Shown here: piece by piece, positions 1 to 64,000 of the stretch
Numbering within the stretch: position 1 is the stretch's first letter
Layout: each line of letters begins with the position of its first letter
Source of the DNA: Flavihumibacter profundi
Lineage (GTDB): Bacteria; Bacteroidota; Bacteroidia; Chitinophagales; Chitinophagaceae
Assembly (NCBI RefSeq): GCF_020076305.1
Contig: NZ_JAIQXE010000002.1
Coordinates: forward strand, 62,001-126,000
Length of the DNA: 64,000 nucleotides
Direction of reading: 5' to 3'
Notes under the pieces: model-generated
Told to the model about the DNA's origin: nothing
Databases searched by the model: none
The model's input: the letters and a program-made list of their open reading frames with translations, nothing else
Made by a program: the position numbers and the translations under genes

Positions 1-451
1 TGGGAATAGGGGTTGACCAGGTTCCAGGTGAATCAGTTAAGGATTTGTCGGGGAGCCTGCCCGATAAGTCTTCATTCATACAAAAGCCAAGATCGCGCAG
101 TTGTACCAGGGCAGACCTGAACTGGTCGGGGTGGCTGTCTTTGATTATAAACCCCTTTGCACCCAGATTGAGCATCCTGATAATCGCCAGGTCACTTTCC
201 AGCATACTTAAGACAAGGGTTTTCGTTTCCGGAAGGTTTTTCCTGATCCAGTCGGCTGTTTCATAGCCATTCATAACGGGCATGTTGATATCTAAAAGTA
301 CAATATCAGGTATTGGGTTAATGGCCAGCTGTTCAATAAAATCCTTCCCGTTGGTGGCTTCAAAAATAACATCAAAGCCCTCAAAGGTATTGATCAGGTT
401 AGCCAGTCCTTTTCTCAGGAGGTTATGGTCATCAACCATTGCTATTTTCAT
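1..451 (-). CDS. Response regulator, N-terminal receiver domain (partial)
   Basis: The start lies at 451 on the minus strand and the frame stays open to the left edge, giving about 150 residues. The visible part is a CheY-like receiver: acidic pair Asp7-Asp8, phospho-acceptor Asp54 in LLDINMP, Ser82 after a hydrophobic strand (LVLSM) and Lys104 in IIKDS. The Q/NGxE-type receiver followed by a linker is typical of NarL/LuxR-type regulators, so a HTH output domain is expected beyond the edge but is not visible. The partner histidine kinase is not in the window. Identity as a receiver is secure; the output class is inference. Confidence 0.85.
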   Translation of the reverse strand, partial: MKIAMVDDHNLLRKGLANLINTFEGFDVIFEATNGKDFIEQLAINPIPDIVLLDINMPVMNGYETADWIRKNLPETKTLVLSMLESDLAIIRMLNLGAKGFIIKDSHPDQFRSALVQLRDLGFCMNEDLSGRLPDKSLTDSPGTWSTPIP

Positions 452-533
452 CTGGTTCAGTTGTTTACTTAACCAAAATCTGAAAATTCGGCCGAAACAC
501 AAAGTTTTCTATACCGTTCCGGGAATATTTATT

Positions 534-1577
534 TCAGGTAAACTCAATTTTGCGGGTACGGCTTTTGAGCAATTGAATGACCTCTTCATCATTATGGTAA
601 CGGTTGCCAATGTTTACAAAATTCTTTGCAAGTAAATCGTAGCGCTTTCGCATCAGGTAAATAAACACATGCAGAAAATGGATGCCATCAAATACAATGG
701 CATCATTCCGGGAATAATCATTTATTGTTTTCTGAAAAAATAGGGGATGCTCTGTCCAGTGCATGGCTGGTTTAATATGATGACTAATGTGATACCCATC
801 GTTCCAGCACTTGTGGTTGTAATTTGTATTGATGCAGGTGACACTGTTGCGGTAAGCATTTGCCGGATCATCAGCGGAAACAAAAGCATGTTGGGCCCAG
901 TTACCAATAAATGCAATTAGGCGGTATAGAATGAAGGGGATGATAAAAACAACAAATGTTGCTTTAAAACTGATGAAGCTTAAAACAACACATAAGAAGA
1001 TAAAAAGAAGTTCGCCACGCACAGTGCTTTCTAAAAGTTTGTTACGCTTTTTCCTGAAAAAATAGGCGGCAAGATCATAGGAACCGCGCACAAAAAAAGT
1101 ACCAATATAATGAGCAAATCCTTTTAGCGAATCGCGCTGGTAAGGCATGGTTGAGCTTTCATCTTCTTCAAGATTGTTTTCAGGATGATGCATACCAATA
1201 TGATGTGCATAATATGTTTCGGGCCCGTGACCGAAAAATGGAGCAATCACCCAGGGAAGATAATAATTGAGTACCTGGTATTTTTTCTTAAAAAAAGCGC
1301 GATGGCTGGTGCAATGTAACATTAAGCCGAATGGTCCCTTGAAAGTAATGTTGTTCAAATACTGGTAAACAACAGCCGCTAAAGCCCACCACCAGCCATG
1401 AACAAATGGCAGGTAGAGAAGAACAGCAAGTGGTATTAATGTAAACGTTATTTTAATTGTTAGATAAATAAACGGAAGGTCACGCTCATCGCGGAGAAAT
1501 TTTAAAAAGAATTTATCGGTACTGTTAAATGGTGCCGGCGTATAAACCGGATCGGTAATGGCTTGCAAATTTTTCAT
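534..1577 (-). CDS. Fatty acid desaturase family protein
   Basis: A 347-residue membrane protein of the di-iron fatty acid desaturase/hydroxylase superfamily. It carries the three histidine clusters that bind the iron pair: H88-CTS-H92, HH125-126 with HH130-131 (HHIGMHH), and H263 with HH266-267 (GYHISHH). Hydrophobic segments lie near residues 40-75, 103-116 and 190-228. The last 70 residues are basic and probably cytosolic. Substrate (acyl lipid, sphingolipid or carotenoid) cannot be told from the sequence. It stands alone, 82 bases upstream (on the minus strand) of the response regulator start, with no obvious terminator between them. Confidence 0.85.
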   Translation of the reverse strand: MKNLQAITDPVYTPAPFNSTDKFFLKFLRDERDLPFIYLTIKITFTLIPLAVLLYLPFVHGWWWALAAVVYQYLNNITFKGPFGLMLHCTSHRAFFKKKYQVLNYYLPWVIAPFFGHGPETYYAHHIGMHHPENNLEEDESSTMPYQRDSLKGFAHYIGTFFVRGSYDLAAYFFRKKRNKLLESTVRGELLFIFLCVVLSFISFKATFVVFIIPFILYRLIAFIGNWAQHAFVSADDPANAYRNSVTCINTNYNHKCWNDGYHISHHIKPAMHWTEHPLFFQKTINDYSRNDAIVFDGIHFLHVFIYLMRKRYDLLAKNFVNIGNRYHNDEEVIQLLKSRTRKIEFT

Positions 1578-1650
1578 TGTAATTATGCTGGCTAATTATA
1601 GAAGGTACTAATAATAATTCCTTTACCCAAAACTCAAATATAAATCAAAA

Positions 1651-1674
1651 ATCCCCAGGCAAAAGCCCGGGGAT
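1651..1674 (-). terminator. Intrinsic terminator of the padR-pspC unit
   Basis: Read on the minus strand, a 10-bp stem with a TTTT loop and one G-T wobble is followed by TTTTTGATTT. On the plus strand the wobble becomes an A/C mismatch, so the structure favours termination of leftward transcripts. It lies about 60 bases after the pspC stop. A second imperfect dyad (1685-1725, arms CAACCC/GGGTTG) sits between the stop and this hairpin. Confidence 0.7.
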
Positions 1675-1735
1675 GTTCCAACTTCAACCCCGCCTTCCTT
1701 CCCGAAGGAGGCGGCGGCCGGGTTGATGGTATTTT

Positions 1736-4000
1736 TTATTGCAGGACAGAACTGAGTATCATCAATGGGGAGACTTCTGCATCATTGATTTTTCGGATTT
1801 TTCCTAACACGGTGTTTTCTTCTTCATCATTTTTATCTTCCTCATCACCTGGTGTTGATATGGATGTCTTGGATTTAATGATTATAGTGTCTTTCTTTTC
1901 TTTCTTGTCTGGCCCTTTGTATTCATAGTCCTTGCTTTTGTCTTTTAATTCGCCTTCGCCTTCTATGATTACGCCCTTATCATCGATTTTAAATTTGAAC
2001 TTACCTTCTTTAAGTTCTTTTTCAGTAAGCTCATTGGTTTTCTGCAATCCTTCACGGGTCATTACATATTCGACATTGCTATCCCATGAATATGAGTCAT
2101 CCCAATTATTGTCCCAGCTAACATTAAAGCCTCTCCTGCGATTGGTATTTATGGTAAACCATTCATAATCTTCAAGGCTGCGGTCCAGTTCAATTTTTTT
2201 GCCAACCGGGACTTCCACTACCACCAATACCTGCTGGTTCCTGAATTTATCATCGCGGGTAATAGCGAATCCTTTCTGCAGTTGAAGAACACTATCCTTT
2301 TGTTCAATAGGGAATTTGATATTTTCTGCCAGTTCTTTTGCTTTGGTATTGGTATTACTTCTGCTAAACCGCATAGTATATACATGGAAGGCAGTGTCCT
2401 TACTTTTTACAATGTTCACCCTTACTGTTTTCAGCATCAGGCTGTCGTGACTAATGCCATAAAAAGGCGCATCATCCCCGATTTCCAATCCGAAAAAGTC
2501 TTCATCACCATAATAGTGCACATTGCTGCCTACAGATTCAATAAATAACTTGTTTCCGGAAGGTTGAGACAGGTTAATGGTTGTTTCAACCCCGGCCCTG
2601 TTTTTGAAGTTGCGGGCGAATAGTCCGGCAAGGAAAATGAAACTGAACAAACCGATGATCCAGAGACCACCGAAAATATATCCCAGGTAATTGTTATTGC
2701 TTCTTACCCCCATGATGCGGCGGATAAGCCATGTGATCAGTGCAACTGAGGGTACACCCAGGAAAAGGATAAGGCTGGACCATGCCAGGGTATTTTGCCA
2801 GAACCCTTCCAGGAAGAAATCTTTTACAGGGAAAACCGCCATGCCGCCGAAAAGGATACCCATCAGCACTCCGAAAAGGGCAAGGGCAACAATGGCTGCG
2901 ATGAACAGGAAGAAGGCTTTGAAAAGAATCCCGATTACATGGCCAAGTCCGCTACCGGCTCTTTTTGCCAATGGTGCTGCTTCGGATGCGAAACTGCGGG
3001 CACGCTCACCTGCTTCTGCAGAGAAGTTGCGGCTTCTGTTGCTGAATTGTTGGGCAGTTTCCTTTACTTCAGCGCCCCAGCTTTGTGCCTTGCTCTTAAA
3101 ATTTTCCAGGTCTCCTTTTACGGTATCGCGGATTGAATTGAGATCAATTTTCTCCCCTTTCATCTCAAGTTTTTCTGCAGCAGTACTGGCAAAGGGAACG
3201 GCGATCCAGAGTACCAGGTATACTAATGAGAGGGTAGATCCGAGGCCACCGGAAATTAACCGTGGGCCGAAACCATAATCCCAATCCCAGAAGAAAGCGT
3301 TAAAGCTTCCGCCTACGATGCCCAAAATCAGGGGCAGTGCGAAGATCAGCCTTGGGATCCAGCTCTGGATATTGAAATAAGCAGCCAGTCCACCGCATAC
3401 GCCGGCAATCACTTTGTCATCTGGATTACGGTATAGCCTTTTGGTGATATTTGAGGTGAGTGACTGAGATGGAACTATTATCCACAGCAATATATAGATC
3501 CAGAATAATGGGGCGAACAGCAATACAAAGATTATGCGCATGATTACAGGATCCAGTCCCAGGTAATTTGCCAGGCCGCTGCAAACACCTCCGATGATTT
3601 TATCATCAGCATTGCGACTGAATTTACCACGGCCAAAAGTTCCGCCGGTTGTGCTGTAGGTAGCGCCACCGGGTTGGCTGTAGCCAGATTCCTGGCGATT
3701 GCTGTTGCTGGTAGTTGTTCCTGAGAGGTCTGCATCGGCAGCTTCGAAATCTTCGGGGCGGCCCATGCTGGCGATGATGCTGTTTACATCGTCATCAGTG
3801 ATACAGGTGGCACCCTTTTTCAGGCGGTCAGAAAAAAGTTCTGCGATACGCCCCTCTATATCGTTAATGATTTCATCGCGTCCGTCTTCGTTTGAGAAGT
3901 ATCGGCGCAGGCTCTCGGTATATTGCTTCAGCAGGTCAAAAGCGGTCTCCTCGATGGGGATCACCCTGCCCTGGAAGTTTATATTGATGACCTTTTTCAT
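1736..4000 (-). CDS. Double PspC-domain envelope stress membrane protein
   Basis: A 754-residue protein. Residues 1-95 are a charged cytosolic part (EGRIAELFSDRL, GRPEDFE) of the kind found before PspC domains in this phylum. Two PspC domains follow, at about 128-180 (DDKIIGGVCSGLANYLGLD) and 190-272 (DDKVIAGVCGGLAAYFN). Next come an amphipathic stretch and several membrane segments between about 350 and 480. The C-terminal 270 residues have beta-rich, DUF2154/adhesin-like character and end in a Lys/Glu-rich tail. PspC proteins sense or stabilise the inner membrane under stress. The start is 29 bases after the padR stop, so the two genes form one unit under the PadR regulator. Confidence 0.85.
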   Translation of the reverse strand: MKKVININFQGRVIPIEETAFDLLKQYTESLRRYFSNEDGRDEIINDIEGRIAELFSDRLKKGATCITDDDVNSIIASMGRPEDFEAADADLSGTTTSNSNRQESGYSQPGGATYSTTGGTFGRGKFSRNADDKIIGGVCSGLANYLGLDPVIMRIIFVLLFAPLFWIYILLWIIVPSQSLTSNITKRLYRNPDDKVIAGVCGGLAAYFNIQSWIPRLIFALPLILGIVGGSFNAFFWDWDYGFGPRLISGGLGSTLSLVYLVLWIAVPFASTAAEKLEMKGEKIDLNSIRDTVKGDLENFKSKAQSWGAEVKETAQQFSNRSRNFSAEAGERARSFASEAAPLAKRAGSGLGHVIGILFKAFFLFIAAIVALALFGVLMGILFGGMAVFPVKDFFLEGFWQNTLAWSSLILFLGVPSVALITWLIRRIMGVRSNNNYLGYIFGGLWIIGLFSFIFLAGLFARNFKNRAGVETTINLSQPSGNKLFIESVGSNVHYYGDEDFFGLEIGDDAPFYGISHDSLMLKTVRVNIVKSKDTAFHVYTMRFSRSNTNTKAKELAENIKFPIEQKDSVLQLQKGFAITRDDKFRNQQVLVVVEVPVGKKIELDRSLEDYEWFTINTNRRRGFNVSWDNNWDDSYSWDSNVEYVMTREGLQKTNELTEKELKEGKFKFKIDDKGVIIEGEGELKDKSKDYEYKGPDKKEKKDTIIIKSKTSISTPGDEEDKNDEEENTVLGKIRKINDAEVSPLMILSSVLQ

Positions 4001-4029
4001 AATTGACAGGTATTAACTGGTTGAAGTTT

Positions 4030-4398
4030 TTAGTTGGTTGTCGGGTTTTCAGGGACGGATGGAAGTGATTCGGATTTACTGGTCAGGGCCTTTACCCCGT
4101 TAGCTAATTCTTTCCAGGTAGTCTCTAATTCCTGGTAGAAATCATTCCCTTTTTCAGTGAGGGAAAAGTATTTACGGGGTGGGCCGGAATTACTTTCTAC
4201 CCAACGGTAAGTGAGCATATCGGCATTTTTCAATCGGGTTAGCAGGGGGTACAGCGTACCTTCCAGGATCTGGAGGTTGGCCGCCCTCATTTCGTCCACG
4301 ATATCACTCGGATAGGCTTCGCCGCGGCGGATCACCGAAAGGATACAGAATTCCAGTATTCCCTTCCGCATCTGGCTTTGTGTGTTTTCTATATTCAT
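4030..4398 (-). CDS. PadR-family transcriptional regulator
   Basis: A 122-residue winged-helix repressor of the short PadR (subfamily s) type. Diagnostic stretches are GILEFCILSVI (13-23), EGTLYPLLTRL (46-56) for the recognition helix, and SGPPRKYFSLTEKG (71-84) for the wing. The C-terminal helix (86-106) is for dimerisation. It is first in a unit with the PspC protein, so it likely represses its own operon and responds to membrane stress or a small hydrophobic ligand; the ligand is unknown. A dyad with AGTAC arms lies about 150 bases upstream (4546-4568). Confidence 0.88.
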   Translation of the reverse strand: MNIENTQSQMRKGILEFCILSVIRRGEAYPSDIVDEMRAANLQILEGTLYPLLTRLKNADMLTYRWVESNSGPPRKYFSLTEKGNDFYQELETTWKELANGVKALTSKSESLPSVPENPTTN

Positions 4399-4545
4399 GG
4401 CGCTTTTGTTTTTTGGGCTGGTGGCGGTTCAGCGGGGTGGATAAGGTTTAATGCGATAAGGTTTAATTCTGATAAGGTTCCCCCGTTTTGCTGCTTCGCC
4501 ACCAGCCTGTTATTCCTTTGACGAGACAAACATACAAAAAGTTTC

Positions 4546-4568
4546 AGTACTATGCAAACTAAAGTACC
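4546..4568 (-). promoter_or_regulatory. Candidate PadR operator overlapping a promoter
   Basis: GTACT (4547-4551) and AGTAC (4563-4567) form a dyad around an 11-base spacer. On the minus strand the spacer contains TAGTTTG, close to the Bacteroidota -7 box. It lies in the 527-base gap upstream of padR, the only gap from which the unit could be transcribed. This is a motif reading only; no second site was found to compare. Confidence 0.35.
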
Positions 4569-4748
4569 TAAGTTGGGAAGGTAATTATCATTGAAAGATA
4601 ATGGGTGATGGGTGTGATGCTTTATGGAATTGACTTTTAGCTGGAACAGGGGGCTCAAAAAATATTTTCCCGATTTGGATGAATGGTTAAAAACCGAGAT
4701 GATTGGTATATTATCTTAATACCATCTACATAGATTCTACTTAAGCTG

Positions 4749-4803
4749 ATTCGTATTTTATTCGTCTTTCATTCGTTATTCGTTCGTCTTTCGTTCGTCT
4801 TTG
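4749..4803. repeat. Degenerate TTCGT-rich short repeat
   Basis: TCGT recurs seven times in 55 bases, in units like TTCGTCTTTC and ATTCGTTATTCG. The units are irregular in length. It looks like simple-sequence slippage in an intergenic gap, not an array with spacers. Confidence 0.55.
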
Positions 4804-4856
4804 GCAGTAGATTCCCGGCATTATCCCGGCCTTAGGCAATAGTACCGCAAAAAAAA

Positions 4857-4907
4857 TGGGTCATTAGCAATACATCCTCCCGGGATATTTGTATCGCTAA
4901 TGACCCA
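4857..4907 (-). terminator. Strong intrinsic terminator of the amidohydrolase gene
   Basis: The arms 4857-4873 and 4891-4907 pair over 17 positions with one G-T-type mismatch. The inner loop contains CCCGGG. On the minus strand the stem is followed directly by eight T residues (plus-strand A run at 4849-4856). It lies 19 bases beyond the stop of the leftward gene. Confidence 0.9.
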
Positions 4908-4925
4908 CTTAATTATATAAGGTAC

Positions 4926-7900
4926 CTACTCCTTCACGCCTGTATTGCTCTCCGGCTTCACATTCACCCATTCACTGCGGTCAAGTTTGCGCTGTGCAGG
5001 GTAAACTTCATCGGCAGTATTTCCATCGTAAAGCCTTCCGTTCTTCATCACATATTGTATGGTATTGGAGTTACGGATATTTTCCAGCGGATTCTTATCC
5101 ATGATGATCAGGTCGGCCAGTTTTCCAACTTCAAGGCTACCAAGGTCTTTTTCCAGTCCAAGGGCTTTTGCACCTAAATAGGTCGCTATTTTGAGGGCAT
5201 TAAAATTGCTCATACCACCACTTTGCATGGCCCATAGTTCCCAATGGTATCCCAGGCCCTGGAATTCACCGTGACTTCCAATACCTGCAATTCCGCCATT
5301 TTCCACCAGTGCTTTCATGTTTTTGGCATGTTTAGGGAAAACATGTTCTTCTGGCATAAACCAGCCCTGCACCCGGCGGGTTTTTCCTGCCAGCTCTTCA
5401 TAAGGCATGAAATATTGCATTTTCTTGTCGTGATAAGGATTTTCTGTTTCCCAGAAATAGTTCTCTGCAAAGGGTCCGCCATATGAAACCAGCAGCGTTG
5501 GCGTAACGGACATCTGTGCATTGGCAATCGTTTTAATTACATCACTGTAAAGGGGATAAACCGGAATGGCATGTTCATGCCCCGGATAACCGTCCAGCAG
5601 GTTGGTCATATTCAATTTAAAATTCAGGCCTCCTTCAGTTGTCGGATGCAACCCCTGCTTTTTGGCAGCCATAATGATCCACTGCCTTTGTTGCCGGTTA
5701 CCTGTGAGGTACATCTTTATGTATTTGGTATGATAATACCTGCTGTACTGCTCAAGTATACTGCTGGCTTGTGCAGAGTCTTTCACATTATAGGACCAGA
5801 AGCCGACACCCGGGCCTGTTGAGTAAATTCTTGGGCCTACCATGGATCCCGATTCTACCATATCGCCATAGGTTAGCACATCAGTTGTTCCTGTTTGCGG
5901 GTCCATAGTGGTGGTTACACCATAAGCAAGGTTTGCCGCATAGATCCAAATCTGGTTTTTATGCAATCCCCAGTTTGGCCACATATGCGAATGGGTATCC
6001 ACAAATCCCGGCGTAATTGTTTTACCGCTACAGTCAATTTCCTTTGTTCCGGTTGGAACCTGCAGGCTGCCGCTTTTCCCGATGGCTTTGATACGGTTAT
6101 TGACGACAAGTATATCACCACCTTCCAATATTTCTTCACCCTTCATGGTAATGATCCTTGCATTTTTTAGGAGGATGCTTGCCTTTGGCAGGTCGCGCTC
6201 GAAATATATTTTGATGGCCTGCTCAGCTGGTTTATAGACAGCATCTGACTTCTTTTTCTGGTTAATGCTGTCTGTTTTTGCTTTTAGCGAGTCCGCTGCT
6301 TTTTTAGCTACACTGTCAAGTTGCACTTTTACAGTATCCAGCCTGGCTTTAGTCAGCGAGTCTGCTAGTTTTTTATCCTCTGTTTTTTTGGCTGATTTAA
6401 GGCTGTCATCCACAAATTTTGCCCGCTTTACATCATATACGAAATGTGCATTTCCCAGGCTCCAATGCACTTTATTTCCATCTGCCTCCCAGGCTGGGAA
6501 TTCACCACCAAACGTCGTCAGTTTCCTGGCCGGGAATTGCGCATTTGCTGCATCGGCTACATTGATATTTACTGTTTTCCCGGTCTGGGGAATTGTGACC
6601 ACATAAATTTCATTATTGATCTGTGCAAATGCCTGGTTACCGGTTGGTGAAATATTGATCAGCGAAGCATTTGACGGCATATTCATTTCCATTGCTTCTG
6701 CAGTAGCCTCGGTCATGATGCATTTGTCCATCACAGGCCGGCCATTTTTAAAATTGCTCATACCATAGGTGGTGATCCCAGATATTTTGGCATGCACTTT
6801 CTGGTCGCTGCCATCCCATTGGATCGAAAGCAGTTGCCCGTTTTGATTCAGGTAGATGCGGTTCTGGCCGTTAACAAAATGCGGGTTATAACGGCCCAGT
6901 GCTTTATCAATCACTGTTACATCACCTCCGTTTGCCGGAATCCAGCAAAGATCATCTTCTGCGTCATTGTAATTAGGTGAAATGGACTGTTTATATACTT
7001 CTGCCTGGCTTCTCTGGAAAACAATCCGGTCGCCTGAAGGAGTAAATTTCGAGAATTGGTAGAGTCCTGGTGTTTTAGTCAGTTGCTGTGGCGGTGTTTT
7101 GGCATTCAATGAAATTTTGTAGAGATGGCCACCGTTGCCTGTCCAGCTGCTGAAAACAATGCTATTGCCGTCAGGTGCCCAGGCTGGGAAAGCTTCCGTA
7201 AAATTATTGGTAGTCAGTCTTTTCGGATGTCCATTTGGGTAATCCATTACATACAATCGGTTCAAAGCTGTAAATGCCAGTTTTTTACCATCAGGGGAAG
7301 GTACAGCGTCCCTGATTTGTGTCGTCAGGGTATGTGTACTGTCAGATACCGGGTAATGGAAATCCAGTTGCGGGCCTAGTTCTATTTCCGTTTCAACAGA
7401 AAATGGAATTTCGGTAATCGCACTACCATCGATGGGTACCCGTTTTATTTTTCCGCCAAAAGAAACAATCAGGGCTTTGCTGTCGGGTGTAAAATCCATT
7501 CCTGGTAATACACCCATCGTTGCAATGGATTCCTGCTCATCGCGCTGCACAGGGAATGCCAGCCATTTCTCATCCCCGTTTGCAAGGTTTTTAAGAACGA
7601 GCCCGGTTTTGTCTTCATACCGGGTTCCAAAGACCATCCATTTTCCATCTTTAGACAGGACGGGGGTGAATGCAGAACCATACCTTGAGGTAATAGTATT
7701 GTATTTGGCGTTCTGGCGATCATAAATACCTATCTGGTATTGGGGCAAAGATGCATTATAATTCCATGGACCAAAACGGCTGGAGAAATAGATATAACGG
7801 CCATCCGCACTTACTGCAGGGTCAATTGTTTTTAGTGATGCAGGGGCGTCGATCAGTTGCACTCCGGCGCCACCATCCTTATGCACCATATATAACTGCA

Positions 7901-8435
7901 TATTCATACGCCCCTTTGAGTACACGATATATTCCCCGTCTGGCGTCCAGTCGGCATTAGTAATGTTAACGCTGGGTTCGTTGGTGAGCTGGACGGTATC
8001 TTCCTTTTCCGTATCAATGTACCATAAGTTTTCCCCGCCACTCCGGTCCGAGGTAAAGAGAATTTTTTTGCCATCCGGACTAAACCTTGGGTGTGTATCG
8101 AATGCAAATCCGCTGGTTATGGCCTTTGCCTTACCACCTGTGGCGGGGATACTATAAAGGTCACCCATCAGGTCGAAGATGATGGTTTTCCCATCCGGAC
8201 TCATATCAACAGAGGTCCAGCTGCCTTCTGTAGTATTTATTTTAATTTTTCGACTAGCCTTAAGTGGTAGCCCTTTGAATAAAACAAATTTAGTCGTGTC
8301 TTTTTTGGCAGTATCTGCAGCAAGGTGAGGCGGAAAACCTATTGCTGCGGAATATGCCGGAACAGGTGAAAATCCTTCCAGGAGCAGTCCGCCAATTAAT
8401 AAGCAGGCCGCCGCCGATAGTATTCGTGAATGCAT
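4926..8435 (-). CDS. Exported TolB-like propeller / amidohydrolase fusion protein
   Basis: A 1169-residue protein with an N-terminal export signal (residues 1-30, ending PAYSA). Residues about 65-660 hold repeated WD40/TolB-like blades (SPDGKTIIF, SPDGKKILFTSDRSG, TPDGEYIVYS, SPDGKKLAFTA, APDGNSIVFSS), which form a beta-propeller. A Lys/Asp/Ser-rich, coiled-coil-like linker spans about 685-745. The C-terminal part is a metal-dependent amidohydrolase: ILLKNARIITM, then HSH (His815, His817), later His residues in HEHAIPVYP and SHGEFQGLGYHWE, and the closing DLIIMDKNPL. This architecture is common in Bacteroidota and is usually thought to act on peptides (imidazolonepropionase/prolidase-like). 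The substrate is not known. It is monocistronic with its own terminator. Confidence 0.85.
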   Translation of the reverse strand: MHSRILSAAACLLIGGLLLEGFSPVPAYSAAIGFPPHLAADTAKKDTTKFVLFKGLPLKASRKIKINTTEGSWTSVDMSPDGKTIIFDLMGDLYSIPATGGKAKAITSGFAFDTHPRFSPDGKKILFTSDRSGGENLWYIDTEKEDTVQLTNEPSVNITNADWTPDGEYIVYSKGRMNMQLYMVHKDGGAGVQLIDAPASLKTIDPAVSADGRYIYFSSRFGPWNYNASLPQYQIGIYDRQNAKYNTITSRYGSAFTPVLSKDGKWMVFGTRYEDKTGLVLKNLANGDEKWLAFPVQRDEQESIATMGVLPGMDFTPDSKALIVSFGGKIKRVPIDGSAITEIPFSVETEIELGPQLDFHYPVSDSTHTLTTQIRDAVPSPDGKKLAFTALNRLYVMDYPNGHPKRLTTNNFTEAFPAWAPDGNSIVFSSWTGNGGHLYKISLNAKTPPQQLTKTPGLYQFSKFTPSGDRIVFQRSQAEVYKQSISPNYNDAEDDLCWIPANGGDVTVIDKALGRYNPHFVNGQNRIYLNQNGQLLSIQWDGSDQKVHAKISGITTYGMSNFKNGRPVMDKCIMTEATAEAMEMNMPSNASLINISPTGNQAFAQINNEIYVVTIPQTGKTVNINVADAANAQFPARKLTTFGGEFPAWEADGNKVHWSLGNAHFVYDVKRAKFVDDSLKSAKKTEDKKLADSLTKARLDTVKVQLDSVAKKAADSLKAKTDSINQKKKSDAVYKPAEQAIKIYFERDLPKASILLKNARIITMKGEEILEGGDILVVNNRIKAIGKSGSLQVPTGTKEIDCSGKTITPGFVDTHSHMWPNWGLHKNQIWIYAANLAYGVTTTMDPQTGTTDVLTYGDMVESGSMVGPRIYSTGPGVGFWSYNVKDSAQASSILEQYSRYYHTKYIKMYLTGNRQQRQWIIMAAKKQGLHPTTEGGLNFKLNMTNLLDGYPGHEHAIPVYPLYSDVIKTIANAQMSVTPTLLVSYGGPFAENYFWETENPYHDKKMQYFMPYEELAGKTRRVQGWFMPEEHVFPKHAKNMKALVENGGIAGIGSHGEFQGLGYHWELWAMQSGGMSNFNALKIATYLGAKALGLEKDLGSLEVGKLADLIIMDKNPLENIRNSNTIQYVMKNGRLYDGNTADEVYPAQRKLDRSEWVNVKPESNTGVKE

Positions 8436-8662
8436 ATTTGTAATTGATTTGAACGCAAAATTTAAGCAGGAATTCCGGACAAATAATGCCGGTCATCAAA
8501 ATTCCGTGTTTACACGGTGTATACTGCATATTTCCAGGCTTCCCCCTTTTTCCAGACTTTGCACTTTCTACCGCAAATTGTTGTTTCAATACCGGTTTTA
8601 TACTTAAATGAGCAGCTGGGCTGATAACAGGAATAAGCCGTTCAATCGTTTTGCGGAAATAA

Positions 8663-9712
8663 ATGTGCGTAATTTGGGCTGTGAAAATTATTAAAACCAT
8701 TAAGTATCAGGGATTCCTATTCGTTGCTGTTGTATCACTGTTGGCCTGCTCACCAAAATATGCAGTGAATACTCCGGCGGACCCTGGAAATGATAAACCA
8801 GCTGATTATTCCTCCCTGTTGCTTTGGGCGGCGCACCCGGACAAACATGACCCTTCGGATAGTATTCCGCTACCTTTAAGGAAAGGGTATCAAAAGGACA
8901 GCTCTGTTGACGTATTTTTTATTCACCCTACTAGTTTTACCGGAAAGAAACTGACAAAATGGAATGCTGATTTTACGGATAGTGCCCTGAATAATAAAAC
9001 CGACAGGTCGAGTATTTTATACCAGGCCTCTGTTTTTAACCGGTACAATGTATATGCACCGCGCTACAGGCAGGCACACATACAAAACTATTATTCGACC
9101 GATACTGTTGCGGCAATGCATGCGTTTGATTTTGCTTATGCAGATATAAAGGCGGCATTCGAATACTATTTACAGCATTATAATAATGGGAAGCCAATTA
9201 TCATTGCATCGCATAGCCAGGGCACAACACATGCCAAGCGATTACTGAAGGAATTTTTCGAAGGGAAGGAACTGAAAAATAAATTAGTGGCGGCCTATAT
9301 AATCGGAATGGCAGTTGAGCCTGACTATTTTGAATCACTTGGACCCTGCCGTGATTCACTGCAGACCGGTTGTTTTGTTAGTTGGCGCACTTTCAGGAGA
9401 GGCTATGAGCCAAATTATAAACCTTCCTCACGGCGATCCATAGTTGTTAATCCATTGAGATGGGCAACCGATACTATTTACGCACCGGTGGACCTAAATA
9501 AAGGATCTGTGCTTACCAAATTCAATACTGTATTGCCCATTGTGAATGATGCGCAGGTTTATAAAGACCTGTTGTGGATCAGCAGGCCAAGATTTCCCGG
9601 AGGGAAGTTTTACCGGGCAAAAAATTACCATGTCGGCGATATCAACCTGTTCTATATGAATATCAGGGAAAACCTGGATACCCGTGTGGAGCAGTTCAAA
9701 AAACAACAATGA
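8663..9712 (+). CDS. DUF3089 alpha/beta-hydrolase-like lipoprotein
   Basis: A 349-residue protein. A hydrophobic signal ends in the lipobox VSLLAC, so it is probably lipid-anchored outside the inner membrane. The body matches DUF3089: VDVFFIHPTSF near residue 90, RYNVYAPRYRQA, and the nucleophile elbow IIASHSQGTTH with the Ser of GxSxG-type SHSQG. Family members are taken to be lipases or esterases without known substrates. The ATG at 8663 is used; a GTG at 8681 gives a more typical short signal peptide and is an equal alternative. The stop overlaps the next start (ATGA at 9709), so it is coupled to the glycosyltransferase operon. Confidence 0.75.
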   Translation: MCVIWAVKIIKTIKYQGFLFVAVVSLLACSPKYAVNTPADPGNDKPADYSSLLLWAAHPDKHDPSDSIPLPLRKGYQKDSSVDVFFIHPTSFTGKKLTKWNADFTDSALNNKTDRSSILYQASVFNRYNVYAPRYRQAHIQNYYSTDTVAAMHAFDFAYADIKAAFEYYLQHYNNGKPIIIASHSQGTTHAKRLLKEFFEGKELKNKLVAAYIIGMAVEPDYFESLGPCRDSLQTGCFVSWRTFRRGYEPNYKPSSRRSIVVNPLRWATDTIYAPVDLNKGSVLTKFNTVLPIVNDAQVYKDLLWISRPRFPGGKFYRAKNYHVGDINLFYMNIRENLDTRVEQFKKQQ

Positions 9713-11358
9713 ACCTGAACAGCTTATTCTTTGAAACGGGTACAGGAAAGGGCAGGATCCAGCCCTGGCTGTTGTTCCTGTTTCTGCTGGCCGTTTTGGT
9801 TAAATCAGTTTTGCTGCGGACCTATCTGTATATAGATGGCGACCGAAGCCTTCAGCTGGTGGCTGCGGCAGAATGGGCAAAAGGTTTCGGATATACGGTT
9901 CCGCAAGTGGAACTTGGTAATATTAATCTTGTTCGCCATAAGGTATTGCTGGAATGGCCTCCATTATATAGTGGCTTACTGGTACCCTTATTAAAGCTTA
10001 CTGGTTTTAATTTTTCCCGGAGCAGTTGTATACTTGATTCAACTGGTGCCTTCTTTTACCTATTGGCAATTTGGCGGTTAATGCAGTTACTTGGCTTTTC
10101 GCCTTTCGCACAAATGATAGCAGTTTGGTTCAAGGCAACTGAGATTTATGAAGGCTTTTTCAATTCATTTCCAACCGATTTCCTGGCCGCTGCCTGCTGG
10201 CTCTGGGCCTTCTATTTTTTCCTGAAATACCTGGATGAACCCCAAAACAAATGGCTGGTAACCTTGCTTTTATGCATCGGTGCTTCCTTTCTTTTCCGGT
10301 ATGTTTACCTTACTGCCCTGCCGGTATTGCCCTTGCTTTTATGGTGGTCCGGATTCAGGAAAAATAGGGCAGACTGGATGAAAGCGGGTGTGATACTGGC
10401 CTTAGGCCTCGCAATAATTGTTATGGCCTATTTGGGATTTAATAAAGTGCAAACAGGAACATTCACTTACCTGGAGCAATGGGATAAAGGATTTTATCCC
10501 GGAAAGCTCGTGAACACTATTCCCCTTTTCTGGCAGGCTATCAGTCACGTTACATTTATTTGTGTCCAGTTCGAATTGTTGTTTCATACTCAGTATCGTT
10601 TTTTTTACGGGATACTGCAATTCAGCTCGGCTGCTTTTTTAACATATATGCTTATACGCTGGCTACAAAGGGCATGGTTGGCAAAATTTGTATTGGGTAA
10701 TGATCGTATGGCCCGCTTTGTTCTTTCAGCCGTTATGGTTTGTAGTGTAATCATTGCAACTTTAGCTGCACTTAGTATACGAATTGATTTTCCGGTTGAT
10801 ATTACAGGTGGCACCTGGTCTTATATGGTCGAAGACCGGTACTTTTTAATACCACTAACTATAATCCTTTTCGTAATTATGGGACAATTGTTCCTTGTTT
10901 ACTGGAAACATTTACGTTTGCAGGGTTTCCTCCGCAAAGTATTAATCCTGGCATGTTTGTTCCAGGTTGTCCATATCGGCTGGATCCTGGAAAAAAGAAT
11001 TCCGTTAATAAAAATGGAAGATCCGGCAAACCCCCGGGATGCATTGGAAAAGCGTGGATCACTGCAGGCAATGTTTAATGAGGGTAAAGGCCGCGGAGAT
11101 GATGTTGTACTTTTTTCCAAGGAGTACGGTTATATTTATTATGCACTGGCCAATAATGTGAAAGTGTTCAGGCAGGTCAGCGCCATGGGTGATTCTGCTA
11201 TTATTGGCATTAAGACCCCATCTACGATTGTGGTTTCCCTGAAGGAAAATGAGTTTAAAAAATACAAGGTCTTCCTGGAAAAATACCAGTTTAAAGTAAG
11301 GCGTAGATTTCTGGATGAAGTCCATTTGATCGGCTTTGTAAAACCTGCCGGATCTTGA
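9709..11358 (+). CDS. GT-C-like polytopic membrane glycosyltransferase
   Basis: A 549-residue protein with about eleven membrane segments. An acidic loop follows the first segment (TYLYIDGDRSLQ), where GT-C enzymes of the ArnT/PMT (GT39) type place the catalytic Asp. The C-terminal 100 residues are soluble and probably periplasmic. Such enzymes transfer sugars from polyprenyl-phosphate carriers on the outer side of the inner membrane. The reading frame is open from 9574, but the ATG at 9709, in an ATGA overlap with the preceding stop, is the natural start. The gene ends in a TTGA overlap with the next gene. Family membership is by topology and the loop motif, so the exact family is uncertain. 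Confidence 0.65.
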   Translation: MNLNSLFFETGTGKGRIQPWLLFLFLLAVLVKSVLLRTYLYIDGDRSLQLVAAAEWAKGFGYTVPQVELGNINLVRHKVLLEWPPLYSGLLVPLLKLTGFNFSRSSCILDSTGAFFYLLAIWRLMQLLGFSPFAQMIAVWFKATEIYEGFFNSFPTDFLAAACWLWAFYFFLKYLDEPQNKWLVTLLLCIGASFLFRYVYLTALPVLPLLLWWSGFRKNRADWMKAGVILALGLAIIVMAYLGFNKVQTGTFTYLEQWDKGFYPGKLVNTIPLFWQAISHVTFICVQFELLFHTQYRFFYGILQFSSAAFLTYMLIRWLQRAWLAKFVLGNDRMARFVLSAVMVCSVIIATLAALSIRIDFPVDITGGTWSYMVEDRYFLIPLTIILFVIMGQLFLVYWKHLRLQGFLRKVLILACLFQVVHIGWILEKRIPLIKMEDPANPRDALEKRGSLQAMFNEGKGRGDDVVLFSKEYGYIYYALANNVKVFRQVSAMGDSAIIGIKTPSTIVVSLKENEFKKYKVFLEKYQFKVRRRFLDEVHLIGFVKPAGS

Positions 11359-12032
11359 GCCAACTTTATATTATAATACCTGCCTATAATGAACAAGGCA
11401 TGCTGAACGAGGTGATAAAAAACATTCGCCAGGTAACAGCTGCCCATATTATAGTGGTAGATGACGGATCAAGGGATCCCCTTTACGTTGACCAGGATTT
11501 TAAATCAGTCAATTTATTGAGGCACTATGTTAACCTTGGCCAGGGTGCTGCTCTTGCAACAGGAATTCAATATGCACTGCAACTTGGTGCGGACATGGTT
11601 GTCACTTTTGATGCAGACGGGCAACACGATCCAAAGGATATTGCTGCAATAACAGAACCTGTTAAAAGCGACCAGGCCGATATTGTTTTCGGTTCACGCT
11701 TTATGGGCACAAAAAACCAGGTGCCGGTGCTTAAAAGGATATTGATTGCTATGGCAAGGACATTTCATTGGCTATTAACCGGATACCGGATGACCGATGC
11801 ACATAACGGCCTTCGGGCGATGAATCGTAAAGCTGCTACAGTAATTCGCATAACTGAAAACCGAATGGCCCATGCAACAGAAATATTGTTTGAAATTAAA
11901 AGGCATAAACTCAGGTGGAAGGAAGTACCAGTAAATATCGTTTACACCCCGTATAGCCAAAAGAAAGGACAGTCCCCGGCAAATAGCATCCGTATTTTTT
12001 TTGATGTAGTTTTACACAAACTGTTCCGATGA
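11355..12032 (+). CDS. GT2 glycosyltransferase, polyprenyl-phosphate sugar synthase-like
   Basis: A 225-residue GT-A fold enzyme resembling dolichyl/polyprenyl-phosphate mannose or glucose synthases. It has IPAYNEQ (8-14), VVDDGSRD (34-41), the metal-binding DAD of TFDADGQHDP (Asp86, Asp88) and a basic TYSQKKG-like region near the C-terminus. It lacks a membrane anchor. Translation starts at TTG in the overlap TTGA with the stop of the GT-C gene, the only start that fits the N-terminus of the fold. It likely charges a lipid carrier with sugar for the neighbouring GT-C enzymes; DUF2304 proteins often follow such enzymes, as here. Confidence 0.85.
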   Translation: MSQLYIIIPAYNEQGMLNEVIKNIRQVTAAHIIVVDDGSRDPLYVDQDFKSVNLLRHYVNLGQGAALATGIQYALQLGADMVVTFDADGQHDPKDIAAITEPVKSDQADIVFGSRFMGTKNQVPVLKRILIAMARTFHWLLTGYRMTDAHNGLRAMNRKAATVIRITENRMAHATEILFEIKRHKLRWKEVPVNIVYTPYSQKKGQSPANSIRIFFDVVLHKLFR

Positions 12033-12355
12033 CAGCTATCCAGATTGTTTTAATTACCGGAGTACTGTTCATACTGGTATACTTCATTCAACGCCTGCAA
12101 AAAGCGGTGATCAGTGTTTTATTTATGGTATTGTTAAGCGGGTTGGCAGTATTATTTATTCTTCAACCGGAATTAACCAATACTATAGCCCACAAAATTG
12201 GTGTAGGAAGGGGAGCCGACCTGGTTTTTTATATCAGCATATTATTGTTCTGGTACTTTATTTTAAGATTATATGCAAGGATCAGGAAGCTGGAAGAAAC
12301 TGTAACAACCCTGATCCGGCAGGAGGCCATAAAAAATGCCGGAACACATGACTGA
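12029..12355 (+). CDS. DUF2304 small membrane protein
   Basis: A 108-residue protein with three membrane segments (about 4-21, 26-45 and 66-83), followed by a short coiled-coil tail (RKLEETVTTLIRQEA). Size, topology and place directly after a GT2 polyprenyl-phosphate sugar synthase match DUF2304, whose members probably anchor or assist the soluble GT2 at the membrane. The start is in an ATGA overlap with the GT2 stop. The end overlaps the next gene by 8 to 20 bases depending on that gene's start. Confidence 0.8.
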   Translation: MTAIQIVLITGVLFILVYFIQRLQKAVISVLFMVLLSGLAVLFILQPELTNTIAHKIGVGRGADLVFYISILLFWYFILRLYARIRKLEETVTTLIRQEAIKNAGTHD

Positions 12356-13565
12356 TAAAATGAAGCTAAACCATAAAGAATCTGAGGTTAGATTTCTTAG
12401 TATTGTAATGCCTTGCCTGAATGAAGTTCTGACACTACGTACCTGTATTCGCAGGGCGAAATTTTTTTTAGCCACTCTTGATATTCCAAATGAAATAGTA
12501 ATAGCAGACAACGGATCAACCGACGGTTCTATTGATATCTGCAAGGAAGAAGGAGTGCGATGCCTGCAGGTTCCCATGAGGGGATATGGTTCGGCGCTGC
12601 ATTATGGGATCATGGCGGCTAAAGGGTCACATATTATTTTTGGTGATTCCGATGATAGTTATCATTTCGATGAGTGCCAGCCTTTTTATGAAAAACTACA
12701 GCAGGGTGCTGACCTGGTAGTTGGTAATCGTTTCAAAGGCGGGGTTGAAAAAGGTGCTATGCCCTTTTTGCACCGTTACCTGGGCACCCCGGTGATTTCC
12801 TATATGGGCCGCAAATCCTTTAAAGTGCCGTACAGGGATTTTAACTGCGGGCTTAGGGCTATCCGTAAAGCTTCATACCTGGAATTGGGCATGCAGGCCA
12901 GGGGAATGGATTTTATAACGGAGATGCTGGCGCGCGCAGGCTATCGGGAATTAAACATAGCAGAAGTCCCGGTGAAATTATATAAAGACGGTCGCGATCG
13001 TCCGCCGCACCTTAAGACCTGGCAGGATGGCTGGCGACAATTCCGGCAGATCATTATGTTAAGCCCAAGGTGGTTTTTACTGATCCCGTCCCTTGTTTTC
13101 CTGGTAATGGGACTGCTCTTGTTTTTTGCTTTGCTTTTTACCAAGCTGCAAATCGCAAAAGTGACTTTCGACATTCATTCCCTGTTTTTTGGCGCAGTAT
13201 TCATTCTGCTGGGGTTACAGCTTCTCCAGTTTTATTTGTTACTCAGGTTCTATGGGTTTAAGATAAGGTTACATAAGCTAAACCAAATAGAAAAAAAGAT
13301 AATACAGATTTTTCGGTTTGAAAAAGGGCTGATTATAGGATGCCTGGTTTTTGTATTTGGCGTTTTATTATCTTTTATTGCCGTTTACCAGTGGGCTACA
13401 GGCAACTATGGCAACCTGGATCCGATGCATACATTCAGGCTTATCATTCCAGGCGGATTAGGAATTATGGCTGGCACACAAGTCATCATATTTTCTTTCC
13501 TGCTGAACGCGCTGGTCACTTTTAATATCAGCTTCAAAGAAGAGGAACCAAACTGGATCAATTGA
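12336..13565 (+). CDS. GT2 glycosyltransferase with C-terminal membrane domain
   Basis: A 409-residue protein. The GT-A domain (about 18-240) shows VMPCLNE (24-30), IADNGSTDGS (56-65) and the DXD-type DSDDSYH (104-110). Two membrane segments near 245-300 and two more near 335-405 form a C-terminal domain, as in polyprenyl-phosphate glycosyltransferases of the DPM/GtrB-like group. Three ATG codons (12336, 12348, 12360) can start it. All precede the fold; 12348 would give an 8-base overlap with DUF2304. It is a second, distinct lipid-sugar synthase in the operon, which suggests two donor sugars or two steps. Confidence 0.8.
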   Translation: MPEHMTDKMKLNHKESEVRFLSIVMPCLNEVLTLRTCIRRAKFFLATLDIPNEIVIADNGSTDGSIDICKEEGVRCLQVPMRGYGSALHYGIMAAKGSHIIFGDSDDSYHFDECQPFYEKLQQGADLVVGNRFKGGVEKGAMPFLHRYLGTPVISYMGRKSFKVPYRDFNCGLRAIRKASYLELGMQARGMDFITEMLARAGYRELNIAEVPVKLYKDGRDRPPHLKTWQDGWRQFRQIIMLSPRWFLLIPSLVFLVMGLLLFFALLFTKLQIAKVTFDIHSLFFGAVFILLGLQLLQFYLLLRFYGFKIRLHKLNQIEKKIIQIFRFEKGLIIGCLVFVFGVLLSFIAVYQWATGNYGNLDPMHTFRLIIPGGLGIMAGTQVIIFSFLLNALVTFNISFKEEEPNWIN

Positions 13566-13587
13566 GTAGTAAGATTTTTTTTCCTGG

Positions 13588-15240
13588 ATGAAACCGGGTA
13601 AACCATATTCAGTTACGCTGAGGGTCACCACAGTCTTGTATTTGCTGGTGGCCACATTTGTTTTTTCATCTCTCAAAACAAAAATTAATCCGGATGGTAT
13701 CGCTTACCTGACCATCGCGAAAAATTACGCACATGCACATTGGGCAGAAGCGGTTAATGCATACTGGTCACCATTATTATCCTGGCTATTGGCCCCATTT
13801 TGCTGGCTACCTGTTGAACCGCTTTTTATTTTCTATGTTATCAATGTACTGGCAGGACTGGCGGGTATCATTGTGTTTTATACACTGATGGTACAGTTGG
13901 GTTTCTCAGTTACATTGCAAAATTTCCTTCTCCCGCTATGCGCTGTTTTCATGCTGCGGTTTGCCTATTATACATCGACACCCGACCTTGCTTCTGTGGT
14001 ACTTTTACTCTTATTCCTGCGTTACTGGCTCAGGGGAAATCTTAACCTGAGGCCATTTAATACAGCAATCTGGTTGGTGGTATTGTATTTTGCCAAAGCC
14101 TATAATTTTTTCTTTGTCAGTGGCCTGATCTGTTTTGATCTGCTTACATTATTGCTTAACAAAAGGACCAACCGCTACAAGCTGGTGGGTAGCTTTTGCA
14201 AGTTATATGTAATCTTTTTTATTTTGGTATCACCATGGCTTTTTGCACTTCACCAAAAGTATGGTGGATTGATGCTGGCCGGAACTGCAAAATTTAACCA
14301 TGGTGCAGCAATTGTAAATTTATCCTTACTGGGAAAGGGAATTCCTGGAACAGAAGCCCTTTCAAACAACTACGAATTTTATACGGCATTCATAAACCCG
14401 CCTCATGAATATTCGGTTTTCGCCTGGGAGGATCCTGTTCGTAAGGCAACTTTCAGGGATTATGCAGTTTTTTCTTCAAAGGATAATTTCCTTTTACAAT
14501 TAAAGGTAGTACTTACGAATATCCGGCTTTTGTTAGGTGGCTATACCGATATGCATGCCATAATAGGGCTTAGTCTATGCCTCCTGCTTATTGGGTTTTT
14601 CATCACAACAGTATCAATGCTTAAGAATAATGTAACCCTGCCTGTTCTTCTTGAACAGGAAATAACCAGGATTTTTGTTTTCAGTTGCTTTTACCTGAGC
14701 GGTTATTTATTGCTATTTGTAGAAGATCGTTATTTATGGATAAATCTGCTGGTGGGCTTATTGGGCATCGGATTTTTAAGTAAACACTTATTAAAAAGTG
14801 CCAACTCATTTTTTAGCGAAAAGCAATTCTCATTCCCAGGATTTTTCCTTACGGTACCGGCCACAGCATTTGTTTCTTATCAATTGATTTGGACGCATTT
14901 TTTTTCCGCACCTATTTTTAATAGTGAGACAGGCAAGTCAGAATATACGTTCGCGAAAGGGTTAAAAAAAGCGCCACCGTATCAAACACGTATGGCTCAC
15001 TGGCCGAATTCTGAGGATTATAGCCTATATGCTTCCTGGTTCACTGCTTATTTTTCAGAAGGGCGCCACTATAATTGCCTGCCGGCTGAAATCAGTAAGG
15101 CCAATGCGCTCATCGGGGCAAATAATATCAGTGTAGTATTTGTTTCCGATACAGCAAAAGTTCCGGGGGATTTCGTGATCGTACACTGGAAGAAGATTGT
15201 TGGTCCGATTCCCAATACAGATGTGTATATTAAGCCCTAA
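13588..15240 (+). CDS. GT-C-like membrane protein, tandem paralogue 1
   Basis: A 550-residue protein with about ten membrane segments and a soluble C-terminal tail of 100 residues. The first loop has KINPDGIAYLTIAKNYA followed by AYWSPLLSW; the acidic residue after the first segment is typical of GT-C transferases. It shares many blocks with the next gene (NPDxIxYLTIAKNY, NAYWSPL, LYFAKAYNFFFV, GTAKFNHGA, FAWEDPV, YLLxFVEDRY, ISKANxLI), so the two are a tandem duplication. It begins 22 bases after the GT2 gene. The substrate is unknown. I assign the GT-C fold by topology only. Confidence 0.65.
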   Translation: MKPGKPYSVTLRVTTVLYLLVATFVFSSLKTKINPDGIAYLTIAKNYAHAHWAEAVNAYWSPLLSWLLAPFCWLPVEPLFIFYVINVLAGLAGIIVFYTLMVQLGFSVTLQNFLLPLCAVFMLRFAYYTSTPDLASVVLLLLFLRYWLRGNLNLRPFNTAIWLVVLYFAKAYNFFFVSGLICFDLLTLLLNKRTNRYKLVGSFCKLYVIFFILVSPWLFALHQKYGGLMLAGTAKFNHGAAIVNLSLLGKGIPGTEALSNNYEFYTAFINPPHEYSVFAWEDPVRKATFRDYAVFSSKDNFLLQLKVVLTNIRLLLGGYTDMHAIIGLSLCLLLIGFFITTVSMLKNNVTLPVLLEQEITRIFVFSCFYLSGYLLLFVEDRYLWINLLVGLLGIGFLSKHLLKSANSFFSEKQFSFPGFFLTVPATAFVSYQLIWTHFFSAPIFNSETGKSEYTFAKGLKKAPPYQTRMAHWPNSEDYSLYASWFTAYFSEGRHYNCLPAEISKANALIGANNISVVFVSDTAKVPGDFVIVHWKKIVGPIPNTDVYIKP

Positions 15241-15293
15241 GCAGTCTTAAAGAAAGAGTTTTGTAATAAGGATTAAAAATATTCGGGAAAAAC

Positions 15294-16880
15294 ATGAATA
15301 GTATGACGGAAAAATGGTCAGGTTGGTTTTGGGCTATACTGGCCGTTTACCTGCTGGGAGGTTTTATCTTATATTTCCCGCTTCGTTACCAGGTAAATCC
15401 TGATGCCATCAGTTACCTTACGATTGCAAAAAATTATTCCCGGGGTTATTGGATGGATGCGGTCAATGCATATTGGTCGCCATTAATTTCCTGGGTCATT
15501 GCCCTGTTTTGCAGGATCCCGGTTGACCCGCTTTTCATTTTCAAATGGTATAACCTGATAGTTGGCATGGGCGGCTTGTTTGCCTGCAACCAATTGATGC
15601 AATACCTGGGTATAAAAAGCTATTCCAGGAATTTATTCCTTTCAATACTCGCTATCATTTTTTTAAGATTTGTTTTTTCTGTTACTACCCCTGACTTAAC
15701 AGTCACAGTTTTGTTGTTGTTCTTTTTGCCTTATTGGTTAACCGGCAAGCTCCTGCGGAAACCATTAATCACGGGAACCTGGATCGCCCTTTTATATTTT
15801 GCCAAGGCCTATAATTTCTTTTTTGTAACCGGACTCCTGGTTTTCGAGGTAGCTAGCCTTGTGGTTCAAAAAGAGCTACCGATAAAAAGGATACTCGGAA
15901 ATATATTGCTTCTGTATGGGGTCTTTTTTATCCTTGCATCACCATGGCTATGGGCTTTGCACCATAAGTACGGATATTTTATGCTTGCAGGTACCGCCAA
16001 GTTTAACCACGGGGCTGCACGCTATGATAATTACGCGTATATGCTCCGCTTTGTTGCTCCACCGCATAGCCATTCTGTATTTGCCTGGGAAGACCCGGTC
16101 CTGAAGTCCGGATTCCGCGATTACTCTGTTTTTGAATCCCGTGAAAATTTCCTGTTCCAGCTTAAAATAGTCTGGAAAAATTTGTTGCAGTTTTTAACAG
16201 GTGCAACAAATACCCTGCTAATTGTTTTCATTGGAACGATTTTAATGATAGTTAGTTATTTAATACGCATTAAAGAATTAGCAGGAATGCCTGCAATTGG
16301 CAAATGGCTTTTTAAGAATGAGTATTTTAAAATATTCGCTTTTTCAACTTTATATATTAGCGGGTATCTGTTGATTTTTGTTGAAGACAGGTATGTTTGG
16401 ACCAGCGTGGTATTGTCTGTTATTGCCGGTGCATTTTTATTTGATTATTTTCTTTCGGTGGACAAAAGGCGGTGGTTATATTTTGCATTATTTCTTGTAT
16501 TAGATATTATCCTTGCCTGGCATAGCCTGTATAGCAATTTTTTTAAAGCACCGCCACACTATAAAGAGATTGCAATTGCAGAATACAGGACATCCCGGCG
16601 CTTTATTTCCCTTCCACCGGAAAAGAAGAAGATGGCTAAATGGCCTGATGACGGCGGTTATACATTATTCGGATCCTGGTACGTAGCTTATTTTTCTGAG
16701 GGGAGCCATTATTTTTCACTACCTGCTGACATCAGCAAGGCAAATGAATTAATTGAAGGCAATGGGATCTCAATTGTCTTTGTACCTGCCGGTACTGAAA
16801 TTCCCGAAGGCTTCGTTATCAAAAACTGGACGAAAATATCCGATGGGATTCCTGAATCAATTATTTACCAGCGTCCTTAA
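15294..16880 (+). CDS. GT-C-like membrane protein, tandem paralogue 2
   Basis: A 528-residue paralogue of the preceding protein, with the same loop motif (QVNPDAISYLTIAKNYS) and the same C-terminal soluble tail (AYFSEGSHYFSLPADISKANELI). It lacks about 20 residues that paralogue 1 has after GTAKFNHGA. A second ATG nine bases downstream is an alternative start. It is the last gene of the glycosyltransferase operon; its 3' end overlaps the convergent exbD by 20 bases, so no terminator hairpin is present between them. Confidence 0.65.
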   Translation: MNSMTEKWSGWFWAILAVYLLGGFILYFPLRYQVNPDAISYLTIAKNYSRGYWMDAVNAYWSPLISWVIALFCRIPVDPLFIFKWYNLIVGMGGLFACNQLMQYLGIKSYSRNLFLSILAIIFLRFVFSVTTPDLTVTVLLLFFLPYWLTGKLLRKPLITGTWIALLYFAKAYNFFFVTGLLVFEVASLVVQKELPIKRILGNILLLYGVFFILASPWLWALHHKYGYFMLAGTAKFNHGAARYDNYAYMLRFVAPPHSHSVFAWEDPVLKSGFRDYSVFESRENFLFQLKIVWKNLLQFLTGATNTLLIVFIGTILMIVSYLIRIKELAGMPAIGKWLFKNEYFKIFAFSTLYISGYLLIFVEDRYVWTSVVLSVIAGAFLFDYFLSVDKRRWLYFALFLVLDIILAWHSLYSNFFKAPPHYKEIAIAEYRTSRRFISLPPEKKKMAKWPDDGGYTLFGSWYVAYFSEGSHYFSLPADISKANELIEGNGISIVFVPAGTEIPEGFVIKNWTKISDGIPESIIYQRP

Positions 16881-17409
16881 TTGCAAAGGTCAAATTTGCA
16901 ATGGCATTGTTGTCCTCGGCAACGCAATATTTGCGTACATCGTTAATCAGCATTTCATCCAGCAGGTCCACGAGGTTTTTGTAGGAACTGGATTTGTCGG
17001 GATAAATAATGATGGTGAGGTCTTTTTCCTTTCCAAGGAGTCGCAGGGCTTTTTTCTTTTCGCGGATAAGCTGGCCCACACCATCACTTAAACCAAAACC
17101 AATGCTGCCAAACTGGTTTGACTGAAGGGCATTGGGCAGGCTTCCATGGTAGAAATAAACTTTATCGTTTTCTGATGGCACCAGGGTCAGGGATGTAGAT
17201 TCACCGACTTTAGAAGGAGTGCCGCCGGCAGGCAAGTAAAACCGGAGGGCTTTTTGTTGTTGCATGGTTGTTGAAAAGATAAAAAATGTTATCAGGAGGA
17301 AGCCCAGGTCTACCATTGGGGTGAGGTCTACTTTTGTGGAATTCTTTTTCAACCGGGCAATACTTCCCTGCTTACCGCCCGAAGGGGTATTGTTAATGAT
17401 TTCAGCCAT
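16861..17409 (-). CDS. exbD: ExbD/TolR-family biopolymer transport protein
   Basis: A 182-residue protein with one N-terminal membrane segment (about 32-50) containing Asp34 in VDLTPMVDLGFLLITFFIF, matching the proton-carrying Asp of ExbD/TolR. The rest is a periplasmic domain (TIIIYPDKSSSYKNLVDLLDEM). The reading frame extends upstream to 17580, but the ATG at 17409 (MAEIINN) puts the membrane segment where the family has it. ExbD normally works with ExbB and TonB in energising outer membrane transport; no ExbB or TonB gene is adjacent, so it is an orphan or an additional copy here. Confidence 0.85.
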   Translation of the reverse strand: MAEIINNTPSGGKQGSIARLKKNSTKVDLTPMVDLGFLLITFFIFSTTMQQQKALRFYLPAGGTPSKVGESTSLTLVPSENDKVYFYHGSLPNALQSNQFGSIGFGLSDGVGQLIREKKKALRLLGKEKDLTIIIYPDKSSSYKNLVDLLDEMLINDVRKYCVAEDNNAIANLTFAIKDAGK

Positions 17410-17646
17410 AAAGTGAAGGTTTTCAATTAGATGATAAACGATGATGATTCCATAAATTGAATTCAACATATGGAGTTTGCATGCAGGCAGTAGTTGCCTG
17501 GAAGTATTAGGCATAAAAAAATATAACCTACAAGTTTTTAAAAGGTTTTTTTCGATTGCGTGTTTATAAATAATAAACATATATTAGTATCCCTAAACAA
17601 TTTATTATACCAGTAAATACTTTTACGATATAGATAGCGAAAGTGT

Positions 17647-19014
17647 ATGAGAAAAGAAATTAATAGTCATTTGCGCACAGAAGGCGATATCAATTTTTCT
17701 GAAGCGAGAAAAAATTGGGCAGAAAGGAATAATGATCCGGCAACAACAGCTATGCTGGAAGCTGATTCCAGGTATTTCCTTCATCAGTCACTGTCAACGC
17801 CTTGCCTTGATGTACTGAAAAGTTGTGAAGGCATTTATATTACCAACCTACAGGACAAATCATATATCGATTTTCATGGTAATAATGTTCATCACCTTGG
17901 ATACCGGAATAAATATATCCTGGACCGTGTGAAAGCCCAGATGGACGAACTTCCTTTTTCACCAAGGCGATTTACAAATCCTGTTGCCATTGAACTGGCG
18001 GAGCGCCTTGCATCTTTAACCAATGGCGTGCTTTCAAGGGTCCTGCTTGCGCCTGGCGGTACCTCTGCAATTGGAATCGCCCTTAAACTTGCAAGAGTAG
18101 TAACCGGAAAGTATAAAACAATCTCCATGTGGGACGCATTTCATGGCGCTTCCATGGATAGCATAACAGTTGGTGGCGAATACATGTTCCAAAAAGATAT
18201 TGGTCCGCTGATTCCAGGGAATATCCATGTGCCACCACCCGATAATTACAGGGGGATGTGGACAAATCCGGATGCTGAAGACAGCGATATCGCCTATGCC
18301 AATTACATTGAATATGTAATTGAAAAGGAAGGCGATATCGGGGCGGTTGTTGCAGAAACGATTCGCAGCACAGATGTGAAAGTGCCTTCAAAAGCTTACT
18401 GGAAAAGGGTTAGGGAAATTTGTGACAAACACGGGGTATTGCTGATACTGGATGAGATACCGATATGCCTTGGACGGACTGGTGCTGTTTTTACATACCA
18501 GCAATATGATATTGAACCTGATATATTAGTGATCGGCAAGGGACTGGGTGCAGGAGTCATCCCAATGGCTGCAATGATGTGCCGCGAAGAATATAATGTG
18601 GCCGGCCATATATCGCTTGGGCACTATACACATGAAAAGAGTCCCCTTGGTGCTGCTGCAGCGCTGGCTGCACTGGATTATATGGAAGAGTTTAAGGTAT
18701 TGCAACATGTAAATAAGATGGAAGCGTATATGTGTGAGCGTTTGCAAAACATGTATGACCGTCATAGCATTATTGGCCAGGTTAGAGGAATGGGTATGTT
18801 GTGGGGAGTGGAACTGGTTACTGATCGCAAATCAAAAGCGAAAGACATTGCTTCCGCAGAGAAGATCATGTACCGCTGCATGGAAAACGGGTTAAGCTTC
18901 AAGGTTTCGGCAGGGAATGTCTTATCCTTATACCCACCATTAATTACTGAACAAAATCAACTTGCAGCGGCATTGGATATTGTTGAAGAAGCAATCATGT
19001 ATACTACTAAATAA
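17647..19014 (+). CDS. Class III PLP enzyme, PbfA-like phosphonate ammonia-lyase
   Basis: A 455-residue fold-type I PLP enzyme. It shows GGTSAIG (137-143), the WDAFHGAS phosphate/ring-stacking region (162-169), DE269-270 (LILDEIP) and the PLP-binding Lys298 (VIGKGLGAG). Blocks RTEGDINFS near the start, FHGNNVHHLGY (76-86) and SMWDAFHGASMDSI recall, from memory, (R)-1-hydroxy-2-aminoethylphosphonate ammonia-lyase (PbfA), which gives phosphonoacetaldehyde. Ethanolamine-phosphate phospho-lyase and omega-transaminases are close relatives and remain possible. The next two genes on the same strand encode a phosphoester/phosphonate hydrolase-like lipoprotein and a transporter. No phosphonatase (PhnX) or PhnW is visible in the window. 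Confidence 0.65.
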   Translation: MRKEINSHLRTEGDINFSEARKNWAERNNDPATTAMLEADSRYFLHQSLSTPCLDVLKSCEGIYITNLQDKSYIDFHGNNVHHLGYRNKYILDRVKAQMDELPFSPRRFTNPVAIELAERLASLTNGVLSRVLLAPGGTSAIGIALKLARVVTGKYKTISMWDAFHGASMDSITVGGEYMFQKDIGPLIPGNIHVPPPDNYRGMWTNPDAEDSDIAYANYIEYVIEKEGDIGAVVAETIRSTDVKVPSKAYWKRVREICDKHGVLLILDEIPICLGRTGAVFTYQQYDIEPDILVIGKGLGAGVIPMAAMMCREEYNVAGHISLGHYTHEKSPLGAAAALAALDYMEEFKVLQHVNKMEAYMCERLQNMYDRHSIIGQVRGMGMLWGVELVTDRKSKAKDIASAEKIMYRCMENGLSFKVSAGNVLSLYPPLITEQNQLAAALDIVEEAIMYTTK

Positions 19015-19035
19015 CTTTCCCAGATCGGATAATTT

Positions 19036-20733
19036 ATGATTCATAAAATTCCAGTCCTGCAAAGGACATTTCAATTATTGATTACTGGCGTGGCGGTTTC
19101 CTGTATGATTACCGGATGTAAAACGGGTGGGAAAACTAATTACCCGCCAGGAATAGATCATGTAATTGTAATTGGTGTTGATGGCATGAGTCCGGATGGG
19201 ATCCGTAAGGCCAATGTGCCTGTACTCAAAAAAATGGTTACGGATGGATCGGTAAAATGGAATGTCCGGACAGCATTGCCGTCAAGCAGCAGTACAAACT
19301 GGGCATCCATGATTATGGGTGCGGGGCCTGAGCAGCATGGGGTTTTAAGTAATGAGTGGGAAAAAGATAATGCCTCCCTCCCACCTGTTGTAAGGGGCGA
19401 GGAAGGTATTTTTCCCACTATATTTTCCGTTGTACACCAGAACCGGCCAGATGCAGAAATCGGGGCAGTGTATAATTGGGATGGTTTTGGCCGTCTGTTC
19501 GAAAAGAAAGCCGTGAATTATGACCATACTTTTTCTACGGAAGATTCCACTACCACAGACTTCATTAACTATATCAAAGCAAAAAAGCCAGTTTTCGCTT
19601 TCCTCCACCTGGATCATGTTGATCATGCCGGTCACCACGATGGACATGGTACTCCAGCCTACCTGGCAGCAATTGGAAAAGCGGATTCACTTATCGGTAA
19701 AGTACTGGATGGCGTAAAGGCTGCCGGTATAGAAGATAATACCCTGATCATAGTTACATCCGACCATGGTGGTAAGGGATATGGACATGGCGGGGCAACT
19801 ATTGAGGAAGCGGAAATTGCGATGTTCCTGTATGGGAAAGGTGTTAAAAAGGGGTATGAAATACCGGAAGAAGTATATACTTATGACCTTGCAGCAACCA
19901 TCGCTTTCGCATTAAATATGGAATCTCCTTATGCCTGGATCGGCAGGCCTGTGAAAAGTGCATTTGAAGGATTTTCAGTACCAGCTAATTTATGGAAAGG
20001 CAAAAAATTAATTGCATCACCGGTAATATCACCTGCTCCGCATTTATACCAGCAGGCAGGGGGATTATATATCGATACTCCCGCAACAGTAGAGATAATA
20101 TCGGTTGCCAACAGAAGCACCATCCGTTATACAACTAACGGAAGTGAACCGGATTCTTCATCAAAGGAATACAAATCCCCTTTCCGCCTGGATACCACGA
20201 CTGTTGTAAAAGCCAGGTCTTATGACAGCGAGGGGAATGAAAGTCCGGCCAGTGCCGCTTATTTCAGGGTATTAAAATCCGGTGGTGGAAATGGCCTTAA
20301 TACAATACTTTATGAAGGAACGGACTGGAAAAGGCTGCCAGTTTTTGAAAATGTTAAACCTGCTTCGAAATGGGTGAGCCATGAGTTTAATATTGACCAG
20401 GAACAAGTAAATTCAATGGTCAGTAAAGGCAAAGATAATTTTGGGGTTGTCTTTAATGGTTTCCTGGAAATAGACCAACCGGGGCAGTATACTTTTTATC
20501 TCCAGTCGGATGATGGAAGCAACCTTTATATAGACAATAAAGAAGTAGTAAATAATGATGGCGGCCATGGCGTTATAGAAGCCGCAGGCGCTGTTCAGCT
20601 TGGAAAAGGGAAACACGCTATCCGGGTGGAATATTTTAATGGTTTCGGAGGATTCTGGCTGGATGCTTATTACAAAGGGCCGGAAATACCCCGTCAAATA
20701 ATTCCTGCTAACAAATTATTCTTGAAAAATTGA
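19036..20733 (+). CDS. Alkaline phosphatase-superfamily lipoprotein with CHB_HEX_C and PA14-like domains
   Basis: A 565-residue protein. A signal ends in lipobox ITGC (Cys28). Residues 40-330 are an ENPP/phosphonoacetate hydrolase-like domain: Asp49 (GVDGM), nucleophile region LPSSSSTNW (81-89), metal ligands in HLDHVDHAGHHDGHGT and SDHGG. It then has a chitobiase-like C-terminal domain (about 340-415; IRYTTNGSEPDSSS) and a PA14-like domain (about 430-560; YTFYLQSDDGSNLYID). These accessory domains usually bind glycans. It starts 21 bases after the PLP enzyme gene. Because it is exported, it may release a phosphonate or phosphoethanolamine from extracellular material. Known PhnA enzymes are cytosolic, so this is not a simple PhnA. 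Confidence 0.75.
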   Translation: MIHKIPVLQRTFQLLITGVAVSCMITGCKTGGKTNYPPGIDHVIVIGVDGMSPDGIRKANVPVLKKMVTDGSVKWNVRTALPSSSSTNWASMIMGAGPEQHGVLSNEWEKDNASLPPVVRGEEGIFPTIFSVVHQNRPDAEIGAVYNWDGFGRLFEKKAVNYDHTFSTEDSTTTDFINYIKAKKPVFAFLHLDHVDHAGHHDGHGTPAYLAAIGKADSLIGKVLDGVKAAGIEDNTLIIVTSDHGGKGYGHGGATIEEAEIAMFLYGKGVKKGYEIPEEVYTYDLAATIAFALNMESPYAWIGRPVKSAFEGFSVPANLWKGKKLIASPVISPAPHLYQQAGGLYIDTPATVEIISVANRSTIRYTTNGSEPDSSSKEYKSPFRLDTTTVVKARSYDSEGNESPASAAYFRVLKSGGGNGLNTILYEGTDWKRLPVFENVKPASKWVSHEFNIDQEQVNSMVSKGKDNFGVVFNGFLEIDQPGQYTFYLQSDDGSNLYIDNKEVVNNDGGHGVIEAAGAVQLGKGKHAIRVEYFNGFGGFWLDAYYKGPEIPRQIIPANKLFLKN

Positions 20734-22034
20734 AAAAGATACAACAGCTTTTACAGCGTTCAAAGTTTGCATTTATCGGCTGGTCAGTTATAGCTGCATT
20801 TGGTACTTATTTCTGCATGTATGCATTTCGAAAACCTTTTACAGCAGGGACTTACAGCGGGTACAGTTTGTGGGGAATGGAATATAAAAGTGTGCTGATT
20901 ATTGCTCAGGTGCTTGGATATATGTTATCGAAATTTATTGGAATCAAGGTAATTTCAGAACTAAAACCCACCCAGCGAAAACTCTTAATTACAGGGCTGA
21001 TCCTTTTTGCAGAAGTAGCACTGGTATTATTCGGGCTGGCGGGTACTTCGTATAATTTTATTTTCCTCTTCATGAATGGATTACCCCTTGGCATGGTATG
21101 GGGGGTTGTGTTCAGTTATCTTGAAGGCAGGCGTTTTACTGAACTGCTGGCGATGGGGCTCAGCATCAGCCTTATTGTATCTTCCGGCATATTGAAGACG
21201 GTATATTTTGAGGTCCATGGCTGGTTTGGGTTTATTTCTGAATTCTGGATGCCTGCGGTGATTGGGTTGATCTTTCTTCCGTTTTTTCTGTTTTTTGTGT
21301 GGATGCTTTCAGTTATTCCGGCGCCGGATGAAACAGATATTCTTTTAAGGGCGGAGAGGACACCAATGACCAATGAAGATAAGCGGACCGTTTTGCGGAA
21401 TTTCGGTCCCGGGATTTTATGCTTCGTTATAATCTATGTAATGCTAGCGTGCATGCGTGACTTCCGCGATAATTTTTCAGTAGAAATATGGAATGAAATA
21501 GGTGGGGTGTTTGATAAAACCGTTTTTTCAAGAACAGAACTTATCACAGGCTTGATTGTACTTCTTGCCGTTGGCTGTTTATCATTAATCAAGACCAATT
21601 CACGGGGTTTTTTGGGTGTGCAATTCCTTATCGCCGTAGGCGTTATTTTAGCCGCATTCAGCACCTTTCTATTCCAGCAGCATCTTATATCACCATTCTG
21701 GTGGATGCAATTGATTGGGGTAGGCTTGTTCCTTGCGTATATTCCAATGCAGATAGCTTTATTTGAGCGGATGATCGCTTTATTTAAAATCAGGGCCAAT
21801 GCCGGATTTTTCGTTTACCTGTGCGATTCAATCGGTTACCTGGGCAGTGTCTTTTTATTACTTTACAAGGAATTTTTTATGAAAGACCTTAGCTGGGCTA
21901 AAGTGCTCATGAAGTTTAGCTATTTACTTACTGCAGTTTGTTTGCTATTTTTAGTATTTGCAGCATTATTTTTCAAACGTAAATCGATATTGAAACATTC
22001 AATAGATGAAATTAAAATAACAGAGCCCGTTTAA
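20730..22034 (+). CDS. DUF5690 / MFS-type transporter
   Basis: A 434-residue protein with about twelve membrane segments. The pattern FAFIGWSVIAAFGTYFCMYAF with RKPF, and the central loop LLRAERTPMTNEDKRT, match the DUF5690 branch of the major facilitator superfamily, distantly like organophosphate:phosphate antiporters (GlpT/UhpT). It starts at TTG in the overlap TTGA with the lipoprotein stop, so it is translationally coupled. In this locus it is the likely importer for the product of the lipoprotein enzyme, to be used by the PLP enzyme; that link is inference. Confidence 0.75.
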   Translation: MKKIQQLLQRSKFAFIGWSVIAAFGTYFCMYAFRKPFTAGTYSGYSLWGMEYKSVLIIAQVLGYMLSKFIGIKVISELKPTQRKLLITGLILFAEVALVLFGLAGTSYNFIFLFMNGLPLGMVWGVVFSYLEGRRFTELLAMGLSISLIVSSGILKTVYFEVHGWFGFISEFWMPAVIGLIFLPFFLFFVWMLSVIPAPDETDILLRAERTPMTNEDKRTVLRNFGPGILCFVIIYVMLACMRDFRDNFSVEIWNEIGGVFDKTVFSRTELITGLIVLLAVGCLSLIKTNSRGFLGVQFLIAVGVILAAFSTFLFQQHLISPFWWMQLIGVGLFLAYIPMQIALFERMIALFKIRANAGFFVYLCDSIGYLGSVFLLLYKEFFMKDLSWAKVLMKFSYLLTAVCLLFLVFAALFFKRKSILKHSIDEIKITEPV

Positions 22035-22049
22035 AAATCCAGGAACTAT

Positions 22050-22637
22050 TTACTCATTATCAGGCAGAAAGAAATAAACTACCAGCATAATTGCATCAGT
22101 ATCACCTGTGTTAGCTATTTTATGCGGTAGCCGGCTATCAAAAAAAAGCGACTCGCCTTCCTGAAAAATATATTTCTGGTCTTCTATCTGGTATTCTACT
22201 TTCCCTTTGATCATATAATTGTATTCATAGGAATCTGTTTTTACATTGCGGGTGCGGCGCGCACCTTTTTTTAATTCCAGCAATACAAAATCAACCGGCC
22301 TTCCGTAGAGTGTGCGGGTAAATACCCGGCGGTATAAAAATCCTTTGGCATATTCCTTTTCAAAAGGTTGGTATTCTTCCTGCGTTTTTAATTCTATTCG
22401 TTGGGCTGCTTTTTTCGGTGAACTTATGTCTTTAAAAAAATCGGTAAGGTCCAGGTCCAGGGAATCAATGATCTTCATTAATACAGGTAGGGAAGGGATG
22501 GTACGGTTATTCTCAATCTGGGAGATCAATCCTTTGCTAACCTGGGCTTTATTGGCCAAATCCTGAATGGTTATATTTTTTTCCTTTCGGATTTCCTTGA
22601 TTTTGTTACTAATCTGGATCAATATATTGTCCTGCAT
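22050..22637 (-). CDS. XRE-family regulator with C-terminal cupin
   Basis: A 195-residue protein. Residues 7-61 are a Cro/CI-type HTH (DLANKAQVSKGLISQIENNRTIPS) and about 105-190 a cupin sensor (YEYNYMIKGKVEYQI, GESLFFDSRLPHKIAN). Such regulators sense a small molecule in the cupin. It is convergent with the transporter gene, 15 bases apart, which makes it the natural candidate to control the 17.6-22.0 kb operon. A 12-bp palindrome CCTGCATGCAGG (22663-22674) lies 26 bases upstream of the start. The ligand is not visible from the sequence. Confidence 0.85.
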   Translation of the reverse strand: MQDNILIQISNKIKEIRKEKNITIQDLANKAQVSKGLISQIENNRTIPSLPVLMKIIDSLDLDLTDFFKDISSPKKAAQRIELKTQEEYQPFEKEYAKGFLYRRVFTRTLYGRPVDFVLLELKKGARRTRNVKTDSYEYNYMIKGKVEYQIEDQKYIFQEGESLFFDSRLPHKIANTGDTDAIMLVVYFFLPDNE

Positions 22638-22662
22638 AATGAATATGTTATTGGGTGCATCT

Positions 22663-22674
22663 CCTGCATGCAGG
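22663..22674. promoter_or_regulatory. Perfect 12-bp palindrome upstream of the XRE-cupin gene
   Basis: CCTGCATGCAGG lies between the asnS stop and the regulator start. Position fits an autoregulatory operator, but no second copy was noticed near 17.6 kb, so the role is speculative. Confidence 0.25.
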
Positions 22675-22710
22675 TATTAATATTGAAGCCAATGGGAAAG
22701 AAAATAATTA

Positions 22711-24153
22711 TTAAAATTCGGCACTCTTTGGTGTTCTTGGAAAAGCAATAACATCCCTGATATTACTCATCCCGGTTACAAACAGCACCATGCGCTCGAA
22801 GCCCAGTCCAAAACCCGCGTGTGGCACGGTTCCGAACCTGCGTGTATCAAGGTACCACCAAAGTTCATCTGCGGGTATATGCATTTCTTTCATGCGTGCT
22901 TCCAGTTTGTCCATTCTTTCTTCCCTTTGTGACCCGCCGACAATTTCACCGATGCCGGGTGCAAGGATATCCATTGCGGCAACAGTTTTACCGTCATCAT
23001 TCTGGCGCATATAAAAGGCCTTGATGTCTTTCGGGTAATTGCTAACGATTACCGGTTTCCTGAAATGTTTTTCAACAAGGTATCTTTCGTGCTCGCTCTG
23101 CATATCGATACCCCATTTTACATCATATTGAAATTTCTTTTTCTTATAGGCAGGGGACTGTAAGAGAATGTCTATGGCTTCTGTATAAGTGATCCGCTCG
23201 AAGTCGTTATTCAATACAAATTCCAGTTTTTCTATTAAGCCCATTTCACTGCGTTTATCAACAGGCAGGCTTTTTTCCTCTTCAGCTAAACGGGTTGCCA
23301 GGAATTCAAGGTCTTCGCGGTTATTTTCCATCGCGAAGCGAATGATGTATTTTATGAAAGATTCAGCCAGGTTCATATTGTCTTCCAGGTCATTGAAAGC
23401 CATCTCTGGTTCGATCATCCAGAATTCAGCCAGGTGCCTTGTGGTATTGGAATTCTCTGCGCGAAAGGTTGGGCCGAAGGTATAAATATCACCAAATGCT
23501 GTAGCACCTAATTCGCCCTCGAGCTGGCCGCTAACGGTCAGGTTTGTACTTTTACCGAAAAAGTCTTCCTTAAAATTAATACTGCCATCTGCTTCACGGG
23601 GTGGATTGTCGAATGGCAATGTGGTTACCCGGAACATTTCGCCTGCACCTTCTGCATCACTGGCCGTTATGATAGGTGTGTGCAGGTAAAGGAATCCTTT
23701 TTCATGGAAGAATTTGTGGATAGCAAAGGCCAGGGCATGGCGTACGCGGAAAACGGAACCGAATGTATTGGTACGAAAACGCAGGTGCGCTTTCTCCCGG
23801 AGGAATTCAAGACTATGTTTTTTGGGTTGTAGTGGATATTTTTCGGCGTCGCTGTCTCCCAGGATCTCCACTGTATTGGCTTTGATCTCCAGTTTCTGTC
23901 CTTTACCCTGTGAAGGGATAACGGTCCCGGTCACTTTTAAGGAACAGCTGGTGGTAATGCGTTTCAGGAAATCATCATCATATTGTCCCAGGGTTACTAC
24001 AACCTGCAGGTTGGTATTGGTAGAGCCGTCATTCAGTGCGATAAACTGGTTGTTACGGAAGGTGCGTACCCATCCCATTACGGTTACTTCCTGCTGTGCC
24101 GGTTCCCAGGTCAGCAATTCTTTGATTTTTACACGCTTGTTGAACATAGCCAT
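22711..24153 (-). CDS. asnS: Asparagine-tRNA ligase
   Basis: A 480-residue class IIb aminoacyl-tRNA synthetase. The N-terminal OB fold ([22 protein letters not shown]) binds the tRNA anticodon. Catalytic motifs follow: motif 2 [21 protein letters not shown] and motif 3 [19 protein letters not shown] near the end. The absence of the archaeal-type AspRS signature, together with the insert typical of AsnRS, supports AsnRS. It may start at 24153 or at the second ATG, 24147; both precede the fold. It is a housekeeping gene read leftward, with no close partner. Confidence 0.95.
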
Positions 24154-24227
24154 TATTTAAGGAGGGCAAAGATAAGCCGATTCGGTGTTTAGGCGGATTC
24201 TGCTTATTTTTATTGGGAAACTTTCAT

Positions 24228-25214
24228 ATGAAAATTGCCTTTTTTTCTACCCAACCCTACGACCGGCAATACTTTACCCGCTTTAACAAAGAGCACGAAC
24301 TGGTATATTTCGAGGCAAGGCTTGGCAGGGAGACCGCTGCCCTGGCAAAGGGCTGCAGGGCTGTTTGTGTTTTTGTAAATGATGTGCTTGACAAGGAAGT
24401 ACTTCAAATTCTTCAACAGCTGGGGGTGGAAATAATTGCCCTGCGTTGTGCCGGCTATAATAATGTTGACCTGAAGGCCGCGTCGGAACTGGACTTCGCT
24501 GTTGTAAGGGTGCCTGCATATTCACCGCATGCTGTGGCGGAACACGCCGTGGCCCTGATCTTATCGCTGAACAGGAAAATCCATAAAGCATATAACCGGG
24601 TAAGGGAAGGGAATTTTTCCCTTGATCGCCTGACCGGCTTTGACCTATATGGCAAAACCGTGGGGGTTATTGGAACCGGGAAAATAGGTGCTGTATTTGC
24701 AGGAATTATGGGGGGCTTTGGTTGCCGGGTATTAGCATTTGATATAATCGCCAACCGCGACCTGGAAGCTAATGGGGTAAAATACCTGCCCATTATGGAT
24801 ATTCTTGAACAGTCAGATATCCTTTCTTTGCATTGCCCGTTGAACGACCAAACCCGCCACCTCATTAATGACCAAACCCTGTCGATGATAAAGCCGGGGA
24901 GCATGCTGATCAATACCAGCAGGGGCGCCCTGGTTGATACCGAGGCTGCCATAAATGCCTTAAAAAGCGGCCGGCTGGGCTATCTGGGTATTGATGTCTA
25001 TGAGCAGGAGGAAAAATTATTTTTTTATGACCGAAGTGAAGAACTCATTGAAGATGATCTGATTTTACGCCTGATCAGCTTCCCTAATGTGCTAATCACC
25101 GCCCACCAGGGCTTTTTTACAGAAGAAGCACTTACCCAGATAGCGGTCACAACACTTGAAAATATTGACTTGTATGCTGCCGGCCTGCCTGTTAAGAATA
25201 GTATATTGGGGTGA
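24228..25214 (+). CDS. ldhA: D-2-hydroxyacid dehydrogenase (D-lactate dehydrogenase type)
   Basis: A 328-residue NAD-dependent enzyme. The NAD fold has GVIGTGKIGAVFAG (about 145-158). Catalytic Arg is in TSRGALVD, Glu in the following strand region (DVYEQEE), and His in TAHQGFFTEEAL. The KIAFFSTQPYDRQYF start and LRCAGYNNVDL block are typical of fermentative LdhA, which reduces pyruvate to D-lactate. The frame opens at 24213, but the ATG at 24228 (MKIAFF) is the family start. It is monocistronic and divergent from asnS. Confidence 0.88.
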   Translation: MKIAFFSTQPYDRQYFTRFNKEHELVYFEARLGRETAALAKGCRAVCVFVNDVLDKEVLQILQQLGVEIIALRCAGYNNVDLKAASELDFAVVRVPAYSPHAVAEHAVALILSLNRKIHKAYNRVREGNFSLDRLTGFDLYGKTVGVIGTGKIGAVFAGIMGGFGCRVLAFDIIANRDLEANGVKYLPIMDILEQSDILSLHCPLNDQTRHLINDQTLSMIKPGSMLINTSRGALVDTEAAINALKSGRLGYLGIDVYEQEEKLFFYDRSEELIEDDLILRLISFPNVLITAHQGFFTEEALTQIAVTTLENIDLYAAGLPVKNSILG

Positions 25215-25405
25215 AATCCGGAAATTCAACTATTATTATTTTTGATTCTGACCATTTTAGCCTAAAATTGCAATTGGAACCAAGCTGATCAGTTCTCTAC
25301 CAGCTCACCAACTCATCACTTGAAGTCCACCCAACCGATCACTCAATTCTATTTTTTTCAAGAAGTAAGGCTGATTGAAATCTCACAAAACGCACAAGTC
25401 TTAGT

Positions 25406-27106
25406 ATGTATGACATTTTGCAACTGAACGACATGCTCGTTCCTGAGTTGCTCGATATTGCGGAGCAACTAAAAATCTCAAATGCAAAAAAACTGGACAA
25501 ACAGGAGCTGATTTACAAAATCCTGGACAGGCAAGCTGTTATCGCCAGTGAAGGAAAGGGTTCTGATTCCGGTGATAAAACCAAGCGCAAACGCATTGTA
25601 AAAGCAACCACAGGCAATAGTACTGAGGAAGCTATCGTTGAAAGCGATGAGGAGAAGCCCCGTAAACCAGAGCCCCGCAAACCATTGGTCCGGAAGGAAG
25701 AGCCTATTGCTGCACCTTCTGCACCTGTTGCAGCTGAACCGGTTCGCAAGGAAGAAAAATTGCCTGCCAAACGAGGTCGTAAGAAAACGGATGACCAGGC
25801 TGCTGAACCAGAGGTTAAAGCACCTGGGAAAGTGGCCCCGCCGGAAGTTCAAACTGTGGCTGCAGAAGCTGAAGTGGGGGAAAAGCTGCGCCAGGCTGCT
25901 GAACCAGCCCCAGTGGTTGCCCCGGTAGAACAAGCTCCGCGCCAATACCAGCAACAACCACGGCGCGACCGCGATTTTTTCAATATTGAATTCGACGGAG
26001 TAATTCCGGCAGAAGGGGTATTGGAAATGATGCCCGACGGATATGGGTTTTTAAGGAGCAGCGACTATAACTATTTGTCTTCACCAGATGATGTATATGT
26101 ATCGCCTTCACAGATCAAGTTATTCGGACTTAAAACCGGAGATACTGTAAATGGGTCTGTTCGTCCGCCAAAAGAAGGTGAAAAATATTTCGCACTGTTG
26201 AAAGTGGAATATATTAATGGCAGGACACCAGAGGAAGTACGCGACAGGGTTCCTTTTGAATACCTGACCCCACTGTTCCCTTTTGAAAAGCTAAACCTTT
26301 TTGCAGAACCAAACGGTTATAGCACACGTATGATCGATTTGTTCACTCCTATCGGCAAGGGACAGCGTGGTTTGATTGTAGCACAGCCTAAAACCGGTAA
26401 AACGGTTTTGCTGAAGGAAATCGCCAATGCTATTTCTGCCAATCACCCGGATTGCTACCTTATGGTGGTATTAATAGATGAGCGCCCGGAAGAGGTTACC
26501 GATATGGAACGTAGCGTTAAGGCTGAAGTGATTGCATCTACCTTTGATGAGCCGGCTGAAAAACACGTAAAAGTGTCTACCATCGCTTTGTCAAAGGCCA
26601 AGCGCCTTGTTGAATGCGGCCATGATGTAATCATCCTGCTTGATTCCATCACGCGACTGGCACGTGCCCATAATACGGTTGCCCCTTCATCCGGTAAAGT
26701 ACTGAGTGGTGGTGTGGAAGCTAATGCGATGCAAAAACCAAAACAGTTTTTTGGTGCCGCACGTAAAATCGAAAATGGCGGATCACTTACCATACTTGCA
26801 ACAGCCCTTATTGATACAGGATCAAAAATGGATGAAGTGATCTTTGAAGAATTCAAGGGTACCGGTAATATGGAATTACAACTGGATCGTCGTTTGGCGA
26901 ACCGCCGCATATACCCTGCTATTGACCTGGTTGCTTCTTCTACCAGGAGGGATGACCTGCTGCTCGACAGGGAAGTGCTGCAGAGGATGAACCTGCTGCG
27001 TCTTTACCTCAATGACATGAATACTGAAGAAGCGATGTCTGAGCTGCTTAAAAGGATGCGCGGAACAAAAAGCAATGAAGAATTCCTGGCCAGTATGAAT
27101 GGCTAG
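25406..27106 (+). CDS. rho: Transcription termination factor Rho
   Basis: A 566-residue hexameric RNA helicase. It has the Rho N-terminal helix bundle (1-45), then a 150-residue Lys/Glu/Pro/Ala-rich insertion (about 50-200) common in Bacteroidota. The cold-shock RNA-binding fold follows ([21 protein letters not shown], about 210-280). The Walker A is AQPKTGKT (Pro328 to Thr333), the Walker [17 protein letters not shown], and near the end are [11 protein letters not shown] and the R-loop. It is monocistronic, with a strong terminator 20 bases after the stop. Confidence 0.97.
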
Positions 27107-27124
27107 TTTCATAATGATCATTAT

Positions 27125-27156
27125 AAAAAAAGCCGGCTCCACTGAGCCGGTTTTTT
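27125..27156 (+). terminator. Intrinsic terminator of rho
   Basis: CCGGCTC (27133-27139) and GAGCCGG (27144-27150) form a 7-bp GC stem with a CACT loop, extended by A/T pairs and ending in TTTTTT. It is directly downstream of the rho stop. Confidence 0.9.
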
Positions 27157-27221
27157 GCAATTAATACAGCAGGCATACTGCATTTGTTTTGTAGATTGTT
27201 ATCTGGAATTAAACTGAGAAA

Positions 27222-28298
27222 GTGGCTATACAACAAGTTGATATCACTAGGTTCCTGCAGCTGTCCGAACATCACCAGGTACTGGATGTACGCAGTCCGG
27301 CTGAGTTTTCACATGCCGCAATTCCAGGTGCTTATTCTTTACCGTTATTTACGGATGATGAAAGGAAAGTGGTTGGCACGGCTTATAAGCAAAACAGCAG
27401 GGAGCAGGCTATCAAAATCGGCCTCGGATATTTTGGTCCCAAGATGCGGGGCATGGTGGAAGAAGTGGAGAGCTTGCTGGAAAAGAGGAGTAAATCAACC
27501 GGGAGCAATGAAGAAAAGCCTGCAGGTACCGTACTGGTGCATTGCTGGAGGGGCGGAATGCGAAGTGCCGGTGTGGCCTGGCTGCTCGATTTATATGGGT
27601 TTAAGGTATACACTTTAATTGGTGGCTATAAAGCCTTCAGGAAGTTTGCCCTGCATAGTTTTACTATCCCATATGCTATCAAGATAGTGGGTGGTTACAC
27701 CGGAAGCGGTAAAACAGCTTTGCTAAAACGATTAGGACGATTAGGCGATCCCGTTATAGACCTGGAAGCCCTGGCATCGCATAAGGGGTCGGCCTTTGGC
27801 CACTTCGGGCAACCTGATCAGCCATCGCAGGAGATGTTTGAAAATAAACTGGCGATGGAGTTGTTTCGCCTGCAACAACAGGCAACAAACAAGTCCTGCT
27901 GGATTGAAGATGAAAGCCTGCGTATCGGCACGGTTTTAATTCCCCCGGATTTTTACAAACAGATGCGGAATTCCCCTTGTTATTTCCTGGATATACCTTT
28001 TGAAAGCCGTTTGCAGTATATCCTTAAAGATTACGGCCGGACAGACCGTGATAAACTGATCAATGCAGTGTTGCGTATCCAGAAAAGATTAGGCGGACTT
28101 GAAACCAAAACTGCCATAAACTGCCTTGTGGAAAATGATCTTAATGGGGCGTTTGCCATATTGCTGAAGTACTATGATAAATGGTACCTGAAAGGATTAA
28201 ACAGCAGGGAGTCCGGATGTCCCCCAGTGGTAAATATACCTGCTGATGCTGTTGATGATTTGCGCAATGCGCAATTATTGTTTAACCTGACGAATTGA
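27222..28298 (+). CDS. mnmH: tRNA 2-selenouridine synthase (MnmH/SelU)
   Basis: A 358-residue protein with two domains. The rhodanese domain (1-130) has the catalytic Cys108 in VHCWRGGMRSAG. A P-loop domain follows with GGYTGSGKT at 157-165. MnmH converts 2-thiouridine to 2-selenouridine at the wobble base of Lys, Glu and Gln tRNAs through geranylated intermediates, using selenophosphate. It starts with GTG (27222), 64 bases after the rho terminator, and is followed 6 bases later by selD, so the pair is an operon for tRNA selenation. Confidence 0.92.
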   Translation: MAIQQVDITRFLQLSEHHQVLDVRSPAEFSHAAIPGAYSLPLFTDDERKVVGTAYKQNSREQAIKIGLGYFGPKMRGMVEEVESLLEKRSKSTGSNEEKPAGTVLVHCWRGGMRSAGVAWLLDLYGFKVYTLIGGYKAFRKFALHSFTIPYAIKIVGGYTGSGKTALLKRLGRLGDPVIDLEALASHKGSAFGHFGQPDQPSQEMFENKLAMELFRLQQQATNKSCWIEDESLRIGTVLIPPDFYKQMRNSPCYFLDIPFESRLQYILKDYGRTDRDKLINAVLRIQKRLGGLETKTAINCLVENDLNGAFAILLKYYDKWYLKGLNSRESGCPPVVNIPADAVDDLRNAQLLFNLTN

Positions 28299-28304
28299 TT
28301 TAAT

Positions 28305-29360
28305 ATGAGTGAGATTCATTATGCCTTGACGCAATTTTCGCATGGAGCTGGTTGTGGCTGTAAAATTTCGCCTCAGGTACTGGACCAGATCCTGCATACT
28401 GATATTCCCGCCCCGGAAGCAAAGAATTTGCTGGTGGGCAACCAGTCTAAAGATGATGCTGCTGCCTATGACCTGGGGAATGGCACTGCACTGATCTCAA
28501 CCACCGACTTTTTCATGCCCATCGTAGACGATGCTTACGATTTTGGCAGGATTGCTTCCGCAAATGCAATCAGTGATGTATATGCAATGGGTGGGAAGCC
28601 TTTATTGGCCATTGCTATCCTGGGCTGGCCGGTTGATAAATTACCGGCGTCGGTAGCCAGGCGGGTGCTGGAAGGAGCAAGGGCAACCTGCGCTGCTGCC
28701 GGAATTCCATTAGCTGGCGGACATAGCATTGATTCGCCAGAGCCTATATTCGGATTGGCGGTAAACGGCCTGGTTGACATTAAGAACCTTAAGCAGAATA
28801 ATACCGCTAAAGCCGGTGACCTGCTGTTAATGACAAAATCTTTGGGCACGGGAGTGCTTTCAACTGCGCAGAAACGCAAAGCCCTTGACCAGGAATATTA
28901 TACTGCTTTTGTAGAACAGCTGATGCGACTCAACAGTGCCGGAGCCGCACTTGGTCAAATAAAAGGTGTTCATGCGATGACTGACATTACCGGTTTTGGC
29001 TTATTGGGCCATTTAATAGAAATGGCAGGCGGAAGTGGATTAACGGCTGAAATAGAGTATGGTGGAATTCCTGTCCTTGAAGGTGTGCGTGAAGGTATTG
29101 CCAGGAAAATGGTTCCTGGTGGTACTAACAGGAACTGGGCCAGTTATTGCGAAAAAGTTTCTTTTGCCCAAAACCTTAATGAAGCAGATGCAATCAGCCT
29201 CCTGGCAGATCCACAAACCAATGGCGGATTGCTGATAGCAGTAGACCCCGCTTCATTGCAGGAAGTGCAGGACCTTTTCATTGGTTTCGGTTTAGGAAAA
29301 TACATAGAACCAATTGGTCGCCTGGTGCCGGCAGGGCACCATGTAGTTGAAGTGAAATAA
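28305..29360 (+). CDS. selD: Selenide, water dikinase
   Basis: A 351-residue ATP-dependent enzyme making selenophosphate from selenide. The active-site loop is SHGAGCGCK with Cys17 and Lys20, encoded by TGT, so it is a cysteine form and not a selenoprotein. Other family signatures are AYDLGNGTALISTTDFFMPIVDD, NAISDVYAMGG and the C-terminal DPQTNGGLL. It directly follows mnmH. No selA, selB or selC is visible in the window, so here selenophosphate appears to serve tRNA modification. Confidence 0.95.
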   Translation: MSEIHYALTQFSHGAGCGCKISPQVLDQILHTDIPAPEAKNLLVGNQSKDDAAAYDLGNGTALISTTDFFMPIVDDAYDFGRIASANAISDVYAMGGKPLLAIAILGWPVDKLPASVARRVLEGARATCAAAGIPLAGGHSIDSPEPIFGLAVNGLVDIKNLKQNNTAKAGDLLLMTKSLGTGVLSTAQKRKALDQEYYTAFVEQLMRLNSAGAALGQIKGVHAMTDITGFGLLGHLIEMAGGSGLTAEIEYGGIPVLEGVREGIARKMVPGGTNRNWASYCEKVSFAQNLNEADAISLLADPQTNGGLLIAVDPASLQEVQDLFIGFGLGKYIEPIGRLVPAGHHVVEVK

Positions 29361-29363
29361 AGA

Positions 29364-29600
29364 TCAGCGGTTGAACAGCTTGTCGATTTTCTTAGCCAGC
29401 AGGTGGTCTTTTTCCGTTACGGTATCTCCGGCATCATGGGTATTCAGCCATATTTCAACCTGGTTATAAACATTGGTCCACCGGGGATGGTGATTCATTT
29501 TTTCCGCCTCTAATGCCACCCGGGTCATGAAAGCGAAAGCTTCGGAAAAATTCGCGAATTCAAACTTCTGGTAGAGGGCATTGTTGATTTCATTCCACAT
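29364..29600 (-). CDS. Pterin-4a-carbinolamine dehydratase
   Basis: A 78-residue protein, the short form of the PCD/DCoH family. It shows the signature [23 protein letters not shown] with His37-His38 and Trp41, and [20 protein letters not shown] at the end. It recycles 4a-hydroxytetrahydrobiopterin formed by aromatic amino acid hydroxylases. The family usually has about 95-110 residues, so this one lacks part of the N-terminal helix; the alternative longer start is not visible. It is convergent with selD (3-base gap). Confidence 0.9.
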
Positions 29601-29636
29601 AACCTAATTTAAAGCAATAATTAATTCGCGCTGGAT

Positions 29637-30200
29637 TTAATATCGCATTTTAAAAAATTGCGCCTGCTCTCCAAATCCCCTGAGTAGAATTTTTTTAAAA
29701 GGCATGAATCCAATTCCTTCCTGTGATTTACGTGCAGCACGGTTTTCTTTTTGAATAATTGTTATCGCATACTGGCGTCCATATTTAGCTAAAACCTGCA
29801 AAAGATAACAAGTCATATAACCATGAAGCCCCTGGCCTCGGTGATCTGGATGACAATAACCATCTACAAGGTATCCTGAATCAGGAGCCAGAACTAAGGT
29901 ACTTTTAACCGCCAAAGATTGGGGCAATTCAATTTCTTTAAGTGCAAGCCAGAAATAATAAACTAATAACTCTCCTTTGAATATGCCAAAAGCAAGGTAT
30001 TCTCTACTGTCCAACCGCCGTTTGAACAAATCAATTTTTCCCTGATCAAATTCTATGATACCAGAACGATTGAAGTCTTGCAGATTCAATTGCTTAATAT
30101 AATATCCATTCTTAAGCGTTTTCCTGCAATGGGGATTAGGGTGGAGTTCTATTTTATAATAAATATATATTTCATTGAAATAACCTACCATTTCCAACAA
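29637..30200 (-). CDS. GNAT-family N-acetyltransferase
   Basis: A 187-residue protein. The acetyl-CoA-binding motif A is DGYCHPDHRGQGLHG (113-127), with Arg121-Gly-Gln-Gly124 matching R/Q-x-x-G-x-G/A. A helix follows (YMTCYLLQVLAKYG) and a motif B-like block IIQKENRAARKSQEGIGF. The acceptor (amine, protein N-terminus or sugar) is unknown. The gene is more AT-rich by eye than its neighbours. It sits between the PCD and IPExxxVDY genes, all leftward, with no known link. Confidence 0.7.
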   Translation of the reverse strand: MLEMVGYFNEIYIYYKIELHPNPHCRKTLKNGYYIKQLNLQDFNRSGIIEFDQGKIDLFKRRLDSREYLAFGIFKGELLVYYFWLALKEIELPQSLAVKSTLVLAPDSGYLVDGYCHPDHRGQGLHGYMTCYLLQVLAKYGRQYAITIIQKENRAARKSQEGIGFMPFKKILLRGFGEQAQFFKMRY

Positions 30201-30274
30201 CTTTTTGCTTTGAAGAGCTAAAAAGTTGATGAAGCCATATTGTTTTATGCTTTAACTTTCCCGAAAGCCCCATT

Positions 30275-30709
30275 TTAGAATATTAGGTGCTCCTTATTTT
30301 TTATTTTTTCATTGGTCAGTTCCAGTACTAGCTGGACTCCATTAATTGACTTGATCGACTGAATGATTTCTTGAATAAGGTTTAAATCCAGGTTATCGCC
30401 CTTTATGAGCCAGAGAAAATCAAGGTGCCTGAATTCGGGCAGAAGGTATTCACCATCATGCTGGTTATTATAAAGATAATGATTTCTGAATTGGTTAGGT
30501 TCGGGGTATTCAAAAATCGGGAAATAGTAATTGCGGTTTTTCTTGGTCATCTGGATCTCAATTTCATTATTGATCCGGAAATGAAACCTGAATCTTTGGT
30601 TCAGGTGCCAGCAAAACTGGTAGTCTTTGATCGGTGCTACGATACCGAGCAGGTGTGCATCATCAAAAAATTCTTCGGCCATCTCGGCCACATCAAGCTT
30701 TAATCTCAT
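30275..30709 (-). CDS. IPExxxVDY family protein
   Basis: A 144-residue protein of a Bacteroidota family named for a C-terminal motif; here it reads LPEFRHLDF (90-98), with Pro91, Glu92 and Asp97 kept. Residues 20-38 (LLGIVAPIKDYQFCWHLNQ) also fit the family. The function is unknown. It is leftward, 18 bases before the M28 peptidase stop, so it could be the next gene after it in the opposite order; no clear operon partner is visible. Confidence 0.8.
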   Translation of the reverse strand: MRLKLDVAEMAEEFFDDAHLLGIVAPIKDYQFCWHLNQRFRFHFRINNEIEIQMTKKNRNYYFPIFEYPEPNQFRNHYLYNNQHDGEYLLPEFRHLDFLWLIKGDNLDLNLIQEIIQSIKSINGVQLVLELTNEKIKNKEHLIF

Positions 30710-30727
30710 GATTCTGGTTGGTGCCTG

Positions 30728-32368
30728 TCAGAATTGAATATCCGCTGTTAATTCCGCTGCTGCCCTTTTAAATTTTACAATAGTCTTATCTCCTTTTTTG
30801 AATTTACTTAATGCCTGCATATAATCTTCTACAGAAGGTGTGCGGATATCACCCAGCTGAATAATAATATCCCCTGCCTGCAACCCTGCTTTTTTGGCGG
30901 GCCGGCCATCGCTGACACCGTCAACTCTTACACCGGCGCCGCTAAAACTATAATCGGGCATTATCCCCAATGAAACACTAAACCTGGTTGAGCTTCCTGC
31001 AGGTTGTTCCCTTGTTTTTGTAAACACCAATTTCTGGTCAATAGGAGTTTTTTTGATCAGGGAATAAATCAACTGGATGATTCGGTATTCGCCCTCGTAA
31101 TTGATACGATTTGCATCATCAGTAGGTTTATGGTAATCGGCGTGCAAGCCGGTGAAAAAGAAAAGAACAGGGATATCCTTCCTGTAAAAAGAAGAATGGT
31201 CACTGGGTCCGGTACCGCTGCTGTCAAATTTAATGGTCAGGTAGCGTGGGTCGGAAAGGGAAGAAAATGAATTTGACCAGGCGGGAGAGGTTCCGTATCC
31301 GCCAATTGTAAGTGCATGGCTGCTGTCATTTAAACGACCCACCATATCCATATTGATCATATAAGTTATCTCAGACAAAGGTTTCACCGGATGTTCCGTA
31401 TAATACTTTGACCCGAAAAGGCCGAGCTCCTCACCCGAAAACGCAACAACGAGGTAGTTGGCAGTTTTATTCTTGTCTTTTTTCAGCATCCTTGCAAGTT
31501 CAATAAGTGCTGATGTACCACTGGCGTTGTCATCGGCACCATTGTGAATCAGTTTTTCCCCCGTGCGCAACATCGAATTGCCATCTTCACCATATCCCAG
31601 GTGATCATAGTGTGCACCTAATATAATCGTATATGCAGCTCTGTTATTGATATACCCTATTACATTATTCCCTGTACGCTTATTTTCCCTGAAACCGGCT
31701 TTACATTTAATTTCAAGGGAAGCTGTTTCGTCGCTGAGGTATTTTTTTGATTCAATGGAATCCAGGAAGAAAACCGGTATCGGCAGCAGGTCGCCTTTAA
31801 GTTTCGGGTTATACTGTTGTGTGGCATCATTATATAAGATGAGTGCGGTGGCCCCTTTTTTGGCTGCATCCTTTATTTTCTCCTGGATATTGGTAACGGG
31901 ATCAAAATGCGGATTGCCCTGGTTGGCTTCTTTTTCAGCCTCAAGGTCAATGAACCAGGGTACCCCCGATTCTTTCAGGGCAATTGATGGCATGGCTTCC
32001 ACAATATTTTCAGGAGAAGTTGCCAACGGAAAAAAATGTTCTTTTGAAATTTCATTACCATTAATAAAAAAATAACTATTCTGTCGGTAATCTTTACCAT
32101 CGAAAATGGGAAACGCCTGGAACCAGGTTTTATCATCCCCCATCGGTTCAAGTCCGATGGCCTCAAACTGCTTGCTGATATAGGTTTTGGCCAGTGCTTC
32201 ACCAGGGGTTCCGGCACGGCGCCCTTCCAGCTTATCATCGGCCAGGTAGCCGACATGCCCCTGTAATTGGCTGATCACCTGCTTATCTGCTTTTTTTAAT
32301 TTCTGCGACTGGGCGCATCCGGATCCGAAAATGGCCAAAGCCAATAAAATCAGCGGGGAAAGTTTCAT
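30728..32368 (-). CDS. M28-family aminopeptidase lipoprotein with PA and PDZ domains
   Basis: A 546-residue protein. The lipobox is IFGSGC with Cys18. A PA domain spans about 115-215. The M28 zinc site is shown by GAHYDHLGYGED, NGADDNASGTSAL, SGEELGLFGSKYY and ADYHKPTDD. A PDZ domain is at the C-terminus (GVRVDGVSDGRPAKKAGLQ, residues about 450-540). It is an exported aminopeptidase. The frame opens at 32491, but only the ATG at 32368 (MKLSPL) gives a proper signal. A second M28 gene lies at 38069-39601 on the other strand. Confidence 0.88.
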   Translation of the reverse strand: MKLSPLILLALAIFGSGCAQSQKLKKADKQVISQLQGHVGYLADDKLEGRRAGTPGEALAKTYISKQFEAIGLEPMGDDKTWFQAFPIFDGKDYRQNSYFFINGNEISKEHFFPLATSPENIVEAMPSIALKESGVPWFIDLEAEKEANQGNPHFDPVTNIQEKIKDAAKKGATALILYNDATQQYNPKLKGDLLPIPVFFLDSIESKKYLSDETASLEIKCKAGFRENKRTGNNVIGYINNRAAYTIILGAHYDHLGYGEDGNSMLRTGEKLIHNGADDNASGTSALIELARMLKKDKNKTANYLVVAFSGEELGLFGSKYYTEHPVKPLSEITYMINMDMVGRLNDSSHALTIGGYGTSPAWSNSFSSLSDPRYLTIKFDSSGTGPSDHSSFYRKDIPVLFFFTGLHADYHKPTDDANRINYEGEYRIIQLIYSLIKKTPIDQKLVFTKTREQPAGSSTRFSVSLGIMPDYSFSGAGVRVDGVSDGRPAKKAGLQAGDIIIQLGDIRTPSVEDYMQALSKFKKGDKTIVKFKRAAAELTADIQF

Positions 32369-32464
32369 AGCAACTAAAGCTTTAGTGACAAAGGTATTAC
32401 TGCGACGGCGAATACCGTGCCGTAAAAAAGAAGAAATAATATGGTTATCTGCCGCTCTTTCCGT

Positions 32465-32472
32465 TACTTTTG
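32465..32472 (+). promoter_or_regulatory. Candidate -7 box of the SNF2 helicase gene
   Basis: TACTTTTG matches the Bacteroidota -7 consensus TAnnTTTG exactly, 46 bases before the ATG. No clear -33 box was found at the expected place. Confidence 0.4.
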
Positions 32473-32518
32473 CAGATTGCCCTGCCCGCAATGCAGGGAT
32501 GTAAAAACCGAATACCGA

Positions 32519-35500
32519 ATGGCATTACCGCACCTTATCAAATATGTGTATACCAATGGGACCGATGAAGTGATCAGACGAGGTAAAAAGATTCATGCAA
32601 TTGGTTATGTGGAATTGGTTGAATATGATGAACTGTTAGGCTCCGTTACTTTCAGGGTAAAGGATGATAGTTATGCTACTTATTATAAGGTTTACATCCA
32701 GAAATTTTCTGATCCCAAAGCATTGTCTGTACGCTGCAGCTGCCCATACAATCTCGGAGATATCTGCAGGCATGAAGCAGCGGCACTGATCCAGTTGCAG
32801 GAATTGCTCGATAAAAATTTATTGCAGGCAGAGGAAGTGGAATATGACCAGCGCCATACTGTGGTCAAAATGAAAACAATTGACCTGAAAACAATTAAAT
32901 TATTGAGCGGCCCCGAAACATTTACAGAGGCGGAAAAATACCTGCGTACCGGAAAAGCCAATATCGAATCAGCAGCAGATGAAGTGGTAAAAGCCAGTGT
33001 AGACCTGGATGGCAAAGTATACAAAGTGGTATTGCGGAAAAACGAGGAAAGGAACTTCGATACCAGTTGTGATTATGTTGATACGAAACATCCTTTATGC
33101 CTTCCTAAAGTGATCGTATTGCTGCAATTATTGAATTCATACGGTCCGAATTATTTTGATTCTATCAGGAACTGGGATAAGGAAAAAAATAAACTGCTTG
33201 AAGCGTATGGCTATAGCCTGAATGATGACCTGAAAGGGAAATTTGAATTTGCGTATAAGGAAGGAAAGCCATTTTTGCGTGTGCTGGATCTTTCCATCAA
33301 ACGCATTAATCCAATGCAGGCAACGCGCCCCAGGTCAATGGACGTAGCTGTTGCCCTTGAGGAACAGGAACCTGAAATTACCGAAAAAGAACCCGGGAAT
33401 GCCCAGCGGGTAGGTGTTGTACTTAATCTGTACCAGAAAACATATCCCGGATTCCAGCTTGAGGCAATACAGGGAGAAACTGAAGAACAGCAGCAGCAAT
33501 TCCTGGGAAAGGTTGAAAAAATTGATCTCTCAAAATATGTAAATGCTGAAGTTTTTCCCGAATCCGACCGGCAACTGATCCCTGCTTTACGCCGGATGCA
33601 GGAGGGGGAACTGACCAAATACCTGAACAGAAACTCACCATTTAGTGGGATCTGGGAAAATATCATTCACCATGAAAGCGAAGACCTGCCTGCTGAAACA
33701 AAACACCTTGTAGTGGAGTATATGCAACCCAAGTTGCGTAAACTGATGAATGAAATAGCGGATAGTCCATTTGTTTTTATGTTGCCTGCCGGTAAAGCTT
33801 TTAAGACCGAAAATCTGCATCCGATTGGGATAGTCACCGAGCCACTGGTACCTTATTTCAAAGTGCAGCAAAAACAAAAGCAATATGAAATCAGCTGCTG
33901 GGTTAAAATTAATGGCGCAGAGTTAAGACTAACCGAAAACCAACTGGGAAGTAATCTTTTGTTTTTATATAATGATAATATTTACGGCTGGCGTAATGAG
34001 GAAGATGTGAACCGGGTGGAAACCTTTATGCCCAAAGGCACCATGAATATCACTAAAGCTGCCTGGCCATTACAGTTGCGGCAGTTAGTATTGCCACTTG
34101 CCAAACATTATCATGTTGAATTTGAACCGGCATTGATTTCCTCTTATAAAGATGGCGAACCAGAGCGCAGGTTAATGTTACAGGAAAAGGGGGAATACCT
34201 GGTTTTTCAGCCAATTTTTTCCTATAAAGGATTTGAAACGAGGCCCGGAGATAAAGATGAGATCATTGTTCCCGATGGCGAGAAAGTAATGATTGTGCAC
34301 CGAAACAAGGATGTCGAATCACAGTTCCTGCAAAAACTGGAGGCACTGCATTCAAATTTTATCAGGCCCGATGGTTCCCAGAACCTTGTTTTAAAAGGTG
34401 TTGATGTTTTACGTAATAACTGGTTCTTTCTGTTTGTTGATGCAATGAATGATATGAAAGTGCCGGTATATGGATTTGAAGCACTGAAAAATTTCCGGTT
34501 CAATACTGCAAAGCCACAAACCCGCATTCAAATCAGCAGTAATACAGACTGGTTTGATGCTAAGGTGGATATTATTTTCGGTGACCAGAAAGTTACAGTG
34601 GCGGAAGTTAAGCGGGCACTGGCGAACAAACAACAATTTGTCCAGCTGGATGACGGCACGCTGGGTATATTACCAGAGGAGTGGATTAAGAAATACTCCC
34701 TGTTATTTCGTGTCGGTGAAGGGAAAGCGCAAAACCTGCGTCTCTCCAAATACCACATGAGCGTTATCGATGAATTGTACAGTGAGCGGAATGAAGAAGA
34801 GCTTTTCGTTCAACTGGAAGAAAAATATGACCGCTTAAGGGGATTTAAAAGTATACGGGAAGTTGAACCTCCCAAACACCTGCAACCTATATTGAGACCA
34901 TACCAGTCTTTTGGATTTCAATGGCTTAACTACCTCAGTGAAGTGAACTGGGGTGGCATTCTTGCTGATGATATGGGTCTTGGTAAAACAGTTCAGGCTT
35001 TAAGTTTCCTGCAGCACTACAAGAATACCCATGAAAGCCTGAGGGCGTTGGTTGTTTGTCCAACTACGCTGATGTTCAACTGGGAGAATGAAATCCGCAA
35101 ATTCACGCCGGATCTTACTTACCATATACATCATGGTGGGGAGAGGACCAGGAACAAGATGTTGCTGGATAACAAGAATGTCATAATCACCACTTATGGG
35201 ACACTTCGCAGCGATATAAAAATGCTCGTGGATATCGATTTTGATTATGTAGTGCTTGATGAATCACAGGCTATTAAGAATCCTGCAAGCAAGGTGACGA
35301 AAGCTGCCTCGCTGTTGAAGGCGAAGCATCGGTTATGCATGAGTGGTACTCCCTTGCAGAATAATACTTTTGACATCTATGCGCAGATGAATTTCCTGAA
35401 TCCGGGTATGCTGGGCAGTATGGAATTTTTCCGCCAGGAATTTGCCATTCCCATTGATAAATTCGGGGAGCAGGACCGTAAAGACCATCTTAGAAAGATA

Positions 35501-36280
35501 CTGTTTCCATTTATCCTCAGAAGAACAAAGGAGCAGGTCGCCAAAGACCTTCCTGAAAAGACAGAAACCATTCTCTGGTGTGAAATGGAAGATGAACAAA
35601 GGAAAATTTATGATGCATACAGGAATGATTTCCGAGATAAGATTTTGGGCACCATTGAAGCACAGGGTGTTCAGAAATCACAGCTAACCATTTTGCAGGG
35701 CTTAATGAAATTGCGGCAAATCTGTGATTCTCCCGCCATTTTGAATGAGCAGGATAAGTTTGAAAACCATTCCATTAAACTGGAAGAACTTGGCCGTGAG
35801 ATTACCGAAAATATCAGCAACCACAAAGCGCTGGTTTTCTCACAGTTCCTGGGTATGCTCGCCCTGATCAGGCAGAAATTAAAGGACCTTGATGTTGACT
35901 ATGAATATTTTGATGGAAGCACTACTGCCATTGACCGCGAAAAAGCTATTCAACGATTCCAGAATGAAGATAATTGCAGGGTCTTCCTGATTTCCCTGAA
36001 AGCTGGTGGTGTAGGTCTTAACTTAACGGCGGCAGATTACGTGTACATTGTTGACCCCTGGTGGAATCCAGCTGTAGAGCAGCAGGCGATCGACCGCACG
36101 CACAGGATTGGCCAGACCAAGAATATTTTTGCCTATCGAATGATTTGTAAAGACACAATTGAAGATAAAATACTGCAGTTACAGGACAGGAAGAGGGTAT
36201 TAGCCCGTGACCTGATTGCAGATGATGAGGGTTTTGTGAAGAACCTCACAAGGGAAGATGTGGAATACCTGTTTAGTTAA
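32519..36280 (+). CDS. SWIM zinc-finger SNF2-family helicase
   Basis: A 1253-residue protein. The N-terminal SWIM finger is C73-x-C75...C83-R-H85 (CSCPYNLGDICRH). A central region of about 600 residues is of unknown structure. The C-terminal SNF2/RapA-like ATPase shows Walker A DDMGLGKT (817-824), DESQ (914-917), a motif III SGTPLQNN and motif VI RTHRIGQ near the end. Members remodel protein-DNA or RNA polymerase complexes. The frame opens at 32441 but the ATG at 32519 (MALPHLIKYV) is the natural start. It is the longest gene here and stands alone. Confidence 0.9.
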   Translation: MALPHLIKYVYTNGTDEVIRRGKKIHAIGYVELVEYDELLGSVTFRVKDDSYATYYKVYIQKFSDPKALSVRCSCPYNLGDICRHEAAALIQLQELLDKNLLQAEEVEYDQRHTVVKMKTIDLKTIKLLSGPETFTEAEKYLRTGKANIESAADEVVKASVDLDGKVYKVVLRKNEERNFDTSCDYVDTKHPLCLPKVIVLLQLLNSYGPNYFDSIRNWDKEKNKLLEAYGYSLNDDLKGKFEFAYKEGKPFLRVLDLSIKRINPMQATRPRSMDVAVALEEQEPEITEKEPGNAQRVGVVLNLYQKTYPGFQLEAIQGETEEQQQQFLGKVEKIDLSKYVNAEVFPESDRQLIPALRRMQEGELTKYLNRNSPFSGIWENIIHHESEDLPAETKHLVVEYMQPKLRKLMNEIADSPFVFMLPAGKAFKTENLHPIGIVTEPLVPYFKVQQKQKQYEISCWVKINGAELRLTENQLGSNLLFLYNDNIYGWRNEEDVNRVETFMPKGTMNITKAAWPLQLRQLVLPLAKHYHVEFEPALISSYKDGEPERRLMLQEKGEYLVFQPIFSYKGFETRPGDKDEIIVPDGEKVMIVHRNKDVESQFLQKLEALHSNFIRPDGSQNLVLKGVDVLRNNWFFLFVDAMNDMKVPVYGFEALKNFRFNTAKPQTRIQISSNTDWFDAKVDIIFGDQKVTVAEVKRALANKQQFVQLDDGTLGILPEEWIKKYSLLFRVGEGKAQNLRLSKYHMSVIDELYSERNEEELFVQLEEKYDRLRGFKSIREVEPPKHLQPILRPYQSFGFQWLNYLSEVNWGGILADDMGLGKTVQALSFLQHYKNTHESLRALVVCPTTLMFNWENEIRKFTPDLTYHIHHGGERTRNKMLLDNKNVIITTYGTLRSDIKMLVDIDFDYVVLDESQAIKNPASKVTKAASLLKAKHRLCMSGTPLQNNTFDIYAQMNFLNPGMLGSMEFFRQEFAIPIDKFGEQDRKDHLRKILFPFILRRTKEQVAKDLPEKTETILWCEMEDEQRKIYDAYRNDFRDKILGTIEAQGVQKSQLTILQGLMKLRQICDSPAILNEQDKFENHSIKLEELGREITENISNHKALVFSQFLGMLALIRQKLKDLDVDYEYFDGSTTAIDREKAIQRFQNEDNCRVFLISLKAGGVGLNLTAADYVYIVDPWWNPAVEQQAIDRTHRIGQTKNIFAYRMICKDTIEDKILQLQDRKRVLARDLIADDEGFVKNLTREDVEYLFS

Positions 36281-36300
36281 AAAATAGTTAAGATAAAAAT

Positions 36301-36318
36301 GCCCCACATTTGTGGGGC
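36301..36318 (-). terminator. Hairpin between SNF2 gene and small minus-strand ORF
   Basis: GCCCCACA and TGTGGGGC form an 8-bp stem with a TT loop. On the minus strand it is followed by ATTTTTATC; on the plus strand by AAGGCAC. So it fits termination of leftward transcripts better, although it is just 21 bases past the SNF2 stop and may slow plus-strand RNA polymerase too. Confidence 0.65.
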
Positions 36319-36369
36319 AAGGCACATACAAAAGTGGTTTCAGAGGTAAGTGCCAGATATATGGTTGGG

Positions 36370-36543
36370 TTAGTAACGACGTGAATTCCGGGCATATCCA
36401 GGCCTGTGTTCAATAGGAGATTCCCCGCTGACTAGCACAGACAGGAGGTATTTGACAAAACGGGTAATATTTAATCCGGAACGGTAACTCTCCTGATTAA
36501 TCTTAATCGCATGTGTATTAAAATACATGTCATTTTTTTTCAT
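36370..36543 (-). CDS. Small uncharacterised 57-residue protein
   Basis: This ORF is below the usual 60-residue cutoff. It starts at ATG 36543 (MKKNDMYFNTH) and ends at TAA 36370. It is basic, with NITRFVKYLLSVLVSG in the middle and HRPGYARNSRRY at the end. A hairpin with a T-tail (36301-36318) follows 51 bases after the stop, in the right orientation for its terminator. ACCTCC lies upstream of the start, but this phylum rarely uses such sites. I do not recognise the family; coding potential is by context only. Confidence 0.45.
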   Translation of the reverse strand: MKKNDMYFNTHAIKINQESYRSGLNITRFVKYLLSVLVSGESPIEHRPGYARNSRRY

Positions 36544-36643
36544 CGGTGTCTTTTTGGAGGTTAATTATACCGGACAAACGAAGTTTCTGCAATATTATTG
36601 CAGGCAACAACAGATCAGGGGTGATCGCAGACCTTTGAATCCT

Positions 36644-36651
36644 TAAATTTG
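36644..36651 (+). promoter_or_regulatory. Candidate -7 box of tatC
   Basis: TAAATTTG matches TAnnTTTG, ending 16 bases before the ATG, which is the usual short leader in Bacteroidota. No strong -33 box is seen. Confidence 0.4.
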
Positions 36652-36667
36652 CGGGCTTTCATTTATT

Positions 36668-37522
36668 ATGGCAAAAAGTATATTCAACAGGAATTCATCA
36701 ACAGGGGCTGAAATGTCATTTATTGATCATCTCGAAGCCCTCCGCTGGCATATTTTCAGGTCGCTCCTGGCAATTATGGCGGGTGCGATCGTAGTGTTCA
36801 TTTATATGGACTTTTTCTTTGGCAGGGTTGTGATGGGGCCGGCAAATAAAGATTTTATAACTTATCGCATATTATGTTCAGTGAGTCACCGGGTAGGGTT
36901 GGGTGATGCGATGTGCCTTTCTGATATTAACCTAAAGCTGATCAGCACGGAAATGAGCTCTCAGTTCATGATGAGCTTTACAATAGCATTTGTCGGCGGT
37001 TTCATAGTTGCCTTTCCATTTGTATTCTGGGAGTTTTGGAAATTTATTAAGCCGGCACTTACTGAAAAAGAACTTAAGAAAACCCGTGGTGTGATTTTCT
37101 GGGTCTCTTTTCTGTTTTTTACCGGAATTAGTTTCGGGTACTTTCTGATTGCCCCTTATACCGTGAATTTCTTTGCTGCTTACACCCTTAGTCCATTGAT
37201 CCAGAATACGTTTACCGTTACTGATTATTTAGATAATATCGTATCGTTGGTATTGGGAACAGGGGTTGTATTTCAGTTGCCCCTGGTTGTATATTTCCTT
37301 GCAAAAGTGGGCGTTTTAACTGCCAGTTTTTTGCGCACCTATCGCAAATTTGCAATAGTTGTTATATTGGTTATTGCTGCTGTAATTACACCCCCGGACG
37401 TTGTTAGCCAGTTAATTGTTACTATTCCCCTTTGGCTTTTATATGAAATCAGCATCAGCATTGCCGCCAGGGTAAATAAAGAAAACGGCGAAAATAAATT
37501 GTCTGAGGAAGAATGGAGTTAA
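36668..37522 (+). CDS. tatC: Sec-independent protein translocase TatC
   Basis: A 284-residue inner membrane protein with six membrane segments. The N-terminal FIDHLEALR (18-26), with the conserved Glu23 and Arg26, is the twin-arginine signal recognition part. The first periplasmic loop (about 52-95, RILCSVSHRVGLGDAMCLS) is longer than in proteobacteria, as is usual in Bacteroidota. The cytoplasmic loop FVFWEFWKFIKPALTEKE is typical. TatA is not next to it. It is followed 27 bases later by rpiB, likely in one transcript. Confidence 0.95.
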   Translation: MAKSIFNRNSSTGAEMSFIDHLEALRWHIFRSLLAIMAGAIVVFIYMDFFFGRVVMGPANKDFITYRILCSVSHRVGLGDAMCLSDINLKLISTEMSSQFMMSFTIAFVGGFIVAFPFVFWEFWKFIKPALTEKELKKTRGVIFWVSFLFFTGISFGYFLIAPYTVNFFAAYTLSPLIQNTFTVTDYLDNIVSLVLGTGVVFQLPLVVYFLAKVGVLTASFLRTYRKFAIVVILVIAAVITPPDVVSQLIVTIPLWLLYEISISIAARVNKENGENKLSEEEWS

Positions 37523-37549
37523 TTATTCAATAAGACAGATGTAGATACC

Positions 37550-38002
37550 ATGTCAGATTTTTCAAAACAATTGCCTATTGCCATAGGCTGCGACCACGCA
37601 GGATACGCCTACAAGGAACTAATTAAAAACTATTTGTTAAGCCAGGGCTGGCGGGTAAATGATTTTGGCACCAACGGACCGGAATCTGTTGATTATCCTG
37701 ATTTTGCACACCCCACAGCAGATAGTGTTGAACAGGGTAAATCTGCTTTTGGGATATTAATCTGTGGCAGCGCTAATGGAGTGGCGATTACAGCAAATAA
37801 GCATGCCGGCATAAGGGCAGGCCTTTGCTGGACTAATGATGTTGCCCAGTTGGTAAGGCAGCACAATAATGCCAATATGCTTTGTTTGCCCGCCCGGTTT
37901 CTTTCTGAGCAGGAAGTGATACAGCTTGTAAATACATTTATTGAAACACCCTTTGAAGGTGGCCGCCATGCCACAAGGGTTAATAAAATTGGTTGCAGTT
38001 AA
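37550..38002 (+). CDS. rpiB: Ribose-5-phosphate isomerase B
   Basis: A 150-residue enzyme of the LacAB/RpiB family. CDHAGY (14-19) carries Asp15 and His16; CGSANGVAI (72-80) carries the catalytic Cys72 and phosphate-binding Ser74; NANMLCLPARFLS and the C-terminal FEGGRHATRVNKI are typical. It interconverts ribose-5-phosphate and ribulose-5-phosphate in the pentose phosphate pathway. Cysteine at position 72 supports RpiB over AlsB-like relatives. Confidence 0.94.
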   Translation: MSDFSKQLPIAIGCDHAGYAYKELIKNYLLSQGWRVNDFGTNGPESVDYPDFAHPTADSVEQGKSAFGILICGSANGVAITANKHAGIRAGLCWTNDVAQLVRQHNNANMLCLPARFLSEQEVIQLVNTFIETPFEGGRHATRVNKIGCS

Positions 38003-38068
38003 GCTTATTTTACTGCTCACCGAACCGACAGGATTGTTATCTTAATATTTCATTCATTATATAATTCC

Positions 38069-39601
38069 ATGAGAAAATTATGTCTATTGCTGGGTCTGCT
38101 CCCGGCCACCCTGGCGATTGCGCAGAAAAAAAGCAATCCGGAGAAATTTGCTGCCACCATCACTGAAAATGACCTCCGCAACCATCTTTATATAGTTGCC
38201 GGAGCAGATATGGAAGGCCGTGAAACGGCTACAGAGGGGCAGCGTAAAGCTGCAGCCTATATTGAACAACATTTCAAAAACCTGGGGCTGCTCCCCGGCA
38301 ACCAGGGAAGTTACCAAATGGGCTTTCCCGTTTACCGCGATTCATTGATCGACAGTAAGTTTCAGGTTAATGGAAAAACGTTTACTGTTAATAACGATTT
38401 TCAGCCCTTCCTGCAAATGACCAGGCCAGGCGGACAGTATTTTTCCGAAGCAGTATTTGTTGGCCATGGTATTGTTGACTCAGCTTATGACGATTATGGC
38501 AGCATGGATGTGACGGGTAAACTGGTACTGATTCTGGATGGTTCGCCGGAAGGCTTCAAAACCAGTAAAAAGGGATGGCGCGCGCCCAATGGACTTTATG
38601 GTAAATACCTAAACGCCGCAAAGAAAGGGGCAGCAGCAGTATTGCTCGTTGCTCCAGGCTTTCCCAGGAAAGATGCCATCACAACGGGGAATATGTATAC
38701 CAACTTATTTACTGCTAAAGTTCCGGCCAGCTTCTATTCTATTTCCCCTGATGTAGCCGCAGCAATTATTGGCAAAGACTGGTCCGGATTAGTACAGGCT
38801 GGTAAAACAGGCCAGGTTGCGGCCAAAATTTACCCTGCCAATACCCTTATTGAATTGAATAAGTCCGTTCAGCAGCTTGAAAGCAGCAATGTGCTGGGCT
38901 ATATTGAAGGCACCGATAAGAAGGACGAATGGTTGATTGTTACAGCACACTATGACCACCTGGGCAAAAAAGGGGATGTCATTTATTATGGTGCAGACGA
39001 TGACGGTTCGGGAACTGTTGGGGTGCTTGAAATTGCAGAGGCCTTTGCAAAAGCAAAAGCCGCAGGAATGGGTCCGCGCAGGAATGTACTTTTCATGACG
39101 GTAAGTGGCGAAGAAAAAGGGCTCTGGGGTTCTGAATATTTCAGCGGGCATCCTTCAATTCCAATCGAAAAAGCTACCGCTGACCTTAATATTGATATGA
39201 TTGGAAGGGTTGATACAGAACGCAAATTGGCCGATACCCTCAATTATGTATATGTGGTGGGTGATGATAAGCTGAGTACTGAGCTGAAACCTATCAGTGA
39301 GGCAATGAATAAAAAATACATTAAAATGACCCTGGATTATAAATTCAATGATCCTAATGACCTTAACCAGATTTACTTCAGGAGCGACCACTACAATTTT
39401 GCCAAAGTAGGTGTTCCGGTTATATTCTATTATGACGGCATGTTGCAGGCGGATTACCATAAGCCTACTGATACACCCGATAAGATCAATTATACCTTAT
39501 TACGTAAGCGAGCACAGCTTGTTTTTTATACAGCCTGGGAAATGGCTAACAGGAATGACCAGATCAAACGCGACCTGCCTATCCCAACTATGACCCGTTA
39601 A
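38069..39601 (+). CDS. M28-family exported peptidase
   Basis: A 510-residue protein with a signal peptide (1-18, ending AIAQ). A PA domain precedes the zinc peptidase core: TAHYDHLGKKGD, GADDDGSGTVGV, SGEEKGLWGSEYF, NIDMIGRVD and ADYHKPTDT. It is a paralogue of the 30.7-32.4 kb peptidase but lacks the PDZ domain and lipobox, so it is probably periplasmic or secreted. It starts 66 bases after rpiB and ends before a bidirectional terminator. Confidence 0.88.
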   Translation: MRKLCLLLGLLPATLAIAQKKSNPEKFAATITENDLRNHLYIVAGADMEGRETATEGQRKAAAYIEQHFKNLGLLPGNQGSYQMGFPVYRDSLIDSKFQVNGKTFTVNNDFQPFLQMTRPGGQYFSEAVFVGHGIVDSAYDDYGSMDVTGKLVLILDGSPEGFKTSKKGWRAPNGLYGKYLNAAKKGAAAVLLVAPGFPRKDAITTGNMYTNLFTAKVPASFYSISPDVAAAIIGKDWSGLVQAGKTGQVAAKIYPANTLIELNKSVQQLESSNVLGYIEGTDKKDEWLIVTAHYDHLGKKGDVIYYGADDDGSGTVGVLEIAEAFAKAKAAGMGPRRNVLFMTVSGEEKGLWGSEYFSGHPSIPIEKATADLNIDMIGRVDTERKLADTLNYVYVVGDDKLSTELKPISEAMNKKYIKMTLDYKFNDPNDLNQIYFRSDHYNFAKVGVPVIFYYDGMLQADYHKPTDTPDKINYTLLRKRAQLVFYTAWEMANRNDQIKRDLPIPTMTR

Positions 39602-39710
39602 TTTTTTTGAAGTGGATTAAACTTGTGATTATAATTTAAGTCTGACCAGGTATAAATAAGATTAATCCATACTTCTTATAAATGGTTTTGATCCGTACCC
39701 TTAAAATGAA

Positions 39711-39736
39711 AAAACCCGCCACTCTGGCGGGTTTTT
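39711..39736. terminator. Bidirectional intrinsic terminator
   Basis: AAAACCCGCC and GGCGGGTTTTT surround an ACTCT loop. A and T runs on both sides let it end the rightward peptidase transcript and the leftward deoxyhypusine synthase-like transcript. Confidence 0.88.
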
Positions 39737-39754
39737 CTGTATGGGAGGGGTCTT

Positions 39755-40729
39755 TTACCAACCCAGTATATAAGCAAACATTAATGGGGCAACAATTGTG
39801 GCGTCGCTTTCTACAATAAATTTGGGGGTCTCGATACTTAATTTGCCCCAGGTAATCTTTTCATTGGGAACCGCACCACTATATGAGCCGAATGAAGTTG
39901 TACTGTCACTGATCTGGCAGAAATAACCCCAGAATGGCACATCATGCCATTCAAGGTCCTGGTACATCATCGGCACTACGCAAATCGGGAAATCACCTGC
40001 TATGCCACCGCCTATCTGAAAAAACCCAACCCCTTTTCCACCACTGTTCTGGCGGTACCAGTCTGCCAGCCAAACCATATATTCAATGCCATTTTTTACG
40101 GTACTTGCCTTGAGCTCATTTTTAATAACATAACTGGCGAAAATATTACCTGTGGTACTGTCTTCCCAACCGGGCACTACAATCGGAATGTTCTTTTGTG
40201 CAGCCGCAATGATCCAGCTGTCTTTCGGATCGATTTCATAATACTGTTCAAGATCCCCACTTAAAACAACCTTATATAAAAATTCATGCGGGAAATAGCG
40301 CTCACCTTTTTCTTCAGCATCTTTCCATTGCTTTACAAGGTGTTTCTGGAGGCGGCGGAAAGCTTCTTCTTCCGGAATGCAGGTGTCAGTAACCCGGTTA
40401 TAATGGTTTTCCAGCAGATCCCATTCTTCCTGTGGGGTAAGGTCACGATAATTGGGAATCCTGCGGTAATGGGAATGGGCGACAAGATTCATTACATCTT
40501 CTTCAAGGTTTGCCCCGGTACAGGAAATAATATGAATTTTATCCTGCCTGATCATTTCGGCAAGGGATACACCTAATTCTGCAGTACTCATGGCTCCGGC
40601 AAGGGTAACCATCATTTTACCACCTTCCAGCAGGTGGGTTTCATAACCTTTTGCCGCATCTACCAGGGCGGCTGAATTAAAATGGCGGTAATGATGCTGT
40701 ATAAATTGCGAAACCGGGCCTTTACTCAT
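39755..40729 (-). CDS. Deoxyhypusine synthase-family protein
   Basis: A 324-residue NAD-dependent enzyme. It shows SCTGANLEEDVM, the NAD-binding GGGIAGDFPI region, and the catalytic Lys in TWGKLSI near the C-terminus, followed by VESDATIVAPLMFA. In eukaryotes and archaea the enzyme modifies eIF5A; bacterial members are thought to make homospermidine or modify other targets, as bacteria lack eIF5A hypusination. The frame opens at 40810, but ATG 40729 (MSKGPVSQF) is the natural start. It is alone between two terminators. Confidence 0.85.
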   Translation of the reverse strand: MSKGPVSQFIQHHYRHFNSAALVDAAKGYETHLLEGGKMMVTLAGAMSTAELGVSLAEMIRQDKIHIISCTGANLEEDVMNLVAHSHYRRIPNYRDLTPQEEWDLLENHYNRVTDTCIPEEEAFRRLQKHLVKQWKDAEEKGERYFPHEFLYKVVLSGDLEQYYEIDPKDSWIIAAAQKNIPIVVPGWEDSTTGNIFASYVIKNELKASTVKNGIEYMVWLADWYRQNSGGKGVGFFQIGGGIAGDFPICVVPMMYQDLEWHDVPFWGYFCQISDSTTSFGSYSGAVPNEKITWGKLSIETPKFIVESDATIVAPLMFAYILGW

Positions 40730-40830
40730 GATTATTCTGATTTTAGGCGACAAAGGTAGCGGAAAAATAAAACAGCCCTGCCAGTGGGCAAAGCTGTTTG
40801 TTTCCAACATAACCTCAGAGAAAAATCCGA

Positions 40831-41283
40831 CTATTTTTTAATTTTTGAATATACAGTCCAGTTAATGCCGTTTTCACTTTTTAAAACGATTTGATCGTTA
40901 CCATTTTCTAATGATACATAGTAGCTGGTTTCTTTGTCTTTAGTCAGCTCAACAAGTTCGTTAATCCAGTAATCAGAATAGTCTTGTTTAATTTGGGACA
41001 ACAATTGCAATGGCAATTGGGTAGAAAGAATGTTTCGGTATGCACTTACAACTTCGCCATCTTCATTCAGGAAAGCAAACACCACATGTCCATTTAACAC
41101 AAACTGCGCCCTGTAGAGTTCGTTCACCTTTGACCAGGTAATATTCTCTGCTTTGGAAAATTCTTTTTTGAAAGAAGTTTGAACTTTTTCTGCTACACCG
41201 TTTTTGTTATCTGGTGTATTGGCAAATGTGGCTGATGCTGTCAGTAAGACCAATGCCATGATGCCTGTGATAATCTTTTTCAT
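40831..41283 (-). CDS. Small exported PepSY-like protein 1
   Basis: A 150-residue protein with a signal peptide (1-21, ending TFAN). The mature part has KKEFSKAENITWSKVNELYRAQFVLNG, then a glycine/acid turn (LNEDGEVV) and a long beta-rich C-terminus. This layout is common for the PepSY-like small exported proteins of Chitinophagaceae. The function is unknown. It is 57 bases downstream of a paralogue on the same strand, so they are probably co-transcribed. Confidence 0.7.
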   Translation of the reverse strand: MKKIITGIMALVLLTASATFANTPDNKNGVAEKVQTSFKKEFSKAENITWSKVNELYRAQFVLNGHVVFAFLNEDGEVVSAYRNILSTQLPLQLLSQIKQDYSDYWINELVELTKDKETSYYVSLENGNDQIVLKSENGINWTVYSKIKK

Positions 41284-41340
41284 TGTATTAGGTTTGATAA
41301 TTTCTTGTTGCTTATTAAGACGTTGCTTGTCTTAAAATGG

Positions 41341-41787
41341 TTACAGTTTATTTTTTATTTTTTTAGTTACACTGATATCGCCTTCAGGACTAACACTAAC
41401 AACCATTGATGATTTTGCACTATGCAGTGTTAAATGGTAAGTGGTAATTCCGTAGCTGATATGCTCAATAACATTCAGCACAATATGCTCTGGAAATCTC
41501 TCCTGTATCTTTTGGGTTACCAGTATAGGAAGATTTTCTTTGTTGATATAACGTGCAACGGCTACCATTTCTCCATCCGCATTATAGTATGCATTCAACT
41601 CACTGTTCTGGTAATTAAATGTTGCCTGGAATAAACCTGCTTCTTCCAGTGATTTCCACTGAACGTTTTTAGCTGTTGAAAATGTAGTGCGGAATGCTTC
41701 CTGCACTTTTCCGGTAATAGGATCAACGTTTGCAAAACTTGCAAGGCTAACGAATGCTGTTGCTGCGATTAAAATAATCTTTTTCAT
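41341..41787 (-). CDS. Small exported PepSY-like protein 2
   Basis: A 148-residue paralogue of the next gene. Signal peptide 1-19 ends ASFAN. Shared blocks are FRTTFSTAKNVQWKSLEEAGLFQATF and YNADGEMVAVARYI, versus AENITWSKVNELYRAQF and LNEDGEVVSAYRNI in its paralogue. It ends in a basic tail (TKKIKNKL). I cannot name a function; a role in envelope or redox homeostasis is only a guess. The 339-base gap upstream is AT-rich. Confidence 0.7.
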   Translation of the reverse strand: MKKIILIAATAFVSLASFANVDPITGKVQEAFRTTFSTAKNVQWKSLEEAGLFQATFNYQNSELNAYYNADGEMVAVARYINKENLPILVTQKIQERFPEHIVLNVIEHISYGITTYHLTLHSAKSSMVVSVSPEGDISVTKKIKNKL

Positions 41788-42126
41788 AAATAAAAATTTA
41801 AAGGTTTAATGATTAATGTGCGTTTGAATAATATGACGATGTAAAAGTATTAAGGTTACAGACGGTCATCAAGTGAATAGTGATTGGTGGCAAACAATAG
41901 CAATAAAACTTATCTTGGAAAACGCATTTAGCTTTTCCGGGCATTTAAATATCCTTTAAAAGCCTTGCCAGTACTGTATTTGATAAAATATGTTAATTAA
42001 AAAATAAATCCGGGTTAATCCATGGTTAAATTAGAGAAGTGGAAATGATAATTACAGAATGGTGACAGAACTTATCATGTAATCTTCGTATTGAAGATTG
42101 TAACTTCAATTAAATAATCAGCGGCT
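41788..42126. other. AT-rich divergent intergenic region
   Basis: This 339-base gap separates the leftward PepSY-like pair from a rightward hydrolase gene. It holds a 7-bp hairpin (AATCTTC/GAAGATT, 42081-42099) 27 bases before the hydrolase start. I see no RNA gene or ORF of note. Promoters for both sides are expected here. Confidence 0.5.
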
Positions 42127-43257
42127 ATGTATAAATATCTTATCGTGATCTGTCTGCTTGGAAGTTTTAAATTGTCTTTTTCACAACCAGCAAATAGTAT
42201 AAAACCGCAAACACCGCAACCACCCTTCCCATATATTGTTGACACGCTTGTATACCAGCAAGGCCCGGATTCTTTGAGGTATGGTGTTACGCTAACAATT
42301 CCCAATGGTGCCGGCCCCTTTCCTGCTATAATATTGATTACCGGGTCAGGTGCACAAGACCGCGATGAAACAATTTTCAACCATAAACCATTTGCAGTAC
42401 TTGCTGATTTTTTAACGCGGCAGGGATACCTGGTAATGCGTGTTGATGACCGGGGAATAGGAAGGTCAAGTGGTAATTTTTCACAGTCCACTACTTATGA
42501 TTTTGCACAAGACGTAAATAATCACATTGAATTCCTGAAAAAGAGAAAGGATGTGAGGAAAGATAAAATTGGTTTGCTGGGACATAGTGAAGGTGGTATG
42601 ATAGCGCCACTCGTTGCTGCATCAAACAAGGATATCAAATTTATAATTTTAATGGCTGGCCCGGGTATACCTGTATACAGGTTAATGGCTGAGCAGAACG
42701 AGGCCGTACTGAAGAGCAGCGGAATAGATTCATTGGCCGCGAAGGATTATAGTGTATTTTTTTCTGCAATAATGCCTAAACTGGCAGCGGCACCTGATAC
42801 CGGAACAGCAAAAGCCTTGCTAACTGCAGCGCTTAAAGATTGGCAGCTTACCGAACATCCCAATAGGGTAATGGCCACCACTGGGATACATGATGAAACA
42901 AGTTTCAACCGGTATGTTAGCCTTGTCGTTCAGCAGGTGTACACCCCCTGGTTCAGGGCCTTCCTGCTATTTGATCCACAGCCGTACCTGAAAAAATTGC
43001 ACTGTAAAGTATTGGCGCTAAATGGCAGTAAGGATATCCAGGTAATTCCGGCTTCCAACCTCGAGGGCATCCGTAGTTGTCTTGCGGTTTCTTCCACAAA
43101 ACATTACCAGGTAGAAGAACTGCCCGGCCTGAACCATCTTTTCCAAACCTGCAAGGCATGTACCTTTCCCGAGTATGCCACTTTATCTGAGAGCATATCC
43201 CCGGTAGCACTGCAAACAATAGGGGATTGGTTACAAAAAGAAATTTCTGCAAAATGA
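42127..43257 (+). CDS. Exported alpha/beta hydrolase (esterase/peptidase-like)
   Basis: A 376-residue protein with a signal peptide (1-20, ending SFSQ). The nucleophile elbow is GHSEGGM with Ser154, and the oxyanion/HG region is ITGSGAQDRDE (71-81), a marker of the 'alpha/beta fold hydrolase, BAAT/dienelactone-like' exported proteins in Bacteroidota. The catalytic Asp and His would be in LNGSKDIQV and GLNHLFQT. The substrate is unknown. Its stop overlaps the next ATG (ATGA at 43254). Confidence 0.82.
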   Translation: MYKYLIVICLLGSFKLSFSQPANSIKPQTPQPPFPYIVDTLVYQQGPDSLRYGVTLTIPNGAGPFPAIILITGSGAQDRDETIFNHKPFAVLADFLTRQGYLVMRVDDRGIGRSSGNFSQSTTYDFAQDVNNHIEFLKKRKDVRKDKIGLLGHSEGGMIAPLVAASNKDIKFIILMAGPGIPVYRLMAEQNEAVLKSSGIDSLAAKDYSVFFSAIMPKLAAAPDTGTAKALLTAALKDWQLTEHPNRVMATTGIHDETSFNRYVSLVVQQVYTPWFRAFLLFDPQPYLKKLHCKVLALNGSKDIQVIPASNLEGIRSCLAVSSTKHYQVEELPGLNHLFQTCKACTFPEYATLSESISPVALQTIGDWLQKEISAK

Positions 43258-43859
43258 ACTTACTTGCCCACGCATATCTTTCTTTCCGTCAGCCGGAACT
43301 GCTGGTTGGCAATATGATCAGTGACTACGTTAAGGGTAAGGCGAAGTTTAATTATCCGCCTGGAATCCAGCTCGGTATTCAATTGCATCGGGCAATAGAT
43401 AGCTTTACAGATCAACATCCGGTAAACGCAATGGCCAGGAAAGTATTTAGACCGGCTGTGGGCCTGTATGCCGGTGCATTTGTTGATGTCGTGTATGATC
43501 ATTACCTGGCTGCAGATACCCTTGCTTTCCCTGGCAATAGCCTGCCAGACTTTAGTCAGTGGGTATATTCAGCAATGGGTAAGCACCAGGAACATTTTCC
43601 CGACCGGTTTGCGGGAATGTATCCTTATATGAAAAGCCAGGACTGGCTAGCTAATTACCAGCAGCGCAGTGGCATAGAAAGAAGTATGGAAGGCCTCGTG
43701 CGTCGCGCCAGGTATTTGGATGACAGCCGCACCGCCTTTGCTGTTTTTGAAGCAGAATATGATTTCCTCGAAAAATGTTACCAGCGATTTTTTCCAGAAT
43801 TGCTGCTTTTTGTAAATAATTATTACCGGAAACTATTGATTAACCCGGAAACACTTTAA
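43254..43859 (+). CDS. ACP phosphodiesterase (AcpH)-like protein
   Basis: A 201-residue protein of the DUF479/AcpH family: MNLLAHAYLSF at the N-terminus, GNMISDYVKGK with the conserved Asp, and the central HRAIDSFTDQHP and DVVYDHYLA motifs. AcpH removes 4'-phosphopantetheine from acyl carrier protein. The frame opens upstream at 43227, but ATG 43254 in an ATGA overlap with the hydrolase is the natural start. Its 3' end overlaps the convergent CoA-transferase by 20 bases. Confidence 0.87.
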   Translation: MNLLAHAYLSFRQPELLVGNMISDYVKGKAKFNYPPGIQLGIQLHRAIDSFTDQHPVNAMARKVFRPAVGLYAGAFVDVVYDHYLAADTLAFPGNSLPDFSQWVYSAMGKHQEHFPDRFAGMYPYMKSQDWLANYQQRSGIERSMEGLVRRARYLDDSRTAFAVFEAEYDFLEKCYQRFFPELLLFVNNYYRKLLINPETL

Positions 43860-45132
43860 AACGTTCGTGGCAGGCACGGTCCAGCGATTCCTGGTCATCG
43901 GGATGTGCGATATTAATCAGTGCGTGTGCCCTTTGCCGCAGGTTTTTACCGTATAAATAGGCAATTCCAAATTCTGTAGCCACATAATGGATATGCCCAC
44001 GTGTGGTTACTACCCCAGCGCCGGTTTTCAGGAAAGGCACAATACGGGAAAGCCCTTTTTTAGTCCTGGAGGGAAGTGCTATAATAGGTTTTCCACCTTC
44101 ACTTAAAGCAGATCCCCGCATGAAATCCATTTGCCCGCCGATGCCGGAATATTGGTAGGTCCCTATGGAATCAGCACAAACCTGGCCGGTCAGGTCAATT
44201 TCCACAGCACTGTTTATGGCAACCATTTTGGGATTCCTGCGGATAACAGATGTTTCATTCACATAATCGATATCCAGGAAAGCAAAGGCGGGGTTGTCAT
44301 TTACATAATTATAGAGCCGTTTTGATCCGAGGGCAAAACCAGTAACACATTTATTCGGGTGGATGTGTTTGTATTTATTATTGATCACATCATTTTCTAC
44401 CAGGTCAATAATGCCATCACTGAACATTTCAGTATGTACTCCAAGGTCTTTATGGTTATTCAGGCATTTCAACACAGCATCGGGGATTGACCCAATGCCC
44501 ATTTGCAAAGTGCTTCTGTCCTCAATCAGTCCGGCGATATATTCGCCAATTTTCAATTCCTCCTCGGTAATTGCCTTGCCAAAAGCAGCTTCATGCAGGG
44601 GGTCTTCACAATATACCATTGCCGAGAACCGGTTTACATGAACCATACCGTCCCCATGCGTTCTGGGCACATTGGGGTTTACCTGGGCAATTACAAAGCG
44701 TGCGGTGTTAACGGCAGACCGGGCAATGTCTACTGAAACGCCAAGCGAACAGTAGCCGTGCTGGTCAGGCAGGGAAACATGCACAATGGCCACGTCAAGG
44801 GGTAGTATCCCTCTTTTAAAAAGTTCTGGAATTTCACTAAGGAAAACAGGTACATAATCTGCCCTTCCTTCACGAACAGCCTCGCGGATACTGGCGGAAA
44901 CAAATAATGAGTTTATGTGAAAATGTCCATAAAATTCTGGCTTGTCAACGATCATATCGCCGTAAACGGTGATATTCACCAACTCAACATCACGTAACCT
45001 GTGTGCCTGTGCAGCCAGGTGTTTCATCATGAATGATGGCGTATGTGCACTACCGTGAATAAAGACCCGGTGTCCCGATTGTATGATTGAAAGTGCTTCT
45101 TCCGGGGTTGAATACTTGATGGGTGGTCGCAT
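43840..45132 (-). CDS. Acetyl-CoA hydrolase/CoA-transferase family protein
   Basis: A 430-residue protein of the family including 4-hydroxybutyrate CoA-transferase and acetyl-CoA hydrolase. It shows MGIGSIPDAVLKCL, the active Glu in VHTEMFSDGIID, the GGQMDFMRGS loop and the C-terminal RAHALINIAHPD. It moves CoA between carboxylic acids; the natural acids are not clear. It is monocistronic; a perfect 16-bp palindrome lies just upstream of its start. Confidence 0.87.
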   Translation of the reverse strand: MRPPIKYSTPEEALSIIQSGHRVFIHGSAHTPSFMMKHLAAQAHRLRDVELVNITVYGDMIVDKPEFYGHFHINSLFVSASIREAVREGRADYVPVFLSEIPELFKRGILPLDVAIVHVSLPDQHGYCSLGVSVDIARSAVNTARFVIAQVNPNVPRTHGDGMVHVNRFSAMVYCEDPLHEAAFGKAITEEELKIGEYIAGLIEDRSTLQMGIGSIPDAVLKCLNNHKDLGVHTEMFSDGIIDLVENDVINNKYKHIHPNKCVTGFALGSKRLYNYVNDNPAFAFLDIDYVNETSVIRRNPKMVAINSAVEIDLTGQVCADSIGTYQYSGIGGQMDFMRGSALSEGGKPIIALPSRTKKGLSRIVPFLKTGAGVVTTRGHIHYVATEFGIAYLYGKNLRQRAHALINIAHPDDQESLDRACHERFKVFPG

Positions 45133-45151
45133 GAATAAGTTTTCGCAAATT

Positions 45152-45167
45152 TAAACCATATGGTTTA
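45152..45167. promoter_or_regulatory. Perfect 16-bp palindrome in a divergent promoter region
   Basis: TAAACCATATGGTTTA is its own reverse complement. It lies 19 bases before the CoA-transferase start and about 90 bases before DUF2911, between divergent genes, the usual place for an operator. No matching regulator gene is next to it. Confidence 0.4.
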
Positions 45168-45257
45168 TGATGAATGTTGAGGAATATCATATTATGGAAT
45201 GAAAATTGTTACCGGACTGTGTTAATTTTAGCACTTATGCAAACCCCTTCGTTGAGT

Positions 45258-45821
45258 ATGAAAAGAGCAAACCTCCTGGTACTTTCTTTTTTTATCTGCC
45301 TGGCAACAATGGCCCAGAGTCGTTTTCCAGCGGTCGACAAATCGCCCATGGATATGAGTTACTACCCCGTTAATTACCCAATCCTGAAAATCCAGGATAA
45401 AGTAACTGAGCCACTAATGGCAAGAGTAATTTACAGCCGTCCGCAAAAAAGTGGCAGGAAAGTGTTTGGGGAACTGGTTGAATATGGTTCAGTATGGAGA
45501 ATGGGCGCCAATGAAGCGACAGAACTGGAGTTGTACCGCGATGCCAAAATTGGTGATAAAAGAGTAAAAAAAGGAAAATATACCCTGTATTCTATTCCTA
45601 CCGCTGATAAATGGACGATCATACTTAATAAAGAGACTGATACATGGGGTGCTTTTCGCTACGATTCCCTGAAGGATGTGGTGAGGGTGGATGTTCCTGT
45701 TGTTCGTAATGGTGAAGAAACAGAGGCTTTAGGTATCTGTTTTGAGAAGACCAATGGTGCTATAAGCCTGGTTATTGGCTGGGACGATGAAATCGTGAGG
45801 CTCCCTATCAGCTTTTTTTAG
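45258..45821 (+). CDS. DUF2911 exported protein
   Basis: A 187-residue protein with a signal peptide (1-20, ending TMAQS). The core is the DUF2911 pattern: ARVIYSRPQKSGRKVFGELV, GSVWRMGANEATELEL, KKGKYTLYSIP and DTWGAFRYD. The family is a small beta-rich fold of unknown function, common in Bacteroidota. The frame opens at 45174, with ATG choices at 45237 and 45258; the last gives a short clean signal and is used here. Confidence 0.82.
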   Translation: MKRANLLVLSFFICLATMAQSRFPAVDKSPMDMSYYPVNYPILKIQDKVTEPLMARVIYSRPQKSGRKVFGELVEYGSVWRMGANEATELELYRDAKIGDKRVKKGKYTLYSIPTADKWTIILNKETDTWGAFRYDSLKDVVRVDVPVVRNGEETEALGICFEKTNGAISLVIGWDDEIVRLPISFF

Positions 45822-45856
45822 CCGCGGCTTTTACCGCTTTACCTGATATTTACAGT

Positions 45857-47722
45857 ATGTGCGGAATTGCAGGAATCATATCTCCTGTTCGCCAAAATGA
45901 AAGTTTGGCCAGGGATTTATTGGATATAAAAACCATGACAGACCAGCTGGCCCATCGCGGCCCGGATGGCGAAGGTTCCTGGCAAAACCTCTCTGGCGAG
46001 ATAACACTGGGACACCGCAGGCTGGCCGTAATTGACACAAGTGCGGCAGCAACCCAACCCATGCATTTTGAAAACCGGTACACCATCACCTATAATGGTG
46101 AATTGTATAACTATATCGAGCTCAGGGAGCAGTTAATAGCAAAGGGGCATAGTTTCAGGACATTATCCGATACAGAAGTCATCCTGGCAGCTTTTCATGA
46201 ATACCGGGAAAAATGCCTGTTGCAATTCGACGGCATGTTTGCAATGGCCATCTGGGATGAATTGGAGCAAAGGCTTTTTTTAGCCAGGGACCGTTTCGGG
46301 GAAAAGCCACTTTTTTTTCACGAAGATCCTGACGGAAGATTTTTATTTGCCTCTGAAATCAAAGCTATTTGGGCTCTTGGGGTGCCCAGGATAATGGACG
46401 AAGGCCAGGTTTTACTCTTCCTTTCCACCGGAAATACCGGTTACCCAATAGCTCCCGAAAAATCATTTTACAAAGGCATTTTTCAATTGCCTGCTTCCAG
46501 TTTTATGTATATCCTGCCGGGAAAGGAAGGGTACTCGAAACCTGAAAGTATCCGTTATTGGGATATTGATACCCGGCAAAAATTCGGAGGTTCATTACCA
46601 GAAGCAATCCGTTTGCTTCAGGAGAAACTGAATACTTCCGTGCAGTTGCGCCTGCGGGCAGATGTACAAACCGGCACTTCGCTTAGTGGTGGTGTAGACA
46701 GCGGATCTATTGCTGCCCTGGCCAGCAGGCTGGAAATTGCCGGGTTCCAGGGTTTTTCAGCCACTTTCCCCGGCTTTGAAAAAGATGAATCGGCACTCAT
46801 CAATAGCCTCAGTAAGGAAATTGGCTTCACAAGCCGCCAAACCAGTCCAGCTGCTGAAAACCTTGTTTCCGATTTTGACCGCTTGCTTTGGCACCAGGAA
46901 GAACCCATTGGATCAGCCAGTGTCCTGGTTCAGTATAAAGTTTTTGAACTGGCGAAACAACATGGCGTTACTGTTTTGCTGGATGGTCAGGGGGCCGACG
47001 AAATTTTGGGCGGATATCCTCAATATATTCCCTGGTTCCTGCAAGAAGAATGGCGGTCAGGGAATTGGGCCAGGCAACGCAGGGAACTTGCTTTGTTCCG
47101 CAGGCATGGGCTGCATGTTCCGTGGGGTTTAAAAAACTACCTGGCAGCTTTATTTCCTGCAGCTGCGCAATCACAACTGATTTCCAGGCAATCTGCCAAA
47201 ATCAGGAACCTGCCACTGGTAAACAAGGCATACATAGAAGCCTATCACCCGGCCGGATCATTGTACAAGCCAATGGTGACAGGCTTGCGTGATTTGTTGT
47301 ATTATGATACTACCATGGGTAAATTGCCCGAATTGCTGCGGTATGCCGATCGCAATAGTATGGCACACAGCCGCGAAGTAAGACTACCCTTTTTGCAACA
47401 CGAACTCGTACAATGGATTTTTTCATTACCAGATGAATGGCGCATGAAAGATGGTTATACCAAATGGATTCTCAGGAAAAGCATGGAGAATGTTTTGCCG
47501 CCGGCTACCTGCTGGCAAAAATTGAAAATAGCTTTCGAGCCGCCACAATTGCAATGGATGAAAACGCCGGCTGTACAGGAAAGGGTGATGGATGCAAAAT
47601 ACAAACTCGTTCAGAATAATATATTAGATAAAAAAATACTTAAATCGGAAAAGCTAAACACCCCGGCAGAATCGCGTAACAATTTTGACTGGCGATACTG
47701 GGTTATTGCTTCACTGGAATGA
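45857..47722 (+). CDS. asnB: Asparagine synthase (glutamine-hydrolysing)
   Basis: A 621-residue enzyme. The class II glutamine amidotransferase has Cys2 as nucleophile (MCGIAGI), RGPDGEGSW and the YNGELYNYIELR block. The ATP-pyrophosphatase domain has SGGVDSGS (277-284). It may make asparagine, but members of this group also act in amidation of polysaccharide or peptide products; the length is above the E. coli enzyme (554) and close to the exosortase-type/'amidotransferase 1' group. It starts 35 bases after the DUF2911 stop. Confidence 0.88.
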   Translation: MCGIAGIISPVRQNESLARDLLDIKTMTDQLAHRGPDGEGSWQNLSGEITLGHRRLAVIDTSAAATQPMHFENRYTITYNGELYNYIELREQLIAKGHSFRTLSDTEVILAAFHEYREKCLLQFDGMFAMAIWDELEQRLFLARDRFGEKPLFFHEDPDGRFLFASEIKAIWALGVPRIMDEGQVLLFLSTGNTGYPIAPEKSFYKGIFQLPASSFMYILPGKEGYSKPESIRYWDIDTRQKFGGSLPEAIRLLQEKLNTSVQLRLRADVQTGTSLSGGVDSGSIAALASRLEIAGFQGFSATFPGFEKDESALINSLSKEIGFTSRQTSPAAENLVSDFDRLLWHQEEPIGSASVLVQYKVFELAKQHGVTVLLDGQGADEILGGYPQYIPWFLQEEWRSGNWARQRRELALFRRHGLHVPWGLKNYLAALFPAAAQSQLISRQSAKIRNLPLVNKAYIEAYHPAGSLYKPMVTGLRDLLYYDTTMGKLPELLRYADRNSMAHSREVRLPFLQHELVQWIFSLPDEWRMKDGYTKWILRKSMENVLPPATCWQKLKIAFEPPQLQWMKTPAVQERVMDAKYKLVQNNILDKKILKSEKLNTPAESRNNFDWRYWVIASLE

Positions 47723-47787
47723 GTGGCTGTCGCGATTGCAAAAAATTAGCGCACCTTTGATGATCTAAATAAACACCACATAACTAT

Positions 47788-48939
47788 ATGAAGCTTGCTA
47801 CAAAATTCATTCATGCAGGTATGGAACCTGACCCCAGTACCGGTGCAATTATGACGCCTATTTACCAGACTTCAACGTATGTTCAGGAGGCGCCCGGGGT
47901 TAACAAGGGTTTTGAATATGCCCGTTCCCAAAATCCAACCCGTAAGGCACTGGAAGAAGCATTGGCCCAGATTGAAAATGGCAAATACGGTCTTGCATTC
48001 AGCAGTGGTGTTGCTGCCACGGATGCGGTTATCAAACTGTTGCAGCCCGGCGATGAAGTAATTGCAGCCAATGATATGTATGGGGGAACCTACCGCCTTT
48101 TCACTAAGATCTTTGAAAAATTCGGGATCCGCTTTGTTTATATTGACACCACAAATCCCGCAAACATTGCAGCCGCTATAACACAAAAAACAAAATTGGT
48201 CTGGCTGGAAACACCCACCAACCCATTGATGAATATCAGTGATATAGCGGCCATAGCAGGTGTTTCTAAAAAGGCCGGCGCGCTGCTATGCGTAGACAAT
48301 ACTTTTGCCTCTCCCTACCTGCAGAACCCCCTTGACCTTGGTGCAGATATTGTAATGCATTCTTCAACGAAATATATCGGGGGTCATAGTGACATCATCC
48401 AGGGGGCTTTGGTTATGAATGATGATTCCCTGCGCGAGCAATTGTATTTTATCCAGAAAAGCTGCGGTGCGGTACCGGGTCCCATGGATTGCTTCCTGGC
48501 TCTCCGGGGTATAAAAACACTTCACCTGCGTATGCAGCGGCATTGCGAAAATGGAGCCCTTATTGCCCATTGGTTAAGGAAACATCCCAAAGTGGGAAAA
48601 GTGTACTGGTGTGGATTTGAAGATCATCCCGGGTATGCTGTTGCAAAAAAGCAGATGCGCGGGTTCGGTGGCATGATGAGTTTTGAACTTAAAGATGATA
48701 AGGTTGATACAGCTAAAAAAGTTTTATCCTCTACCAGGTTATTTTCCCTGGCCGAAAGCCTGGGAGGTGTTGAATCGCTGATTAATCATCCGGCATCTAT
48801 GACCCATGCTTCAATACCCAGGGAAGAGCGCATTAAAAATGGTTTATCAGATTCGTTAATCCGTTTAAGCGTTGGTGTGGAAGATGCCGAAGACCTTATA
48901 GATGATCTTAACCAGGCAATAAGTTTGATTTCACAATAA
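47788..48939 (+). CDS. Trans-sulfuration PLP enzyme (cystathionine gamma-synthase/lyase type)
   Basis: A 383-residue gamma-family PLP enzyme (MetB/MetC/CGL group). PLP-binding Lys195 sits in HSSTKYIGGHSD; other blocks are MTPIYQTSTYVQE, YARSQNPTRKALE, GLAFSSGVAATDAV and SLGGVESLINHPASMTHAS. Sequence alone does not separate gamma-synthase, gamma-lyase and O-succinylhomoserine sulfhydrylase; the EYARSxNPTR block is seen in all. It starts 65 bases after asnB. Confidence 0.88.
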   Translation: MKLATKFIHAGMEPDPSTGAIMTPIYQTSTYVQEAPGVNKGFEYARSQNPTRKALEEALAQIENGKYGLAFSSGVAATDAVIKLLQPGDEVIAANDMYGGTYRLFTKIFEKFGIRFVYIDTTNPANIAAAITQKTKLVWLETPTNPLMNISDIAAIAGVSKKAGALLCVDNTFASPYLQNPLDLGADIVMHSSTKYIGGHSDIIQGALVMNDDSLREQLYFIQKSCGAVPGPMDCFLALRGIKTLHLRMQRHCENGALIAHWLRKHPKVGKVYWCGFEDHPGYAVAKKQMRGFGGMMSFELKDDKVDTAKKVLSSTRLFSLAESLGGVESLINHPASMTHASIPREERIKNGLSDSLIRLSVGVEDAEDLIDDLNQAISLISQ

Positions 48940-48945
48940 TTACCC

Positions 48946-50913
48946 ATGAACATGAAAGGCATTGTTTGTATTGCCATTGCTGGTGTATTATCAACTTCAG
49001 TAGTGCAGTCGCAGGAATCCCTGCAAAAATTATATCCTGTCAATTTCTCACAGGTTAATATTACTGATGAATTCTGGAGCGGCCGAATGCATACGGTTGC
49101 CACCAGTACGCTTAATGCCTGCATTTTATATACTGAAACTAAAACCGGGCGTATCCGGAATTTCGAAAAAGCTGCCGCGCACAGTGGTAAGCACGAAGGC
49201 ATTTACTTTGATGATTCTGATGTTTATAAGGCTCTTGAGGCAATGGCTTATTCCCTAAAGAATAATCCGGATCCGGCAATCGAAAAAAAAGCCGATGAGT
49301 GGATCGCTAAAATTGCCGCGGCACAATTGCCCGACGGATACCTTAATACCTATTACGAGCTAACGGGGATTAACAACCGCTGGACCGACATGGAAAAGCA
49401 TGAAGATTATTGTGCCGGGCACCTGATAGAGGCGGCAATCGCCTATCATAACACAACAGGGAAGCGGCAATTGCTCGATGTGGCCATCAGGTTTGTAAAC
49501 CACATTGATTCCGTTTTCAGGAAGAGTAACAGGCATTGGGTAAGCGGACACCAGGAAATTGAATTGGCCCTCATGCGGCTATATCATCATACGAATGAGC
49601 GCAAATATCTTGAGCTGGCGCAATGGTACCTTGATCAAAGAGGGAAAGGCTATGGCAAGGGCGTGATTTGGGACGAATGGAAAGACCCTTCTTATTGCCA
49701 GGATGCTGTTCCTGTAAAAGACCAGAAGGAAATTACCGGTCATGCCGTACGGGCAATGTATATGTATACCGGGGCTGCCGATGTTGCTGCAGTAACCAAT
49801 GATGCGGATTATATAAAAGCCATGAAAACGATTTGGGAAGATGTGGTATACCGGAACATGTATATTACCGGAGGGATTGGCGCAGAAGGTAAAAATGAAG
49901 GATTCGGTGAGGATTATGACCTGCCCAATGAATCGGCTTATTGTGAAACCTGCGCTTCTGTTGGAATGGTTTTCTGGAACCAGCGCATGAACATGCTAAC
50001 GGGCGAAGCAAAATATATTGACGTATTAGAACGTAGTTTATACAATGGCGCCCTTGATGGTTTATCCCTGAGTGGTGACCGGTTTTTTTATGGAAACCCC
50101 CTGGCTTCCACAGGAAATTACCAGCGCAGGGAATGGTTCGGAACCGCTTGTTGTCCATCTAACATCGCACGGCTGATTGCTTCACTGGGTAATTATATTT
50201 ATAGTAGTTCTGAGAATGCAACCTGGATCAACCTCTATATCGGAAGTGACGTTAAACTGCCGGTTAAAAAAGAATTCTTTGCAGTATCCATGCAAACAGG
50301 TTATCCCTGGAAAGGCAATACCACATTAACAATTACAGCAGCTCCCAAAAAACCTTACCAGCTAAGGTTACGGGTACCGGGTTGGTTGAAAGAACCCACC
50401 CCGGGCGGATTGTATTATTATTCAGATAAAAAAGAGAATCCATTATTTGAGGTTCGCGTAAACGGGAAACCTGTTTTGTTCAAAGAGGAACAGGGTTATG
50501 CAGTGGTCGACAGGGCCTGGAAGAAAGGGGACCTTGTAGAAATTATTACACCTATGGATGTTCGCCGGATTGCCAGTAGAACTGAATTGAAACAAAATAC
50601 CGGCCGCATTGCAATTCAATATGGTCCGATGGTGTATTGCGTGGAGGGTGCAGACAACCAGCAGCAAGCCATGAATTTTATTGTTCCGGACAGATCGGAT
50701 TTTTCGGTACAGTATGAACCAGGTTTATTGGGGGGCATAAATACAATTACCCTGCCTGCGAAATTGCTTGTTATAAGTGCCGACGGTCAGGGAGTTGATC
50801 TTGTAAACAAACCCGTGAAAGCTATCCCGTTTTTTGTATGGAATAACCGCGGCGCCGGCGAAATGCAGGTATGGCTACCCACTGCTTTCCGCGAACTGAA
50901 GGTTAATCAATAA
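48946..50913 (+). CDS. GH127 family beta-L-arabinofuranosidase-like exported enzyme
   Basis: A 655-residue protein with a signal peptide (1-22, ending VQSQ). It belongs to GH127 (old DUF1680). The zinc-thiolate site matches HypBA1 with Glu334 and Cys336 in YCETC and Cys402-Cys403 in TACCPSN, in the same spacing as E338/C340/C417/C418 of that enzyme (numbers from memory). Cys403 is the probable nucleophile region. It acts on beta-L-arabinofuranosides in plant-type glycans. It starts 6 bases after the PLP gene and is followed by TIGR02757 at one base, so the three are one transcript. Confidence 0.9.
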   Translation: MNMKGIVCIAIAGVLSTSVVQSQESLQKLYPVNFSQVNITDEFWSGRMHTVATSTLNACILYTETKTGRIRNFEKAAAHSGKHEGIYFDDSDVYKALEAMAYSLKNNPDPAIEKKADEWIAKIAAAQLPDGYLNTYYELTGINNRWTDMEKHEDYCAGHLIEAAIAYHNTTGKRQLLDVAIRFVNHIDSVFRKSNRHWVSGHQEIELALMRLYHHTNERKYLELAQWYLDQRGKGYGKGVIWDEWKDPSYCQDAVPVKDQKEITGHAVRAMYMYTGAADVAAVTNDADYIKAMKTIWEDVVYRNMYITGGIGAEGKNEGFGEDYDLPNESAYCETCASVGMVFWNQRMNMLTGEAKYIDVLERSLYNGALDGLSLSGDRFFYGNPLASTGNYQRREWFGTACCPSNIARLIASLGNYIYSSSENATWINLYIGSDVKLPVKKEFFAVSMQTGYPWKGNTTLTITAAPKKPYQLRLRVPGWLKEPTPGGLYYYSDKKENPLFEVRVNGKPVLFKEEQGYAVVDRAWKKGDLVEIITPMDVRRIASRTELKQNTGRIAIQYGPMVYCVEGADNQQQAMNFIVPDRSDFSVQYEPGLLGGINTITLPAKLLVISADGQGVDLVNKPVKAIPFFVWNNRGAGEMQVWLPTAFRELKVNQ

Positions 50914-50914
50914 C

Positions 50915-51694
50915 ATGATTGCGAAAAGGCAAAACATTATCGACTTTTTAAACAGGAAGGTGGAAGAATATGACCATCCGCGATTCATTGAAGATGACCC
51001 CGTTTGCATACCGCACCTGTTTAGTGACCAGGCAGATATTGAAATAGCCGGCTTGTTTGCAGCAGTTTTTGCCTGGGGCAACCGGACAACTATTATCAAT
51101 AAAAGCCGTGAATTAATGGCGTTGATGGATAACCGGCCACTGGATTTTATCCTGCATCACAGCAATAAGGACTTAAGGCGTTTGCTTTCTTTTAAGCACC
51201 GCACTTTTAATGCTACAGACCTTTTGTATTTTATTGAATTCCTGCAAAGGCATTACCAGCAATCTTCCTCTTTGGAGAAAGCATTTTTAAAAGGATTTTC
51301 AGCATCAGATAAAGACATTACCGGGGCCTTAAATGGTTTCTATCATTATTTTTTTTCTGCTGAAGATGTCCCGCAGCGCACCCGTAAGCATATTGCGGCA
51401 CCGTTTAAAAATTCTACCTGTAAAAGGTTGAGTATGTACCTACGCTGGATGGTCAGGCAGGATAAGAACGGCGTTGATTTCGGGTTATGGCGCAATATAA
51501 AACCAGCACAATTGGTTTGCCCGATTGATGTGCATGTGGCCAGGGTTGCCCAAAGATTTGGCTTGTTACAAAGGGAAGCCATCGACTGGAAGGCAGCACT
51601 GGAGTTAACCAGCTGGCTGCGCAAGCTCGATCCAAAGGACCCCGTCAAGTACGATTTTGCCCTCTTTGCCCTGGGCGTTGTTGAAAAATACTGA
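50915..51694 (+). CDS. TIGR02757 family protein
   Basis: A 259-residue soluble protein of a bacteroidete family of unknown function. Matching blocks are IEIAGLFAAVFAWGNRTTIINKSRELM, FKHRTFNATDLLYFIEFLQRHY, KRLSMYLRWMVRQDKNGVDFGLW and PIDVHVARVAQRFGLL, the last being a helix-rich HhH-GPD-like feature seen in DNA glycosylases. A nucleic-acid link is a guess. It starts two bases after the GH127 stop. Confidence 0.87.
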   Translation: MIAKRQNIIDFLNRKVEEYDHPRFIEDDPVCIPHLFSDQADIEIAGLFAAVFAWGNRTTIINKSRELMALMDNRPLDFILHHSNKDLRRLLSFKHRTFNATDLLYFIEFLQRHYQQSSSLEKAFLKGFSASDKDITGALNGFYHYFFSAEDVPQRTRKHIAAPFKNSTCKRLSMYLRWMVRQDKNGVDFGLWRNIKPAQLVCPIDVHVARVAQRFGLLQREAIDWKAALELTSWLRKLDPKDPVKYDFALFALGVVEKY

Positions 51695-51700
51695 TGTATC

Positions 51701-51733
51701 TTTCACCCGGCGGGTATTACCCGCCGGGTGAAA
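51701..51733. terminator. Perfect 15-bp hairpin, repeat copy 1
   Basis: Arms 51701-51715 and 51719-51733 pair perfectly around ATT. It is 7 bases after the TIGR02757 stop and before a small gene on the same strand. It has no long T-run but is repeated at 59604-59636, so it may be an attenuating or REP-like element. Confidence 0.7.
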
Positions 51734-51754
51734 GAAGGGTGAAAAAACTGATAA

Positions 51755-52072
51755 ATGGATAGTGAATTACTACATGCCTTGAGCGAGCAAATGGGAATCA
51801 GCCTTATAGGGGAATCTTCATTTAACACATTGCGGCAGCGGTTGGCGGAAAGGATTAACCAGTTAATTAACCTCGACTTTCAAGAACTGGTCAGGATACT
51901 TTACCGGGTTGATGTCAATGAAAACAAACTGAAGTTTTTATTGAAGGAAAAAGTAGGTGAAGACGCAGCGTATATAATTGCTGATCTGTTAATTGAGCGG
52001 CAACTCCAAAAAATCAAGACACGCCGGCAATTTCAACAGCCGCCACCAGAAAATGAAGAAGACAGGTGGTAA
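51755..52072 (+). CDS. Small conserved hypothetical protein
   Basis: A 105-residue helical protein (MDSELLHALSEQMG at the start). It has charged heptad-like stretches, VDVNENKLKFLLKEKVGED and ERQLQKIKTRRQFQ, and ends in an acidic NEEDRW tail. No domain is recognised. It follows the hairpin at 51701-51733 and ends 3 bases from the convergent enoyl-CoA hydratase. I have seen similar short proteins next to TIGR02757 genes in this phylum, but the function is unknown. Confidence 0.6.
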   Translation: MDSELLHALSEQMGISLIGESSFNTLRQRLAERINQLINLDFQELVRILYRVDVNENKLKFLLKEKVGEDAAYIIADLLIERQLQKIKTRRQFQQPPPENEEDRW

Positions 52073-52075
52073 GGA

Positions 52076-52855
52076 TCAGGTTTTTACCTTTGACTTGAAT
52101 TTAGCAATGGCCTGTTTTGAAAATTCGCTTAAGACCAGGCGGCCACTGATAGCGGCTCTTTCCAGCAGTAAATGATCCCAATGCTCTGTGCCTTTCCAGA
52201 ACATTTTTTTCATTTCTACCAGTGCATCCGGTGAGGAATGCACCAGGTTTTCAGCGATGCGCTGTACAGATTCATCAAGATCCTCCAGGTTGGTATGCAA
52301 TTCTGCGTATAGTCCTTTTCTCCTCGCCCAGTCGCTATTACGCCACATGGATGTATCAATGGCCAGTTGTGAAAAAGCCGACCCGCCAATTTTTCTTTCA
52401 ATTGCAGGACCTACAACAAAAGCGCCTATACCAATTGCCAGTTCACTAAGTTTAACATCAGCACCTTCCACAGCAATAGCATAATCAACTGCCGCAGCCA
52501 GGCCAACTCCACCGCCTACACATTTACCATGGATTCGCCCTATGATCAGTTTTGGTATTTTGCGCATAGCATTTATCACTTGTGCAAATCCATTGAAAAA
52601 GGCCAGGCCTTGTTCGGCTGTTTGAATATTACTTAGTTCATCGAATGATGCACCAGAACAAAAAACACCGTCCCCGCCAGACCGGAGGATGATCACTTTC
52701 ACTTCAGGTAAATGGCCAAGGGTGTCGATTTCCTCAGACATTTTATGCAATAATTTAGCGGGTAATGAATTGCCCTGAGGATGATAAAATTCTATTGTGG
52801 CAATGCCTTTGTGCAATTCGGATTTAACATATCCTCCAGAAGTTTCCTGTATCAT
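52076..52855 (-). CDS. Enoyl-CoA hydratase/isomerase family protein
   Basis: A 259-residue crotonase-fold enzyme. The oxyanion-hole stretches are VFCSGASFDELSN and GKCVGGGVGLAAAVDYAIA. A Glu in KLSELAIGIG is in the position of a catalytic acid. It is 23 bases after paaZ on the same strand, so a role in phenylacetate catabolism (PaaF/PaaG-like) is likely, but substrate assignment is by neighbourhood only. Confidence 0.8.
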   Translation of the reverse strand: MIQETSGGYVKSELHKGIATIEFYHPQGNSLPAKLLHKMSEEIDTLGHLPEVKVIILRSGGDGVFCSGASFDELSNIQTAEQGLAFFNGFAQVINAMRKIPKLIIGRIHGKCVGGGVGLAAAVDYAIAVEGADVKLSELAIGIGAFVVGPAIERKIGGSAFSQLAIDTSMWRNSDWARRKGLYAELHTNLEDLDESVQRIAENLVHSSPDALVEMKKMFWKGTEHWDHLLLERAAISGRLVLSEFSKQAIAKFKSKVKT

Positions 52856-52878
52856 GGTTGAGATATTTAGGCGTGTTA

Positions 52879-54924
52879 TTATTGTTTTTTCTGGACCATC
52901 GTAAGAATTGTAGCTAAAGCTACTTGCTCTCCGGTTTGGTCCAATACTTCAACATACCATTTAACGATTCCTTTACGTAAATCAGTATCCTTTTTTTGTT
53001 CCTGTTCAATTTTTTCCTTGCAGGTAAACCTGACCTGGATGGTTGCACCGGCATATACAGGTTTGGTGAAACGCAATTCGTCAAGGCCGTAATTCAATAG
53101 TACCGGGCCTTTTGCACTACCGTCTACAAATAATCCGGCGGCTGCGCTGAGGATAAAATATCCATGTGCAACTGGTTTCTCAAAAAGAGTGCCTTCAAGT
53201 GCAGTATGATCAGTATGCGCATAAAAGTGATCCCAGCTAAGGTTGGCAAAATTGACGATATCACTTTCCGTAATAGTTCTTTTACCTGTCAATAACTGGT
53301 CGCCAACCCTGATTTCTTCAAAATATTTCCGGAAGGGATGTATGGTGTCTTCCTGACCCTTTGCATTAGGCTGGTATACACCGGTAATGGCCGTGAGCAT
53401 TTCAGGTGATCCCTGTAAAGCCACACGTTGCATATAGTGCTTAATGCCACGAAGGCCGCCCATCTCTTCCCCTCCCCCCGCCCTTCCCGGGCCGCCATGT
53501 ACAAGTTGTGGCAATGGTGATCCATGGCCGGTTGATTCCTTTGCACAGGCGTTATTTAATACCAGGATCCGGCCATGCCAGGGCCCGGCGCCTAATACAT
53601 ATTCCCGCGCCGTTTGCGCATCTGTGGTTACAATAGAACTGCAAAGCGATCCTTTACCCATACGCGACAGCTCAATGGCTTCATCCATGTTCCTGTAAGG
53701 CATTATTGTGCTGACCGGGCCAAAGGCTTCAATTTCATGTGCTTCTGTTTGGCTGAAGGGCTTTTCGTTCAAGAGTAAAAGCGGACTGATAAAAGAACCT
53801 TTGCTGGCATCGGCATCAATCAGTTCAACACTATCTAGAGAGCCGTATATCAGTTGGGAACCTGCCAATAACCGGCCTACCTGTTCCTTCACTTCCTTTT
53901 TTTGTGTTTGCCCGGCTAATGCACCCATGCGTACTTTATCATTCAATGGATTGCCAATTGTTGTTTGTTGCAAGGCTTCGGCAATCGCTTTACATACTGC
54001 TTCCATTTTTTGTTCCGGTACAAATATCCGCCTGATAGCTGTGCATTTTTGCCCGGCTTTTACTGTCATTTCCTTCCTCACTTCCTTAATAAATATTTCC
54101 CAATCAGCAGACCCGGGCCCGATATCATCACCAAGGACAATACAATTCAATGAATCGGCTTCCATATTAAAGGGTACTGATTCCCGAAGGATAGCAGGAT
54201 GTGCTTTCAGCATTTGGCCGGTTGAGGCAGAACCGGTAAAGGTGATCACGTCCTGTGACTGAACATGGTTAAGCAGGTCGCCGGCGCTACCACAAATAAG
54301 TTGCAGGGCGCCTTCCGGGAGAATTCCTGAAGCAATGATTTCTTTCACTACTGCTTCTGTCAGGAAAGAGGTTACTGTAGCAGGTTTTACTATGGCAGGC
54401 ATTCCTGCCATCCAATTCACGGCAACTTTTTCCAGCATGCCCCAAACAGGGAAATTAAATGCGTTTATATGTATGGCTACACCCTCTTTGGGAACTAACA
54501 GGTGCGTTCCTATAAAACTGTTTTGTTTTCCCAGGTTCAGGGATTCCCCGTCGAGGCAAAATGTTTCATCGGGAAGTTTACGTCGCAGGGAGGCGTAAGA
54601 GAAAAGGTTGCCGATCCCGCCTTCTATATCCACCCAACTATCTGTTTTTGTAGCACCTGTCTGGTAGCTAAGGGAATAAAAAGAGGGAAGAAATTGTTGC
54701 AGGTGAAGTGCAAGAGCCCTCAGCATACGCCCCCTTTCCGGAAAAGTCATTTTTCTCAATGCCGGGTTGCCGACTTTTCTGGCATAAACGGCCATAGCTT
54801 CTAAATCAAGTCCTTTTGAGCTGGCTGCAGCAATAGGATCGCCGGTAACTGCATTGTACAGGATTTGTCCCTCGCCATCGCCGGTGATCCATTGGCCGGT
54901 TGCGTAGTTCCCGAGCTTTTTCAT
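52879..54924 (-). CDS. paaZ: Bifunctional oxepin-CoA hydrolase / aldehyde dehydrogenase PaaZ
   Basis: A 681-residue fusion. Residues 1 to about 520 are an aldehyde dehydrogenase: the general base Glu lies in NMEADSLN and the catalytic Cys294 in KAGQKCTAIRR. Residues about 535-681 are a MaoC-like hydratase: FANLSWDHFYAHTDHTA and GYFILSAAAGLF. PaaZ opens the ring-derived oxepin-CoA in phenylacetate degradation and oxidises the aldehyde. Length and domain order match E. coli PaaZ (681 residues). The paaABCDE oxygenase and paaK genes are not in the window. Confidence 0.94.
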   Translation of the reverse strand: MKKLGNYATGQWITGDGEGQILYNAVTGDPIAAASSKGLDLEAMAVYARKVGNPALRKMTFPERGRMLRALALHLQQFLPSFYSLSYQTGATKTDSWVDIEGGIGNLFSYASLRRKLPDETFCLDGESLNLGKQNSFIGTHLLVPKEGVAIHINAFNFPVWGMLEKVAVNWMAGMPAIVKPATVTSFLTEAVVKEIIASGILPEGALQLICGSAGDLLNHVQSQDVITFTGSASTGQMLKAHPAILRESVPFNMEADSLNCIVLGDDIGPGSADWEIFIKEVRKEMTVKAGQKCTAIRRIFVPEQKMEAVCKAIAEALQQTTIGNPLNDKVRMGALAGQTQKKEVKEQVGRLLAGSQLIYGSLDSVELIDADASKGSFISPLLLLNEKPFSQTEAHEIEAFGPVSTIMPYRNMDEAIELSRMGKGSLCSSIVTTDAQTAREYVLGAGPWHGRILVLNNACAKESTGHGSPLPQLVHGGPGRAGGGEEMGGLRGIKHYMQRVALQGSPEMLTAITGVYQPNAKGQEDTIHPFRKYFEEIRVGDQLLTGKRTITESDIVNFANLSWDHFYAHTDHTALEGTLFEKPVAHGYFILSAAAGLFVDGSAKGPVLLNYGLDELRFTKPVYAGATIQVRFTCKEKIEQEQKKDTDLRKGIVKWYVEVLDQTGEQVALATILTMVQKKQ

Positions 54925-55023
54925 TGTACAATCGTTTATAGGTGCAAATTAGCTGAAAATGCCCTTCAGAAATGTCCGGCCATTCGTAAAACGGGTGCAT
55001 ATTTGCAGCATAAACTCTACCAG

Positions 55024-55488
55024 ATGAAGCAAATCTTCCTGTTAGCGGCCTGTTTATCCTTTTTTGCAGCCTGCAACAACCCAAGCCATGATAATACTGA
55101 CCGCAAGAATGGCTTTTCTGAAAAAGCCAAAACGCCAGAGGACAGTTTGTTTCAACTGGTATTGGATGGGCATGATTTCGGTATGGGTAAAATGGGCAAG
55201 ATTAAAGGGTACCAGCAACAGGCGATACAAGCGCTTGACAGTGTCAGCAAGCTGCCTGAGTCTGCGACAAAAAAGCAATTGATGCAAACATACCTGGACC
55301 TGAAGGAAGACCTGGCTTATGCAGAAAATAGTATGGATTCCTGGATGACTGGCTTTAATCCTGATTCTGCAAAAGAAAATGCGGAGGCGCGTATCAAATA
55401 CCTAACTGGCGAAAAGGCTAAAGTGGATAAGGTAAAAGAAAGCATTTTAACGAGCCTGCAACGAGCGGATTCCATTTTTAAAAAATAG
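55024..55488 (+). CDS. Small lipoprotein of unknown function
   Basis: A 154-residue protein. The lipobox is SFFAAC (Cys18). The mature part is helical and charged, with Lys/Glu/Ala-rich stretches (KQLMQTYLDLKEDLAYAENSM, KENAEARIKYL). The frame opens upstream at 54865 across the paaZ promoter side, but ATG 55024 gives a proper signal. No family recognised. It is divergent from paaZ. Confidence 0.7.
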   Translation: MKQIFLLAACLSFFAACNNPSHDNTDRKNGFSEKAKTPEDSLFQLVLDGHDFGMGKMGKIKGYQQQAIQALDSVSKLPESATKKQLMQTYLDLKEDLAYAENSMDSWMTGFNPDSAKENAEARIKYLTGEKAKVDKVKESILTSLQRADSIFKK

Positions 55489-55517
55489 GCAACGTGTAGA
55501 AATTTCTTTATCCCAAC

Positions 55518-55979
55518 TTAGAGCAATCCAAATTGTTTAAGGTGGTGCCGGGCATGTTTGTGGAGAAAATGAACCTGGCCACTATAATCAAGGGGACCAA
55601 AAAACGGGTTAATAATCTCTTTATTAGGGTTAGTGGCATATGCTTCCTGGAAAGCTTCGAGCGCCCTTTTCAATTCATGGATAGCGGTTGGCATATCCGG
55701 CAACTTTTCAGGAGTTGGCTCATCTTTCATTAACGGGTTCTTTGTATTCTCGCGAAAGGGCTCTTCGCTGAACAAAAATTCCCGCATTTTTGGAAGCCGG
55801 TCAGCAGGGGTAAATAATTGGAGGGGAATCTTACCCGCAGCAACCCAAACAACTTCAATAAAGTGTTCTACCATTTGCTGGGCATTCATTTTGCCCCAGC
55901 TGCCTTTGGCTTCTGCTTGCAAATGTGATAGCAATGCCGGGAAGTCTTCCAGCAAAAAATGCAGTTTTGATTCGTCCAT
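55518..55979 (-). CDS. DUF1569 (DinB-like) protein
   Basis: A 153-residue four-helix-bundle protein. QQMVEHFIEVVWVAAGK (34-50) and the C-terminal QVHFLHKHARHHLKQFGLL match DUF1569, with His positions that may bind a metal. It begins 18 bases after the adk stop on the same strand, so adk and this gene are one transcript. Function unknown. Confidence 0.83.
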   Translation of the reverse strand: MDESKLHFLLEDFPALLSHLQAEAKGSWGKMNAQQMVEHFIEVVWVAAGKIPLQLFTPADRLPKMREFLFSEEPFRENTKNPLMKDEPTPEKLPDMPTAIHELKRALEAFQEAYATNPNKEIINPFFGPLDYSGQVHFLHKHARHHLKQFGLL

Positions 55980-55997
55980 ATACTGGAAATGGCAGTA

Positions 55998-56579
55998 TTA
56001 GGCCGCCATTCTCTTTTCAATTTCTTCGCAAAGCGCATTGAAAATATCATCTACTGTGCCTTCACCTTTAATACCAACCACCTTATTGAAGACCTGGTAG
56101 TGGTCCGCAACAGCAGAAGTTTTTTTGTGGTACTCCTGGATCCGGGCCCGGATTACAGCCTCATTGTTATCATCACTGCGGCCACTGGTCAATCCGCGGT
56201 TTAACAGGCGCTTTATCAATTCTTCTTCCGTTACTTCCAGGGCAAGAACCACATTAATGGCTTCATTCCTTTGGGCCAAAAGCTTATCCAGCGCTTCGCT
56301 TTGTGCTTTGGTACGGGGAAATCCGTCAAAAAGAAAACCTTTTGCCTGTGGATTATTGTCCAAAGCAGCGCTGATCATCCCGATAACAACTTCGTCCGGA
56401 ACCAGTTCCCCCCGGTCCATCAAAGATTTAGCTTCCATTCCAAGGGTGGTTTGGTTGGCAATTTCTGACCGTAGGATATCCCCTGTAGAAAGGTGTTTAA
56501 GTCCATAACGGGCAATTAGCCTTTCAGATTGGGTACCCTTGCCACTTCCTGGAGGGCCGAAAAGAATTAAATTGAACAT
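55998..56579 (-). CDS. adk: Adenylate kinase
   Basis: A 193-residue short-form adenylate kinase. P-loop GPPGSGKGTQ (8-17), LSTGDILRSEI, the LID region GRSDDNNEAVIRARIQEY (no zinc Cys set), and DGFPRTKAQ are all standard. It interconverts 2 ADP with ATP and AMP. The short LID matches the usual Bacteroidota form. It is followed by DUF1569. Confidence 0.96.
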   Translation of the reverse strand: MFNLILFGPPGSGKGTQSERLIARYGLKHLSTGDILRSEIANQTTLGMEAKSLMDRGELVPDEVVIGMISAALDNNPQAKGFLFDGFPRTKAQSEALDKLLAQRNEAINVVLALEVTEEELIKRLLNRGLTSGRSDDNNEAVIRARIQEYHKKTSAVADHYQVFNKVVGIKGEGTVDDIFNALCEEIEKRMAA

Positions 56580-56757
56580 GATTTATTCCTGCGTGATGAG
56601 GTTCAAATTTACGGCAAGCTGTTTAAAAATGATCGATAAATTGGGGCGTTAGGTTGAATAATATTCAAAAACCCCCACGTTAAAATAAATGCAAACGTTT
56701 GTTAGTTGAAAACAGGTTAAACCTTGTCTGCGTAGGTTTGTTATTAAAATTAAACGC

Positions 56758-57291
56758 GTGATGTTGTTTAGAAATGTCTTTTTATTCTTCTGCCTGCTGA
56801 CTTTTCAGCAATGCAGTTATTCCCAATCAGACCATAAAAAAGAGCCTAAATCTATGGATAGTTCAAAGCAAAACCCGGTGTATTCAAGGACATCGGCCGA
56901 GAAGGTGAATCTTAAAGACGAAGAATGGAAGAAAATCCTGCCGGAGGATGTATACTATATCGCACGGCAGAAGGGAACTGAGCGACCCTGGTCGAGCAAG
57001 TTTGAAAATTTTAAGGAAATCGGCACCTATTACTGCAAGGCTTGTGGCAATCCCTTATTTAAAAGCGATACCAAGTTCGATAGCGGATGCGGCTGGCCAA
57101 GTTTTTATGAACCCGTAAGCAAAGGCAGTATCATTTATACTCCCGATAATACACTGGGCATGAAACGTACTGAAGTAACCTGTGGCCGTTGCAAAGCGCA
57201 CCTTGGACATGTATTTGAAGACGGGCCACCGCCAACCGGACTGCGTTATTGTATAAATGGAGTAGTCCTGGATTTTGATAAATCGAAATGA
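56758..57291 (+). CDS. msrB: Exported peptide-methionine (R)-S-oxide reductase
   Basis: A 177-residue MsrB with an N-terminal export signal whose end reads LLTFQQC, so it may be a lipoprotein. Zinc Cys pairs are CKACG and CGRCKAH; the catalytic Cys is in RYCINGVVLDF. The substrate is R-methionine sulfoxide in exported proteins, reduced with thiol help. A cytosolic form would not need the signal. It is monocistronic, ending before a hairpin. Confidence 0.92.
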   Translation: MMLFRNVFLFFCLLTFQQCSYSQSDHKKEPKSMDSSKQNPVYSRTSAEKVNLKDEEWKKILPEDVYYIARQKGTERPWSSKFENFKEIGTYYCKACGNPLFKSDTKFDSGCGWPSFYEPVSKGSIIYTPDNTLGMKRTEVTCGRCKAHLGHVFEDGPPPTGLRYCINGVVLDFDKSK

Positions 57292-57471
57292 ATGGTGCTT
57301 TCACCGGCATAAAGCAGCCAACTATCGAAAGGATTCTTTAAAGGTAAAAATCAGGTGCATCTTTGTATCAGATAACAAGAGGGAATTCCCTGAACCCTTT
57401 TAAAAATATTGTTTCGGTTGTTACATTGTATCTGGTCAAAAATTGGAAAAATTTACGGTCGTCGCGTGAAA

Positions 57472-57498
57472 GAAAAAGCCCCTGGAAAGGGGCTTTTT
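57472..57498. terminator. Bidirectional intrinsic terminator
   Basis: GAAAAAGCCCC and GGGGCTTTTTC surround a TGGAAA loop. A/T-rich ends on both sides allow it to serve the rightward msrB region and the leftward yceI gene. Confidence 0.9.
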
Positions 57499-57519
57499 CG
57501 ATTATATATGTTAGTTAGA

Positions 57520-58107
57520 CTATTTTATCTGGTCCAGTTCTAACTTAATTGTTACCTCCACATCTTTTCCTACAACAAGGCCACCTGCTTCTGTAGCGCG
57601 GTCCCATTTCAAACCATATGCCATCCGGTCAATAGTTGTAGTGGCTTTAAAGCCGGCCTTGGTACCGCGCGAGCCAGTTAGCGTGCCGCCATAGGTAACA
57701 TCAAAACTTACCGGCTTGGTAATATCGCGAATGGTGAGGTTCCCGTTCAGTTTGTATTTGTTATTGCCTAATGACTGCATTGTAGTGCTTTCAAATTTAA
57801 TTGCCGGAAATTTCGCAGCATTAAAAAAGTCGTCACTCTTCAGGTGGTTATCACGGTTTTCGTTTTCGGTTGTGATAGAGTTTACATCGATGGTGAATGC
57901 AATTTTTGCATCAGTAAAATCAGGCTTCGTATTTTCAATTGTGCCATCCCAGGTTTTAAAAGTGCCTTCAACTTCAGATATCGTCATGTGGGTAACCGAA
58001 AAACGAACCGATGAATGCACTTTGTCCACTTTCCATTTGGTTTGTGCCGAAACTGTACCGGCAAGAAAAATTGCAACAACAGCCAAAATTGATTTCCATC
58101 TTTTCAT
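57520..58107 (-). CDS. YceI family lipid-binding exported protein
   Basis: A 195-residue protein with a signal peptide (1-21, ending TVSAQ). The core is the YceI lipocalin-like fold: KWKVDKVHSSVRFSVTHMT, EGTFKTWDGTI, DDFFNAAKFPAIKFES and the end VGKDVEVTIKLEL. Members bind polyprenoid-like molecules, in the periplasm. It is monocistronic with a hairpin 20 bases downstream. Confidence 0.92.
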   Translation of the reverse strand: MKRWKSILAVVAIFLAGTVSAQTKWKVDKVHSSVRFSVTHMTISEVEGTFKTWDGTIENTKPDFTDAKIAFTIDVNSITTENENRDNHLKSDDFFNAAKFPAIKFESTTMQSLGNNKYKLNGNLTIRDITKPVSFDVTYGGTLTGSRGTKAGFKATTTIDRMAYGLKWDRATEAGGLVVGKDVEVTIKLELDQIK

Positions 58108-58326
58108 AGTCGAAAATATTTATTGTTTAAACACTAAGATAGGCGTTTTCATTTTAGTAGTCGACTTTCCTGGTAGGTTAACCTGTAAAATCATGTAAAA
58201 CAGCCTGAATTTAACAGAATGGTAACGCCCGGGTAATAGGGAATTAAATCGGGAGGGTTAAAAATTGCGATGTAACTTTAGAAAGCTGATTAGTTGTTGA
58301 TTTTTTGCACCACAAACCAAAAAATT

Positions 58327-58659
58327 ATGACCATTGACATTCATACTCCGCATGATGGTTTGCAGGATGAGGTTGTAGAATATGCCAAGCAGGCGATGAT
58401 CAGGTTATCACACCAGTATAAAACCATCGCCCGCGTAGGATGTGTTATGCGGGAAGATCCTTTAATCAGTTTACCTGAGAACAAAGTGTGTGAGATAAAA
58501 GTTACTATCTATGGTGAAAATCTCTTTACACATTCCCGTACTGATCGATATGAATCAGCGGTTGCAGAAGCTATAGCCCATATGAAAAATCAACTTTCAC
58601 TTTTGGCTTCACGCGAAAATGAATTGCCCGATAAAGTAACTACTACCGTAAAAGTATAA
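58327..58659 (+). CDS. HPF/RaiA-like ribosome-associated protein
   Basis: A 110-residue protein (start ATG 58327, MTIDIHTPHD). Blocks match the short hibernation factor/RaiA fold: residues DEVVEYAKQAM, KVCEIKVTIYGENLFTHS and SAVAEAIAHMKNQL. It probably binds the small ribosomal subunit under slow growth. A longer frame opens at 58294. A TAACTTTA near 58273 may be its -7 box. It ends 3 bases from the convergent DUF3127 gene. Confidence 0.7.
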   Translation: MTIDIHTPHDGLQDEVVEYAKQAMIRLSHQYKTIARVGCVMREDPLISLPENKVCEIKVTIYGENLFTHSRTDRYESAVAEAIAHMKNQLSLLASRENELPDKVTTTVKV

Positions 58660-58662
58660 GGA

Positions 58663-58998
58663 TTAAAAAGGCAAATCGTCTTCAGGCATAGCATCAATAG
58701 GGCCATTATATGCCGGGGCCGGACCTTCAGTATTACCCTGCCCTACAACTTTCCAGGCTTTAACATCTGTGTACCATTTGCCATTGTATTCGCGGCTTTC
58801 AACATCGAATGAAACCTGCACGGGATCACCCGGCCTGAATTGGCTCATATCAATTTTTTCCCCCCAAACTGCTATACAAACTTTTTTGGGATAAGCATCC
58901 CCGGTTTCAAGTATAAATTCCTGCTTTTTCCAGGGACCATTTTTCCCCTGTCCGGTTTGAACACCCAGTAACTGTATAATTTTTCCACTGATATCCAT
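58663..58998 (-). CDS. DUF3127 OB-fold-like protein with SSB-type acidic tail
   Basis: A 111-residue protein matching DUF3127: MDISGKIIQLLGVQTGQGKNG, KKQEFILET, KVCIAVWGEK and WYTDVKAWKV. Such proteins are OB-fold-like. The last residues, AMPEDDLPF, look like the acidic DDDIPF tail of single-stranded DNA-binding proteins that recruits partners. The role is not established. Confidence 0.8.
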   Translation of the reverse strand: MDISGKIIQLLGVQTGQGKNGPWKKQEFILETGDAYPKKVCIAVWGEKIDMSQFRPGDPVQVSFDVESREYNGKWYTDVKAWKVVGQGNTEGPAPAYNGPIDAMPEDDLPF

Positions 58999-59064
58999 GG
59001 TTCTTTTTGCGCAAAGAAAGGAAAAATATACCGGTCTTTCTTTATTGTTTGAACCCCTGGATTT

Positions 59065-59553
59065 CTAATGCGTATAGGTAATTGTCTGGGTAACGGTTAC
59101 CCCGGAATCAGTTTGTGAATAAGTAACCTTCAGCTTGGTTTCTGTTAACTCCACAATCGTGAAATCCAGTGCAATAATATCCTGCTTAATCTGGAGCACG
59201 GTTTCGTTGCTTTTAAAAAGCCATTCTATCGGTGTAGACTGTGGATCGCTGGCATCGCATTTTGTAGGGCCTTCATCTACAATTCCCGTGAAATCGGTAT
59301 GAAAGGAATAAGTATCATCCTTCGAACAGGCTTCATAGCCAAGGGCAAATACATCTGTATCATCTTTCTGGCCGTCTCCATCCAGGTCCATAGCCGGGTT
59401 AACCGTATGTGCGGTAAGCTTCCATGATGAAGCCGTTAATAATTGGGTTTTTGTTTTGGCGGGAGTAGAATCACTTTTACTGCAGGCACCTGAAAAAAGT
59501 ACTACAGCAAATAAAAATCCTGTGGCATATAGCCTTGTAGTTTTTGGTAACAT
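59065..59553 (-). CDS. Lipocalin-like lipoprotein
   Basis: A 162-residue protein with lipobox FSGAC. The mature part has TASSWKLTAHTVNPAMDLDGDGQKDD, where DxDxDG resembles a calcium-binding loop, then a beta-rich region of repeated strands (ETVLQIKQDIIALDFTIVE). This is the layout of small lipocalin-like lipoproteins in Bacteroidota. Substrate unknown. The frame opens at 59598; ATG 59553 gives a clean signal. Confidence 0.7.
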   Translation of the reverse strand: MLPKTTRLYATGFLFAVVLFSGACSKSDSTPAKTKTQLLTASSWKLTAHTVNPAMDLDGDGQKDDTDVFALGYEACSKDDTYSFHTDFTGIVDEGPTKCDASDPQSTPIEWLFKSNETVLQIKQDIIALDFTIVELTETKLKVTYSQTDSGVTVTQTITYTH

Positions 59554-59600
59554 GATATAAGGTTTAATTATAATAAGGTACGAAAATAAATGATGCAAAT

Positions 59601-59639
59601 AATTTTCACCCGCCGGGTATTACCCGCCGGGTGAAAATT
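59601..59639. repeat. Hairpin dyad, repeat copy 2
   Basis: An 18-bp stem with a single C/C mismatch around ATT. The inner 33 bases (59604-59636) match those at 51701-51733 except one base. It lies 4 bases past the stop of the leftward gene that begins at 60731. The repetition suggests a dispersed element. Confidence 0.65.
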
Positions 59640-59642
59640 GGA

Positions 59643-60731
59643 TCATTCTTTTAAGCCTTTTATGATCACCGACCCGGTTCCTCCTGGCAGGCAGGGATAA
59701 TTGAATGCTTCCTTCATTTTTTTGGGCTGGTCTATTATTGTGTAAAAGTCTGCAATATAACTTAGTGCCCATTTTTGGAAAGATGGGGAAAGCCGTGGAT
59801 TATCGCGGTATAAAGCCTCTATCTGTGGCCTTTTTTCTTTGAATACAGTAAAAATCGGGTCCAGGTCCTGGAGGGAAGAAAGGCAATAACCGCGGTATCG
59901 TCTTTGGCGGACATTGGACATTTCCAGTTCCTCCGCAGGATGTGCGTAAGGAGCATCAACCAGTCCGCTATGGTCAAAATCATAAGGAACGGGAGCAGGC
60001 GGTGAAATGGTATTTGGCGCCATCAGTTCAATATTTTGCCGGAATTGAATTGACCAGTCCGTATTGCCAATGAAAAACTGAAAAACAGCCATACGGTTAA
60101 AATCCGAGGGTGGCAGGAACTCCGGGTTCAGGCTATTCTTGTTAATGATAATCAGTCCATTGCGAACGGCTACCTGCTCAGGTGGTTCAATCACGAAGCA
60201 GGAAAGGATTGTAATATTTGCTGGGTTTGCGCTATCCGTAAACTGCACTTTTGCCAACCTGGCTTTCACGCTCAGGGGGGTAATCAGGTTATATATTTTA
60301 TACAATAAATATTCACGCTCAATTAATTCTTCTGAAACACAAGGTACCACAAGCTTTAACTTGTTTTGTCCGGCGAAGGCCGTACTATTTGTAATTGCAC
60401 TGCTATCGAGGTTAAGCAGGATCGGGGCATACCGGCAGATTTTTTTATCTTTTCTGAAATGCCCGCGGATACGCAATTTCGCATCTAACGTAACCATATT
60501 TCCCAGGCTGTCTTTCAAACTGATTTTTCCGCCATGGTACTGTGGATTATCCCCCCTGTCTGTGAACAATGCCCCTGTATTAACAGTGATATTTAATTGC
60601 AGCGGTTCCTCTGATTGGAATAATGGCAGGTTGTTCTTCAGTATTGGCTGCTTCCCCGGCACTAAAAAGGGTTGTATTGCAGGTGGCAGGAATCCTGTAT
60701 GGAAAACCAGGACAAAAATGGCCAATAGCAT
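59643..60731 (-). CDS. Exported protein, possible distant CotH-like
   Basis: A 362-residue protein with an N-terminal export signal (MLLAIFVLVFHTGF). The frame opens at 60833, but ATG 60731 gives the clean start. The core has KLRIRGHFRKDKK, FFIGNTDWSIQF and PVPYDFDHSGLVD, a pattern like the GNTDW...DxD loops of CotH-type kinase folds. I did not see all kinase motifs. Its neighbours (lipocalin-like lipoprotein and purF-like gene) give no clue. Confidence 0.5.
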   Translation of the reverse strand: MLLAIFVLVFHTGFLPPAIQPFLVPGKQPILKNNLPLFQSEEPLQLNITVNTGALFTDRGDNPQYHGGKISLKDSLGNMVTLDAKLRIRGHFRKDKKICRYAPILLNLDSSAITNSTAFAGQNKLKLVVPCVSEELIEREYLLYKIYNLITPLSVKARLAKVQFTDSANPANITILSCFVIEPPEQVAVRNGLIIINKNSLNPEFLPPSDFNRMAVFQFFIGNTDWSIQFRQNIELMAPNTISPPAPVPYDFDHSGLVDAPYAHPAEELEMSNVRQRRYRGYCLSSLQDLDPIFTVFKEKRPQIEALYRDNPRLSPSFQKWALSYIADFYTIIDQPKKMKEAFNYPCLPGGTGSVIIKGLKE

Positions 60732-60854
60732 GCGCAGGTGCAAAATAGGTGGGGTTGTTTCAGAAAGGTACAAAAAAACAACAGTAGATAAAGCCTTGGA
60801 TGTAAGACTCCGCAATCTTAACAACTGGAACAATTTCGGGCTATTATTTTTTCA

Positions 60855-60862
60855 TAACTTTG
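60855..60862 (+). promoter_or_regulatory. Candidate -7 box of the purF-like gene
   Basis: TAACTTTG matches TAnnTTTG exactly and ends 16 bases before the ATG. A weak TTTC lies 17 bases upstream where the -33 TTTG would be. Confidence 0.5.
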
Positions 60863-60878
60863 CGCCTCAATTCTTTCC

Positions 60879-62726
60879 ATGAGCGACCCAATTAAACACG
60901 AATGCGGATTGGCTTTCATTCGGTTACGCAAACCTTTTAGTTATTATTTGCAGGAACAGGGGACGGTTATGTATGGGCTTAATAAGCTCTACCTGCTAAT
61001 GGAAAAACAACATAACAGGGGTCAGGATGGGGCTGGAATTGCTGCAGTTAAGTTAAATGTTGAGCCTGGTTATCCCTTCCTTCACCGTTTGCGCAGTGTA
61101 GCAACCCAGGCTATCGCAGATATTTTCCGCCAGGTAGGAGAAGAGATCCAGGAATTCGAAAAATACCAACCCGATATTCGCAAACACCCAGGCCTTTTAA
61201 AAGGCCATGTTCGTTTTATGGGTGAACTACTGTTAGGTCACCTCCGTTATGGCACCCAGGGGAAAAACAATGTTGAATTCTGTCATCCTTTTATAAAGCG
61301 GAATACCATCCAATCGAGGAACCTTGCCCTTGCGGGGAATTTCAACCTCGTGAATACTGAAGAATTATTTGGCCTTGTAAATATTGACCCCGGAGTTTTT
61401 CAAAAGCAAAGCGACCTTGCTGCCATGATGGAAGTAGTACACCATTTCCTGGTACAGGCCGATGAAACTAATCCGGGTAATCCTGACATTGCCAGCGTGC
61501 TCCGCAATTCAACCAAATGGTTTGATGGGGGCTATCATTTTGGCGGCCTTGTCGGAAACGGTGCAAGTTTTGTAATGCGTGATGCACATGGTATCCGACC
61601 TTCCTATTATTATATTTCTGATGATGTAATTGTTGCTGCCTCAGAACGTGCAGCGATCAGGACAAGCTTCAACGTGGGTGAGAATGAAGTGAAGGAACTG
61701 ATGCCCGGCCAGGCCCTGATTGTAAATGCAGACGGCCAGTACAGCATTGAACAAATTCTCGAACCAAAAGAACGTAAAGCCTGCAGTTTCGAGCGGATTT
61801 ATTTTTCCCGGGGAAATGATGAAAAAATCTACCGCGAGCGCAGCCAGCTGGGCTATAATCTCAGGGATGCAGTACTCAAATCAATAGATTACAACCTGAA
61901 GAATACCATATTTTCCTTTATCCCTAATACAGCGGAAGTTGCCTTTTACGGATTGGTAAAAGGAATGGAAGACTACATGAACCAAATCAAGATCCAGAGA
62001 ATTTTATCGTGGGGGCAAGACTTCGACGAAGAAAAATTAACTGAGATGATTAACCGCAAAATCAGGATGGAGAAAATCGCCATCAAAGATGTGAAGATGC
62101 GGACTTTCATTACTGAAGATTCTAACCGTAATGAAATGGTTCAGCACGTATATGATATTACTTATGGTACCGTTGTCCCGAAGCAGGATACCCTCGTCGT
62201 GATTGATGATTCCATTGTAAGGGGCACCACCCTGAAAGAGAGCATAGTACGTATGCTAAGCCGCCTTAATCCGAAAAAAATAATTATAATTTCCTCTGCA
62301 CCTCAAATCCGTTACCCCGACTGTTATGGTATTGATATGAGTAAGCTGGGAGACTTCATTGCATTCCGGGCCGCCATCGCGTTGATTAAAGAACGTGGGA
62401 TGGAAAATTTACTGACCGACCTGCATGAAGAAGGCAAGGAACTTGCCAGGACCGGACAATTACATAGCAAGAATATTGTTAAACAACTTTACCATCCATT
62501 TACAGCTGAAGAAATTTCTGCAAAAATCGCTGAACTCATAACCCCAAAGGAAATTGATTTAAAAATTGAAGTTATTTTCCAGACGATTGAATCCCTGCAT
62601 AACGCTTGTCCCACTAACACCGGCGACTGGTATTTTACCGGTAACTACCCAACACCTGGCGGAAACCGCGTAGTGAATAATGCGTTCCTCAATTATATGG
62701 AAGGCAAAAATGTAAGGGGCTATTGA
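60879..62726 (+). CDS. purF: PurF-like amidophosphoribosyltransferase, long form
   Basis: A 615-residue enzyme. The class II amidotransferase part has Cys9 in KHECGLAF, RGQDGAGIA and HLRYGTQG; the PRPP loop is VVIDDSIVRGTTL; and blocks such as SFERIYFSRGND match PurF. PurF moves the glutamine amide to PRPP in the first purine step. The N-terminal Cys is not at position 2 here, as standard PurF has after Met removal, so an 8-residue propeptide must be cut or the glutaminase is altered. Length is above the E. coli enzyme (505). Confidence 0.87.
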   Translation: MSDPIKHECGLAFIRLRKPFSYYLQEQGTVMYGLNKLYLLMEKQHNRGQDGAGIAAVKLNVEPGYPFLHRLRSVATQAIADIFRQVGEEIQEFEKYQPDIRKHPGLLKGHVRFMGELLLGHLRYGTQGKNNVEFCHPFIKRNTIQSRNLALAGNFNLVNTEELFGLVNIDPGVFQKQSDLAAMMEVVHHFLVQADETNPGNPDIASVLRNSTKWFDGGYHFGGLVGNGASFVMRDAHGIRPSYYYISDDVIVAASERAAIRTSFNVGENEVKELMPGQALIVNADGQYSIEQILEPKERKACSFERIYFSRGNDEKIYRERSQLGYNLRDAVLKSIDYNLKNTIFSFIPNTAEVAFYGLVKGMEDYMNQIKIQRILSWGQDFDEEKLTEMINRKIRMEKIAIKDVKMRTFITEDSNRNEMVQHVYDITYGTVVPKQDTLVVIDDSIVRGTTLKESIVRMLSRLNPKKIIIISSAPQIRYPDCYGIDMSKLGDFIAFRAAIALIKERGMENLLTDLHEEGKELARTGQLHSKNIVKQLYHPFTAEEISAKIAELITPKEIDLKIEVIFQTIESLHNACPTNTGDWYFTGNYPTPGGNRVVNNAFLNYMEGKNVRGY

Positions 62727-62925
62727 TTTGAATCAAGCCTGGGAAATCGCTTCGTAAAAAAATCACTTTTTGAAATCTTCTGGCAACATATTTGCAGGTA
62801 TTCCGCGACCGACCGTTTTTAATACATAACCTATGAGGGACCAACTAAACAGGCCTGTTTAAATTTCCCGTTTGTACCTTTTGTAAAACAGTTAAGGAAT
62901 CACAAAACCCAGCTACCTTTAGTAT

Positions 62926-63417
62926 ATGAAAACCTTATATGTGGTTAGACATGCTAAAAGCAGCTGGGGTGACTTAACAATCTCAGATTTTGACCGTGAA
63001 TTGAATGTTCGTGGCCATCACACTGCACCTTTAATGGCTAAAAAACTTTTGGCAAAGGATATTTCCATTGACGCTTTTGTAACCAGTACCGCCAAAAGAG
63101 CGATTCAAACGGCTACTTATTTTATTAAAGCGTATGACCGTTCCCAGGAAGAATTAATCCTGCGCGAAGATTTATACCAGGCGCCTGCCGAGGTATATCT
63201 TTCAGTTGTAGCTCAACAATCCGATAAGGCTGATTCCATCGCAGTATTCGGGCATAATCCGGGTATTACCGCATTTGTAAATGAACTTACCGATACCAAA
63301 ATAGATGATATGCCTACCTGCAGCATTTTTGCAGTTGAAATACACACCGACCATTGGGCAAATTTTGCTAAAGCAAAGAAAAAGTTCCTGTTTTTTGAAA
63401 AGCCGAAGCACGGTTAA
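62926..63417 (+). CDS. SixA-like histidine phosphatase
   Basis: A 163-residue protein of the SixA branch. The catalytic RHAKS (Arg8-His9) is in VVRHAKSSWGD, the second Arg is in STAKRAIQTA, and the second His is in VFGHNPGIT. SixA dephosphorylates phosphohistidine, in E. coli on the phosphotransferase relay; the target here is unknown. Its stop overlaps the convergent transporter by 4 bases. A TACCTTTA box lies 5 bases before the ATG. Confidence 0.85.
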   Translation: MKTLYVVRHAKSSWGDLTISDFDRELNVRGHHTAPLMAKKLLAKDISIDAFVTSTAKRAIQTATYFIKAYDRSQEELILREDLYQAPAEVYLSVVAQQSDKADSIAVFGHNPGITAFVNELTDTKIDDMPTCSIFAVEIHTDHWANFAKAKKKFLFFEKPKHG

Positions 63418-64000
63418 CGGGTCCTTCTGTTAACCAGCCAAACCCCTGAAATGATTAAAGCCGCCGCAATCACTTTATTGAATGTGAGTGATTCCCCCAG
63501 GAATATGACTGCAATAATCGCGGCAAAAACAGGTTGGGTATAAATATAAGACCCTGTTACTCCTGCTCCCAATGTGTTGATGCCGTAAAGGTTGAAGAGG
63601 TATGCAAAAAATGTTGCGCCCAATACAATCAGGGCCAGGGCCATCCACTCCAGCTGGCCGAAATTCTCCCAGTGTATGGTTTGAAATTGTGACCAGCCGA
63701 AAAAAGCCATGAAAGGTAGCCCCAGGGTAAAGACCCAGCGCAACACATGGGTGGGCCGGTATTCTTTCATAAGTGGCTTCACCAGGGCAAAATAGAATGA
63801 ATAGGAAATGGCATTGATGATGACGAGAATATTTCCCAGCAGCACATTTTCGGCTTTTCCTGACCTGTCTTTTCCTGCTACCAGCAAAACTGCGCCACTT
63901 ATACCCAGGGCAAGCCCGGCTAGCTTCCAGTTACTTAGCGATTCCTTATCTAGCCAGGCGGCTACAAAACTTATAAAAATCGGGGTAACCAGGATCAGCA
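63414..64000 (-). CDS. EamA-family (DMT) transporter, C-terminal part (partial)
   Basis: The frame is open to the right edge, so the 5' part is missing. About 195 residues are visible, with the pattern TPIFISFVAAWLDKE at the right end, then GLALGISGAVLLVAG, GNILVIINAISYSFYFALVKP, GATFFAYLFNLYGINTLGA and LGESLTFNKVIAAALIISGVWL. These are EamA-type membrane helices (second repeat plus part of the first). It may export a metabolite. The TTG at 63887 is inside the gene and is not the real start. Confidence 0.85.
   Translation of the reverse strand, partial: LILVTPIFISFVAAWLDKESLSNWKLAGLALGISGAVLLVAGKDRSGKAENVLLGNILVIINAISYSFYFALVKPLMKEYRPTHVLRWVFTLGLPFMAFFGWSQFQTIHWENFGQLEWMALALIVLGATFFAYLFNLYGINTLGAGVTGSYIYTQPVFAAIIAVIFLGESLTFNKVIAAALIISGVWLVNRRTR

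Follow-up and report, generated by a model that had tools for sequence, protein, structure and literature searches.

The enzyme PbfA is known from phnW-pbfA-phnX and phnWAY-pbfA clusters of Proteobacteria, according to the consulted part of the report (PMC8154272). Excerpts of two further papers describe PbfD as an accessory enzyme of the hydrolytic PhnWYA pathway (PMC10590968) and state that the combination pbfA-phnY-phnA occurs only in Proteobacteria (PMC12366243). For uptake, the consulted part of PMC8316502 presents AepP, a major-facilitator 2-aminoethylphosphonate permease related to GlpT; beyond AepP in one species, the excerpts consulted name no family of inner-membrane aminophosphonate importers in Bacteroidota. 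Flavobacterium possesses SusCD-like phosphate utilisation systems (PUS), the description of which, in its consulted portion, does not name DUF5690 or PbfA (PMC8115612).

The window, a stretch of 64,000 nucleotides of the Flavihumibacter profundi genome, harbors a set of four genes (Table 1) for which a sequence-only reading had proposed a role in phosphonate scavenging. An ORF check found all four open frames where they had been claimed, including the convergent XRE-cupin gene and the DUF5690 gene, which is coupled by a TTGA overlap with its TTG start on the TGA stop of the lipoprotein gene. The gap between the PLP enzyme and lipoprotein genes is 21 bp. Compared to the Proteobacteria clusters (PMC8154272, consulted part), the enzyme family, the predicted reaction and the predicted product phosphonoacetaldehyde are the same, but the downstream genes lie 206 kb off and the neighbours are a predicted exported phosphodiesterase, a DUF5690 transporter and an XRE-cupin regulator. 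In the two Vibrio PbfA records retrieved, an ABC transporter for aminoethylphosphonate takes the place of such neighbours. PhnW, PhnY, PhnA and PbfD of the hydrolytic pathway, as outlined in the excerpt of PMC10590968, are all encoded in this genome, but split over two loci. Unlike the PUS (PMC8115612, consulted portion), the window locus has no SusCD, and a scan of eight genes (15294-25214) showed no SusC/SusD pair; the relatives G080 and G085 carry both SusC and SusD. The window locus itself also contains no phn gene and no PhnX. We consider it probable that the locus covers uptake and entry in an aminophosphonate degradation system that is split over two loci and acts on esters of hydroxy-aminoethylphosphonate. 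The enzymes are already known; what would be new are the predicted role of DUF5690, the predicted substrate of the lipoprotein and the predicted operator.

Table 1. Features of the aminophosphonate locus, in positions of the window.
Feature	Position	Strand	Remarks
Palindrome, candidate operator, 17 bp	17582..17598	.	TATTAG-TATCC-CTAAAC, end 48 bp before pbfA start codon
PLP enzyme (PbfA-like)	17647..19014	+	455 aa, Aminotran_3
NPP-type phosphodiesterase lipoprotein, exported (predicted)	19036..20733	+	565 aa; PF01663 core, CHB_HEX_C_1/Fn3_assoc linker, PA14
DUF5690 transporter, major-facilitator fold, candidate aminophosphonate importer	20730..22034	+	434 aa, TTG start; PF18943 516.6 bits
XRE-cupin transcription regulator, convergent	22050..22637	-	195 aa; HTH_3 + Cupin_2

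In G013, another species of the genus, the same genes follow in the same order with 81-91% identity, and neighbourhood maps showed the set partly kept and rearranged in other genera and families, which argues for more than chance adjacency. The survey, extended to 80 named loci (the best 80 of 587), thus contradicts a lack of co-conservation, on which the proposed role could have foundered. Gene labels in the maps come from BLAST against reference proteins taken from the window and from loci L128, L054, L042, L047 and L052, confirmed by HMM for some loci only. Within the genus the distribution is patchy: among 14 other genomes only G013 has this PbfA, while G002 carries a member of a more distant group.

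The PLP enzyme scores 726 bits with the PbfA model NF049939 (cut-off 525). Since a second PbfA-like group, which lacks phn neighbours, passes this model as well, a score with it is on its own no proof of the reaction. The enzyme is 53.7-57.3% identical to nine Vibrio homologues and keeps 87 of the 88 columns that are invariant in 13 hand-chosen phn- or pbfD-linked PbfA proteins. A tree placed it in a 16-row clade with V. alfacsensis and Vibrio sp. HDW18, which represent the phn-linked PbfA of Vibrio (support 98/98), and not among omega-transaminases remote from PbfA; this tree was rooted at its midpoint, includes the long branches L109, Devosia and L051_5049, and was built without the assayed V. 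splendidus enzyme, ETNPPL and AGXT2. From 20 plasmid-record homologues listed, seven were fetched and five entered the tree (L178 and L180 were left out). The Ruegeria and Leisingera homologues adjoin phnA and phnY, and the Ruegeria protein groups with its Ensifer and Devosia counterparts, apart from the clade that unites Vibrio and the window; no phn genes were found within the stretches fetched for the Ensifer, Azospirillum and Devosia homologues. The window gene is not inside a phn cluster, and in relatives pbfA occurs with phn, PhnX-like or pbfD genes (L047, L091, L100, L103, L161, L162, L207).

The remaining steps are encoded on the same contig, ca. 206 kb from the window locus, where an XRE-cupin regulator gene (product 59% identical to the one in the window) is followed by phnA-phnY-phnW and then by the genes for PbfD (TIGR03364) and a second DUF5690 protein. 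PhnA (TIGR02335, 498.2 bits, cut-off 407.6), PhnY (TIGR03250, 670.5 bits, cut-off 635.7) and PhnW (TIGR02326, 481 bits, cut-off 400.8) all exceed their thresholds. The sequence-only reading had seen neither PhnW nor PhnX and had considered an undescribed pathway. PhnX is indeed absent above cut-off: the best scores in this genome are 37.5 bits with TIGR01422, below its cut-off, and 41.2 bits with the PhnX-like model TIGR03351 (cut-off 218.9), values that also dismiss a PhnX hidden elsewhere. With PhnW, PhnY and PhnA in the same genome, however, the pathway is not missing, and an undescribed one is not supported. The phosphonate scavenging role and the PbfA-like enzyme of that reading were upheld. 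C-P lyase was rejected as the final step, as PhnJ was found in neither of two genomes. PhnA exceeded its cut-off in three of eight genomes searched (G000, G013, G261), and a PhnX-like gene scored 151-208 bits in 9 of 20, none over 218.9. In G013 such a gene (151.4 bits, below the cut-off) lies between the Phn-HD and PbfD genes, at the place of a gap of 28 bases in G000. In Chitinophaga silvisoli (L207) a single locus encodes PbfD, PhnY, PhnA, a lipoprotein-type core, PbfA, DUF5690 and an XRE-cupin protein. The genes pbfA, phnY and phnA also stand together in one cluster in L161 and L162, like L207 from Bacteroidota: PbfA is over the cut-off in L161 and L162 and PhnA in all three, and PhnY (cut-off 635.7) passes in L161 (639.2) but falls narrowly short in L162 (632.6) and L207 (616.7).

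The sequence-only reading had called the second gene product an exported hydrolase, in agreement with its signal region, read from the sequence as ending in the lipoprotein motif I-T-G-C28, and its PF01663 core of the NPP type. Residues D49, S85, D196, H200, D243, H244 and H251 are invariant in an alignment of nine rows. The protein has an alkaline phosphatase-superfamily core with nucleophile and metal ligands; part of these roles were assigned by alignment with Xac NPP, and the other assignments are putative. S85 aligns with the nucleophile position of Xac NPP, Thr90. Xac NPP (Z 29.5, 262 residues, rmsd 3.0) and the alkaline sphingomyelinase ENPP7 are among the best fold matches; the catalytic core is alike, but the lipoprotein has Ser for Thr at the nucleophile position and adds C-terminal Fn3-associated and PA14 modules, a lipoprotein signal and linkage to pbfA. 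We predict it to be an exported NPP-type phosphodiesterase, with putative diesterase and phosphonate-ester activity. A PhnA-type C-P hydrolase was discarded as an identity for this protein (PhnA model 19.5 bits, cut-off 407.6). The lipoprotein scored above 400 bits in 8 of 296 genomes, all eight with PbfA; in seven the two genes share a contig and lie no more than about 6.3 kb apart; partial matches occurred in G275 and G310, both without PbfA. The link was looser in the best 80 of 587 loci, where PbfA is in view at 15 of the 20 loci with a lipoprotein-like gene and not in view at five; other phosphonates may therefore be among the substrates of the lipoprotein.

The predicted structure of the DUF5690 protein (pLDDT 91.5) has an MFS fold. 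Its best structural match is G6PT/SLC37A4 (Z 32.4), with URAT1 (31.5) and other MFS proteins including the efflux pump NorA close behind; GlpT stands at rank 23 of the Foldseek list and is not among the 50 matches listed in the Z-scored comparison. The family profile gave no match at E 1 against PDB sequences, and profile comparison gave no sequence link to organophosphate antiporters and a probability of 0.6% with the MFS proteins from L161 and L162, the profile of which has only two rows. With AepP, as described in the excerpt of PMC8316502, DUF5690 has the MFS fold and the proposed cargo in common, but it is a separate Pfam family with no profile link to GlpT-like proteins, AepP itself lying outside the comparison. 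No papers were found under the names DUF5690 or PF18943 in the literature library searched. The genome contains two copies, each beside a different aminophosphonate-entry enzyme (PbfA or PbfD). DUF5690 occurs in 20 of 22 PbfD genomes as compared to 29 of 296 overall (Fisher 3.8e-22, a value that takes no account of shared ancestry) and in 10 of 12 PbfA genomes of this sample, six of the 29 having neither enzyme. A core aminophosphonate gene was present at 22 of its 30 DUF5690 loci, with none within 7 kb at the other eight (G409, with a match below the cut-off, was left out of the loci fetched). Among the best 80 of 587 named loci, a set that favours close relatives and may overlap in species with the first sample, 71 have a core gene, DUF5690 accompanies PhnX-like or PhnWYA genes, and the closest loci are from Pedobacter and Chitinophaga. 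DUF5690 was not found in the one-locus clusters of G354 and G396, which encode PhnW, lipoprotein, PbfA, PhnA, PhnY, PbfD and an MFS_1 protein; the best models for this transporter are PgtP and GlpT (organophosphate antiporters), below cut-off. The linkage to PbfD and PbfA genomes and to core genes upholds the earlier suggestion of an importer: DUF5690 is an uncharacterised transporter family that likely imports aminophosphonates.

Upstream of these genes a 17-bp palindrome, GTTTAG-N5-CTAAAC, is over-represented, and it is rare in the genome as a whole; the window copy is imperfect, with two mismatches. It was first noticed in the window, L128, L039 and L130, and a first site count included these four source loci and counted the L085/L163 and L101/L167 regions twice. 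The source-free count omits the four as well as L163 and L101 and covers 53 distinct loci (54 listed, L113 twice with 0 sites). In these the motif was the best of 60 arm permutations (21 vs 5 for the next) and the spacer of 5 was the best, the other twelve giving at most 4. In the best 80 of 587 named loci it scored 26, as compared to 13 for the runner-up permutation and no more than 9 for any other spacer. Sites were present at only 18 of these 80 loci, 6 of 37 with an XRE-cupin gene and 12 of 43 without, and 17 lay in other intergenic DNA; the pairing of regulator and operator is therefore unproven. L207 has two sites in its divergent pbfA/DUF5690 gap, while the PbfD and second DUF5690 loci of this genome and of G013 (L054, L113) have none, so the operator is not common to all parts. 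The palindrome is best regarded as a candidate operator of these genes.

In the proposed mechanism, the envelope lipoprotein would cleave esters of phosphonates, either head groups of phosphonolipids or phosphonoglycans, to free (R)-1-hydroxy-2-aminoethylphosphonate (R-HAEP), which would cross the inner membrane via DUF5690. Judged by family, PbfA would convert R-HAEP to phosphonoacetaldehyde with loss of water and ammonia, PhnY would form phosphonoacetate and PhnA acetate and phosphate, and PhnW and PbfD would channel aminoethylphosphonate and its N-methyl derivative into the pathway. The operator would be common to at least pbfA and phnA, perhaps bound by paralogous XRE-cupin regulators. A more far-reaching version is tentative: DUF5690 might be a permease family of Bacteroidota dedicated to aminophosphonates, and the lipoprotein might be a phosphonate-ester hydrolase that strips R-HAEP from the phosphonoglycan of amoebae or the sphingophosphonolipids of bacteria. 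The membranes of amoebae and of predatory bacteria would then serve as food, through a regulon linked by the GTTTAG-N5-CTAAAC operator.

The PLP enzyme and PhnWYA could act as described while the lipoprotein, as a phosphodiesterase for lipid head groups and nucleotides, scavenges phosphate in general and DUF5690 imports the phosphate-ester products, making the locus a phosphorus-starvation island and not a single dedicated route. The fold matches to Xac NPP and ENPP7, the five lipoprotein-like loci with PbfA not in view, a phospholipase-C-like gene at the G080 locus and the Bacteroidota phosphodiesterases of phosphate-utilisation clusters (PMC8115612, consulted portion) are consistent with this. 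We hold it to be unlikely given that PbfA accompanies every lipoprotein above 400 bits in the 296 genomes, set beside two partial matches in genomes lacking it, and the association of DUF5690 with PbfD and, in the best 80 of 587 loci, with PhnX-like or PhnWYA genes.

Sensors of the UhpC type occur in the organophosphate antiporter group, and DUF5690 could likewise be a sensor-like superfamily member or an exporter, with uptake via another transporter; the structural proximity of NorA and the eight loci with no core gene within 7 kb point the same way. The two copies adjoining different entry enzymes and the antiporter-like protein filling the same slot in G354 and G396 make this rather improbable. 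That the PLP enzyme is an omega-transaminase or, as the sequence-only reading had allowed, an ethanolamine-phosphate phospho-lyase, in a locus handling phosphoethanolamine, would agree with the common Aminotran_3 superfamily and with ETNPPL being among the solved relatives. In a search of solved structures, however, ETNPPL reached 145.5 bits, below many transaminases and far from the PbfA score; together with the clade shared with Vibrio phnW-PbfA-phnX homologues, the conserved PbfA columns and the inactivity of published PbfA on ethanolamine (PMC8154272, consulted part), this led us to reject the phospho-lyase and makes either function very improbable.

Aminophosphonate use by Bacteroidota is visible in genomes, and DUF5690 now offers a testable importer candidate of strong linkage. 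The clusters L161, L162 and L207 contradict the restriction of pbfA-phnY-phnA to Proteobacteria printed in the consulted part of PMC12366243. The candidate operator predicts membership of scattered genes in one regulon, and the lipoprotein offers a handle on the possible use of esterified phosphonates, beyond free ones.

The four genes lie where the sequence-only reading had placed them, with the overlap and the convergent XRE-cupin gene included.

Genes of the pbfA-like set in the window
Gene	Position	Remark
pbfA-like PLP enzyme	17647-19014	
Lipoprotein	19036-20733	
DUF5690	20730-22034	TTGA overlap with end of lipoprotein gene
XRE-cupin	22050-22637	convergent

The label PbfA-like is upheld by a maximum-likelihood tree of 35 sequences, in which the PLP enzyme shares a 16-member clade (support 98/98) with two Vibrio homologs whose genes are both flanked by phnW on one side and phnX on the other. 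Across 13 PbfA proteins of our own choice, all linked to phn or pbfD, 88 alignment columns show no variation; the enzyme retains 87 of them. Its assignment as an ethanolamine-phosphate phospho-lyase, earlier regarded as equally plausible, is disfavored, with ETNPPL far behind at 145.5 bits. Six PbfA-like proteins of Bacteroidota (group 2, in loci L048, L049, L050, L051, L052 and L165; 41-45% identity to the window enzyme) form a separate clade in the same tree (100/100). The four that were scanned all pass the PbfA model (643.8-653.5 bits), and the group-2 neighborhoods contain no gene labeled phn or pbfD, so the model alone is insufficient to fix function; this group may be over-annotated or act on a different substrate. 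PbfA activity was demonstrated for the V. splendidus enzyme, according to an excerpt of PMC8154272; our direct comparison with the window enzyme covered other proteins.

The pathway would be completed by a second locus on the same contig, 206 kb away, where an XRE-cupin gene (product 59% identical to that of the window) precedes consecutive genes for PhnA (498.2 bits, cut-off 407.6), PhnY (670.5 bits, cut-off 635.7) and PhnW (481 bits, cut-off 400.8). These are followed by two β-propeller phosphoesterases, a TonB receptor, a Phn-HD protein (203.8 bits, slightly below the cut-off of 214.6), a TIGR03364 oxidoreductase (392.3 bits, cut-off 285.1), which an excerpt of PMC10590968 equates with PbfD, and a second DUF5690 protein (DUF5690b, 35% identity to the first). 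The earlier impression that PhnW and PhnX are missing thus fails for PhnW and stands for PhnX, since no protein of the genome exceeds the cut-off for PhnX (best 37.5 bits) or PhnX-like (best 41.2 bits); PhnJ was not found either. With PhnA, PhnY and PhnW on the same contig, the window locus need only supply phosphonoacetaldehyde. The second species of the genus, G013, carries a PhnX-like gene (L113:7647-8348) between the Phn-HD and PbfD genes; the same gap in F. profundi (L054:7604-7631) measures 28 bases, implying that the gene either was lost there or had never been acquired. PhnX-like matches of 160-181 bits occur in four further genomes of the genus (G001, G007, G010 and G012). β-Propeller proteins matching the PF04185 phosphoesterase family are found repeatedly, at L054:1-4985, L113:2-5022 (labeled from BLAST alone) and L042:10165-12627, and are another candidate for exported cleavage of phosphonate or phosphate esters.

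The two halves are linked by relatives that carry genes of both in one locus. Chitinophaga silvisoli (L207) encodes on one strand PbfD (349.4 bits), PhnY (616.7 bits, slightly below 635.7), PhnA (494.8 bits), a lipoprotein-type catalytic domain of 299 amino acids and PbfA (615.7 bits), the other three scores exceeding their cut-offs; DUF5690 is divergent and is followed by XRE-cupin. The G080 locus comprises XRE-cupin, PbfA, DUF5690, SusD, SusC, lipoprotein, a phospholipase C-like gene, PbfD and a PhnX-like gene scoring below cut-off. Genomes G354 and G396 have clusters of PhnW (461.4 bits in G396, the one scanned), a lipoprotein homolog, PbfA, PhnA, PhnY, PbfD and an MFS_1 protein; PbfA, PhnA and PbfD exceed their cut-offs in both, and PhnY scores 639.2 in G354 (above 635.7) and 632.6 in G396 (slightly below). 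Their lipoprotein homologs (L161:6886-9351 and L162:5539-7995; 818-821 amino acids) contain two successive stretches that each match the catalytic part of the window lipoprotein, an apparent internal duplication. Both genomes are assigned to the phylum of the window, and their clusters run against the statement, in an excerpt of PMC12366243, that pbfA-phnY-phnA is restricted to Proteobacteria. The window set represents known enzymes in an unusual arrangement split over two loci, rather than the undescribed pathway that had been suggested.

Among 296 genomes of the phylum, DUF5690 exceeds its cut-off in 29 and TIGR03364 in 22, with 20 having both; six of the 29 have neither PbfA nor PbfD. A PbfA-like protein (E ≤ 1e-90) occurs in 12 genomes, ten of which also have DUF5690. 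A core aminophosphonate gene lies within 7 kb of 22 of the 30 DUF5690 genes in this sample and is absent there for eight. It is present in 71 of the best 80 of 587 named DUF5690 loci, and of the nine loci lacking it, four (L189, L210, L224 and L257) are contig fragments no longer than 10.2 kb. The lipoprotein (> 400 bits) was detected in eight of the 296 genomes, all with PbfA, the two genes lying on one contig within about 6.3 kb in seven and on separate contigs in G261; partial matches occur in G275 and G310, both without PbfA. This strict tie is looser among the best 80 of 587 DUF5690 loci, where only 15 of 20 loci with a lipoprotein-like gene contain PbfA.

The predicted structure of DUF5690 is a confident MFS fold (pLDDT 91.5). 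Among solved structures it comes closest to the glucose-6-phosphate transporter SLC37A4, an organophosphate antiporter (Z 32.4, 363 residues, rmsd 3.2); this resemblance is no more than a hint, because further MFS proteins trail it by at most 1-2 Z units. All 31 aligned sequences share the charged residues R34, K53, K68, E132, R210, R243, R347 and D366. In G354 and G396, where DUF5690 was not found, the transporter slot is taken by a protein with PgtP and GlpT as best families, at scores below cut-off; sequence-profile comparison gave no link between these proteins and DUF5690. The aminoethylphosphonate permease AepP, demonstrated through mutants, is a GlpT relative according to an excerpt of PMC8316502. 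We predict that DUF5690 is an aminophosphonate importer.

The lipoprotein core is NPP-like by structure (Xac NPP, Z 29.5; ENPP7, 28.9); the core is confidently modeled, but the overall pTM is just 0.54. D49, S85, D196, H200, D243, H244 and H251 are invariant among nine homologs, and S85 aligns with what we take to be the nucleophile position of Xac NPP. Enzymes of this type can attack phosphonate esters, and the lipoprotein would likewise cleave them, as a predicted phosphonate-ester hydrolase. Acidic residues after the lipoprotein cysteine are a surface-export signal; none follow C28, so that, judged from sequence, the protein is more probably anchored facing the periplasm than at the cell surface. 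Excerpts of PMC8154272 place R-HAEP ((R)-1-hydroxy-2-aminoethylphosphonate) in an amoebal polysaccharide and HAEP, stereochemistry not given, in a Bdellovibrio stolpii lipid.

Close matches to GTTTAG-N5-CTAAAC precede pbfA and phnA in both F. profundi and G013, and in the latter also susC; no site was found at PbfD/DUF5690b in either genome. Over 53 distinct other survey loci (54 listed), the DNA upstream of the gene set (16.4 kb) contains 21 sites, compared with five in the remaining intergenic DNA (75.4 kb) and 20 in coding sequence (743 kb); every other arm permutation gave at most five sites and every other spacer at most four. In the best 80 of 587 named loci, 18 of which have sites, the counts were 26 in 34.6 kb upstream versus 17 in 105.6 kb, with 13 for the top other permutation and nine for the top other spacer. 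With at most one mismatch, F. profundi has two sites genome-wide and G013 six (16 and 13, respectively, for the reversed pattern as control); the pbfA site of the window departs from the motif at two positions. Half of these eight are promoters, of phnA (both genomes), pbfA (G013) and susC (G013); the others are two within reading frames, one where two frame ends meet and one intergenic, preceding a sugar-type MFS gene. In G329, an operator-like site (L105, 7036) lies 15 bp upstream of a DUF5690 gene without aminophosphonate neighbors, PbfD and a PbfA-like gene being located elsewhere in that genome. An operator shared by the gene set is our prediction; that XRE-cupin acts there is a guess, as sites do not follow its genes in the best 80 of 587 named loci (6 of 37 loci with the gene, 12 of 43 without).

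Elsewhere in the window, a glycosyltransferase and membrane-protein block (9574-16880) has no counterpart at the corresponding position in G013, whose DUF3089 gene is directly followed by an exbD-like gene; within it, the adjoining proteins 13588-15240 and 15294-16880 resemble each other, the latter having no Pfam match. Positions 27222-29360 encode a rhodanese-domain protein and, after it, one of the AIR-synthase type (Pfam), the pair presumably resembling tRNA 2-selenouridine synthase and selenide water dikinase, and 52879-54924 an aldehyde dehydrogenase-MaoC fusion (Pfam) that we take to be PaaZ-like.

The DUF5690 importer, the lipoprotein phosphonate-ester hydrolase and the common operator are three new and testable predictions.
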